DNA of 48,597 nt. Origin: Linderina pennispora (taxonomy: Eukaryota > Kickxellomycota > Kickxellomycetes > Kickxellales > Kickxellaceae). The stretch spans positions 1 to 48,597 of the forward strand of contig NW_024468310.1 of assembly GCF_002104995.1 (NCBI RefSeq), in the 5' to 3' direction. Under the pieces are notes generated by a model. The model was not told where the DNA came from. It saw only the letters and a list, made by a program, of their open reading frames with translations, and ran no database searches. Position 1 is the first letter of the stretch; the number at the start of each line of letters is the position of its first letter. A program made the translations under genes and the position numbers. Shown piece after piece: positions 1-48,597 of this stretch.

Positions 1-320
1 TGATGGGAGACAAATAGCGTTTGGCTCACTTCCATGTAAGCTCGTACACGAGTTCATGACCCCTAGTTGCTACATATGGAAAGACGACTAGCTGGGAGAC
101 ATAGCTTTAGATGCAGTTATTGTATAGACCAGCATAATCACAGCATCTGAATGCTGCAGCGATTGCTTGGGTCATGTTTGAGGAGAGAGTCTAAAATCGT
201 CAAATGACGAATGTGCTGTTTCGTATTACTGCTATTCTGGCAACTCCCGACTGAGATTTTCAGGCCAAAATTTTCAACGGGCGATCGGCGCAGAATCGAC
301 ACTCGACCGGCAGCATCCAA
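1..320. other. no gene seen
   Basis: I see no supported gene upstream of the tRNA-Cys. The one open frame here is short, on the minus strand and has no recognisable features. Confidence 0.5.
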
Positions 321-393
321 GGGGCTTTAGCTCAGGGGTAAGAGCAATTGGCTGCAGTCCAATAGGTCACTAGTTCAATTCTGGTAGGTCCCT
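321..393 (+). tRNA. tRNA-Cys (GCA)
   Basis: A complete 73-nt cloverleaf without intron. The acceptor GGGGCTT (321-327) pairs with AGGTCCC (386-392), including two G:U wobbles. The D arm is GCTC/GAGC (330-345). The anticodon stem ATTGG/CCAAT (347-351/359-363) encloses loop CTGCAGT with anticodon GCA at 354-356. The T arm is ACTAG/CTGGT around TTCAATT. The discriminator base is T393, as expected for tRNA-Cys (U73). A TTTTT tract follows five bases later. Confidence 0.95.
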
Positions 394-397
394 TCCC

Positions 398-402
398 TTT
401 TT
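398..402 (+). terminator. Pol III oligo-T terminator of tRNA-Cys
   Basis: Five consecutive T residues lie five bases past the tRNA-Cys discriminator, the usual RNA polymerase III stop. Confidence 0.75.
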
Positions 403-842
403 ATTCCCTTGGCCATTGCATTCCACTACTGCATCAGTTACTATTTACCAGAAAGAGCTAGGCAGTATATAGTCTTTTGATTTGGTAATTATCGATACTA
501 AGGTTATACCAATGGGTGGGACAATCGTTAACTTCGAGTTTCCACGTACAGTGAAAACCCTAGATACTCTGTGTTCTGTGGACAGGAATTCAAGCGCTGA
601 GCGATGTCTAGATTATATATCCATATAGCTAACCTACATATTTGGATTCTCTGCAACTACCAATGCAGAACACCATGTATTTATTATCAGGAAACACAAC
701 CATTGATGTTTGAAGCCTGTTCATAGCATCTGCTGGAAGTAAAGCGAAATCAAAAGAAAATATTATTATAAGCTTAATTTTCAAAGAAAATAGAAATTTG
801 GAACGGAATCGGATTAGTTGCTGGTTCTGAATCTTCTGATCT
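403..842. other. intergenic, nothing recognised
   Basis: AT-rich spacer between the two tRNA genes. I see no coding or structural feature. Confidence 0.5.
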
Positions 843-915
843 GGGGGTCTAGCTCAAATGGTAGAGCGCGCGCTTCGCATGCGTGAGGCACTGGGATCGA
901 TACCCAGGTCCTCCA
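843..915 (+). tRNA. tRNA-Ala (CGC)
   Basis: A 73-nt cloverleaf without intron. The acceptor GGGGGTC (843-849) pairs with GTCCTCC (908-914). Pair 3:70 is G:U, the identity element recognised by alanyl-tRNA synthetase. Position 6:67 is a U:U mismatch. The anticodon stem CGCGC/GCGTG (869-873/881-885) encloses loop TTCGCAT with anticodon CGC at 876-878, reading GCG. The T arm is CTGGG/CCCAG around ATCGATA, and the discriminator is A915. A TTTTT tract follows. Confidence 0.94.
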
Positions 916-920
916 CAGAA

Positions 921-925
921 TTTTT
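921..925 (+). terminator. Pol III oligo-T terminator of tRNA-Ala
   Basis: Five T residues begin six bases after the 3' end of the tRNA-Ala gene. Confidence 0.75.
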
Positions 926-1275
926 GCTGCCACCCTCGGTGGTCGCCGTTCTTTTTTATGTGTCGGTGATATCGAGTACATCGCTCAGCCCGGTACTGTT
1001 TTAGATGTGTTGGGCATAGCAATGCTGGTTTTTTCTTTGGCATAGATGTTGTAGCCGTTTGATCCGTAGGTACATTAGCATCCGCTACTTGGTGGTGTGG
1101 TGATGCATGCAGACTTGCCACACTATATGAGGATAATGCTGAGAAGAATACAGAAAGGAGAGACTTGGCTCTTACCGTGTGATATTCCATGTGATATGTA
1201 AATGGCTACTGGAGCGATAGCAGAATGTGTATTGTTATACAGAGCAAAGCCATATGTATGTGTTCTATAAAAAGG
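926..1275. other. intergenic, nothing recognised
   Basis: Spacer between tRNA-Ala and the 3' end of the first thioesterase-like gene. Its open frames look random. Confidence 0.5.
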
Positions 1276-1773
1276 TTACAGCTCAAACGAGACATTCTGC
1301 GTGGCAATGTATGCCAAATTGCCCTTCTCGTCCTTGATACAGCCACGCAGGAAGCCAATAGATTTTGTCGTCCGCAGGCACTCGATCTCCAGGGTCACAG
1401 TCGAGTTGACCGGCACGCCCGCCAGGTAATTCGTGGTCAGGTCGGTCGACACAATCTTCTTTGCGCCATCGGCAACCACGGCAGTGGCGATTTTTGCCGG
1501 CCGCATTGAACAGAGTGAACACGCAGCCGCCGTGGATCGTGCCCCAGGTATTGCAAATCGGTGTTCTCGACGCTGAATGTGAAGGTCAGGAAGGCGCTGG
1601 TGACCCGGTCGCCCTTGGCGCCAGTGGGCTTGATGCTGACGAGCTGGCAGGCGCGAGACCGGCGGCGTTGTCAGCTTGACGTTGCTGGCCAGCAGCTGCT
1701 TGTGGTATGTCTCGGCGCGGCGGGTCAGCTCCTCGGCGGGCACGGGCGACGTGAATTCAGGTGCAGCGGTCAT
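1276..1773 (-). pseudogene. hotdog-fold thioesterase-like gene 1 (HGG type), three frame breaks
   Basis: A member of the PaaI/ACOT13-like hotdog family, whose members hydrolyse acyl-CoA thioesters. It starts at ATG 1773 (MTAAPEF); the longer frame upstream begins with TTG. The product is split over three frames. An N-terminal part leads to LTTPP, a middle part contains QLVSIKP and FTFSVENTDLQYLG, then TIHGGCVFTLFNAAGK carries the HGG signature, and the C-terminal part ends NVSFEL. Each switch is explained by one extra base: a C in a CC run, a G in GGGG and an A in AAAAA, all between about 1500 and 1650. Restored length is about 164 residues. Homopolymer placement suggests sequencing error, though a decaying copy is possible. 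The acidic residue that follows HGG in ACOT13 (LVDN) is Asn here (LFNA), so activity is uncertain even if intact. Four related genes follow upstream on the same strand. Confidence 0.7.
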
Positions 1774-1945
1774 TGTGTATGAAATTAGTAGCGGTGACAA
1801 AAATACATAAAAGTGTAGAGTTAGGAAGAAATGAAAAAAAATAGCGCGGGCTTTTCATATGCTTGGCAGTGGTTGGGTTGATTTTTACACCAAAACTCCG
1901 GTCCCGGACTTCGGGAAGTCATGTGTACCGGGGCTTTTCGGCTAT

Positions 1946-2359
1946 CTAGATCCGCGCCTTCATCGTGGCTTCTAGTTCCCTTGTGTAGAAGTTTGTGTGC
2001 TGGGCGGTCGCATAGACCAGGTCCGGGTTCTGGGCATCACGGAACACAGCGGCAGCCGAGAGAGGCTGGGTGATGCTGATGAGGCGGCTCTCGATGGCTA
2101 TGCGCGTGCCGGGCTTGATCGGTCAGAGAACCTTGGAAGTCAGAGCGGTCGTGGCACTGAGGCTGCCGGGGTCAGCAGCCTTGATGATCGAACTGGTCAA
2201 GTTGTCGGTGACAGTAGTGATCCATCCTTCATCCAGGGTGCTGGGGATGCCGATCTTGTCGTTGGTGATAAGCTTGTTAACATAGAATGCAGAGATTCGA
2301 GCGTCAGTACGAATAGTGTTGAAGAACTCGATCATGCCATAGCGTGGTGGGTTTGGCAT
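1946..2359 (-). pseudogene. hotdog-fold thioesterase-like gene 2, in-frame stop
   Basis: Paralogue of the neighbouring hotdog genes. It starts at ATG 2359 (MPNPPRYG) and reads through STLDEGWITTVTDN, the motif of this sub-family, to a TGA at 2123-2125. The same frame then continues without a further stop to TAG at 1946-1948, and that part carries the conserved tail (AAVFRDAQNP, then AQHTNFY). Aligned with gene 3, the TGA falls just before PIKPGT, where gene 3 has PVRPNT. This is therefore a single nonsense change in an otherwise continuous gene. The N-terminal third is also about 20-25 residues shorter than in gene 3. It is either a recent pseudogene or a base error. Confidence 0.72.
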
Positions 2360-2673
2360 CGCTGGATAATACTACAACTGAATGTGCATGAATTGGAAGG
2401 GGCATGTAGAGGCAAGGAGAGGAATAACCCACTATTCGTTAAACTATGAGGCGTCTCTTGCATAGAAAGGCAGTCAATCAGCAACCACCAGCCAGTGCAC
2501 TGGGCTTTTCCCTTGGTGGGTTTTAGCGTGGCATCCAATTTCAGCAGCTGATACCGTATGGTCGCCATGCGGTTTATTCCTTTGTTGCCAGCTAGGAAAA
2601 TGACGAATGATATGTATATTCAGTTTTGAAACATGGATCGGGTGCAGCCGACACATTAAAGAATGCCTCTTGC

Positions 2674-3156
2674 TCAGATTTTAGGCTGCGTGACAACCAG
2701 GTTGTTCTTGTAGAACTTTGTATGGCTCCCCACGGCATAGACGGTTTCGGGCTTCATCTTGTCCCTGAACACGGCGGTGGCATGGGGCTGGATTCCGCCG
2801 CGGTTGGTCAGCTTGCAGCACATCTCAACCAGGGTGTTGGGGCGTACTGGCATAACACCCTGGACAGAGATCGCCGTCGAAACCGATGCCCGACCGCGCT
2901 CCCCCATGACACCGATAATGATGGCCGTGGTGTTATCAGTGACAGTACCTAGCCAGCCTTCGTCCAAGGTGCCGGACGCGCCAATGTCGTTCTCTGTGAC
3001 CAGGATTTCGCATCTCATCTCGCAGTTCGCTTGGTCAACATGGGTGATCCGAGGCTGGACCTGGATCCCGTAGTACAGGTAGGCGTTTGTGCGGCTCTGG
3101 CGGTCATTGAGGGCCTGGAGCAGCTCGGCATCAGACGGATTTGTGGGCAGCGACAT
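2674..3156 (-). CDS. hotdog-fold thioesterase-like protein 3 (LDEG variant)
   Basis: An intact 160-residue protein, the usual size for single hotdog-domain thioesterases of the ACOT13/PaaI type. The central helix signature, GTLHGG in ACOT13, reads GTLDEGW (62-68). The following TVTDN (71-75) keeps the Asp-Asn pair that in ACOT13 includes the catalytic Asp. The tail keeps HTK at 145-147, like the HTK near the end of ACOT13. There is no signal peptide or membrane segment. It lies in a same-strand run with four relatives at 1.3-4.4 kb. Replacing His-Gly by Asp-Glu at the oxyanion helix suggests altered chemistry or binding without catalysis. The fold assignment is from motif order. The substrate is unknown. 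Confidence 0.75.
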   Translation of the reverse strand: MSLPTNPSDAELLQALNDRQSRTNAYLYYGIQVQPRITHVDQANCEMRCEILVTENDIGASGTLDEGWLGTVTDNTTAIIIGVMGERGRASVSTAISVQGVMPVRPNTLVEMCCKLTNRGGIQPHATAVFRDKMKPETVYAVGSHTKFYKNNLVVTQPKI

Positions 3157-3344
3157 AGTGTAGAGATTAAAGAAAGAGTTTATAAAGAAGGCAGGAAAAG
3201 GAAACTGGATTAAGCTTTTTTCTTTTTCTTTTTCACGTTAGCATGCACGGAGGTTCGAGTTTTCCTCCGGAGGGATGGGTGCGCCGAGGGCATCCGATCT
3301 TGCGCGCGGGAAATTCTGTTCTCTGGAGCCACTCTGGGAAATTT

Positions 3345-3761
3345 TCACAGTTTCCCAAGCACGTCCTTTGCGAATTTTGTGTGGCCACAGACCGCATAGA
3401 CAACGGTCGGGTCGGTAGTGCTTCTGAATGTCGCCAGTGCATGCAGGTGGGACAGCTGCGGGTTCGTCACTTTGCAGATGACCTCGACAGGCGTGTTTGG
3501 CGCGATCGCTGCGCATGCCTGCACGGAGAGCGAGACAGATACGGATGTGACCACAGAGCCGCCTCTAGCGGTGCCAAAAACGGCCAGGAGCGTGGATGTG
3601 TTGTTGTCGGCTATGGTGGCGACCAGGCCCTCATCGAGAGTGCCAGCATCGGTGATGTGATTGTCTGTGGCGATGAAGGTTAGAGTCAGGATGCCGACGT
3701 CCAGGTCCACCGAATCGACTTCGGTGCCGACATCCTCGCCAAAGTAAGATACCGAGTCCAT
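3345..3761 (-). CDS. hotdog-fold thioesterase-like protein 4 (LDEG variant)
   Basis: A 138-residue paralogue starting at ATG 3761 (MDSVSYFGED). It has TLDEGLVATIADNN at about 41-54, aligning with GTLDEGW...TVTDN of gene 3 and keeping the Asp-Asn pair. Near the end, VVYAVCGHTKF matches VYAVGSHTKF of gene 3. The N-terminus is shorter than in gene 3, so this copy may lack the first helix or strand. No stop or frame break is seen. It is diverged from the other copies, as expected for older tandem duplicates. Confidence 0.7.
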   Translation of the reverse strand: MDSVSYFGEDVGTEVDSVDLDVGILTLTFIATDNHITDAGTLDEGLVATIADNNTSTLLAVFGTARGGSVVTSVSVSLSVQACAAIAPNTPVEVICKVTNPQLSHLHALATFRSTTDPTVVYAVCGHTKFAKDVLGKL

Positions 3762-3926
3762 TGTTCATTAACCGCAAAAAGAAAATGGTAGGAAGGAGAG
3801 CAGGTTGCGTACATTTCATTTGGTGTGTTGTCTCGCACCATTACATGTGAAAAAAAGGTGGGGTTAATCCTCATCGCACATGACCAAAGGATACTTTTTT
3901 CTTAGCCAAAAAAGTACATGTGGATT

Positions 3927-4400
3927 TCACAGCCTGGCCAGCGACACGCCGCCCGGCACCTGGCCGACGTGGTCTTTGTAGACCATAGTATGCAAGCCCA
4001 TCGCATACACTGTCCCGGGCTTGGCTGCATCGCGGAACACTGCGGTCGCCTGCAGCATGCGCCCCTGGAACATGATAACCCGGCACTCGATCTCAAGACG
4101 CACGCCAGCCTCGATCTTCTCCAGATTATTAACAGTCAGCGAGGTCGTGAAGGTATTGCGGGTGTCGGCCACTGCGCAGATAAGCGGGTCGGTTGCATTG
4201 TCGGTTACGGTGGCCAGCCAGCCTTCGTCCAGGTAGTTACGCGAGACTTCCGAGGCTGTGACCGTGTATTCGTAGGTCACCCGGCGCTGCTTTGCGTCGG
4301 CTGTGGCTATTTGCAGGTCGATGGCACTGCCGTAGTTGCCGGAGGGAATTCGCCCTGCGGCAATTCTGTCCAAGAATTCGCGCATAATAAGGCCGGACAT
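3927..4400 (-). CDS. hotdog-fold thioesterase-like protein 5 (LDEG variant)
   Basis: A 157-residue paralogue. I chose ATG 4400 (MSGLIMREFL), which matches the length of protein 3. The open frame extends another 49 codons upstream to 4547, but that extension is low in family similarity. The signature is YLDEGWLATVTDN (residues 56-68), followed by TAVFRDAAKPGTVYAMGLHT near the C-terminus, matching the ATAVFRD...VYAVGSHT stretch of protein 3. It is the most upstream gene of the five-gene cluster. The function is inferred only as acyl-CoA thioesterase-like. Confidence 0.72.
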   Translation of the reverse strand: MSGLIMREFLDRIAAGRIPSGNYGSAIDLQIATADAKQRRVTYEYTVTASEVSRNYLDEGWLATVTDNATDPLICAVADTRNTFTTSLTVNNLEKIEAGVRLEIECRVIMFQGRMLQATAVFRDAAKPGTVYAMGLHTMVYKDHVGQVPGGVSLARL

Positions 4401-4601
4401 GGGTAGTAGTGGTAAAAAAGTAATGGTGGGTGTCAGAGACACAAAAGGAGCCCTCTGTTGATCGCAGTATTGGCAGGAGGCACAGGTAGTAGCGTGCCCC
4501 CTGGCCACCTGCGACTCGGAGACATGCATTGAAAAAAGGGAGTGCATACGTCACATGTCCAGGCACTCAGGATCAGTTAAAGAAAATCACCAAATTTATT
4601 T

Positions 4602-5258
4602 CTATTCCCTCGCTGCCCGCTCGCGATTCAGCTGAGCCGCGTCCAGGCGCGCCAGATCCTTGGCCGACTCATACAGCTGCACAGCATTAATAAGGTTCTT
4701 GACCACACACACCGGGCCTGCCAGTACCGCCAATGCGGCCACCAGCCAGTACGCCATGCCGTTCACATAATGCAGAACATAGATCAGCATGAAAAACGCC
4801 TCGTTGCCGAAACAGAAGCCAAACAGCACCCGGCGGTCTGTATAGTATGCGCGCAGAATCCAATGCGTGCTGGCGTCCACCTGCTTGTGGTTCGTCTTGC
4901 CCGTGATCAGCTGGCTGTACATCTGCATGTAGTGGCTCGAGATATCCAGCGAGATCAGCAGACAGAATATCAGTGCACATTTGGGGTACAGCTGCGCCAG
5001 GTACGTCAGAAGCACCGTCGTCGTGCACCGGTCCGTCACCATGTCCAGCACTTCGCCAAACTTGCTGCACTGGTGAAGCTTGCGTGCGTAGTAGCCGTCG
5101 GCGGCGTCCAGGAGCTCGGAAATTGCATACGAGAAAAACATGGCTACCCAGTGCTCGCTGTACATGGAGTAGACGGCGACGGCAGTCAGGGCTACGCGCG
5201 AGTAGCCGATAAGGTTTGGCACGAACCAGAACACGTCGTGATAGCTCAAATTGGACAT
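4602..5258 (-). CDS. PIS1: phosphatidylinositol synthase (CDP-diacylglycerol-inositol 3-phosphatidyltransferase)
   Basis: Makes phosphatidylinositol from CDP-diacylglycerol and myo-inositol in the ER membrane. The 218-residue product starts at ATG 5258 (MSNLSYHDVF); the frame extends 33 codons upstream but PIS enzymes start near this Met. The CDP-alcohol phosphotransferase signature is complete: D51 and D54-G55, A58-R59, G68, D72 and D76 with the correct spacing. The preceding SELLDA is typical of PIS enzymes. Several hydrophobic segments (about 20-48, 80-105, 150-190) fit the multi-span membrane fold. The length matches yeast Pis1 (220 residues). It ends close to thioesterase-like gene 5 on the same strand. 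Confidence 0.93.
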   Translation of the reverse strand: MSNLSYHDVFWFVPNLIGYSRVALTAVAVYSMYSEHWVAMFFSYAISELLDAADGYYARKLHQCSKFGEVLDMVTDRCTTTVLLTYLAQLYPKCALIFCLLISLDISSHYMQMYSQLITGKTNHKQVDASTHWILRAYYTDRRVLFGFCFGNEAFFMLIYVLHYVNGMAYWLVAALAVLAGPVCVVKNLINAVQLYESAKDLARLDAAQLNRERAARE

Positions 5259-5425
5259 GATTCCAGATAGTAATTTGTGTGTGGAAAAAAACAAAGCAAA
5301 CAAGAGGGCGGGCAGGCGGCGGAAAAATGAAGCTCGTTTCTGAGTCGCATTGGGCAAAATTGGGGGGAAGGGGAGAGAAAATCATGCCATTTGGACAAGT
5401 TTCTCGTTGGAAAAAAAAACACGTG

Positions 5426-6420
5426 CTATGGGGTGATGAGGTTGTCCAGCGATGCCTTGGGGCTGCGGGCCAGGATGTCGGGGGTCACCAGCTGCTTGCG
5501 GTTGGCATAGAGGATCTTGTATGTGGTCTTGATGGTGGCCTCGCCAACGCCAGCAATGCTGGAGATGGCCTTCGCGTCCTTTGGATTGGCAGTCAGGTGC
5601 GAGGCCATGTAAATGCACGCGCTGGCAATGGACACCGGGCTCTTGCCCGCAATCTTATCCATGTCCTTGGCCTTCTGGCTCAGCAGCTCGGCGATGCGCT
5701 GGGTCTCCATATCCAAGGTCAGGTTGGAGCAGAAGCGCAGAATCAAGTCATCCGACGACGTGACGCCCGATTCGGTGCCCAGTCTGCCCTTCAGGAACTT
5801 GAAGGTCCTGCCAATGTCCCTCCTGTCGACCTTGGTCAAAGCACAGATCTCCTTAAAGGTCCGCGGCACGCCCTCCTGGCGGCAGGCCAGGAAAATGCAC
5901 GCAGCAATAATGGCGTCGTTGTTTTTCCCGCGCTGCAGATTCTCGTCCTCGACCTTCTTGTACAGCTGCTTGGCCACGTCCCCAATCACCTTGGGCAGGT
6001 CATACGCATCGCACAGCGCCGATATCTCCTTGTACGCCTGCACCAGGTTCCGCTCGTGCCGCTGCGCCGTCGACCGGCCGTGGATCCGGTTCAGGTCGCG
6101 CGCCAGCCCTGACCCGCCGTCCCCGCCCGCGCTATCACCGTGTCCAGCTGCGCCCCGTCCAGAAACGGGTTCGCTGCATTCCCCACGCGTGACGGGTCGT
6201 CGCCTTCGTCGTTGGCAAACGTCCGCCATTCGGACCGCGTGTCGATGATCCGGTCCCCCAATACCAGCCCGCAGTCGCCGCACACCAGGTCGCCCGAGGC
6301 GAACTCCTCCACTATGTTGGGTGTCGGGTTGCGGCAGTCGGGACAAATTACCGTCACGTTCAGCGCCCGTGTGGGTGCTGACGGCGAGGAATCGGCGCTG
6401 AGGGTCTTTGTCTCTGGCAT
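5426..6420 (-). CDS. SUA7: transcription initiation factor IIB (TFIIB), one frame break
   Basis: General factor that bridges TBP at the promoter and RNA polymerase II. Start ATG 6420 ([10 protein letters not shown]). The N-terminal zinc ribbon has C26, C29, C47 and C50, followed by the B-reader/linker with [18 protein letters not shown]. Two cyclin-fold repeats follow, including [19 protein letters not shown] and the TFIIB signature [16 protein letters not shown]. The zinc-ribbon part and the cyclin part are in different frames. The switch lies at about 6110-6132 in a G/C-rich run and is restored by one added base, giving about 331 residues, close to the usual 320-345. Because TFIIB is essential, I read this as a sequencing deletion. 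The next gene upstream is a divergent TFIIB copy. Confidence 0.9.
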
Positions 6421-6735
6421 TGCACACTGCTCCTTTTATTTTCAATGACAAAGGAAATAAAAGGAGAAATGAAAAAACAAGAGGTGGAAAAGCACAGGAG
6501 AAAAAGCCATGGGGCGGAATCTCTCAGTGCTAGTGATGCAAAAGGTCACGGGACAGGATCTGATCGCTGTATGCTCTTACGCCTTCGCCCAAAGCTCAGA
6601 GAATCCCCTGCCGAGTTTAGGCCTCGGATGCAGCTCCCCCACAAGGGACAAGGAATCATTGGGAACCAGATACCGTTTTTCAACAAATTTATACTAGAAG
6701 AGTAAAGGCAGATGCGGCCAGGACAGCATTTGGAG
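6421..6735. other. spacer between TFIIB and its paralogue
   Basis: A 315-bp same-strand gap. It must hold the TFIIB promoter and the 3' end of the paralogue. I recognise no other feature. Confidence 0.5.
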
Positions 6736-7590
6736 TCAGGGCAGAGGCAGAAGGTCTATGGAAGCGTGCTGGGCAAGCGCCAGCAGGTCGTCGGACAGCA
6801 GGCGCTTGCGGTCGGCAAACAGCAACCGATACGAGTTCTTAATCGTGACTTCGCTGACCCCAGCGACATTGGAAATAACCTTGGCGTCCCTGGGCTGGCC
6901 GACCAAATGCGACGCCATATAAATGCAAGCGCCGGCCACCGACACAGGGCTCTTGCCCGCCAACGTATCGCACTCCCTGGCGCGTCTGCTCAGCTCCACT
7001 GCACACTCCACGGCGCCCCTGAGCAGCGACAAATTCGCGCAGAACCTAGCCATCAGATCGCCCGACGACATACTGCAGGCGCCCAGCTTGTCTTTCAGGA
7101 GCTTAAATGTCCTGCCGATATCGCGCCTGGGCACGCGCGTCAACGCACAGATCTCCTTAAAGGTCCTTGGCACGCCCTCCTGGCGGCAGGCCAGGAAAAT
7201 GCACGTGGCCAGGACTGCGTCGAGGCTTTTGCCGCGGTGCAGGCTGCGGGCCTCGGCGCGTTGATACAGCGAGCGCGCAGTATGGTCTATTGTCAGCGAA
7301 AGGTCCATCGACTGGCACATTTGCGAGAGCTGCGAGAAGGCCCGCGTGAGATTGCGCTCGTGCCGCTGCTGCGCCGCGCGGCTTGCCGGCTTGGGCGATT
7401 CGGCCGCTGTCGAGTCGCCAGAGTCGCTGCCGGCCACGTCCATTAGCAAAAGTGCGTCTTGCAGCTGCGTCTGCTTGATTGTTGTCCAGCTATGGCAGCT
7501 GCATGCCGTCGGCGTGATGTGGATACGGGATGTGCACTGTGCGCACGGTATTGTTGGGCTGCGCACTGGTGTTGTGTCTGTAGAAGGCAT
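6736..7590 (-). CDS. TFIIB-like protein with reduced zinc ribbon and no B-reader
   Basis: A 284-residue tandem paralogue of TFIIB. Two cyclin-like repeats are clear: RHERNLTRAFSQL at about 77-89, [20 protein letters not shown] at 141-160, and GKSPVSVAGACIYMAS at 212-227. The N-terminus differs sharply. C16 and C19 form the first zinc knuckle, but the second is compressed to C30-S-C32-H33, with about 10 residues between knuckles against about 17 in TFIIB of this window. The GLVLGDR...SEWRTF B-reader/linker is absent, replaced by a Ser/Ala/Pro linker (51-75). Without a B-reader it is unlikely to replace TFIIB in start-site selection. It may bind TBP or DNA as a modulator, which is inference. 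The frame is intact. Confidence 0.82.
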   Translation of the reverse strand: MPSTDTTPVRSPTIPCAQCTSRIHITPTACSCHSWTTIKQTQLQDALLLMDVAGSDSGDSTAAESPKPASRAAQQRHERNLTRAFSQLSQMCQSMDLSLTIDHTARSLYQRAEARSLHRGKSLDAVLATCIFLACRQEGVPRTFKEICALTRVPRRDIGRTFKLLKDKLGACSMSSGDLMARFCANLSLLRGAVECAVELSRRARECDTLAGKSPVSVAGACIYMASHLVGQPRDAKVISNVAGVSEVTIKNSYRLLFADRKRLLSDDLLALAQHASIDLLPLP

Positions 7591-7849
7591 CGTGAAAAAA
7601 TGTATGGAGGGTTTTTTTTGGTTTTACAAAGTGGAGATAAAAATTTTTTTGTCTGTTTTCGATCCAGGTTTTGCTACTAACAAAAAATTTTGTAATAGCC
7701 TTGTCGCCCTGATTTCGCTGCCGGCCAATGTGAGCGCGAGCCGCATTTTTCCTCACCCCACCCAGCGGTTCTCGACTCTGTGTGCTTTGGTCATCGAAAC
7801 CCCAGCTCGTCTCTACATATTTTTCCTCGTCATTTTTCTTACCTTTACT

Positions 7850-9748
7850 ATGCTGTCGCGCTGCACTCAGCTTCGGGCTGTCGGGCGTAGGGTCAGACTA
7901 CCGCAACACCCTGTACGATCGGTGAGCCGCCGGGGCTTCTCATGGCATGCCCGGCCAACACTGCCCCGGCTCGCAATTCTCAGCACGCTTGGCGCCGTCG
8001 GAGCGATAGGAGCCGTGTGGCTCGGATCCCCCACGCCACTCCCACCCCCACCACCCATACCTGCATCCACGCCTGCCCCAGATCCTGAACGCTCCTGGCT
8101 CAGCACGCTGACCACCCGCCTGCACATGTACCTGCTGGAGCCCATACTGACAGTGCTGCGAGCCGGCGAGCTGCTGGTGTATTTCGTGCCGGTGCTACTC
8201 TGCTATCCAGCGATGTGGCTCGGCAGGCGGCGGTTCTGGTACCGCCTGCTGCGTATGCAGATGAGTCGGGCTGGTCCGACGTTTGTCAAGCTGGCACAGT
8301 GGGCGGCGAGCCGCACGGACCTGTTTGAGTCAGCAATGTGCGAGGAGCTGGCACTTCTGCATGACGCGAACACACAGCACTCGATTGAGCATTCGCATAG
8401 GCAGGTCTGCCAAATGCTTGATATCGGCGATATCTCGGAGGTCTTTGCGGAGTTTGAACCCGAGGCCCTGGGCGCTGGTGCGGTTGCGCAGGTGCATTAT
8501 GCGCGGCTGCATCCCGAGTATGCGCAGAAAATGCATATGGAGGAGACGGTGGCGGTCAAGGTCCTGCATCCAAACATGGCATGTCGTGTCAGCCGGGACC
8601 TGCGGATCATGCACTGGGGAGCGGTGCTTCTGAGTCTGCTGCCTGGCATGTCGTGGCTCAGTCTGCCCGAGGAGGTCTGCGTATTCGGCGACATGATGCA
8701 GGCCCAGCTGGATCTGCGCACCGAGGCATATAATCTGGGGCGGTTCCGGGCAAATTTTTCCCACCGCCCAGGCGTGCGGTTCCCGCAGCCGTACAAGGGC
8801 TCGCGCCAGGTTCTCATCGAGAGCTTCGAGGATGGCGTGCCCCTGCGTGCCTTTTTGGACAGCGACAAACGCACCTTGTATGACCGCGGGCTGGGCGCGC
8901 GTGGTCTGGACGCGTTCCTGCAGATGCTGATCGCCGACAACTTCGTCCACGCCGATTTGCATCCAGGAAATATTCTGGTGCGTCTGCGGCCGCCGTTTGC
9001 CGAGTCCCCGCTGGACCGCTTCATCGAGGAGTTCTTTGACAAGTCGCCGTTCCGCCTGCACACCGAGCCACTGCCTTCGTCCCAAGAGGCCCATCAGCAC
9101 GTGCGCGCGCTAATGGCAAAGGGCCAGGGACTGCAGGACTACATGTCGGTTCTCTATGCCAACGGTTATGCTCCAGAGTTGGTCCTGCTGGACTGCGGCC
9201 TGGCGACCGAGTTGGACTCGGCGAGCCGCCGGAATTTCCTGGACCTGTTCCAGGCCGTGTGCGAGTTCAACGGCGCCCAGGCCGGCCAGCTGATGATTTC
9301 GCGCTGCCGCACGCCCTCGTTGGTCATCGGCCCCGATATTTTTGTGCTGCGGATCCAGGACATCATCCTAAAGGTGCGCGCCGTGTCCTTCCGCCTGTCC
9401 AAGCTGACCTTTGGCGATATCTTTGCGCCTGTCTTGCAGGCCGTACGCACTCACCATGTGAGGCTGGAGCCGGCGTTCACCAATATCATCATGGCCATGT
9501 TTGTCTTGGAGGGCGTCGGCAGGCGTCTGGACCCAGAGTCGGATATTCTCAAGGCTGCGTTGCCGCTGTTGCGCCAGTGGCTCAAGGCCGAGGGCAGCCA
9601 GGGCTTGGTAGACTGGCATGTAGGCAAGGTGTGGCTGTACATTGAGGTGCGCGAGTACATCGACAGGATCCGCGACTGGGGCAACGACGACCATGAGTTC
9701 TTTGGCCCATTCGCGCCCTTCATCACTGCTGACTCGAGCACATCCTAA
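7850..9748 (+). CDS. mitochondrial UbiB/ABC1-family atypical kinase, ADCK2/Cqd1-like
   Basis: A 632-residue product from ATG 7850 (MLSRCTQLRA). The N-terminus is Arg-rich without acidic residues, as in a mitochondrial presequence, followed by a hydrophobic segment (about 42-60). The KxGQ-type motif is KLAQWAASRTDLF (about 146), resembling ADCK2 KLGQWASTR, with Ala for Gly. A Gly/Ala loop reads LGAGAVAQVH (about 206). VAVKVLHP (about 233) holds the Lys. ADLHPGNIL (about 367) is the catalytic-loop equivalent, and LLDCGLATEL (about 445) is the DxG motif. The ADCK2 branch, including yeast Cqd1/YPL109C, acts at the inner membrane in coenzyme Q and lipid homeostasis. The frame extends 168 codons upstream across another promoter, so I discount that part. 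Confidence 0.87.
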   Translation: MLSRCTQLRAVGRRVRLPQHPVRSVSRRGFSWHARPTLPRLAILSTLGAVGAIGAVWLGSPTPLPPPPPIPASTPAPDPERSWLSTLTTRLHMYLLEPILTVLRAGELLVYFVPVLLCYPAMWLGRRRFWYRLLRMQMSRAGPTFVKLAQWAASRTDLFESAMCEELALLHDANTQHSIEHSHRQVCQMLDIGDISEVFAEFEPEALGAGAVAQVHYARLHPEYAQKMHMEETVAVKVLHPNMACRVSRDLRIMHWGAVLLSLLPGMSWLSLPEEVCVFGDMMQAQLDLRTEAYNLGRFRANFSHRPGVRFPQPYKGSRQVLIESFEDGVPLRAFLDSDKRTLYDRGLGARGLDAFLQMLIADNFVHADLHPGNILVRLRPPFAESPLDRFIEEFFDKSPFRLHTEPLPSSQEAHQHVRALMAKGQGLQDYMSVLYANGYAPELVLLDCGLATELDSASRRNFLDLFQAVCEFNGAQAGQLMISRCRTPSLVIGPDIFVLRIQDIILKVRAVSFRLSKLTFGDIFAPVLQAVRTHHVRLEPAFTNIIMAMFVLEGVGRRLDPESDILKAALPLLRQWLKAEGSQGLVDWHVGKVWLYIEVREYIDRIRDWGNDDHEFFGPFAPFITADSSTS

Positions 9749-9783
9749 GCGTTTTTTTCTATACAAGTGTATTATTATTCCTT

Positions 9784-10479
9784 TTACAGCTCCTGGTTGA
9801 TCTCCTCCAGACGCTTCGCCACGTACGCGAAATCATCGAATGCCTCGTGTGCGACGTTATTCTCGATGCACCACTTGTCCAGGTCGAGTCCGCGCCTGGC
9901 AAACAAGTAGTCGGCGCGCTTCGCACTGGCCACATCCGACACGCCGTCGCCCAAATACACCACCTTGGGCGTGACCTGGTACCGCGCCTTGACATTTTCG
10001 ATGGTCCTTGTCTTGTCGTGCCCCAAATCACTGTCATCAGCGAACGTCACCGTCCACTTGTCATTCTTGCCAATCTCCGCCGTATTCGAAAACACCTCCA
10101 GGTACGACAACTCCTGCTGCGTCAGGTTGCGCTTAAACACCAATTGAATCAGATTCTGCATGCCGGCGCTCACCACGCCAAACGGCACATTGTGCTCTGC
10201 ACACCAAGAGATCGCTTGCGAAAAATACGGGTCGACCCGGCAGTCCTTCAGCAGGGAGACTGCCTGGGTCCATGACATTTTGACCGGGTTCCAGCACTGC
10301 TCTTGCCGTTGCCGCCAGGTGATCTTGCCCGACAAGTACTGGGAGTCGATTACCTCCCGCCGCTTGGTGCCGATGCAGTAGTCGCAGATTACATTGCCCG
10401 TATCGTCCAGTGCGATCGTGCCGTCGAAATCTGACATGACGATGATCTTGGGCGAGCGCAGGACCGGAATTGCAGGCAT
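9784..10479 (-). CDS. HAD-superfamily phosphatase (MtnX/phosphoserine-phosphatase-like)
   Basis: Start ATG 10479 (MPAIPVLRSP) gives 231 residues; an in-frame ATG at 10512 would add 11. HAD motif I is DFDGT, with nucleophile D17 and acid/base D19. Motif II is the Ser of VVSAGM. Motif IV is GDGVSD near residue 178. The cap lies between motifs I and II, as in the HAD IB group. It resembles the fungal family of yeast YNL010W/Pyp1 and bacterial MtnX, which dephosphorylate small phosphorylated sugars or polyols. The substrate here is not shown. It is convergent with the ADCK2-like gene (35-bp gap) and divergent from ureidoglycolate lyase. Confidence 0.82.
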   Translation of the reverse strand: MPAIPVLRSPKIIVMSDFDGTIALDDTGNVICDYCIGTKRREVIDSQYLSGKITWRQRQEQCWNPVKMSWTQAVSLLKDCRVDPYFSQAISWCAEHNVPFGVVSAGMQNLIQLVFKRNLTQQELSYLEVFSNTAEIGKNDKWTVTFADDSDLGHDKTRTIENVKARYQVTPKVVYLGDGVSDVASAKRADYLFARRGLDLDKWCIENNVAHEAFDDFAYVAKRLEEINQEL

Positions 10480-10904
10480 TGTTGAAGTTAGTTTCAGTAA
10501 AGACGATGACAATAAAGATATTAGAGCTTATTCACAACCGTTACGAAGAAAAATATGCCTGCCTTATATATGATCTCTAGTATTTCACTCCAAACCCCCC
10601 AAAAACGCTTGTCCGGTAAGAGATACATTAGCTGACACATCTATGTTGCCTGGCCCGCCTCTGACATCAGACCAGGCCGTGCGGGCGGCCATTTCCCGCC
10701 AATACGCGCACTTTCCAGGCTTGACTGTAGCACACGCCACATATCCACGGACACCCACTCCCCAGGATCTCAATCGATTGCTGCGTCTTTTCATGGGCAG
10801 AAAACTTTGGGTGGGGGAGTATGGCGGGCTTTCGCTGGTGGTCTGCTTTGTTGTCCGAGAAATTAACTGCCTAAAATCACCATCTGTGATCAGGCAATCA
10901 CACA

Positions 10905-10912
10905 TGACGTCA
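10905..10912. promoter_or_regulatory. CRE-type site TGACGTCA
   Basis: A perfect 8-bp palindrome matching the ATF/CREB bZIP site, 195 bp upstream of the ureidoglycolate lyase ATG. It lies in the same 100 bp as an E-box and an AP-1 site. Confidence 0.5.
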
Positions 10913-10948
10913 TCGGCAGGTAGCGTGGAAAATTCGCCGCACCTCTTA

Positions 10949-10954
10949 CACGTG
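10949..10954. promoter_or_regulatory. E-box CACGTG
   Basis: A canonical bHLH site in the loop of the inverted repeat upstream of ureidoglycolate lyase. Confidence 0.45.
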
Positions 10955-10972
10955 CAAAGGAGCCTAAATATC

Positions 10973-10979
10973 TGACTCA
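10973..10979. promoter_or_regulatory. AP-1/Gcn4-type site TGACTCA
   Basis: A perfect match to the fungal Gcn4/AP-1 consensus, sharing its last base with the right arm of the inverted repeat. In fungi such sites often mark amino-acid or nitrogen-responsive genes, which would suit an allantoin-pathway enzyme. Confidence 0.45.
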
Positions 10980-11106
10980 GAGGTGCGGCGAATTTTTATG
11001 TTATCTCCCTCAGAGCAATAGACGTCTTCAAACCAAACGGCCTCCAGCAAAACCCCTCGTTGCTTATTTTCTCCTTTTGTCTCACCTATTTCTCCGAGAA
11101 TCAATA

Positions 11107-11706
11107 ATGCCGCACCGCATCACAGTCGAAAGGCTAACCATCGACAGCTTCAAGCCATACGGCGACGTCGTCCAGCTCGAGGGCCACCACAACATCGTAA
11201 TCGCAAACCAGGGCACCGCCAAGCGCGTCAACAATGTGGCCACATTGACCAACCTACGCCCACAACCTTTGCCGGCTCTCCAGAGAGCGTCCCCGAACAT
11301 GTGTATTTTCAGCTCGGCCCCGCGCCCGACCACTGCCGGACACTTCACTGTGTCGCTGCTGGAGCGCCATCCGTTCAGCTCGCAGGTCTTCATGCCCATC
11401 ATGCAGGAGGGCATTGAAAGCGACCCTGACGCACCCTCGTATATTGTCATTGTAGCGGAGAACGGCGCAGACGACAAGCCTGATGTGAATACAATTCGGG
11501 CATTTGCAGCGAACTCAACCCAGGGGATTAACTATAAGCCCAATTCCTGGCATAGCCCAATGGTGTGCGTTGGGAAGAGGGTCAATTTCCTGGTGCTGGT
11601 GTGGGAGAACGGCGTCGCGCTGCAGGATTGCGAGGAGGCCGGTATTGAGCCCGTCGTGATTGACCTGAGGCCGGAGTTCAGGAACTTGCCCGAGGGCAAG
11701 CTGTAA
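11107..11706 (+). CDS. DAL3: ureidoglycolate lyase
   Basis: Converts ureidoglycolate to glyoxylate and urea, the last step of allantoin (purine nitrogen) use. The 199-residue product starts at ATG 11107 (MPHRITVERL). It has the AllA/Dal3 family layout: an N-terminal FKPYGDVVQ segment, then FSSQVFMPIM, then NYKPNSWHSPM with the Trp-His characteristic of the family, then VNFLVLVWENG in the last strand. The length matches the yeast enzyme (195 residues). There is no targeting signal. The upstream region holds bZIP and bHLH sites that could place it under nitrogen or amino-acid control. No other allantoin-pathway gene is in the window. Confidence 0.87.
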   Translation: MPHRITVERLTIDSFKPYGDVVQLEGHHNIVIANQGTAKRVNNVATLTNLRPQPLPALQRASPNMCIFSSAPRPTTAGHFTVSLLERHPFSSQVFMPIMQEGIESDPDAPSYIVIVAENGADDKPDVNTIRAFAANSTQGINYKPNSWHSPMVCVGKRVNFLVLVWENGVALQDCEEAGIEPVVIDLRPEFRNLPEGKL

Positions 11707-12510
11707 TAAAGTCTTTTTTGTCCAAGAAAAACTCTAAGCATGTATCTGTGGGCTGGCCGTAAGTTTGCCTAGCTCTCCAGCTACTCCTTCATCGCATTGC
11801 CTGTCCAACCTTGTTTTCTTTAGCCTATTGCTTCATTCCAAAAGTACATGCTGGGACATGCAGCTGTATCTGTATATCCTATTTCCTGACCAAAACAATA
11901 GCCTGTTTACTAGCCCACCATGTCTATTGATCTAGGCAGTCCCCCTGGTCCCCATGTTGGGCAGCATAAGCGATTTTTTGAATTGAAACTCGAATAGATT
12001 CCAACTATCTAAATCCCACACACAATTGCCACTGCGCATCCCTGTTTTTCATGGAATCAGAGAATCCAGTACATAAACTATCCGGTTACTGCCCAGTACA
12101 AATGATCTTGTGCACTGCCCAAGTGCTTTGTGGGCAGCAGAACGAGGGATGTGGCTATGAATCCTCCGTCGATTGTATGCAGCACAGTTCGCGTCGGTCC
12201 TTGTTTCATTATTGTGACTATGCAATTGTCAATCAAGCTTGAAACTGCGTTCAGTTTGCAACCCACCCCCACCCACTAAGTGTGCTTTCCCAGCAAAAGC
12301 TATGCTTTCTCCTATACATTGGCATGCTAGAACCAGCATTGGTATAAAACCGATGGCATTCCAGGCAGAATTCCAATACAACACATCAGCTTTCCACAGC
12401 AAAAGTACTTTATCTTCCCGCCTAAACATACCCTCCTCGTGCCTCTCCAAATTGCACATCTCTTTAACGTCAAATACCCTTCCTTTCTAGCATTCGCTTT
12501 TTAGCACACC
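11707..12510. other. intergenic with TATA box for the 12.5-kb secreted gene
   Basis: An 804-bp spacer. No gene is supported. TATAAAA at 12343-12349, followed by a C/T-rich leader just before ATG 12511, looks like the promoter of the next gene. Confidence 0.55.
12343..12349 (+). promoter_or_regulatory. TATA box (TATAAAA)
   Basis: A perfect TATAAAA 162 bp upstream of ATG 12511, followed by a pyrimidine-rich leader. Confidence 0.6.
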
Positions 12511-13218
12511 ATGCGTTTCACTTCCGCTATCACTGCCTTCTCGGTCGTCTCGGCTGTTGTCGCCAACCCGGTGTATGTCCGTGGCTACTCGGGCAATGTC
12601 GGTCAGGTCATCACTTACCCAGGTGCCGCTCCCTATGTCCCCTATCCGGATACTGTTCCCTACCCGGGCACTGTTCCCTACCCGGGCACTGTTCCCTACC
12701 CGGGCACTGTTCCCTATCCAGGTGCTGGCCTTCCTGGAGCTGGTCTCCCGGGTAACTCCGGCGGCTCTAACAACGGCGGTGGTTCCAACAACGGCGGTGG
12801 TTCCAACAATGGCGGTGGCTCTAACAACGGCGGCGGTTCCAACAACGGCGGCGGCTCCAACAACGGTGGCGGTTCCAACAACGGCGGCTCCAACAACGGC
12901 GGCTCGGGCGGCCAGATCGGCAACCCGGCGGACTGCGGCCTGAAGCCGGGCCAGAAGGCAGCGCTGACACCCCTGGTGGACGAGCTCAAGCTGACCAGGA
13001 CCGTGGACGACCTGAAGCATCTGGTGCACCAGATCACCGATCTGCTCGGCGACACCCTGCAGGAATCTGCCATCACCTCGGTCCTGAACATCGTCGATTC
13101 GTTGGTCGCCGGCCTTGGCCTCGGTGGCCTCGACCTCAAGGCGACCATCGATTCCGTCACTAGCATCCTTTACAAGCAGGTGCCGTGCCTGGTTGACACC
13201 CTGCTACCCAAGCCCTGA
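12511..13218 (+). CDS. secreted repeat protein A (PYPGTV and NNGGGS repeats, two-Cys C-terminal domain)
   Basis: A 235-residue secreted protein of unknown function. The signal peptide is about residues 1-18 (MRFTSAITAFSVVSAVVANP). Next come near-identical 18-nt repeats coding PYPGTV (about 49-72), then a Ser-Asn-Gly block with NNGGGS units (about 86-135). The last 100 residues are non-repetitive, from NPADCGLKPGQ to QVPCLVDTLLPKP, with exactly two cysteines and amphipathic helical character. This domain is shared with the proteins at 16.5, 18.3 and 28.6 kb, and more distantly at 14.1 kb. The two Cys probably form a disulfide, which is inference. Fungal cell-wall or surface-matrix protein is the likeliest role. 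I do not recognise a named family. Confidence 0.82.
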   Translation: MRFTSAITAFSVVSAVVANPVYVRGYSGNVGQVITYPGAAPYVPYPDTVPYPGTVPYPGTVPYPGTVPYPGAGLPGAGLPGNSGGSNNGGGSNNGGGSNNGGGSNNGGGSNNGGGSNNGGGSNNGGSNNGGSGGQIGNPADCGLKPGQKAALTPLVDELKLTRTVDDLKHLVHQITDLLGDTLQESAITSVLNIVDSLVAGLGLGGLDLKATIDSVTSILYKQVPCLVDTLLPKP

Positions 13219-14103
13219 AAACGGGATCCCGAGACTTTTCGTTCTTTCGTTAACGCGCAATTTCCTCGATGGAAAATGCCTTTTTCATTTGCAGAAATCT
13301 TCGCAAATAATTGATTGCTTTCTTTCAATATACAAGCACAGCCTTTTAAAAATATCTACTGCCGGTACCCAGGATTTGCTTTCCTAGCAACCAACATTCA
13401 CCTTTCTAGAAGGTAAATACCTCGTGTGCTTTCCGATTCGACAAAACATAGAAGGATAGTGACGCTGCTTCCCAAGATCTATTTTTAGGCTGTCAGATTT
13501 CTGAAATATCATAAGCGATTGGCAATATCCAGATCATGCTAGAAAGTGCCGAGACCATGCCAATGTGGTCCTATAAAAAGAATTTCTTGGAAAGGCAATT
13601 GACATTGCACGGCAGGTATCCAGCACCGTGTTTCCTACCTCTTCTGAATCTCCTGTATGTGACCTGCCCATAGGATTTCCGCTACTTGCATAGGCAATTA
13701 ATCGCTGATACTGGACTCTACGCGTCGCTAAAAAGATAGCTGTGTCCTACAAGGGAACTAAAATGTGCCTATAGTAGTTTGATGGATTTGCAAACTGCGT
13801 ACCGTCTTTGTTGACATTCTTTGGTCTCTCGCAGATGCCCAGCATTGATTTCCTCTAATGATAGTTCCTTTGGGTGTTTCGCGCAGGCCGGGCATTCTTT
13901 GGCAGGTACCGGCGAGGGCCGAGAGGACGACCATTAGTTTAAATTACCAGCATAGTCCACAGTGATATAAAAAGCAACGATTCTACTCCACAACCAACAC
14001 CAGCAAACGCTAACCTCACACCCCCAAGCATTCGCATCTCCACCTCATACATCCCTTCTGCCCAAGCATCCTCCCCAAAACCGGACTTCCCCATATCAAC
14101 AGA
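13219..14103. other. intergenic with TATA box for the 14.1-kb gene
   Basis: An 885-bp spacer without a supported gene. CTATAAAAAG near 13571 and ATATAAAAA at 13965-13973 are TATA-like. The second is correctly placed for the gene at 14104, followed by a C/A-rich leader. Confidence 0.5.
13966..13972 (+). promoter_or_regulatory. TATA box
   Basis: TATAAAA 131 bp upstream of ATG 14104. Confidence 0.6.
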
Positions 14104-14499
14104 ATGCGCGCATTTACCTTCCTCGCACCCTTCCTTCTGGCCACGCTGTCTGCGGCCGCCCCGACTGGCCCTTCGCTGTCTACGCGCCAGGAGCAGAACC
14201 CGGCCGTGCAGAAGATGGTCAGCTGCGGCGTCAAGAAGGAAGACATTGACGGATTGACCCCGATTGCCGAGCAGTTCAAGGAAAACGTCACCACAGATGG
14301 CCTCGAGACCCTGACAAACATCCTTGGACATGTCGCCAGCTCGGTCGGCAGCGGGCCATTTGCACCCTTGCAGATCGCTTTGGGCGTTACCAAGGAGCTG
14401 ACCCGTGATGTTCACATCACGCCTCAGAACCTCAAGCAGCTGGTGTCGTTTGTCGGCGATAACCTTGAGAACCTGCCTTGCCTTGTCAACGGCAAATAA
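14104..14499 (+). CDS. small secreted two-Cys protein, repeat-less relative of the silk-like family
   Basis: A 131-residue protein with signal peptide MRAFTFLAPFLLATLSAAAP and no repeats. The mature part has two cysteines in the same context as the C-terminal domain of the large repeat proteins. It begins VSCGVKKEDIDGLTPI, against DCGVSAGQISALTPL in the 16.5-kb protein, and ends ENLPCLVNGK, against NQVPCLLDTLLPKP. The spacing between the Cys is similar, about 85-90 residues. It therefore looks like the free-standing form of that domain. The role is unknown: surface protein or secreted helper of the repeat proteins. Confidence 0.78.
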   Translation: MRAFTFLAPFLLATLSAAAPTGPSLSTRQEQNPAVQKMVSCGVKKEDIDGLTPIAEQFKENVTTDGLETLTNILGHVASSVGSGPFAPLQIALGVTKELTRDVHITPQNLKQLVSFVGDNLENLPCLVNGK

Positions 14500-14962
14500 A
14501 TCCTGTTACCGGATTGTTTCTTGGTACCCCTCCCTCCTCTCCTTTTTCTCCAACTTATATTTCCCTCACAATAAAGCCGTGCATGCCGTCCTATAGCGAG
14601 TCAGAAACTCACATTAGTACCTATGGACACGTATTACGTCATACGAGAAACGATTATTTCCGATTCTATGAGTGTGCGTCTAGAAATAGCGGTGTTCATT
14701 ATTATCTTGTCCCTCCTTCATGACCGAATCTTGTATTCGAGAGATGCCAGCATGCTGCTGTCGTGTGAAGTGTTTCTCGAAATAGCTATGCTAATTTTGT
14801 ATTGCCACTCACACATTGCACTAGATTCCTTTCGTGCTTCATATATGCCGATGCGTCATTAGCACCGTGGACAGGTATATAAGATCAGACGAATGTGCTC
14901 GACAGCACCGTCTTCCTAGGTATACCACTTGCAAACCACTCAGCATCCGGATAAAAACAATC
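14500..14962. other. intergenic with TATA box
   Basis: A 463-bp spacer with a TATATAA box at 14876-14882. Otherwise I see nothing. Confidence 0.5.
14876..14882 (+). promoter_or_regulatory. TATA box (TATATAA)
   Basis: It lies 80 bp upstream of ATG 14963 of the frame-broken secreted gene. Confidence 0.5.
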
Positions 14963-15561
14963 ATGCACTTCTTCTCCGCCCACCCTCTTCTCGCACTCGC
15001 CTCTTTTGCGGCTGCCTCGCCTATCCACCTGGAATCTCGCCACATGATTGCCACAGCTGCTTCCCCCATTCCCGCATTCCTATCCTTGGTGCTGCGCCAG
15101 CTGCTTCCAGCGGCAACTCAGGTTCCAACGTAGGTTCCGCCGACCAACTCCTAAAGACCGTCTCGATCGTCCTCTCTAGTATCGCCTCCCCTGCCGGTGA
15201 CAGAAGTGCAATGCCCCTGAAGCAAGAACTTGGAAAAGTACTCCAAACTTTCAGCAGTTTACTGGGCAACAATAGTGCCGCGAAGATAGCTGGCCCACAG
15301 AAGCGGGCTAACATGGAGGCTATTGATAATGCCACGGCAGTTATTAGTGACATTGTACCATTGGCTGCAAGAATCATTAGCCGCTTCAATACGGGTGGTG
15401 CCTCAGCTTCTGCTGCTCCATCTACCAGAGATTTTGCAGCGGGACCCATGAACATAGCACAGCATGACCTCATTACGATCGCTGATAACACTGTCAACAA
15501 GGCTATGCTGCCTCTCAATGACACTAGCAACAACACCAATCAGGAAAGCGCTTCCGCCTGA
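14963..15561 (+). pseudogene. secreted protein without cysteines, one frame break
   Basis: The signal peptide MHFFSAHPLLALASFAAASP starts at ATG 14963 behind a TATA box, but that frame stops at 15131. A second frame, one base earlier, carries the body from GAAPAASSGNSGSNVGSADQ to the stop at 15561. It has amphipathic segments and an Asn/Thr/Ser-rich tail. One missing base between about 15060 and 15090, perhaps in the CCCCC run, would join them to about 199 residues. No GT-AG pair of realistic intron length explains the switch. The body lacks the CG...PCL cysteines of its neighbours, though it is similar in size and helical character. It is either a sequencing deletion or a young pseudogene. 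Confidence 0.6.
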
Positions 15562-16544
15562 TTGCGTCCGCAGTTTTATTCAATTGTCTCCGATAAATAA
15601 ATAACTGCTCGCGCACACAGCGCTGCCAGACATGCAGAAAGATGTGGCTTTTGTGTCAGCAGGCCGGTAATCGGGCCGTCTCATACAGATCATCGGCTCA
15701 GCGAATCTACACACGCCTCAGTCGAAGCCAACTAACAGTGCAAAAACAAGCAGAAACACGACTCTCAGAGTGGTGACATAGGGCTATTATGCCGATTTGT
15801 GGAGGGTAGGCAAAACTGTAAACACACCCCAAGCCTTGTTGGCCACGACCAAATGTAGGCAGACGGTCTATATGCGGTCCGCCGTGATTGTGACGGAGCT
15901 GTCAACATAGGCTGACAATATGTGTAAACGCTGTTCAAGACACAGCTCTGCATTTTGTCCCAGTCAGAGCTTGTGAGAAAAGTGTAAGCGAAAAGGTCCA
16001 TATATTGTGTTTGTGGTTGCAAAAGAGGCAAGGGGTGACAGTTTGTTGTGCTCTCGTGAGTGAATTGTCAAGCACAAATAAAACGAAGGAATACAGGAGC
16101 CAAAATGCAATCTCCCGCCAATCATCATATACGTCTCTGGTGGCTGCCGTGCATATATGGTGTCTCTTTAGCTATCTGGAAAACATGCAGAATTGCGGGT
16201 TCTAGACGGGCTTTTAAACAATCGACAGGCGGCGCAAAGCTTTCCATACTGCAGAGGGCTCCGCCACATATCTTCTGCGGTCAATCATTTGCGAAATATC
16301 TATGCGGTCCAAACCGAACGCTTCCAGGCAGTATGGATGGTCTGGCTGTTGAAAGAAAGTACTGTAACCGCATGGCCTCTGGTCATATTTGCCGTATATA
16401 ACGGCATGAGGAATCTCGCTCTCACAGACGATTCGATATCAGCCTTTCAAGCACAGTTTGAAAACAGCCTTCTTCTCGCATCTCCTAATCCCTCGTCCCC
16501 TTCCTCCCTTTATCCTACCTAGCTAGATAATTTAATAATTGGAA
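15562..16544. other. intergenic with TATA in a short palindrome
   Basis: A 983-bp spacer. The only clear element is the TATA box at 16395-16401, followed by a C/T-rich leader just before ATG 16545. Confidence 0.5.
16391..16405 (+). promoter_or_regulatory. TATA box flanked by GCCGT/ACGGC
   Basis: TATATAA (16395-16401) sits inside the palindrome GCCGTATATAACGGC, 143 bp upstream of ATG 16545. Confidence 0.55.
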
Positions 16545-17372
16545 ATGCGTGTCTCGTCAACCTACCTTGCTCTTGCTCTTGCGGCTGTTACTGCTGCTAC
16601 TCCTCTTGTCGTTCGCGGCTACGATAAGCCGCCCTACGGTGACGACGGTGTTGGCCATCATGGTGGTGATGGTTTCCCTGGTGGTCCGGGTGGTGGCTTC
16701 CCTGGTGGTCCGGGTGGTGGTTTCCCTGGTGGTCCGGGCGGCCCTGGCAATGGTGGACCGGGCAACGGCGGCCCTGGTAACGGTGGCCCTGGTAACGGTG
16801 GTGGACCTGGCAACGGCGGCGGCCCTGGCAACGGTGGACCAGGCAATGGCGGACCAGGCAATGGCGGACCAGGCAACGGTGGACCAGGCAATGGCGGACC
16901 AGGCAATGGCGGACCAGGCAATGGCGGACCAGGCAATGGCGGACCTGGTAACGGTGGTGGACCTGGTAACGGTGGTGGACCTGGTAACGGCGGCGGCCCT
17001 GGAAATGGCGGTCCTGGCAACGGCGGTCCTGGTAACGGTGGACCGGGCAACGGTGGTGGTGTTGGCAACCCTGCTGACTGCGGTGTTTCCGCTGGCCAGA
17101 TCTCTGCTCTCACCCCGCTCCTTACGCGCCTCGGTCTCGATACCACTGTCGATGGTGTCAAGAAGCTCGTTGTCCACCTGACCGATGCTGTCGGTGACCT
17201 GCTTGAGAGCCCCGCCATCAACGGCCCGGAGGGTGTCAGTGGCATTGTCAGCAACCTTGTCAACGGCCTCCTCGGCTCACCCCTGGACCTGTCCAACACC
17301 CTGGACGCCGTCAGCAGCATCCTGTACAACCAGGTTCCGTGCCTGCTCGACACCCTCCTCCCCAAGCCCTAA
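16545..17372 (+). CDS. secreted silk-like protein B (GPGNG pentapeptide repeats, two-Cys C-terminal domain)
   Basis: A 275-residue protein from ATG 16545 (MRVSSTYLAL). Signal peptide about 1-19, then a His/Asp linker, three GGGFPGGP units, about twenty GPGNG pentapeptides, and a 100-residue C-terminal domain (NPADCGVSAGQ to QVPCLLDTLLPKP) with two Cys. Synonymous codons vary between repeats, so the amino-acid pattern appears selected. GPGNG resembles the GPGGX repeats of flagelliform silk and the turn-forming PG repeats of elastin. The repeat core plus conserved helical C-terminal domain is also a silk-like layout. Functional similarity is inference. The 18.3-kb gene is a close tandem duplicate. 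Expected location is the cell wall or extracellular matrix. Confidence 0.85.
   Translation: MRVSSTYLALALAAVTAATPLVVRGYDKPPYGDDGVGHHGGDGFPGGPGGGFPGGPGGGFPGGPGGPGNGGPGNGGPGNGGPGNGGGPGNGGGPGNGGPGNGGPGNGGPGNGGPGNGGPGNGGPGNGGPGNGGPGNGGGPGNGGGPGNGGGPGNGGPGNGGPGNGGPGNGGGVGNPADCGVSAGQISALTPLLTRLGLDTTVDGVKKLVVHLTDAVGDLLESPAINGPEGVSGIVSNLVNGLLGSPLDLSNTLDAVSSILYNQVPCLLDTLLPKP
16674..17061 (+). repeat. FPGGPGG and GPGNG coding repeats
   Basis: Three 21-nt FPGGPGG-type units are followed by about twenty 15-nt units coding GPGNG, with some extra Gly codons (GGGPGNG). Third positions vary freely. Long open frames on the other strand here are shadows of this repeat. Confidence 0.9.
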
Positions 17373-18326
17373 GCACGCCAGGCGATGCTTTCGCAAAACG
17401 GTCTCTTTTCCATATAGTCTCCCAATTTTCGATTATTAGTCTCTTTCTAGCAGGTCCGGTTTACCAACAATATTCGCATATCCATAATACCCGTCTGGAA
17501 TTTGTTTGTGGCGCCGCCAGAAATATTGGCTGGATGCAAGAGGCAGCTATTGTTTCCATCTCATACTCATGGCGCGTGGCTTGGAAAGTGGTCTGAATGT
17601 GCCTGGGCGCTCGCTGCAAGCCACACATGCGGGTATCTGAGAGACAGACCGAGCTCTTCTGCATGTTACGGGTGCGAGCATACACAGGCGTGTTCAATGG
17701 CAGGCGGTAGCACTTGAATTGGCATATATTTTACGGCCACAATCCTGCGCATCCCTTGAAAGCCCACAGGTGCACTATTCGTCTGAACTTTGACAATGCA
17801 ATTATGCCGCCCCTATTATTGCAAGAAGACCTGTTTGTACATGTAAAGTGCGAAGCGTCAAGTGCTTGTTCGGTGGCAACAGCCTGTCGCCCCTTCATCT
17901 CATGGGAACAGCAGATGAATATGGAGATTCCATATAAAGTATAGTGGAGAGACAACCACTCCACTGCTCCGCCACTGCAGCCATGCAGGACCGCTATGCT
18001 ATTTCAGTGACCTGGGTAGCGCTCGGTGCATTTCAAGCGGTGCATTTTTTGCGCCATTATTCACGTAGGGCACATCTTCAGCCTACACGCTCGTTAGAAC
18101 AAGCCATTGCTGAGCTTGTGAGATATTCCCGAGTCCACTTCGTGCAAAGTGTAGGGCCTAGTCCGAGCAGCCTGATGCCAAAAATCTTTAAAATGGCTCG
18201 CTGGAGGACCTACGATATGACTACCACACCAGCTTTCAGCCTTCCTCACCTCAGCCTAGTTCTTGCAAGATCAGCAGCCCAGCTCCTTCGGTTGACATCC
18301 CACCATACTTCATCTGAATCAGTAAA
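17373..18326. other. intergenic between the two GPGNG genes
   Basis: A 954-bp spacer. CATATAAAG at 17931-17939 and a TTTAAAA at 18188-18194 are the only TATA-like elements. No gene is supported. Confidence 0.45.
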
Positions 18327-19199
18327 ATGCGTCTTTCCTCGACTTTCGTTGTCGCCGTCCTTGCTACGTGCACTGCTGCCTCCCCAATTACTCGTCGTGG
18401 CGACTACGATGATCCTCACGCCGCTGTCCCTGAGTTCGTCTATCCTGGCTTCCCCGGCTTCCCTGGTGGCCATGGTGGCCATGGCGGCCATGGGGGTCCT
18501 GGTTTCCCCGGTGGTCCGGGCGGCCCTGGCAATGGTGGACCGGGCAACGGCGGACCGGGCAATGGTGGACCTGGTAACGGTGGGCCGGGTAACGGCGGCC
18601 CTGGCAATGGCGGCCCTGGCAATGGTGGCCCTGGCAATGGTGGACCGGGCAACGGCGGACCGGGCAACGGCGGACCGGGCAATGGTGGTCCTGGTAACGG
18701 TGGACCGGGTAACGGCGGCCCTGGCAATGGTGGACCTGGAAATGGTGGGCCGGGCAACGGCGGTCCTGGAAATGGCGGTCCTGGTAACGGTGGGCCGGGC
18801 AATGGTGGGCCGGGCAACGGCGGTCCTGGAAATGGCGGTCCTGGAAATGGCGGTCCTGGCAATGGTGGACCGGGCAATGGTGGTGGTGTTGGCAACCCCG
18901 CCAACTGCGGTGTTTCCGCTGGCCAGATCTCTGCTCTCACCCCGCTCCTTACGCGCCTCGGTCTCGATACCACTGTCGATGGTGTCAAGAAGCTCGTTGT
19001 CCACCTGACCGATGCTGTTGGCGATCTGGTGAATAGTCCCGCCATCAACGGCCCGGAGGGTGTCAGTGGTGTTGTCAACAACCTCGTCAACGGCCTCCTC
19101 GGCTCACCCCTTGATCTGTCAAATACACTCACTGCTGTTAGCAGCATCCTCCACAACCAGGTTCCGTGCCTGCTCGACACCCTCCTCCCTAAGCCCTAG
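18327..19199 (+). CDS. secreted silk-like protein C (GPGNG repeats, two-Cys C-terminal domain)
   Basis: A 290-residue tandem duplicate of protein B, starting at ATG 18327 (MRLSSTFVVA). Signal peptide about 1-19 (CTAASP), followed by TRR, a possible Kex2 site. Next comes a short GFPGGHGGHGG stretch, about two dozen GPGNG units, and the C-terminal domain from NPANCGVSAGQ to QVPCLLDTLLPKP. A 115-bp block (18904-19018) is identical to 17077-17191 of gene B, synonymous sites included, while flanking parts differ. That points to recent duplication or gene conversion. The C-terminal domain therefore seems constrained or homogenised while repeat number drifts. It is probably an extracellular structural protein. 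Confidence 0.85.
   Translation: MRLSSTFVVAVLATCTAASPITRRGDYDDPHAAVPEFVYPGFPGFPGGHGGHGGHGGPGFPGGPGGPGNGGPGNGGPGNGGPGNGGPGNGGPGNGGPGNGGPGNGGPGNGGPGNGGPGNGGPGNGGPGNGGPGNGGPGNGGPGNGGPGNGGPGNGGPGNGGPGNGGPGNGGPGNGGPGNGGPGNGGGVGNPANCGVSAGQISALTPLLTRLGLDTTVDGVKKLVVHLTDAVGDLVNSPAINGPEGVSGVVNNLVNGLLGSPLDLSNTLTAVSSILHNQVPCLLDTLLPKP
18528..18888 (+). repeat. GPGNG coding repeat array
   Basis: About 24 uninterrupted 15-nt units coding GPGNG, with synonymous variation. Confidence 0.9.
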
Positions 19200-19764
19200 A
19201 GTGGAAGAGGGAGGTTCCTATAGTGGCCAAACCGGATACCTTGGCTCCATATAAGGACTAGCACTGTTTATCTTCAATAATACTCATTTACCATTCGATT
19301 AAGTAGTGTTGCACGCCCGCTGCGGCTGTCCCTGACGTAGACATGCCAGCCGGATCAGGTGACAGCAAGCCAGGCGCCAACGAGAGCCCCGCTACAGCCT
19401 ACGATATGGAGGTAGTCTAGCCTCTGATAGGTTGCACAGACGGCCGTATTGAAAGCTCCCCTGCACAGTTCGTCTACTCCCTTTTCTCTCTTTTCTTCAG
19501 TATTAAATATAACTTTTAAAATCCCCACACACTCAACAAACATAACAGTAGTATGCACGCATGAATCGTGGGGTTTGTTCGTGTTATGTATTGTGATGTG
19601 TCGATTGTCAATCTACATGGTCAGTTTACATGCAAATATAGAAATGGCTATTAACGTCTAGAAAAGTAATGTGTATTGGGAAGTGTATAAGTTGGATTGC
19701 GAGTACGAAAGACGAGCCTCCTCACTAGAAAGACAATGTCCACAGGTTGTGAGAGCGACATCGC
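19200..19764. other. intergenic (convergent 3' ends)
   Basis: A 565-bp spacer between silk-like gene C on the plus strand and the large hAT-derived gene on the minus strand. No gene is supported. Confidence 0.5.
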
Positions 19765-19956
19765 CTACTTTTGGTGCTGCGCTTGGAAATCAAATGCAGT
19801 GTGTGGCAGAGGATTGTTGTTGCCAGGTAGCGACGTGGAAAGCTGCTGGAGACTTGGGTTTCTGGATATGTCGAGTGATGCACTGGGGAGGCTAGGTATG
19901 CACGACATGTTCATTGCAGCGGCCTGCGATGCCAGTGCAACCTGAGAACCATAGCT

Positions 19957-19992
<36 letters not shown>

Positions 19993-22900
19993 GGCAGGCA
20001 TAAACATTCCGCTGCCTGCACCAGAGAATGAGAGCGAGTCGGCGTGGCCACTTCCAGCGGGCATGGTCAAGCCAGCAAACGAGTCGTGAGGCTGCAGAGG
20101 GAGGATATGCGACGACTGGTTAGATATAGTAGCCGCAAGCACTTGGGTGGTGACTGGGTCCAACCCCATGTTCGAAACCAGCTGCGCGATAGTGGTTCCA
20201 AAGGACTCTGTGTCATGCTGGTCACTTCCATCCATATCCATGGCACCGGCTAGCGACGATGCCGCCCGCTGCTGCGACTGGTCAGTCGCCAAAAGCTGGA
20301 CCGGCTGGTGCATAGTACCCATATGGCTGTAGCTACGGTATTCTCCGCTGGTCATGCGATCTGGGAGCTGTCTCTGACGCTTACTCGGCGGCATGCTTGC
20401 AATCGACTGGGCATCGTCGCTCGGAATATTGCTGGGCTCAGCTGCAAACGCATGGTTCCTGGCTGACGGGAACGTAGATGAAGGCATGGTCTGCGTAGAC
20501 ATCGCTGCCGATGATGGGTCCTGCGGGATAGTCGACGGGTCAGACAGCAGGGCTTCGAGCAGCGGTAAAGTGCTGATATCCGGTGTTTGGTTCTGTAGAT
20601 CTGGGATTATACTGGCAGTGCGATCCAGCACGCTCTTCGCTGTCGGGCTATCTACTTTTGCGCTGACCACACCATGCGATGGTGAACTAATGTCGCCGGA
20701 AGCCACACTGTCTACCAGGTAGTGGTGCGGCCTCTTCAATGCCATTGAAGGCGTCAGCGAAGCTGGGGTCTCTGTTGCAGCCACCAGCGCCGATCGCCTC
20801 GATCCAGAAACGCTGCTGATAAGGCCGCTGCCGTCGTTTCCAGGCAGTGAATTGGAGGCGGCCGATGCACCAGCCGCCAGCAGCTTCTTGCCCTTCGACA
20901 GGTGCGATGTCTTTGCAGTGGGCTTTGGGGAACGACAGACCAGGCGCCAGTACCCGCGCATCGAATTGAGCAGCCACTTGGGGCAGTCGCCAGGGTGCTT
21001 GGCCACGGCCAGTGGAGATGAGGCAAACTCTATTGATAGCAAGCGCAGACGGTGGTCGAGGGCCATAGTCACCGCATCGAGGCTCTTGAGGAAGTAATCA
21101 ACGGTGACTCCAGTGAGCTCGATGCCCTTGACTGTCTCTTCGTATCCCGAGATGTCCTTGGAAACCTCAACCTTGCTGTTCTGCAGCAGGTCATACACGG
21201 TGACCTTCTTGGTCTTGGACGGACCTGACGACGACAGCTTGTTCAGCAGCTCAGAGAAAGTCTCTCCCATGTCAAAGTTCACCGAGCTCAGCTTGTTCTC
21301 GGCCTGCTCGCGGCAGATGCGCAGAAGCTGCTTCTCGTACCGCTCGCGGAACTCGTAGACTTTTGGAGAAGTCGCTAGCGGCAGCACATTCCATGCAGTG
21401 GACAGCTTGGCCAGACTCGGGTACTTTGTCATGGGCGGCGGCGGGTGTGACTCGGCACCAGAGGCTGACAAGTGCGGTGTCGCCGACAACCGGCGAGCAT
21501 AGACCTGCCGCTCATCAGGTTCCAAGGACCGCAGCCGGCGCCGACTAGGAGCAAGCATGCTGCTGGGGAACAGAATATCGCGGTACACTGCCTGTACTTC
21601 GTTTGTTGAGAACGGACCATGCAGAGGCCTGGGCTCCGAGTCGCCATCGTCATCGTCGTCGTCGGCGCCACGGTACGTGTGTTCAGCCTTGACCTTTTCC
21701 GCCGATGCAGTGTCTATCGCGGCCATACGACGCTGTGCCAGCTCCTTGTATGCCTCTGCCTTGAACAGCCTCCACTCTTCCACCAACGTGCGCATATCCA
21801 CCAGCTGCATTGGTGGCCTCATGCCGAGCTCGTTGCCGCTGGAGCCATGCACACCAAGGCCTGAGATGGTTGGCACCGAGCCGCGCTGTCTTTGCGACTC
21901 TGCAAACTGGGCCAGATGGACGTTGCCAAAGACAGCAAGGTCCTCTGCCTTGGCCGGGTACTTGTCTGGGCTCCAGAGCTCAGAGATCGCCTTCAGGGAG
22001 TCCAGGTCGTCAGTGGAGAAGCGCACGTGCAGGTCCTGCAAGATCGCCGCCGCCGCAGTGCGAATGAGCTCGATCAGGCGTGCTGGGCTTTCATCCTTCG
22101 AGTAATTGCACAGCTTGAAGCTGCGGAATGTGCATTCGTCGGAGTCATTGTTCCGGGTAGTCAGCTGCATGAACTCGTTCAGATGATGGCCAGCATAGTC
22201 GTCATCTCCCAACTCAACGTTCACCTGGGGGGGAGTCCTGTCGACTTGCATCGAGCTGTCTTCGTCGTCGTCCTCTTCGTCGTGACGATCATCTCCATAC
22301 ATCTGGCTAATCGAGTCTACTACATCACGGATCGTATCGACGCACAGACGCTGTAGCTGATCCAGCGTCTTCTTCGGCTTGTCCTCCGAGTTGGTCTGCA
22401 TTGCAAACGCACGACTAGGTGGCTCCAGGTGGTCGCCCAGATCCAGGATCGGCTTGACCTGCAGCAATATGTCGGCCATAAAGTGCAAGCAGCCAAGGAA
22501 GTTGTAGTCTCTCAAGTGCTCATACAAGACGTCTGGCAGCGGACACCGGTTCCCACCGCTCCTCGACGAGTTGCCCATTGAAGACATGAGTATGTCAACA
22601 ACCGGGAGTGGGATCTGCATGGCTGCACGCGGCGATTTGGGCGACCGAGTCAACGACGGCGAGATGCCATCCCCGGTATCGGGAACCACGCTGCTGCGCG
22701 ACGGATCCAGGCTTGATGGAGCTTGGCGAGCTGTTGATACCTTGGCCAGTGCTGCTACCGTGACCACGATCTGCGAAATGTTGCGAGCAATGGTGATGAC
22801 AATCGTAGGCATGAGCGAGATAGGCAGGCGCGTGGTGCGCGTAGTGTCGGTGAACAGGATCTCAAACAGTGTCTTGTAGAGGGTCTCCTGGAAATCGATG

Positions 22901-25900
22901 CCCAAAAACGCGAAGCTGCCAGGGTGCGAGTACACAAACAGACACAGGTCCATCAGCGTCATCGAGAAGCTGACAAAGTCATCCGACTTGTTGGCAATTT
23001 CCTCATACAGCTGAGGCGAAAGCGAATGTGCATATGTAAATACGCCGTGCCAATGGAGCGCATGCGGCAGCCGAAGACGCTCCATGGCGTTAAAGCCCGC
23101 TGTGGTTGGCCGCTCGTACGATATGCATACCAGCCGATCAAGATCGATCTTGGCCCGCCTCAGTAGTACCATGACAATGCCGATAGGGTCACGACGCGCG
23201 ACTCGACCGTCTTTTTCGTGGTACAGATGGACGCAGCGCCAGAAGCGCGTTGCTACCTCAAGCTCGCCTGTCTCAGACAATGGGTCGCGGCGCAGATAGC
23301 GCAAATACAGCAGCACGTGTGCGACCAGACTGTTGTGCTCGCGGATCGGTGCCTCGTCAATGATCACCGAGAAAGCTGGCGATTCGCTGACTTCATCCTT
23401 AATTAGCGACAATACCTCACTCGACACCACGTGCTGCAGTGACCGCGCAGCCTCGATGCCATCGCACAAAGCGCCTGCCAGACTGACGTCATCCTTCTTC
23501 GCCCTGCTCCTGGCTGCAGCGCCAGTCGAGCCGATGGTCGAAATGGGTGCCGGAGCAAGCTGCAGCTTGTACAGATTTAAGACCGATGACAGCGGGAGAT
23601 TGTGATCCATGGCCTGGAGCAGCGCCTGCAGCGCAAAGTTGAACTCCTTAATGTACTTCTCCTCCATCATTGCGCTGCTGCTGCTACTGACCGATGACGA
23701 CACTGTGGTGCGGCTGGCGCCACGTACCACAAGGTTGCCACGCGGCGCTTCGGGTGCAGGCGTGGCCGCTGCGGGGTGGCAATGTTCTTCTGACATATGT
23801 AACGCAGAGTTGAACGTGTCGACGGTATTTGTCGAGTCAGCCGTATTGGTCTGAGCTGCGGGTGTCCGGGCTGAAACGACAACTGAGCCGTCTGAAGACT
23901 GTTGCGTGTGGTTTACGGCGATTGTCGATGCTTCCGCAGTCTCTGACATCTGTGGCATGTGTGGTGGAAACCCGGCACCACTGACTCTTGCCAAATTTTG
24001 CAATTGCTGCTGGTGCTGGTGCTGGTGCTGGTGCTGGTGCTGGTGCTGGTGCTGGTGCTGGTGCTGGTGCTGGTGCTGGTGCTGGTGCTGGTGCTGGTGA
24101 GGTGTTGCTGCTGTAGACGATTCTGAAAAATGACGCATCTCGGACACAATCTCCATATGTCGGTTGGGGTTGACAAGCTCGAGAGACTGCGAGGCACCGG
24201 CCTGCCGTGGTGGACCAGGCTTGGTAGCTGTATTCATACCGCTGGCGCGAGGCGTATCCGCCGAACTAGGAGCATGCCGTGGCGACGAAGTGGCTGGGCG
24301 CAGTTCGCCAGGAGATTGTGTCAGCACGACATTTGTCTGCAGTGGCTTGTTATGATCACTGGCCGAGCCAGTTGCGAGTGAGGAGGTCGGCGACACTGCA
24401 GCCCACAAGCCATCGATAAGGACAAGCACGGGGTTGCCGGGCCCAAAGGACGGGGCACCAAACTGTGCCACGCTCCGCTGGTGGTCGTTGCTGGTAGAGT
24501 GGTCGACCAGCGCCGACGTCTTAAAGTTGCGGCTGCCACGCTTGGCAAACTGATTGGCACGCTTGCCGTCCTTGCACAGCGCACACATCATGGCATTGGC
24601 CTGCGGGTCAAAGCGCAGCCATGGGTAGTCGTATAGCCATTTCAGGTTGAACCGGCGCTTGTCGCTGCCTACGGCCGCTCCAATTGTCATTGAGCTCCGT
24701 CCAGTAGCCAGTAGGTCGCCGGGGATCTGGTAGTTTCCGTTGACGGCAATCACTGCGCCACGCTCAGCGAGATCTTCCATGCGAACGACACCGCCATTAT
24801 CGACGTCAGCATTGTTGCTGTTGTTGTGCTGAATCTTCTGGGTCGAGGCTATCGGCGGTGGCTCCTCGTTGTTAAAAGCGTGCGCTGCTCCCACTGGTAC
24901 AGTACTCTGGTGACCATGCGTAGTGCCTATTGATTGGTGGCCGTCTATATCTCGGCCACGCCCCCGTCCCCGGCCACGCCCACGGATCTTACCACGCCCA
25001 CGCCCAGCAATAGTGCTTGGGTTTATTTGCGATTCGGCCGAGACTGTGACTGTGGCCGCACTCACTGCTGCTGCTGCTGCCACTGCCGCCGCTGTTCTTG
25101 GCGATAGTGCCGCTTCTGATACTAGGAGCGGTTGCCGGCTCCGTGGTGGTTGTTGTTGCTGCTGTTGCTGCTGAGTATGTGCATTTGCTGAAGGTGCTGG
25201 CGTTGCCAGTGTCTGTCGCCGAACGGGCTGCTCTACAGTAAGGAAATCGTCCGGGAACCGCATACGGTTAGGCATTAGCGGTAGAGTAGAAAAGGGGAGC
25301 TTTTATAGTGAGAGATGCATCAACAATGAATAAGCAGATATGGCGGCTAATGCAAAAAGAAAAAAAAGAAAAAGAAAAAGCCAGTGCAGATATATACAAG
25401 AGAAAGCGATAAGGGAAAGGAGAGAGGCATCCTCGGACTGGTGGTAGGGGGCGGGAGGGTCTGTTGATGCTGCCAACCTGGTATGGCTTTCTTTGCCTCC
25501 CCGATTTCGCCACCTTGTGAACACGAAAGGAGCAGGCTCCTCTCACACAATCGAGATGCATCTTTTCTCCCTCGCTCTATACGGCGAACAATGGCCGAAA
25601 ATAGGGAAGGGCGCCAGGCGTGTCTTGCTACGGCGGAAGAACATTGCACTCGCTGGGCAAGTAGTACGCAAGTACTCATCGTGCGCACACCCTGGAAATT
25701 ATTCCCACCGCAAGGACACGCAATAAAACATAATCGCGACAATCCCTTTTGACTTTACCTTTGAGGTGCCCACTATTGACAAAGATAGCCGGCGTTGTTG
25801 ATGTAGTGGCGATTGGCACGGTTAGCATTGGCACAAATGGCAGCGCAGGATTTATGCCACCCTGCGCCAGCGCGGCAGCCACATTCTGCTGCTGTTGTCG

Positions 25901-26722
25901 CTGCTGTTGCGAGGTCGATTTAACCGCGCCTTCCATATTTTGCCGGTTTTGAAATCCAAGAGCAGTGAAGTAGCGGCCAATTGGCAAGTTCGACAGGTCA
26001 GTAGCCAGCGATGGTGGCATGCTGCCCATCAAGATTCCCGCTGATTTGTCGACGCCGTTATTGCCGCCGTGGTCAGTTGGGTTGTTGCTGCCGCTGTTAC
26101 TGCTCCCCTGTAGCGTCAGATATGTCTGGTGCGATGCTGGTGTCTGGAGCATAAGGTTGCTAGCAAAGTTGTGGGTGGCCGGATGCATGCCCGCACCGTA
26201 GGAGGCGGTCGGTGCCGATGGGATGTTGCTATGTGTTGCTGAGATGCTGGCAGCATTGTTGCTGTAGTTGTACAAGAGCTGATCCATAGCCGATGCACCG
26301 CTGTTCACTGCGTTAGCCGCCAGCCCGTTAACCGCTGTCATCTCGTTGATCAGACTGTCAGCCAACGATGCCGCCGGCTGCTGCTGTTGCTGCTGTTGCT
26401 GCTGTTGCTGCTGTTGCTGCTGTTGCTGTTGTTGCTGTTGCTGTTGTTGCTGCGCCATCGAGAGGTTGTTTTGATCTGTGCCCTGGCCGTATCGCATGGT
26501 AGCCAGTCCGAGAACAGCCACAGATGATGTGGGCGTGAGCGACACTAAAAATCGGTTGTCAGCCCCTGCACTACGGCTGCTGTCAACTGCGCCACCGAAT
26601 GGTGCTGGATTTGGGGTTTGTAGCCGACCTGAGGGAGGCGAAGTAAGGTGCTGCTGGTGGGTGGTGCCGTCGCTGTATGTCGAAATGCGCGGGGCCGGTC
26701 CGCCACTGCTCGGGTTATTCAT
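19765..26722 (-). CDS. large Q-rich protein with domesticated hAT-type transposase core (two exons)
   Basis: Best read as one gene: exon 1 26722-25759, intron 25758-25233, exon 2 25232-19765, in frame and 2143 residues long. Exon 1 has a polyQ run of about 25 and is disordered. Exon 2 has a TTF/BED-like zinc finger, W-L-F near CALC, then H-x5-H (about residues 530-580 of the joined protein). An (HQ)15 run follows. A hAT-like catalytic region comes next, with VIIDEAP at the first Asp, LDRLVCISYERPT where active enzymes have a GTDGASVM-like second Asp, and HWHGVFTYAHSL at the CVAHRL position. The second Asp is missing, so transposition is unlikely. It ends in a conserved-looking helical part and another polyQ. 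Probably a nuclear DNA-binding host protein. Alternatively there are two genes, with an ATG at 25275 giving 1836 residues. Confidence 0.72.
19958..19990. repeat. (TGC)11 trinucleotide repeat
   Basis: Codes polyGln near the C-terminus of the large minus-strand protein. Confidence 0.9.
24009..24098. repeat. (GCTGGT)15 hexanucleotide repeat
   Basis: Fifteen perfect GCTGGT units, read on the minus strand as alternating His-Gln. The lack of any interruption suggests recent expansion and length polymorphism. Confidence 0.92.
25233..25758 (-). other. predicted 526-bp intron with a second acceptor
   Basis: The donor is AAAG|GTAAAG at 25758, leaving phase 1. The acceptor CCTTACTGTAG ends at 25233, with CTAAC about 35 bases upstream as a plausible branch site. 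The join restores the long frame. A second acceptor with a long pyrimidine tract, TTTTTGCATTAG ending at 25347, would instead give a short product ending at 25303. Confidence 0.6.
26378..26453. repeat. CTG/TTG repeat coding polyGln
   Basis: A run of about 25 mixed CAG/CAA codons on the minus strand, in exon 1 of the large protein. Confidence 0.9.
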
Positions 26723-28587
26723 GAGTGGGCGGGAGATTGCGTGTACGCTTGAGTGTATCTGCTTGATCCGTAAAAATCACCAGCTGCGCGAAAGCAAACA
26801 GGAAGATCAAGCGCGGTGATCAGAGAGCTATTTTTGACGGATGAGGCTGGCCTACAAAAAAAGGTGGGGAAAGGTAGATCGATGCTGCTTAGTGAGGCTC
26901 ATGCTATGATCTCTGGCATGTTCATGGATGACGGACATTGGAAAACAGGGCGTGCTGTCAATGAAAATAGTCAAGGCATAAGCGAACCTGCGACCGATAG
27001 CGGAAGGGCGAAGAGTGCGTTTCTTCGGGGCAAGAGAAGTCATAAAATCATCAAGCACGGTTTTGCGATAGACCGCCTATATCTCCGATAGGTCGTCGTA
27101 TACATGCGCGTGGAGGATGTAGAATTCTGCAGAGACTAAGCTGCGCCTTACCTTTTATTGCCAAGCGCTATCTGTTACTGCCTGCGAGTTGGCCGTATCC
27201 ACTGCGTCGGAACTCTGTTTTACTTTCCGGATATCAGGTGACTAGATAGCGGAAGCAGCTTTTTCGGGAGCACTGCGTGGGTGTGATGCCACCTCCTGGT
27301 CTTTCTGGAAGCCTACTGCAGGTGGTGTGGCTGGAGGGCGGGTCGGAATCGAAAAGAGCAGGCGCACTGGTTCTGTCTGAGGCGTTCTGCTGGGTGACTA
27401 GCGTCCGACGGCGGGGTTTGCTGCTAACAAACAAAGGTGCAATAATAAGGCAGGTTTTGTTGCGAGTGCGTGGGCTACTGTGCAGTAGAGCGCGTGGCGT
27501 CTGATGATAAGAGTACAAAGCTTCGGGATAAAAAAGCAGGGCGGAGAGGTATGCCGGGTAGAAAAGCTAGAAAGGTGAGGGAGTGGAAAAGCAAGGAAAA
27601 GAATCGGCCGTGGCCTCGCAATTAGCCTCTTTTTGTCAAGCAGCCCGAGCCAGGAAGAGATTATTGGCTTTTGCCCAGAATTTTTCCCTTTGATAAAAAT
27701 GCCAGACAGCGAAGCGGGACGCTTATGAAAAGTGGATCACAATTGGTTCGTTCTCGATCGTATGATATCCTAAAAGGAGCGCCATCATGGACGGATACAT
27801 GCCATTGGAGCACATGCGGGCAGCTTGCGGCAGTGGGCGCCGGGCACAGTCAACACGCGCGCTGCTCCAAAATAGAACTACCGCAAGCGCAAACATACCC
27901 AGTCGCGCACCCCACCACTGACAAAGACAAAAAGATAAAAAAAACCTTTAGGTTGCAGCAGCGGCGCACAGCGAGATACAGATGGCGTAAGCAATACCAC
28001 TAAGCAGTGTGTTGGGACATCCGCTGGCTATCTCTTATTTTACCGCTGTTGTGACATTACTTTGCAACGGCAGGCATACTGCGCGCTTGCTGCTGCTGGT
28101 AACGTTATTTCAGTGACCGCCTGCCATAGATGGAAAAATAGTAGTAGTATCCTCTACACACATGGTGTGGCGCAATGCCCAGCCAACTGTATGCGCATGG
28201 CTTGCTGTATGCACCGTCTCTCCTTGCTGGTGGGGGGAGGAGGTGGGCTAGCAGTAGTGGGATGTCAACAAACGTTCTGGTGCTTGCTGGTCATCGGAAG
28301 CGGTTGATGCGTCTTGCTGATGTGTTGGATATGGCTCAATGTCTCCTGATATAAAGCCGAGCAGGTCTGGCAATCCCGCTCCTAGAATAATCATCATCTC
28401 ATTCTCGACTCCCGAACCCGACGACCACACCACCCTACACCTCCTTCCGCGCTCATCACCCGGCACTACCTTACCCCTACATCCCTTCCTCTGCGGACCA
28501 TCTCACATACCGATAACGCAATCACGCCACCCTCCCTTTCGGAAATCAATCCCAGACCAGCATCCCTACTCTGTAGATCTCTTTGCA
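26723..28587. other. long intergenic region with divergent promoters
   Basis: About 1.9 kb between two divergent genes. Several short open frames show no family features and no consistent codon pattern. TATAAAG at 28350-28356 and the following C/A-rich leader belong to the 28.6-kb gene. Confidence 0.5.
28350..28356 (+). promoter_or_regulatory. TATA box (TATAAAG)
   Basis: It lies 232 bp upstream of ATG 28588. The intervening leader is rich in C and A. Confidence 0.5.
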
Positions 28588-29631
28588 ATGAAGTTCACCA
28601 TCGCCATCTCGCTGCTCGCTCTCCTCTCGTCGTCTGTCGCTCTTCCTGTCGATTCGCACCAGGATGGATCTGACAGCCAGCGGTCGGGCATGTCAAAGAA
28701 GGATGTAGTTCCCGCACCCCCCCTTGATCCCACTGCTTATCGTGCCGATGTACCTGTTGACGTCCCCCCGCTGCCGCCGACCACCTATTCCGCTCTGCCG
28801 CCGCCACCCCCGCTGCCTGTGCCCATTGCTCCTGTTGACCCAGTCCCTGTTGGACCCATTGAACCGGTTGCACCGGTTGCACCTATTGCACCCGGCCCTA
28901 GCTATGTCGCCCGCTCATTTGATGGACTCCCCGGCGGCCCGCTAGTTCCTCACGCGCCATATATCCCATTCGGACCTGGTGTTCCATTCGCCGGCGTGTC
29001 TTTCATCCCTGGTGTCGGTTATGTGCCCGTCACTCCTGGCAGTTTCCTTGGGGCCCCTATCGGCCTCATCGATCCGTTCTTCCCTGGCTTCCTAGGCAGT
29101 GGTGTTCCAGGTGGTCCTGTTGACCCATTCATTCCTGGTAGTCCTGGATCCGGCCTTCCAGGTACTCCTGGTGGAGGCCTTCCGGGCAGTCCTGGCGGAG
29201 GCCTTCCAGGCAGCCCTGGCGGAGGCCTTCCAGGCAGCCCTGGTGGAGGCCCTCCGGGTGGCCCTGGCGGTGGTTTCCCAGGCAATCCTGGTGGTGGTTT
29301 CCCAGGCGGTCCTGACGGGAACGGATCAAACAGCGGAGGTGGTGTCTGCGGACTCTCACCAACCCAGGTGTCCGCACTGACCCCCTTACTCAAGAAGCTT
29401 GGTCTTGCACCTACAGTCAACGAGGTGAAGAACGTGGTCGACAACATTGTGTTCAGCCTCGGCGACCTGCTAGGCAGCGAAGGCATTTCTCAGCTGCTCG
29501 GCGCAGTCAACAGCCTGGTCAGGGACCTTGGGCTTGGTGGTCTTGATGCTAGGCCCGCTGTCAACGAGGTGATCTCCATTCTGCGGAACCAGGTGCCATG
29601 TCTGCTTAACACGCTCCTCCCTCTTCCATGA
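28588..29631 (+). CDS. secreted repeat protein D (Pro-rich and PGSPGGGL repeats, two-Cys C-terminal domain)
   Basis: A 347-residue protein from ATG 28588 (MKFTIAISLL). The open frame extends 83 codons upstream through the leader, but the signal peptide MKFTIAISLLALLSSSVALP sets the start. A Pro/Val-rich region with PVAPVAPIAP follows. A mixed Pro-Gly region then leads into nine-residue repeats such as GLPGSPGGG and GFPGNPGGG, collagen- or elastin-like in composition. The last ~100 residues run from VCGLSPTQVSALTPLL to QVPCLLNTLLPLP, with the same two Cys as proteins A, B and C. It lies 9 kb from the rest of the cluster, beyond the hAT-derived gene. It is probably an extracellular matrix or wall component. 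Confidence 0.84.
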   Translation: MKFTIAISLLALLSSSVALPVDSHQDGSDSQRSGMSKKDVVPAPPLDPTAYRADVPVDVPPLPPTTYSALPPPPPLPVPIAPVDPVPVGPIEPVAPVAPIAPGPSYVARSFDGLPGGPLVPHAPYIPFGPGVPFAGVSFIPGVGYVPVTPGSFLGAPIGLIDPFFPGFLGSGVPGGPVDPFIPGSPGSGLPGTPGGGLPGSPGGGLPGSPGGGLPGSPGGGPPGGPGGGFPGNPGGGFPGGPDGNGSNSGGGVCGLSPTQVSALTPLLKKLGLAPTVNEVKNVVDNIVFSLGDLLGSEGISQLLGAVNSLVRDLGLGGLDARPAVNEVISILRNQVPCLLNTLLPLP

Positions 29632-30163
29632 ACTCCTGATGATTTCTGTAATCCTTGACTCCTCAATAATATCGCGATTTTTAACGTTGTCGGCCCTGAG
29701 AGATTGCCGCAGTGAAGTTCGCTTGGTGATCTAAGCTATCTGTTTAGCCAGGAGGACTCTCTGGCAGCAGCGACCCACCCTTGGCCTTCTGGCTTCACCA
29801 GTGTCATTTCTCTGCTGGCAGGGGATTTGACAGCGCTTCAATGGCTACACATGCTCGCAAGATACCTTTCGTTGTGCGTATTGTCATACAAAGGCGCCTG
29901 CCCTGCCCCGGCCATGGCCTTATGCATTGTCACACAAGGTGTTGCTGATTGATTGAAGCCCCAGCCAGAGTAGGGGTGCGGTCCAGTCACTCTTTCGCAC
30001 CCTCTTTCGCCGGTTCTCAAATTTCACAAATGCTGTACAACACTCTGTCGAATTACAACTTTGGAATGTGCTGAATCAGCCAACCTTTATCTACAACCCC
30101 TTATTTATCAATTCTGTCGTCTCTTTTCCAACTTCTACCACCAGCAAGCTTGGGCGTACTTTC
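29632..30163. other. intergenic
   Basis: A 532-bp spacer, presumably with the 3' end of protein D and the SMG1 promoter. I see no distinct element. Confidence 0.45.
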
Positions 30164-33100
30164 ATGGGCGGAGGAGATAGCCAGTGCGTGCACAGCTTAC
30201 TAAAGGCGTGGTCTACTTGCGACACTCCAAATTCACTATTAATTATCAACCAACTATTCGGCAGCACCGACTCACAGCAGGTATGGAAGCAGTCGTGCAC
30301 CCAGCATCAGTCTGACGGCAAAGCCGGCACGCCGGTTTTCGAGGAGCTGGCGGATATTGCTCGCGTTGCAGTGTGTTCTGTGGACGCCCTTGACAAGGCT
30401 AATTTCGCGCGCACGTGGTGTTTAGAGCTTCCGCTTGCTATCGCCCAGTTCTGTGCTGACAGGCAACAGCCGAGCACAGGAGCTGGCTGGCCACAGCATG
30501 TGAGGGTGGGTGGCCACCTTCCTGACCATATTCTCGAGGTGGTGCAGGGCTACATTAATAGAACAGTGGTACGAGATCCCAACAGCCAGCATCTGCTAGT
30601 CATGGGAGGCGATGAGCCAATCCATATGTTGCTTCACCTTCTGAGCCTGTCGCTACCAAGAGGTTCGGTCGCAGAAGAATGTTGGACGTCAGCTACGTTG
30701 GTATCAGCAATCATCCTGGCAAGCAATTCTAGGCTGTTTCGGGATTCAGGGGTTTGGGTCGTTCTGCTGAACCTGGTTGGAACATGCATCTCGCACCAAG
30801 CGCTTAGCCAGGTGGGACTACAGCGCTGCGTATTGGTCGCCCATCTTGCCATTAGCCAAATCGACACGCTGCTGCCATCGGCACAGGAGACAGTAATTGC
30901 ACTGGTCTACGCATTGCACTCGCAGCACGACTGCGATATCAGTCTTTGCATCGAAGACCTAGTGCATGCATGTGCTACAACGAGCGGTACGGGAATAGCG
31001 GCAAAAGTTATGGCGGCACACATGGTTGGTGACATCGCCAAGGATGACTCGCTGGACCCGTTGTCAGCAGACAGTGTGCGATCAATCAAGAGCCTGCTGG
31101 GAGATCCGAGCGATGCTGTTCGCAAAGGATGGTATCTAGTTGCTAAGCGCACGTCTGCATATGACCCACTGAGAACGGCAAGCTATGGCGGTTCAGTTTT
31201 GAGCGTTGGTCGTGCGCTAGCTGTGAGTAGCTGCCCGGTTGGTTTCAGTAGCGTGGTATCAATGCTTGCACGCGAAATGACTCGGTCGGATGCGCTGCTG
31301 ATAGTTCGGTGCTTGACGACTGACTGGCCCAAACAGATGAGCGACGATGTGCACCTGGCCGAGTTCGGCCTCCCTAGCTCGGTATTGGATATTGCGGTTG
31401 GTTCACTGAGAGCAGCAATGCCCTCTAATTCCCGCGGTGATGTGCTCATGGATATCCAGACTGCTGTTGCCGCCTCGGCACTTGCTTTGCGCAGTTCGAG
31501 TGCAGATGAGATTGGCTCAATCGTCGCCCTGCTGCTTGACGCTCTTCGCAACTACCTTGAACCGGACAGCGCGTCCAATGCATTCCCCGAGGACATCCCA
31601 AGCAGTACCATCTATTGGATCCTGGAGTTTGTCTACCACTGTCTTGTGTCGAGTTCGCATGCGCCAGAGTCGCTAACTACTGTGGATGTGCAGCTGCTTC
31701 TCCTGCGTGCTGCAGTTGCCAGTAGCAATCTCGGATTTGCTGTCTTCATATGTCAGCACCTCACACGCAGCCACCGCAAATCGGCCAAAGGTAGCCGCAA
31801 GCTAGCTATTTATGCACAAATGCTCAGTGCCGCACCATGGGTTGTTGTCAGCGAGTTGCTTGGCAGTGAGGCTGGTGACATGGTCGACAGTTTTGCTGAG
31901 ATGCAGTCTCTTGAGTCGCAGCTCAGCGGACTAGCAATTTCTGATCACGACACTGGTGCGATGGACAGACTCAAAGACTTCGACCTGGGCGACCTAGGGA
32001 TTCGGACAGGCGATGTTGCGCGTACGGACCTAGCGCTATTACCTGGGCCTGTGCCCTCTCGCAGCACGTGCGACTTTCTGGGGCGGAGTGACCATAGGCT
32101 TCAGATAGTGGATCGCTTCTTTGACTTTGCTGTGGCGGACAACATTTCGTATGTGGATGGCCGAGGACCACCGGTACTGCTCGAGCAGGAGGCGATGGGA
32201 AAGCTCAGATGCAGCTCAGGCGCAGCCACGGCAGTCCGGATTCGATCTGCTCGATGGCTACTTGGCCGTGGCCACCACCAGCAGGTATTGGCGGCTCTGG
32301 AAACAATGGACGTGAGTGGGTTTGCCTCCAAGCACCTACGTGGCTGGTGGAGCACTTTTACGGATACCTTGCTTTTGCGCGCAAGCAGTGGTCGCACAGA
32401 CTCACCTGTGCTATGGAAGGATGCTGCTGTAAGACACAAGGCAATTGATGCTGTGCGGGCAGGTATCCCTGCCGATAGCCGGATCGACTTGGTTTTTGCT
32501 CAGTGTCCTGGGCAACCTGTTGGCGATTTTGTCTCTGATCTAGTGCACCCAGCATATCCGATTTCTGTTGATAGCTTGGTTGCTCAGGGCGTGGATACCG
32601 AGAAAGCAAGGCAAGCTGTTTTGTATCTTTGCAACGACACTTTGGTCGCCGATGAGCGCAGCCAGCTCTACTCCGGATCCATCATGCACGGCCGTGGGAA
32701 GATCCGATTCTCAGCTAAAGGCGTGCTTGACCCTGCAGCAGCGCTTATATCTGACGTTTCCCGGAACCCGTCGAATGCACCACAACTAGTTGCCGATTCA
32801 TTGACTGCCAGTGCTGCCAAGCAGCTCGCGCCGTTTATCCCCCAGCTATTCGGGTTGCTCAATTACAGGGAACTGCGCGAGCCGAGCACTAGCATGTCGA
32901 CTGCAGCCGATAGTGCTCTGAGAATTCTTGAACTCCTGTCTGAATCGTCCCCAGATGTGGTTATATTCCATGCTGTCGTAGCCGACCAGTCGCAAGCCAG
33001 TGGGACGCACGGCCAGCGACGTACCGCACAACTCCTACGGCGTTTCTCGCCTGAGCGGGTTGCAGATATCCGCCTGTTCTTGAAATCGGCTGAGCAAGCG

Positions 33101-34945
33101 ATGGTGTTACCACAGGAGCGAATTCGTTGGCAGTGCATCAAGACCAAGTCCGCATATACTAAAGCGTTGATGGCCCACTTGCGGCCGGAGTCTTCACAAA
33201 GTACGGTTCAGGCTCCACTGGCGCCGCTATATAGCCTACTGGACGAGTATTCCGCACGGGTTCCGCTGTCGGCTGCTGAGAAAGATCTGGTTTCTGTTAT
33301 CCCTCAGTTGCGATCGCTTGTTGACCGGCTTGCTGTGGCCGACGCTGGCCTGCGTGCAGCAGAGGACATATGGAATGAGCTGTTCATGGCCCTCAACACC
33401 CCAGCAAAACTAGCCACTGCCTACGCTAGCCCCGCGCTAGCCGAGTTCACCACTGCCATACCCATTCCATCGCTGGTAGACAGCGGCGAGCCACGGTACC
33501 TTTCGCATGTTGGAAGCTCGCTGCGCGTGATTGCGTCGAAGACACGGCCAAAGCTACTGACATTGCACCTTGCAGGAGCTACAGGCGAGATCACTAAAGA
33601 GCGGTACATTCTGAAGGGCAACGAGGACTTGCGCGTTGACGAGACGGTAATACAGTCATTCATGAGACTCAACCGTGTTGCGCGCTCTGCCGAGGGTGGA
33701 GAGACAGAGGGCGCATCACCACTGCGTCACTGTGCCCAACTGGCGGTCTATAATGTTGTTCCCACAGGACTCCTGGGTGGACTTATCCAGGTGGTCGATA
33801 ACGCACCGTCGCTGTTTTTCATTTACTCGCAATTCGCCAAGGCCAAATTCGCGTCCACCAGCGGACCTGATGGCCGCAACCAGCCGCCAACAACGATGCA
33901 GATCCACAGGCAATGTGCGTCGCGTATTCTCAAGAGCAATGGAATTCCGCCGAACACGCCTTCCACCAAATGGCCACCAGAGCTCCAGACCGAAGTATAC
34001 GATACGCTTGTATCCACAATCCCACCGAATCTGCTGCACCGGCAGGTCATGGGTGCAGCACTAAGCCCGGCACATTTGCACATGGCATCGCGCAACATGG
34101 TCAAGACAATAGCCATGTCATCTATGGCAGGCTATATCCTGGGGCTTGGGGACCGCCATCTAGACAACCTACTTGTGGATGTCAGTCGTGGCCAGCTTGT
34201 GTCGATTGACTTCAATGTGTGCTTCGACTTTGGTGGCATATCACGCGTTCCTGAGCAAGTGCCATTCCGCATGACGCCAATTCTGCAGTACCTATGCGGC
34301 TCACCGACCCAGTCGCCCGGCGATGCGTCGCTCGGCAACTGGGCTTTTGCAAACAGCCGTACATTTGCCCGGGCATCCGGAGCTGCCTTGCACTTTGCGC
34401 GGATGGATAAGGATGCATTGGTGAATGCGATTGCGCGGCGGGTCCAGTTCCAGCCGTTCCAAGAATGGGGTGATATCGAAATGACGTGGCTTAAAAGCAG
34501 TACACATGGCCAAGTCCACCAGCAGCCATCCTCTGCAAACTCGCCATCGACGCTTGATGACAGCTCCAGCAACCGCGAGCGGTGGCTGTCGCCGGATCCG
34601 GGCGATGCCAGCAACCAGCCGTCGCAGACACTGCCCACGAGTAGCCTGGGCCTTGGGTCGCCTCAGCAGTCCGAGGAGGCCATTCGGGCAACCGGTTTGT
34701 GCCCGCTCAGTGCGTTTTTGCCCCATGGCCAGACTGATGTGGTGTGTTTAACTGAGTCTTCAGCTGGGTGGAGAATTGCGCAGGCTGCTGTGGGGCGCAT
34801 GGCAGCCAAGCTCGAATTCAGAGGCTCGAGTGTTTCTGATAGCTGCGATTCTGTGGTCAAGGAACAGGTGCTGGCTGTATGGACTGCCTCGGTGGCAAAG
34901 GAAAACCTTATGAGAATGTATGCAGGCTGGGCGTCATGGATATAG
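30164..34945 (+). CDS. SMG1: SMG1-like phosphatidylinositol 3-kinase-related protein kinase
   Basis: A 1593-residue PIKK; SMG1 phosphorylates Upf1 in nonsense-mediated mRNA decay. Start ATG 30164 (MGGGDSQCVH); the upstream frame begins with GTG. Residues 1 to about 1100 are helical-repeat-like. The kinase domain follows with LKGNEDLRVDETVIQ, VVPTGLLGGLIQVVD, the catalytic loop GLGDRHLDNLLVD (about 1327) and SIDFNVCFDFG in place of DFG, then RVPEQVPFRMT as in SMG1. An acidic/Ser-rich insert separates it from the C-terminal FATC (VKEQVLAVWTASVAKENLMRMYAGWASWI region), ending Trp-Ile. At 1593 residues it is well short of human SMG1 (about 3660), mostly at the N-terminus. One exon, no frame break. 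Assignment over mTOR or ATR rests on the VCF(D/E)xG and RVPEQVPFRMT features. Confidence 0.88.
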   Translation: MGGGDSQCVHSLLKAWSTCDTPNSLLIINQLFGSTDSQQVWKQSCTQHQSDGKAGTPVFEELADIARVAVCSVDALDKANFARTWCLELPLAIAQFCADRQQPSTGAGWPQHVRVGGHLPDHILEVVQGYINRTVVRDPNSQHLLVMGGDEPIHMLLHLLSLSLPRGSVAEECWTSATLVSAIILASNSRLFRDSGVWVVLLNLVGTCISHQALSQVGLQRCVLVAHLAISQIDTLLPSAQETVIALVYALHSQHDCDISLCIEDLVHACATTSGTGIAAKVMAAHMVGDIAKDDSLDPLSADSVRSIKSLLGDPSDAVRKGWYLVAKRTSAYDPLRTASYGGSVLSVGRALAVSSCPVGFSSVVSMLAREMTRSDALLIVRCLTTDWPKQMSDDVHLAEFGLPSSVLDIAVGSLRAAMPSNSRGDVLMDIQTAVAASALALRSSSADEIGSIVALLLDALRNYLEPDSASNAFPEDIPSSTIYWILEFVYHCLVSSSHAPESLTTVDVQLLLLRAAVASSNLGFAVFICQHLTRSHRKSAKGSRKLAIYAQMLSAAPWVVVSELLGSEAGDMVDSFAEMQSLESQLSGLAISDHDTGAMDRLKDFDLGDLGIRTGDVARTDLALLPGPVPSRSTCDFLGRSDHRLQIVDRFFDFAVADNISYVDGRGPPVLLEQEAMGKLRCSSGAATAVRIRSARWLLGRGHHQQVLAALETMDVSGFASKHLRGWWSTFTDTLLLRASSGRTDSPVLWKDAAVRHKAIDAVRAGIPADSRIDLVFAQCPGQPVGDFVSDLVHPAYPISVDSLVAQGVDTEKARQAVLYLCNDTLVADERSQLYSGSIMHGRGKIRFSAKGVLDPAAALISDVSRNPSNAPQLVADSLTASAAKQLAPFIPQLFGLLNYRELREPSTSMSTAADSALRILELLSESSPDVVIFHAVVADQSQASGTHGQRRTAQLLRRFSPERVADIRLFLKSAEQAMVLPQERIRWQCIKTKSAYTKALMAHLRPESSQSTVQAPLAPLYSLLDEYSARVPLSAAEKDLVSVIPQLRSLVDRLAVADAGLRAAEDIWNELFMALNTPAKLATAYASPALAEFTTAIPIPSLVDSGEPRYLSHVGSSLRVIASKTRPKLLTLHLAGATGEITKERYILKGNEDLRVDETVIQSFMRLNRVARSAEGGETEGASPLRHCAQLAVYNVVPTGLLGGLIQVVDNAPSLFFIYSQFAKAKFASTSGPDGRNQPPTTMQIHRQCASRILKSNGIPPNTPSTKWPPELQTEVYDTLVSTIPPNLLHRQVMGAALSPAHLHMASRNMVKTIAMSSMAGYILGLGDRHLDNLLVDVSRGQLVSIDFNVCFDFGGISRVPEQVPFRMTPILQYLCGSPTQSPGDASLGNWAFANSRTFARASGAALHFARMDKDALVNAIARRVQFQPFQEWGDIEMTWLKSSTHGQVHQQPSSANSPSTLDDSSSNRERWLSPDPGDASNQPSQTLPTSSLGLGSPQQSEEAIRATGLCPLSAFLPHGQTDVVCLTESSAGWRIAQAAVGRMAAKLEFRGSSVSDSCDSVVKEQVLAVWTASVAKENLMRMYAGWASWI

Positions 34946-35188
34946 ACGGCTTCTTCACGCTAGGCAGCGATCAATGCGAATGTACTCATACATAGCCCCT
35001 AGCTGATGTGTATATACTCGGAAAAGCGCAAGCCCAACGCGCAAATCGGGCAAGTTCTGCTCCTCATCCAAGAGCGAAATTCCCAAGGACTGGCGTGTCC
35101 AAACACCATGTGGCTCTATCTCAGCCTGCTGGATTCCGAGTTTTGTGCTATGGATATCTTTACCTATATATAAGATTTTATAGTCTAA
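34946..35188. other. 3' flank of SMG1
   Basis: A short spacer between the kinase and the helicase relic. I recognise nothing. Confidence 0.4.
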
Positions 35189-35671
35189 CTAGATGTTGGT
35201 GGAACCCTACCACCTCATCACCTCCGCCTCAAAGTAGGGGCACCAATCATACTCCTACGTAACCTGGATTCTGCCCATGGTCTATGTAATGGCACATGAC
35301 TTATATGCCATAGGTTACAGCCCCATGTGATTGATGCTGATATTATAACTGGTGCTGCTTATGGTACCAGGGTATTTATACCCCAAATGATATTAACAAC
35401 TAAGCACCAGCAATTACCATTTGTTCTACGCCGATGCCTGTTCCCAATCCGCCTTGCCTTCTCAATGACTATAAATAAGGCCCAAGGTCAAACAATGGAA
35501 CGAGTTAGGCTTTACCTTCCATCACCTGTCTTTACTCATGGCCAATTCTATGTGGCACTTTCTCGCATACAATCATTTAGTAATCTAAAGATAATGGTAT
35601 GGTCAACTATGCATTATCTTGATGGTGAACCTAAGACTAAAAACATAGTCTATAAGGAGATATTTTCTTAG
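35189..35671 (+). mobile_element. Helitron/Pif1-type helicase C-terminal relic
   Basis: One reading frame matches the last ~160 residues of Helitron-encoded Pif1-like helicases. It has [20 protein letters not shown], then NGT, a stop TGA at 35297-35299 in place of an expected Arg, LICHRLQPHVIDADIITG, FPIRLAFSMTINKAQGQT, and VFTHGQFYVALSRIQSF. The last two are helicase motifs V and VI. An in-frame TAA at 35186-35188 bounds it upstream, and I find no Rep domain or upstream helicase motifs. The base composition is more AT-rich than in neighbouring genes. It is a dead fragment of a rolling-circle transposon, or less likely of a free Pif1 gene. Confidence 0.8.
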
Positions 35672-36200
35672 TTTAATTTTAACTTCATATATGTGGTGCC
35701 AGGTGCCTTTCTTCTGTCAGCACTCACCATAGCCCATAAAATATACTTAAATAATACGGTGCGTGCCTAAAACGACCTAGGTCAAATGTCAGGGAAGAGG
35801 AAACTAGGTAGCGTGTTCTCCTAGTGATGATTATAAATGTGCTGATAAAACCAAAAGTAAGCGTTCACAAAAATATATTGGAAAAACCAGAAGGGATCCT
35901 TGCTGCTAGGAGCCAGCAAGGGGTATTTAAGCAAGCGCCGAGTGCGCATACTGAGCCCTCATCTAAGCCGCGTACGGCCCTGGATAAAGCTGCGCCACTC
36001 TCAGTGGGTAATCTGCCTTGGGTGAGTCGGAACCACCCTAGCGGCATGACACATAAGGTCCTTCAATCAATCAAAAGCGCTCTAGCGGGCAGAAAGACAT
36101 TTTTTAGGCTATCTTGTCATGTATAAAGTGTGTACATGCAGTATTTATTTTCATAGCTTTGCGATTGACAGGGTGCTGCTAAGCAAAGATAGCAGTGCCC
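35672..36200. other. AT-rich spacer, possible transposon remnant
   Basis: No supported gene. A 100-codon plus-strand frame (35824-36126) is Lys/Ser-rich and could be part of a degraded element, but I recognise no domain. Confidence 0.4.
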
Positions 36201-37050
36201 TTAGTAGTAGACCTTGGCTGAGTAGTGGTTGCCGCCGCCAATGGGCGGAAGAGGCACAATTACCGAGTACTTGGGAGCAGCAGGCGTCGTGGCAGTGTGG
36301 GTTGTTGTAGGCACATTAGCTGAATACTTCGGAGTGGTAGGGTTGGCGTCACAACTGAATGCGAGGTTTTCGCGCTAGTGCACGAGGTGGTCGAAGAAAC
36401 GGGGGGAGGCGGAGGCGGGGGTTCGAGGTCTTTGTGCTAGTGCAGGTAGTAGAAACAACGGCTGGGGTGGACGTAGGTGTAGCATTAGCGCCAGTGCAGG
36501 TTGTGGATGAGGTAACCTGGCCAGATGCAGGTGTCGGATGCGTGCTCTGGACACCAGTGCACGTAGTCGATGCAGTCACAGGGGTGGACGTAGGAGTGGG
36601 AGCGGTAGCATATCCACCAGGATGCGATTTAGTACGATAGCCCTTGCTATGCTTGCTATGGTTTCCCGGACGACCCTTCTTGTGACCGCTCTTCTTGTTT
36701 CCACTCTTCTTGTTTCCACTCTTCTTGTGTCCACTCTTCTTGTGACCGCTCTTCTTGTTTCCACTCTTCTTGTTTCCGCCCTTCTTGTGTCCTCCAGGGC
36801 GAGTGTGATAGCTGTTAGGATGGCCCTTGTTAGCTTTGGTGCAAGTGGTCGTCGGAGTAGCACTGCTTGTGTGTGTAGTCGGGGTTACAGCCGAATATTG
36901 GGGAGGAGGAACCACAGCAGAGTACTGAGGAACCGGGTTCACAGCGGAGTACTTAGGAGCAACCTCCTTGTAGTGACGCTTGACATGTCCAGGAGCAGCC
37001 GATGCGGCGGCAGCAAAGACCAGAACAGTGGAGATAGTGAACGAGCGCAT
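36201..37050 (-). CDS. secreted Lys-rich repeat protein with YSAV and TTCT motifs, two frame breaks
   Basis: Signal peptide MRSFTISTVLVFAAAASAAP, then GHVKR, a probable Kex2 site. Next come PKYSAV/PQYSAV repeats, a basic block of GNKKSG/GHKKSG units (about 90-130), and Ser/Thr-rich segments with repeated TTCT motifs. The first frame runs into an unrelated Arg-rich tail. The TTCT pattern resumes one frame over from about 36417 (CCCCC run), as VSSTTSCTSAKTS. The YSA pattern resumes in the third frame from about 36345, as TPKYSANVP and PKYSVIVP, ending VYY with TAA at 36201. Each change is restored by one missing base. The full product is therefore about 283 residues, with YSAV motifs at both ends. 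Likely a wall or secreted cationic protein of unknown role. Confidence 0.7.
36660..36790 (-). repeat. KKSG coding repeats
   Basis: Tandem 15-nt units coding GNKKS and GHKKS on the minus strand, with two alternating sequence variants (CTTCTTGTTTCCACT and CTTCTTGTGTCCACT types as read on plus). Confidence 0.85.
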
Positions 37051-37191
37051 GGTTGAAGTTATAGCTTGGATTTGCTTTTGGGGTTTTGGTTGAATTCCTA
37101 GCAGTGATGTTTGGCAGATATGCAGGAAAATGTAGATGAGGTATGATGCAGACGAGTGGTTAGTTTAGGTGGATAGCTGGTACTTCTACCA

Positions 37192-37199
37192 TATTTATA
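37192..37199 (-). promoter_or_regulatory. TATA box (TATAAATA)
   Basis: It lies 142 bp upstream of ATG 37050 on the minus strand. Confidence 0.6.
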
Positions 37200-37970
37200 T
37201 GCGCCGTACTGTGGGTTCTGCTATGTAGCATCATCTGCGCCAGGCCATGTTTACATTTGTTGACACCAGATTTCCGAAAATAGAATTTTCAGGGATATCA
37301 CAAATGATTGACCAGGCTTTTTAGAAATGTATAAAGGAAGCAGTCTCCTTTGCGGAGCAGTTGCCCACAGCATATAGTTTGAAAATAGACGGATTATCAC
37401 ATGATATTAATAGAACTAAGTTATCGCGAAAGATGTCCCCTTTACAAATTCTACAGCTAGAAAGATGGCTTCTGGGAAGAAAGCACTGAAAATAGCCTGG
37501 GTTTCCTTGACACAGCAGGCCTGCCAAGAGCAAATATTTGCAAATATAGCCCCTTGCGTCGCATACAATGCCAAGCTAGCTCCTGATAAACTGATGCCTG
37601 AAAAATCTAATTGAAAGGGCTCCACTCTAGGCAGCTGAGTGGCAATGACTGAGCCTACGATGCCAGAAGGCAGAACAAGATATGTTTGATGGCTATATAT
37701 GTAGCCAATGAATATAGCCAAAATAGACCTAATACACCAACAATAGGGCAGATTGGCTGCAGCATTATATATATTTCTTTTTCTATAAATGCTAGCTTCA
37801 CTACCAGTAATGCAACCAGCTCGAGGTACACATCATTATTACTCAGTGTGTATATAACAGGGGGCAATATCATAAATTCAGTACTGATAAATAGAGTTCA
37901 AAATAACAGGAAACGGCCGGGTTAGCTTCTGACACAATCCATGACCAGCATAGATGCAGCTCCTGTATAC
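37200..37970. other. AT-rich, probably decayed mobile or repeat sequence
   Basis: About 0.6 kb at 37.3-37.9 kb is much richer in A/T than the flanks. On the minus strand two overlapping frames (37655-37873 and 37416-37721) are hydrophobic and could be one frame-broken membrane-like product. I recognise no family, and the plus strand reads equally long. Confidence 0.35.
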
Positions 37971-38339
37971 TTAGTTGGCAGCGTCAGCTTCAGCGACATG
38001 GTGACCACCGTGACCGCCACCATGATGACCGCCGTGATGGCTGCCATGGTGACCACCATGGTGACCTCCGTGATGACCTCCGTGATGACCTCCACCGTGG
38101 TGGCCACCTGCGTCAGCACCAACTTGATCCTGTCTCTTGTGGTGACCGCCATGACCACCGCCGTGATGGCCACCACCATGATGTCCACCACCGTGATGAC
38201 CGCCGTGGTGTCCACCATGGTGACCTCCGTGATGACCTCCACCATGGTGGCCACCTACATCAGCACCAACAGGGTCTGCAGTAGTTGCTAGAACAGCAGC
38301 AGCGAGGAATAGCGTGGATGAGAGTAATAGGACACGCAT
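37971..38339 (-). CDS. secreted His-Gly-rich protein with internal Kex2 site
   Basis: A 122-residue protein with signal peptide MRVLLLSSTLFLAAAVLATT. The mature part is two copies of one module. Each begins VGAD(V/A)GGHHGGG and continues with many HHGG units. They are joined by HHKR-QDQ, with Lys68-Arg69 as a dibasic Kex2 site, so two similar peptides of about 45-50 residues may be released. The His density implies binding of Cu, Ni or Zn ions; this is inference from composition. A strong TATA box lies 129 bp upstream. Length and repeats fit the kexin-processed secreted peptides known from fungi. There is no Cys. The long frame on the opposite strand is a shadow of the repeats. Confidence 0.82.
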   Translation of the reverse strand: MRVLLLSSTLFLAAAVLATTADPVGADVGGHHGGGHHGGHHGGHHGGHHGGGHHGGGHHGGGHGGHHKRQDQVGADAGGHHGGGHHGGHHGGHHGGHHGSHHGGHHGGGHGGHHVAEADAAN

Positions 38340-38467
38340 AGTTGTCGATGAGCTTAGAATATTAGACGATAACTTGACTAGTGGCTCTTGTTAGTTTGCT
38401 GAGGTGTTTCGAAGGAGTAGCTTGCCTGTGATTGAATGAATCTGGTCCCAGCAAGGGCATGGTCAGG

Positions 38468-38475
38468 TATTTATA
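38468..38475 (-). promoter_or_regulatory. TATA box (TATAAATA)
   Basis: It lies 129 bp upstream of ATG 38339, at nearly the same spacing and with the same 8-mer as for the 37.0-kb gene. Confidence 0.6.
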
Positions 38476-39426
38476 CATGGCCAACTGTGCTGTTTGATAC
38501 TTGTCTCGTAAATTTCGCATTCTCTCCCGTATGTATACGGTTCAGCCAGAGATATGTTATATGTATGGATACAGTCAATGTTTTCTCACGAATACCCTGT
38601 GACCACCGACCCAGAGATACTTTTGCCAATATGCTGCTCGCGCAAAACAGGTACTGCCATCCCTTTATGCAATAGATATTGTACTATGCATGCAATTGCG
38701 GCGATGTCTCCGCTATGGACCGATAAGGTTGTTCACAAATGACGTCTGCTTTATTTGCGCATGGTGATGATAGACAAACTACCATAAATAAACTTGCCTG
38801 TGTGAAAAATTGAAGATACGAGCATGCGCTTGCACTAGGTGCCCTCAGATATGCGTGCTCGGTGGCAGCGGCTTTCGGGGTGTCTACTTTCTGATGGAAT
38901 TTAGCTGGGGGATGACTGCAACAGAATCCACCCATGTTCTCGTTTCTAGGGACAGCTCCTGTTTGGTATGTCCCTCAAGAGTGAGATGATCCCTAAAACC
39001 CTGGGAAATCGCGCAATAGGGATTATGTCGGTGATATTTTCATTCGATTCATGTCTTGAGATGTAAAGCACAGTTTCCGACCCATGTATCTGGCCCGGGG
39101 CTGCTGAAAACACATCCTTCCAAAGACAAGGCTTAGCAGCAACTAGAATTTATTCTTCTAACACTAAACACTTGGCTCAACACCACACATACGCTATCTA
39201 TGGCACTGCCATGCCACACATATTCCGTGTATGTATTGATAGCTATTGCTGTTCAGATTGTAATATTGATAGAGAAGGAAAAGTGGAGTTGCAAGGAGTG
39301 CCTGCTATCTGACACTCACTTATTGGTACCCTACGAAGGTATACCCCTCGATGCTATATCCGGATATCCAAGTCACAATACCTGGCGTGCTTTTCACGCT
39401 GGTAAATGGATTCAAGGCGTACGTAT
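38476..39426. other. intergenic, nothing recognised
   Basis: About 0.95 kb between the His-rich gene and the 3' end of the Pfs2 gene. Only short random frames are seen. Confidence 0.45.
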
Positions 39427-41589
39427 TCATTGCCGACGACGCGCATTTGCCGCATTATCTCTCTGCATAGGATTGAATCTCGTCGAGCTAGGTGGTCTTG
39501 GACGCCCATCCTGTGTACCTCCGCGCGCCGGGCCCACATGCGACGGTGGCCCACCTGAATATTGGCCTCCATTCCTGGCCAAGAGCCCTGGTGGAGGTGG
39601 GGGTGGAGGTGGGCGGCCCATCATCGAGCGCATTTGGCTCAGCGGCGGGGGCGGTGGAGGGCGCTGCTGCGGTGGGTGAGGCGCACCAGTTGCCCGCATG
39701 CCAGGCAAGGGGGGTGGCGGTGGCAGAGGCGGTCGGGCAGACTCAACTTTATTGTCGCCAAGGCCAGGTAGCTTGGTGATGTTTTCTTTCATAATATTGG
39801 CCATTACTCGACCAAGAGACCCGGACGATAGCCCAGGTAGTCCTGGCAGCGTCGAAGGCGTGTTCGGCACAATAGCGTCGTTGGCGGAGTCCTTGCCATC
39901 GTTCTTGTGCGACGCATTGGCAGGTCCAAATCCCAGGGAACTCACAAACTCCGACGACGCTTTGAGATTGACGGCCTCGCCATATATTCTCTCCTCCTGC
40001 TCCTTATCGGCCAGCTCAGTATCCAGGTGCTCTGCGGGCCTGGGGCGAGACCAGAACCGAGTCGTATGGTCATTACTACCAGATGCCAGGATATGACCCA
40101 TCGGGTGCCACGCTAGCGACCAAATGTATGACTCATGGGCACCAGTGATCTCACCCTGGTGGCCCTTCTCGCCTGTAAACCAGAAGTGGATACCGCCGTC
40201 GGACCCGCCTGATGCAAACATTGTCTCATGAATCGGGTGCCATGCGACCGAGGAAACCTCTTTCTGCGGGCCCCGGAACGCCTGCACCTCCTTCATAGCA
40301 CGCAGGTCGAACATCTTGATATTTTGGTCGCGGCCGCCGGTGAGGAGCCAGTTGCCGTTACGATTCCACTGCAGGCTTGACACTGTGTTGTTATGGCCGT
40401 GCAGAGTAGTCAGGCACTTTGAGGAGCGCGGGTCCCAGAGCTTTACTACGTTGTCCTTGCCCCCGGATGCAATCATGCCCATGTACGGGTGCCAGTCAAT
40501 TGTCCGCACATCCCAGCCGTGGCCCGAAAGCTGGCTCTCCTCGGCGCTACGATTGAAGTCCCAGATTTTCAGCACGCCGTCATCGCCGCCTGTGACAAAC
40601 TTTGTGTCGGCTGGGCTGAAACTCAGATCGCGAATTGTGTCCTTGTGGCCCTGGAAGACCTTGACGTTGTTCATGTTGGGCTGCCAGTACTTGATCACAC
40701 CATTGCCGTCAGCGCTGACCAGCCACTGCGCGTTGTGTGTCCACTCCATCGCTCGCACAGCGGTATCGTGCGCCTACATGTATAAGATGGCAATGGTTTG
40801 AGCACACTCTTCCTCCCAAACAGAGCACCATGCTTAAAACATGCTTTATTGGATTCTGACCAATATATGGCTAGAGAATATCTTCTGGTGTATCTTACCT
40901 GCATGATGGTTTCAAAGTTGAACGTCAGCCCGCTCCACATTGTGAATTCGCCAGTGGACGCGCCAGTCAGTAGTCTCCTGCCCTCAGGCGTCCACCGAAT
41001 AACGTTGATTGGGCACCGCATTTTATTCTGGCGCCTGTTGAATAAACCTCGTCGTAATCGACGTCTCCGGCTCCTCCGGCACAAATACCGATGGAAACAC
41101 CTCAACCGTGTAGCTGGGGTCGCTGGGCAGGTACTTTAGGGACATGTTGGCGCCACCCGATCGCAGCTCCAGACCGCGTGCCGTCGACGCGTAATAGTCG
41201 ATTGTCCGGCGCTGCAACGGCCTTCGGACGCGCTTATTCTCGTCACCTTGCTGGTTGCTGCTGTTGTTGCTGTTGTTATTGTGGAATGATGGGCGCATCT
41301 GCGGTGCGTACCCCTGCTGCTGCTGCTGCTGCTGGTACTGGGGCGGACCACTGTGCTGCTGGTAGCCGCCCCCATTGTTGGGCCGCATACTGCCTTGCTG
41401 CATCGGCATATACGGCGGCCGGCCATGCTGGTTGTAGTTTGGCTGCATTCCATGGCCTTGATTGCGCGGCGCCATTTGCTGCTGTGGGCGGAAATTACCA
41501 CCCATTGGAGCGTGCTGCTGCATATACTGAGGTGGCCTTGGCGGGCGCGATAAAGGCGGTGGCGGTGGCGGCGGTGGAGAACCAGACAT
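39427..41589 (-). CDS. PFS2: Pfs2/WDR33-like polyadenylation factor subunit (two exons, one frame break)
   Basis: WD40 subunit of the cleavage and polyadenylation factor, which in WDR33/CPSF contacts the AAUAAA signal. Exon 1 41589-40899, intron 40898-40774, exon 2 40773-39427, about 678 residues. Residues 1-120 are Pro/Gln-rich. RRTIDYYAS and TTRFIQQ precede the highly conserved [20 protein letters not shown] and [20 protein letters not shown], where the bar marks the splice site. Seven WD repeats follow, then a C-terminal tail with polyproline runs ([11 protein letters not shown]). One extra base near 41031-41037 separates TTRFIQQ from NKMRC. Pfs2 is essential in yeast, so a sequencing insertion is likely. 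Donor GTAAGA and acceptor ATGTAG are canonical. Confidence 0.9.
40774..40898 (-). other. 125-bp intron of the Pfs2 gene
   Basis: Starts CAG|GTAAGA and ends ACATGTAG|GCG. Splicing joins the conserved ETIMQ to [11 protein letters not shown] in phase 0. Confidence 0.88.
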
Positions 41590-41754
41590 TTTGGATGAGC
41601 AATGTAAATTTTGATAATAAACTGTAGACGAATTGAAAGGAAGCAGATCCCAGAAATCAGCGCACCTCCAGAGGCTGGGTTAGGGCAAACGGGCGTGCTG
41701 TTAGAAATATGGGAAAACGGATTTTTTTTGTGCTTATTTCTTGTCCGCTTTAAA

Positions 41755-43117
41755 CTACTCTGAGGTGGCATCGTCTGAGGCAGTTGTTCTGGTTGACTGC
41801 CCAGGCGTCAAGATGGTCGCATCATCATTATCAGAAATGTATCTGCTAGGAGAAGGGCGACAGCCGCTGTCTGGTCTACGGGCCGTGCTATTGGAACGCC
41901 GGTTCCGGACTCTGGCATTCGACGAACTGCCCATGCCCTCTTTCGGGGGAATGGGCGACGGTGTTCTGCTTCCAGAATGTGGGTCTATAATATGGCGTGT
42001 TGGGTATCGGGAAGGGCGCTCACTACCGTGCACATCCTCGTTATAGCTATCCTCATCTTCCAGCCAGTAATCTCCTCCGCTGTTGGATTCAAGCTCATCA
42101 TCATAGACTACGCTTTGCTGAAGTGCCGGTTCAGAGGGTCTCCGAGAATTCCTACTATTTGGCTTCAGCGAACCACGGTTTCTTAACACTGTGTGCTGGT
42201 CTCTGGCTGTACTCCTGATGACGGATCCGTCTAACGTGGTGTTCCTCGCCCTGAAATGACGGATCATGGTCAAATTGGCCTTCTTCAATATCGCCATCCA
42301 TATCCCCTGGGCCATTATTATATTGTGTGCGTACATCGGCATCACTTGTAGGACGCATCCGGCCCCTGCCTCGTCTGCCCCCTCTAGGAAACCTACCCGG
42401 GTACCTTCCGCCCCGGTACCCGTCTCGATGTCCATATGGAGGAAACTCATCATGATATATCATTCGACGGGTGTTTCTCGCCGGCCCAGAGTACCTTTGC
42501 CCACGCCCCCTCTGCGAAGCCCTGTCGTAGCAGTTTTGGTATGAGCGGTGCGGGTGCCGGCGAAAATAAGGCGGCTGCTGGCGTTGAGCAAAATGGACAG
42601 TTACCGGGCTGTTGCCCAGCGTCTTGCCATGTATGGCAGCACACGCTTCTTGGGCCTGTGTGCTCGTATCATATTCAATGAATGCGTATCTACTTATGCA
42701 GTGCCGCCATACTGCAAGTATAACATACCAATTAATACCTGGAGCTCGAGAAACATACTGTGTGGCTTCATGCGTGTATCATGTCAATCCAGCATTATTG
42801 TATCTGCCACACAAATTCCACTGCTTGCTCACATATATGCTGGTGAAGTGTGCCATGCAGATCCTTTGTATGTCGTTGAAACTTACGGATGCGATTCACT
42901 GCCACGAAGAGGAGGGATTTCACAGCGAATTATCCTGCCATACCTAACGCTTATTTTTGCAAGGAGAGCAGTTAGAATAAAATCTTTGCGATTATGTATC
43001 CTAGTGGGCTCTGGCTTCCTAATAGACTCACTTTTCAAACTCGGTGCACAATGCTACGTGTGTGATGTCGGGTGTGAAACCGGCTATGAAGAGCGTCTTT
43101 GCAGAATCAAATCTCAT
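41755..43117 (-). CDS. RRM-RGG RNA-binding protein (three exons, one frame break)
   Basis: Exon 1 43117-43032, exon 2 42943-42887, exon 3 42689-41755, joined by two introns with good GT-AG sites. The RRM reads KTLFIAGFTPDIT (RNP2), FEKYGRIIRCEI, then HPYAFIEYDT (RNP1) and KTLGNSPVTVHFA. The RNP1 motif spans the exon 2/3 junction, which supports the splicing model. Next come Arg/Gly-rich stretches (QRGRGQRYSG, GGRRGRGR), then an acidic and Ser/Arg-rich tail with SRTPSPIPP. One extra base near 42180 (AAGAAACC) separates the RGG part from the tail. Corrected, it is about 358 residues. The layout resembles SR-type splicing factors with a single RRM; the exact orthologue is uncertain. Confidence 0.8.
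42690..42886 (-). other. intron 2 of the RRM gene
   Basis: 197 bp, CC|GTAAGT to AAGTAG|ATACG. The join restores the RNP1 tyrosine codon frame. Confidence 0.8.
42944..43031 (-). other. intron 1 of the RRM gene
   Basis: 88 bp, AA|GTGAGT to GCGTTAG|GTATGG. It leaves a 57-nt exon 2. Confidence 0.8.
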
Positions 43118-43447
43118 ATTCGAAAGGGTATGCTAATGCTGGGGTGTTGGAGATTAATGTAAACGAAGCAAGACAAAGATGGAGACACTAGCGCATGCCA
43201 GACGTTTTTCTTCTTATGCTCACCCTCTGGTCGCCAGCTAATTGCCTGTTACTGTCCTGCCACACACAAACCGAGAGCCATGCTTCCCCATGTTAGCGAT
43301 CAGCCGCCTGCTTAGCAAATCTAGAGATCTAGCCATGGCTCCACACGTGACCTCTCTCTCCCTTTTAAGTATCTGGCCAGTTTGCTTATCGTCTCCAAAC
43401 TCCTCTTCGCTGCTCCTCTACACCACATTCCATCACTCATTTGCAGA
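43118..43447. other. divergent promoter, RRM gene / thioredoxin
   Basis: A 330-bp region between the divergent starts, ending in a C/T-rich leader before ATG 43448. I identify no specific site. Confidence 0.5.
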
Positions 43448-43864
43448 ATGCTCAGAGTTTTTGCTCAGACCGCTCGGCACACAGCCTTTACCCGCAGCCT
43501 CTCTACCACCCGGTCCATTTTTGCCGCCAAGGGTGGCCGGGTATTTGAGACAACACAAGAAACGTTTGAAAAAGATGTGCTGGAGTCCGACACACCAACC
43601 CTGGTAGATTTCTACGCCAACTGGTGCCAGCCATGCAAGATGCTGAGTCCAGTCCTGACCAAGGCCGTGGAAACCGACGGGCGCGTGAACCTGGCTAAGA
43701 TCAATGTCGATGAGAATCTGGATCTGGCGCACGACTACAAGGTCACGTCACTGCCGACGGTTGTGGCATTCCGCGATGGCGAGCCCACTGCTGCCTTCAT
43801 CGGCATGCGGCCGCCAGCAGCGATCCAGCAGTTCATTGACGAGACGGCCGAAGGCAAAAACTGA
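43448..43864 (+). CDS. mitochondrial thioredoxin
   Basis: A 138-residue thioredoxin with an N-terminal presequence: MLRVFAQTARHTAFTRSLST is rich in Arg/Ser/Thr without acidic residues, typical for matrix import. The longer upstream frame begins with TTG. The thioredoxin fold runs from about residue 35. LVDFYANWCQPCK holds the redox pair C60 and C63, with Gln instead of the usual Gly (WCGPC). The cis-Pro follows in SLPTVVAF. It would reduce mitochondrial peroxiredoxins and other disulfides, as yeast Trx3 does. It is convergent with Utp7, with an 18-bp gap between the stops. Confidence 0.9.
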   Translation: MLRVFAQTARHTAFTRSLSTTRSIFAAKGGRVFETTQETFEKDVLESDTPTLVDFYANWCQPCKMLSPVLTKAVETDGRVNLAKINVDENLDLAHDYKVTSLPTVVAFRDGEPTAAFIGMRPPAAIQQFIDETAEGKN

Positions 43865-43882
43865 AATGCATTTAAAAGACTT

Positions 43883-45683
43883 TTAGTTGTTCTTACGCTT
43901 CTGTTCATAAAACTTGCTCAGCGCACCCTTCTCTGCCTCAGGGACCTTGCGCTTCTTGTTTTCATTGTCGCGCATACGCTTCTCAAGCAGCTCCATTTCC
44001 TGCAGCTTCTTGAGATCCATGATGTTGCTCTGGCGCTTGCGCTTGTAGCGCTTGGCGGTCGAGTTACGGCCACGCGTGCGGTTCCGGACAGTGTTGTCAA
44101 GGTACTGTCCCGAGGCCTTGTTCTCGGTATACTCTTGCTGCTGCCGTGCGACAGCTTCGCGCTGGCGCTGCACGGCTGTGCGCGGATCCAAGCGGCCGAT
44201 GAAGTTCGGATCCAGCTGGATGGTATCGGGCGCCAGCTTGTCCAGCAGAGACTTGACCTCTGCCTCCTGCCGCTGCTTCTTGGTCTGGAATGGGTTGGCA
44301 ACATAGGCGTCAAAGTTGGGCTCTCCTGACCCGGGGATCACAATCGACGAGATACCCTTGTCAGTGCCGTAGCCGAGCACATCGTCGTAGGGAACAAACA
44401 TCACGTCGCTGATCGACGTTCCACCCACCGTCCTCTGCATGTACGGCTTCTTGACCTTGTCGGCCAGCGCATCCTTCCAGATCGTCACGTTAGCGCCGTA
44501 TCCAGCAGCCAGCAGGCCCTGCTGACTAATGTCCAGAGAGTGGGCAGGGCGTGTGGTCTTGTACTCGTGCAGCTGTTTGAAGTTGCGGATATCCCATATC
44601 TTCAGCCGCCCGTCCTGACCGCTGGTCGCCATGTACGTGCCTGTCCGGTCGATTGCCATCGCCTGCACGGGGCCCTGGTGGCACAGGATCTTGGCCAAGG
44701 GCTGTGCTTGCTTGGGCGCCCACATCGACACAATGCCGTTGCTGTGGCCCAGATTCACCACTGCATTGTACGGATTCACCTTCAGCACATGGCACTCGCC
44801 ATAGCCTGTCCGGTGCTCACCGGGCAACGGAGCCCTCAGTGACATCCTGGTACACCACCTTGCCAGTGTTTCCCGTCGACGCCAGCAAGAAGTGGTACGG
44901 CAGGAAGCCGAGCGCCGTCGGCTCAACGTGCTTCTGTAGACAATGCACCTCAGCACCAGTGTGATCGTAGATATAGGCGTACTTCTTCTGTGCCACGGCA
45001 AACAGGCTCTCGTTGTGCAGCCATGCGACATCCCGAATCGTCTCACGGACATGGAACTCGCATGTCAGGTTGCCGTTGCGCCAGTCCATAGTAGCCAGGT
45101 GTCCCTTACGCCCGCCCAGCAGCAAGAACTTGCCGTTCCGCGTATAGTCCATCGAGTACGGCCCGAACTCCTGCAGATCCAGATCAAAGATCTTGTCAGC
45201 GCTGCTGATATCCAGATGCTCCTTCAGGTCGCGCTGCTTGATCCGGTACGTGCGTTCCATACCCTCGGCCTCGAGATAGCCGGCCTCCTCCGTCATCAGA
45301 ACCTCGGCGCGCGCCGCATCCAGGATCGCCTGCTCGCGCCGCCTCTGCTCGTGCTGCACCTTGTGAATCGCCTTCTTGCTCTTGACCTGCACCTTCTCCT
45401 TCCTCTTGGCGCCAGGCACGACCCCGCGCTGGTACTTTTCCGATCTCTTTAGAGTTGCCTGCTTGATTTCGTCGTCAGAGTCTTCGTCCTTGCTCTTCTC
45501 CTTTTGCTGCTGTTTCTTGCCCTTCTTGCCCTTCTTGGCTGTGGCCTGGCGTAGGGTGCGCGGTGCAGGTCCAGAGTCGCTCTCCTCGGAGCCAGCATCA
45601 CCGTCGCTGTAGCTAGCCGCGGTTTCCTCAACGTTGCCTTTGGCAAATGCGCCTCCCTTGTTGCTGCTCTCTGCTGTTGCCAT
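43883..45683 (-). CDS. UTP7: Utp7/WDR46 small-subunit processome WD40 protein, one frame break
   Basis: Nucleolar factor for 18S rRNA maturation. Start ATG 45683 (MATAESSNKG). A Lys/Glu-rich N-terminal region with KKGKKGKKQQQKEK comes first. The WD40 domain includes DYTRNGKFLLLGGRKGHLATMDW, NPYNAVVNLGHSNGIVSMW and TSGQDGRLKIWD. The C-terminal BING4CT-type region (EPNFDAYVANPFQTKKQRQE, then DLKKLQEMELLEKRMRDNE) and a basic tail follow. The frame breaks at about 44823-44828: after VTEGSVA the conserved EHRTGYGECHVLKVNPYNAV is in another frame. One extra base in GCCCGG explains it, and removal gives 599 residues. Yeast Utp7 is essential, so an artefact is likely. A CACGTG lies about 140 bp upstream of the ATG. 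Confidence 0.9.
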
Positions 45684-46159
45684 TGTTTGGACGTCTAGTA
45701 AAATGTGAATTTGCGAGCGAGAGAGACAAGTCGAAAAAGGAGCAAAGCAGAAATCGAGAAAAAAAAGTGCTCACTAAAAAACCAGTAATTGCGATCAAAA
45801 AGTGATCAGTACAGGATCAGAGCACGTGCCTTCACCCTCCGCCACCAGAAAGTAGGTGAGGGGAGTATTGCATATCTTCGTGTCAGATATTCACAGCTGA
45901 CATCCTCATCCGAGCAGCATACCACAATAAAGCACCATCATCTTTGGCGGAATATAGCATTACATCGATGCCAACAATGCGAGCAGGCAAACATCTCTTG
46001 ACCATACATGCCATTGCTCACAAGTTCATTCTAGACTACCCCACTTTTCGTATGGGTTTCGGTTGCTTCAGATACATTAGGAAAAATGCGTGCAAAATCA
46101 TTCGCAATTCCCACAAAATATCTAGCTCGCTCAGTGATGCTCAGCAGCCTGGGCCAACA
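45684..46159. other. intergenic, Utp7 promoter side
   Basis: A 476-bp spacer between the Utp7 start and the 3' end of the ABC transporter gene on the same strand. It holds an E-box-like CACGTG at about 45823-45828. Nothing else is recognised. Confidence 0.45.
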
Positions 46160-48243
46160 TCAGCTGTCTAAAGTAGCCCTTCTCCTTGCCATCAGCTCAT
46201 TGTAGGGCCCGGCCTCCTCGATATTCCCGGCGTCGCCAACCACCAGGATAGTATCGCTCTTCTTCAGCGTGCTGGAGCGGTGGGCAATAGTGATCACAGT
46301 TAGGTCAGAACTAGCACTGATCTTGTCCAGGGCCTGCAGCACGCGTGTCTCGCGGGTGCCGTCCAGTGCACTGGTAGCCTCGTCCAGAATCATGATATCG
46401 GGCTTCGCAAGCAGGGCACGCGCAATCGCGATACGCTGCTTCTGGCCGCCAGACAGAGATACACCGCGCTCGCCGACATACGTGTCAAGCTGTGCCGGGA
46501 ACCGTGAAAACAAAGTACCACGCATCGGCCATCTCGAGTGCAGCAATCAGCTCGCTGTCAGTAGCCAGCGGGTTGCCGTAGAGCAGGTTATCACGAATCG
46601 TTCCAGCAAAGAGCACCGGCTCCTGGGGCACCATCGCGATATGAGAGCGCCAGCTAGCGAGGTCCATATCGCGAAGGTCGATGCCGTCAACAGTAATCGT
46701 GCCGACAGTAGGATCATAGAAGCGCATCAAAAGACTGGCGACCTGTACTCTTGCCCTTGCCTGAGGGACCAGCAATGGCCACCATGCGAGCCCTTGGTGA
46801 TCTCAAACGAGAGCTTGTCAAACACATGCACGTCGCTACGGGTTGGGTACGTAAAGCCAACATTATCGAACTTGATTGTGTTGGATGTCACTAACCTTGA
46901 CGCCATTGGGGTTCCGGTTGATGGCTGGCTTGCGGTCCAGCAAGTAGAACAGACGCGACCCAGCACCAACACCCTTTCATGACTTCGGAGTAGAAAGACG
47001 ACAGACCAGAGAGCGATGTGCCAACGTATGCCGAGTATAGCATAACCGAGTCATGTCACCAATAGAAATTTCCACCGTTCATAACCATGCGTCCGCCGAA
47101 TCCGAGGAAAGCAAGAACCGCCAAGTTGCCCGCCAGTCCGTTACCGCCAAAGAACAGGCCACTAGCCATGGCCTCCTTTTTGGCCAGGCCAAAGATCTTT
47201 TGGACCTCGATGTCGTAGCGCTCGACCTCCTGCGACTCACGCGAGAACGCCTGCACGGTGCGCACATTGCTGATGCGCTCCTCTGATACCTTAGTCAGGT
47301 CACCGACGGCCTCCTGCGTCTTCTTGGACAGCTTCTTGATGTACTTTCCGTAGATTACAGCCCACAGTGCCACTGGTGGCACGATGCCTAGCATAATTCC
47401 AGTCAGCTTCGGGCTGACATACAGCATCATTCCAATGCCAACGACAGCCGAGATCGAGGACCGCAGCCCATCAGACACATTGTTGGTGATGCTCTTGCTG
47501 ACAATCGACGTGTCGGTGCTGAGTCGGCTGATAAGATCTCCGGACCGGTTGCGATCAAAGAAGCCCATGTCCTGCTGCATGATCCGCCCAAACATCTGCT
47601 TGCGCAGGCGAGCAATCATGCTCTCGCCAGCGGTGCGGATCAGGAACACGCGGCCCATGTTTGCTGCCGCGCCCACGACGAACATGCCTCCCAGACCTGC
47701 AAACACCTCCTTCAGCGACAAGCCATACGGGATCACTGCTCCAGCATTGGTCACGATATCGATGATCTTGCCCATCGAGAATGGCACCACCATCGTCACT
47801 GATGACGACACCAGGAGCAAACCTACTGCTCCACCTAGCAGCTTGTACTCGGGCCTAGCCAGCCTGAACAGCCTGAGCCAGGCCTGGCTCGTCTTGACCT
47901 TCTTTGCATTTTTGGCCTCCTCAGGGTCAACGCCCATAGCCTCGGCTGCTTCCTTCGTGGCGGGCTTGTCCTTGTCGAGCGGTGCGATATCGCTCAGGGA
48001 TGGTGTCGGCGAACGCGGCGATCCAGATGGGGTTGGCGACGAGTACTGCCGCCGCTGCGCACGAAACTCGGGCGACCTGAGCAGCGGCGTCGATACATTG
48101 ACCGGGCTACCGCTGCGCTGCATTGTGGCCCTGCTCCGTGTCCTTGAATTTGTGAAAAGGCGTTGAATTTGTCGTGTGCTTACAACTGCGCGCTGGCTGG
48201 TGGCTTTTAGTGAGGTGTGGGTGAGAAATAGCGCAACCGCCAT
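46160..48243 (-). CDS. mitochondrial ABCB half-transporter (Mdl1/ABCB10-like), many frame breaks
   Basis: One transmembrane domain followed by one nucleotide-binding domain. Start ATG 48243 (MAVALFLTHT); the Arg/Ser/Thr-rich leader fits mitochondrial import. The membrane part is intact to about 47070 (KLLGGAVGLLLVSSS, DMGFFDRNRSGDLISRLSTD, VSEERISNVRTVQAF). From 47.07 to 46.49 kb the homologous sequence jumps between frames about seven times. It still shows FDNVGFTYPTRSDV, Walker A GPSGKGKST, Q-loop MVPQEPVLFAGTI, signature LSGGQKQR, Walker B IMILDEATSALD and the H-loop His (TIAHR). Most jumps are single extra bases in short homopolymers. The motifs are perfectly kept, so this is probably local sequence error rather than a pseudogene. 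In Mdl1-like proteins the substrate is thought to be peptides. Confidence 0.85.
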
Positions 48244-48597
48244 CGGGTGTCTAAGAGAAGAGAGGGGGCGATAAGGCAAAAAGGAGCTGGCTGTCTGCGG
48301 TCTAAATACTGTGTTTTCTTTTGCTGATCGGTGACAGAGAGACAAAGGGTGGAAAGATCTCGCTGGAAGGCATCTTCAGTAAGCCAGACACTGCTGAGGC
48401 CGAGCCCACTTCCGCCAAGAGAAAAAAACCCATGCTGCTGCCATTACACAAATCCGGCCGCATGAGAGCGGTGCTGATCGTGATTTGATTCCAGCCTGCA
48501 GGCCACTTCAATATCGCCATCGCCTCCCTGTCGGCGATCGAGTGACACCCAATACTGGCGCATGTCTCCTGGCTGCTTGCAGCGACAACGCCCACCT
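48244..48597. other. upstream of the ABC transporter gene to window end
   Basis: A 354-bp region. An open minus-strand frame reaches the window edge (48302-48595) but has no recognisable features. Confidence 0.4.

What the first reader, a model, noticed from the sequence alone, without database searches (positions are those of the whole stretch)
12511..29631. Cluster of silk-like secreted proteins sharing a new-looking two-cysteine C-terminal domain
Seen: four proteins (12.5, 16.5, 18.3, 28.6 kb) have a signal peptide, a glycine/proline repeat block that differs between members, and a conserved ~100-residue end domain. That domain has the pattern C-G-x4-5-[AG]-L-T-P-L near its start and Q-V-P-C-L-[LV]-[DN]-T-L-L-P at its end. 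A fifth (14.1 kb) is the domain alone (CGV...DGLTPI...LPCLVN). Known: silk fibroins and spidroins combine a repeat core with a small conserved helical terminal domain that controls assembly. Inference: these may be fungal structural proteins whose end domain drives dimerisation or assembly. I do not recognise the domain as a named family.
Basis: partly seen in the sequence, partly recalled or inferred. Interest (0 to 1): 0.8.

Follow-up and report, generated by a model that had tools for sequence, protein, structure and literature searches.

The report
Kickxellales secreted repeat-plus-helical-domain wall proteins
A soil and dung fungus carries a cluster of five secreted-looking proteins, four of them a flexible glycine-rich stretch joined to a small unnamed helical end domain, found so far only in its fungal order and probably used to coat or build the cell surface rather than to spin silk.

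Summary
Five plus-strand genes (12511, 14104, 16545, 18327, 28588) encode secreted-looking proteins sharing a ~95-residue, two-cysteine C-terminal domain; four carry a Gly/Pro/Asn-rich block before it, one has the domain alone. The window is an alternative-haplotype contig of Linderina pennispora (Kickxellales); genome searches find this cluster twice, collinear at about 94-98% identity, and no other copy. The held Pfam has no family for the domain, and no natural solved structure matches clearly. Ninety of 93 database relatives carry a name, all of six Kickxellales species groups (five genera). Three domain clades shared by Linderina and Coemansia, often with neighbouring locus tags, point to an ancestral cluster. 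Repeat number differs in frame between haplotypes, while the domain shows mostly synonymous change. Codon usage of three of five genes suggests high expression. "Silk" is too strong: blocks are short and lack poly-Ala/GAGAG. The closest analogue in layout is the plant hybrid proline/glycine-rich proteins. I read these as lineage-specific wall or surface-coat proteins: a disordered hydrophilic tether plus a helical, probably disulfide-closed module that anchors or assembles (about 50%). It is an undescribed family with a known style of architecture; function is untested.

The parts
12511..13218 (+). gene 1 (clade alpha): signal-peptide-like start, VPYPGT and GGSNNG repeats, C-terminal domain at 12934-13215
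14104..14499 (+). gene 2: signal-peptide-like start plus domain alone (domain 14224-14496)
16545..17372 (+). gene 3 (clade beta): signal-peptide-like start, GGPGN block, domain at 17079-17369
16740..17063 (+). repeat block of gene 3: G, P and N plus one terminal V (20 GPGNG units)
   Evidence: sequence
18327..19199 (+). gene 4 (clade beta): signal-peptide-like start, GGPGN block, domain at 18906-19196
18522..18890 (+). repeat block of gene 4: G, P and N plus one terminal V (24 GPGNG units)
   Evidence: sequence
28588..29631 (+). gene 5 (clade gamma): signal-peptide-like start, long Pro/Val then LPGSPGGG linker, domain at 29347-29628

Best explanation
A Kickxellales family of secreted cell-wall or spore/hyphal-surface proteins. 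Shown by sequence: signal-peptide-like N-terminus, Gly/Pro/Asn/Ser-rich spacer of variable length, conserved C-terminal ~95-aa Leu-rich domain, predicted helical, with two cysteines, running to the C-terminus (mostly ...LLPKP), no membrane-grade hydrophobic stretch after the signal, clustered paralogues. Inferred: the chain is secreted, the two cysteines close the domain by one intrachain disulfide, amphipathic helices of the domain associate with each other or with a hydrophobic or wall surface, and the spacer is a hydrated flexible brush or tether whose exact repeat and length matter little. Paralogues (alpha, beta, gamma, domain-alone) would co-assemble a coat, in the manner proposed for plant hybrid proline/glycine-rich wall proteins.
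For: 97 sequences were cut (92 database hits, P0022 left out, plus five window genes); 3 lack the LTP motif, 12 more lack the first Cys or the start; of the remaining 82, 81 have exactly two Cys in the domain and 79 a domain of 94 or 97 residues. Linkers are 37% Gly, 18.5% Asn, 10.7% Ser, 10.1% Pro, with about 1% K/R and 3% D/E. In genes 3 and 4 the blocks (108 and 123 residues) hold only G, P and N apart from one V each, and variation within GPGNG units is at third codon positions only (units were picked by their amino acids, so block composition is the independent evidence). Haplotypes differ in length in frame: 235/236, 131/131, 275/260, 290/277 and 347/340 residues for genes 1-5, while domains (for gene 2 the whole CDS) show 16 synonymous and 6 nonsynonymous differences over about 422 and 1165 sites. 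Codon index of genes 1, 3, 4 domains far above nine raw window ORFs (z 5.7, 9.3, 6.1). Highest 19-residue hydropathy after residue 25 is 1.57 or less in 5 of 5, top helical moments 1.85-2.11. AF2 all-helical, mean pLDDT 70.5. Locus tags of alpha and beta members 1-4 apart in 10 of 16 Coemansia assemblies that list both (hand count on names and clades).
Against: No expression, localisation or binding data. Gene 5 shows no codon bias (z 0.8) and gene 2 only moderate (3.4). The fold model is moderate, its first 30 residues average 50-59, and the first job gave 59.4. 6 of 16 assemblies list alpha and beta with distant tags, and clustering at 90% identity hides genes. Signal peptides were judged by hydropathy only: 77 of 82. 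The two-Cys count is conditioned on the first Cys being found.
Confidence: 0.5

Rival explanations
1. Silk-like assembly: the end domain dimerises or clamps chains and the Gly/Pro block forms fibres or an elastic matrix, as spidroin C-terminal domains do.
For: Same order of parts; GPG in 18 of 83 and PG in 72 of 83 linkers; VPYPGT in gene 1 looks elastin-like (likeness recalled). Spidroin C-terminal domains are all-helical intertwined dimers (PMC6235870, start of abstract in the listing).
Against: Short blocks; poly-Ala and GAGAG in 1 and 0 of 83 linkers; linker sequence not conserved between species; no spidroin Pfam match.
Confidence: 0.15
2. Tethered lipid or hydrophobic-surface binder: the helical domain holds a fatty acid or sits on hydrophobic solids, as HsbA/Mp1 domains and plant LTP-like 8CM domains do.
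Against: Those fold matches are at noise level for helical bundles by the tool's own note (Foldseek E about 9.8); no HsbA or LTP family among Pfam matches of 78 members.
Confidence: 0.2
3. Secreted effector, antimicrobial or environmental-interaction proteins, with repeats as spacer only.
For: Small, secreted-looking, lineage-restricted, two cysteines.
Against: Domain conserved across Kickxellales and mostly synonymous change between haplotypes rather than fast divergence.
Confidence: 0.1

Closest known systems
Plant hybrid proline-/glycine-rich proteins (HyPRP/HyGRP, 8CM domain)
   Same: Secretion signal, repetitive Pro- or Gly-rich N-terminal part of changing sequence, conserved hydrophobic C-terminal domain of usually under 100 residues, tandem gene copies, members with the domain alone (PMC2216038, passages).
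   Different: Eight cysteines versus two; no sequence match to a Pfam family of that group; plants versus Kickxellales. Convergence is the likely reason (inference).
Spidroins
   Same: Repeat core plus small all-helical conserved C-terminal domain.
   Different: Short core without poly-Ala/GAGAG, two cysteines per domain, no Pfam match. The length of spidroins and their N-terminal domain are recalled.
HsbA / Mp1-type fungal wall proteins (PF12296)
   Same: Fungal, secreted, helical (recalled for HsbA).
   Different: No match in 78 members or in the genome (weak control); fold likeness at noise level.
Hydrophobins
   Same: Small secreted fungal surface proteins; the surface role is only proposed here.
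   Different: Two cysteines, not the eight-cysteine pattern (pattern named in PMC6784888, passages).

Membership tests
HyPRP/HyGRP (8CM) | eight-cysteine motif in the C-terminal domain | tested here: not met
   two cysteines in 81 of 82 domains, one in the other
HyPRP/HyGRP (8CM) | signal peptide, Pro/Gly-rich repetitive part, C-terminal hydrophobic helical domain | tested here: met
   architecture only; signal by hydropathy, helices by prediction
Spidroin | sequence match to spidroin terminal domains | tested here: not met
   no spidroin family among the 11 Pfam families matched at E 0.1 or better by any of 78 members
Spidroin | poly-Ala or GA crystallite motifs in the core (feature recalled) | tested here: not met
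   poly-Ala 1 of 83, GAGAG 0 of 83 linkers
Spidroin | dimeric C-terminal domain | not testable with these tools
   no complex prediction offered
HsbA (PF12296) | profile match | tested here: not met
   0 of 78 members at E 0.1 or better
HsbA (PF12296) | Mp1/HsbA helical fold | tested here: inconclusive
Hydrophobin (PF01185/PF06766) | eight-cysteine pattern | tested here: not met
   two cysteines per domain in 81 of 82

The most novel reading that the evidence does not exclude
The domain is a previously unnamed assembly or surface-active module, invented in the Kickxellales lineage, with which these fungi build a hydrated protein coat on aerial or spore walls, a stand-in for the hydrophobins of Dikarya; it may have arisen by internal duplication of a helical hairpin (an L-x-L-x-x-T-[VI]-D-like pattern in both halves).
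Probability: 0.25. Interest if true: 0.65.

Novelty: new variant of a known kind. Interest (0 to 1): 0.45.

Why it matters
[quoted passage not shown] A compact, clustered, two-module family across Kickxellales, three of whose Linderina genes have codon usage of well-expressed genes, gives a defined set of genes to test for wall or surface function, an apparently independent parallel to plant HyPRPs, and short natural glycine-proline blocks joined to a small domain. It deserves its own Pfam entry.

Tried and rejected
Pfam scans: only scattered weak matches in the family (DUF4473, Tautomerase, DUF6918 and others; best E 0.0036; at most 8 of 78 members for any one family); rejected as chance. PDB by sequence: the profile of alignment A3 gives 13 chains at E 10 or better, the best being F4132-2 chain A (8cws, E 2.7e-5, no stretch passing on its own) and a designed helical repeat protein (5cwb, E 0.0027); I take these as leucine-rich helical composition, since none is a natural secreted protein that I recognise, but the first is formally below 0.001. 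The single-sequence search with gene 5 gives ribosomal uS5 at E 0.38, over the end of the Gly-rich linker and the first half of the domain; not significant. Fold searches: no match at E 0.001 or better; the second look shows saposin and Mp1 domains among unrelated helical chains. Hydrophobin profiles in the genome rang in no control genome, so they say nothing; HsbA had no match, with one sub-cut-off control. One search's codon index put minus-strand loci on the wrong strand and is discarded; the gene 3 and gene 4 linker rows are out of frame, so linkers are taken only (z 9.5, 3.2, 2.5, 1.7 for genes 1, 3, 4, 5). The actin reference stretch (L026) holds one in-frame TAG, probably in an intron. 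Internal duplication: hhalign of the two halves scored 16.48, reached by 1 of 200 column shuffles, but its probability is only 8.8%; suggestive only. P0082 bears a precomputed Pfam label PF27998.1 that the held Pfam copy did not reproduce; 1 of 93 hits bears it, so it is unlikely to name the domain, but it was not resolved. Papers: the listings (20 of 24; 20 of 38,096; 17 of 17 papers with Linderina pennispora; 15 of 402; 10 of 277; 1 of 1) showed no title or abstract start on this family; only passages of five papers were read, and PMC9866270 is not held.
Full report
What was checked. The five genes are present on the plus strand. Start corrections: gene 3 at 16545, gene 5 at 28588; in the second haplotype the frame upstream of gene 5 differs and has no ATG. 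Each has a hydrophobic N-terminal core of signal-peptide type (12-residue hydropathy 2.02-2.36) and no later 19-residue stretch above 1.57. A profile of 61 domains with no L. pennispora row finds all five genes among 391 window frames, four at E 8e-37 or better and gene 2 at 1.2e-6; the next frame is at 0.43. Gene 2's mature part scores 26.4 bits with a profile that lacks it; the best of 5000 shuffles is 12.8. In a plain protein search of the genome with the gene 4 domain, gene 2 is marginal (E 0.014, 27% identity), so its membership rests on the profile, on the two cysteines and on its place in the cluster.

Where it comes from. Gene 2 is 99% identical to DL89DRAFT_264837 of Linderina pennispora, on a contig of 1,730,256 bases. 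That is the length of contig C112 of the window's own assembly, whose gene 2 protein equals that record. The window (contig C182, bases 1-48597) aligns from its first to its last base with C112:12988-61579 in pieces of about 94-98% identity, except for about 1 kb near 35.2-36.1 kb. Some single-gene searches also show pairs of equal-scoring copies on two contigs, though most actin-family matches occur once. I read the window as an alternative haplotype; a recent duplication is not excluded. A search with the gene 4 domain finds ten copies, five per haplotype in the same order, and none elsewhere; searches with genes 2 and 5 add none. The tool calls such counts lower bounds.

The family. A single-protein search gave 21 proteins, a search with gene 2 one, and a profile search 93 (7990 candidates scored). 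The weakest of the 93 has E 3.3e-17, with nothing between that and the limit of 10. By hand count of names, 90 of 93 carry a name: 84 Coemansia, 2 Dipsacomyces, 1 each Kickxella, Martensiomyces, Linderina macrospora and L. pennispora; three have none (P0012, P0087, P0091). L. pennispora and Dipsacomyces were looked up as Kickxellales; the placement of the others is recalled. The search needs shared five-residue words, so distant relatives elsewhere are not excluded. A tree of 94 domains splits beta plus gamma from the rest (98/96), with gamma (gene 5 and four others; 98/88) and beta (genes 3, 4 and 35 others; 99/99) inside; alpha (gene 1 and 50 others) is the remainder, next to gene 2 on a very long branch. 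The program warns of few columns and of long branches for gene 2, P0092 and P0082. P0092 of Dipsacomyces (139 aa) is a second domain-alone protein with a signal-like start; it scores 81.3 bits. Reading locus tags with the clades (P0078 placed by identity only), alpha and beta members are 1 to 4 numbers apart in 10 of 16 Coemansia assemblies that list both: RSA 1199, 1972, 552, 1813, 1200, 2336, 2320, 720, C. spiralis GGI25, C. brasiliensis. They are far apart in RSA 2559, 988, 2711, 2671, 560 and S85; C. reversa, whose tags I do not take as positional, is left out. In RSA 552 alpha, beta and gamma are 4235, 4237 and 4239. Tag distance is a proxy for gene order; the DNA was not read.

Domain versus spacer. 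Of 97 sequences cut (92 database hits and five window genes), 3 lack the LTP motif and 12 more lack the first Cys or the start; of the other 82, 81 have exactly two cysteines in the domain, and the domain is 94 (52) or 97 (27) residues long in 79. The count is conditioned on the first Cys. 80 linkers span 20-233 residues, median 106, 37% Gly. Their sequence type changes freely: GPGNG, GGGAPG, NGSGSNGSG, PPGNGGNGGN, GPGHDG, GGRGGEG. In genes 3 and 4 the block holds G, P and N only, apart from one V each, with codon variation at third positions. Between haplotypes the proteins differ in length in frame (235/236, 131/131, 275/260, 290/277, 347/340), with 20/19 and 24/22 GPGNG units in genes 3 and 4. 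The domains (for gene 2 the whole coding sequence) hold 16 synonymous and 6 nonsynonymous differences over about 422 and 1165 sites; per gene 2/0, 4/1, 0/1, 6/3, 4/1. So composition and frame of the spacer are held, its exact sequence and length are not, and the domain is conserved in sequence. Sequons N-x-S/T occur in 60 of 83 linkers, but the G/P/N blocks of genes 3 and 4 have none, so glycosylation is not a constant feature.

Structure. AF2 with 78 sequences gives helices only, mean pLDDT 70.5, ten-residue means of 77-89 over residues 41-90 and 50-59 over the first 30; an earlier job with 21 sequences gave 59.4. Foldseek finds no PDB structure at E 0.001 or better. A sequence-profile search of the PDB gives F4132-2 chain A at 2.7e-5 and a designed helical repeat protein at 0.0027, which I take as composition. 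The halves of the domain share a short L-x-L-x-x-T-[VI]-D-like pattern; 1 of 200 column shuffles scores as high, but the hhalign probability is 8.8%.

Expression hints. Against a codon index from eEF1A-, actin- and GAPDH-family stretches, domains of genes 1, 3 and 4 are far above resampling with the codon usage of nine raw window ORFs (z 5.7, 9.3, 6.1), gene 2 moderately (3.4), gene 5 not (0.8). This suggests, but does not show, high expression of the alpha and beta genes.

Reading. The architecture (secretion signal, changeable Gly/Pro spacer, fixed small helical C-terminal domain, tandem paralogues, domain-alone members) is that of plant HyPRP/HyGRP proteins, putative wall proteins whose domain group has four helices (PMC2216038, passages). 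Membership fails on the eight cysteines and on sequence. Spidroins share only the outline. I therefore favour a wall or surface-coat role with the domain as anchor or assembler, and put silk-type fibre assembly and lipid or hydrophobic-surface binding as the main rivals.

Limits. Nothing here shows secretion, expression, dimerisation or location. The statement that the family is unnamed rests on the held Pfam copy and on the capped literature listings.

Noticed in passing
window 1-48597 vs G000:C112:12988-61579: The whole window is a second, roughly 3% divergent version of the end of a 1.73 Mb contig; some other genes also occur on two contigs with equal scores. This Linderina assembly looks heterozygous, dikaryotic or partly duplicated; a review says diploids are commoner among zygomycetes than expected (PMC10386755, passages).
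   Followed up: partly
window 35157-36129: About 1 kb that does not align between the two versions, flanked by well aligned DNA.
   Followed up: no
window 14929-15561: A further secreted-looking reading frame between genes 2 and 3: a signal-peptide-like ATG frame at about 14963 and a cysteine-free downstream part in another frame, so an intron or frameshift is likely; no Pfam match. The exact start string was not found in the C112 copy.
   Followed up: partly
P0006, P0008, P0010, P0062, P0080 (Coemansia database proteins): Their N-terminal parts are Ala/Thr/Arg/Val-rich before the normal domain, as when the Gly-rich block is read in a wrong frame: likely annotation errors.
   Followed up: no
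window 5426-6451 and 6736-7590, minus strand: Two neighbouring frames each with TFIIB repeats (E 8.3e-45, 8.3e-42); parts of them cross-match at 68-70% DNA identity in the haplotype comparison, so a TFIIB-type gene duplication is likely.
   Followed up: no
window 19765-25275, minus strand: 1836-aa frame with a C17orf113-type probable zinc finger (E 4e-18) and long Gln/His runs, inside the cluster between genes 4 and 5.
   Followed up: no
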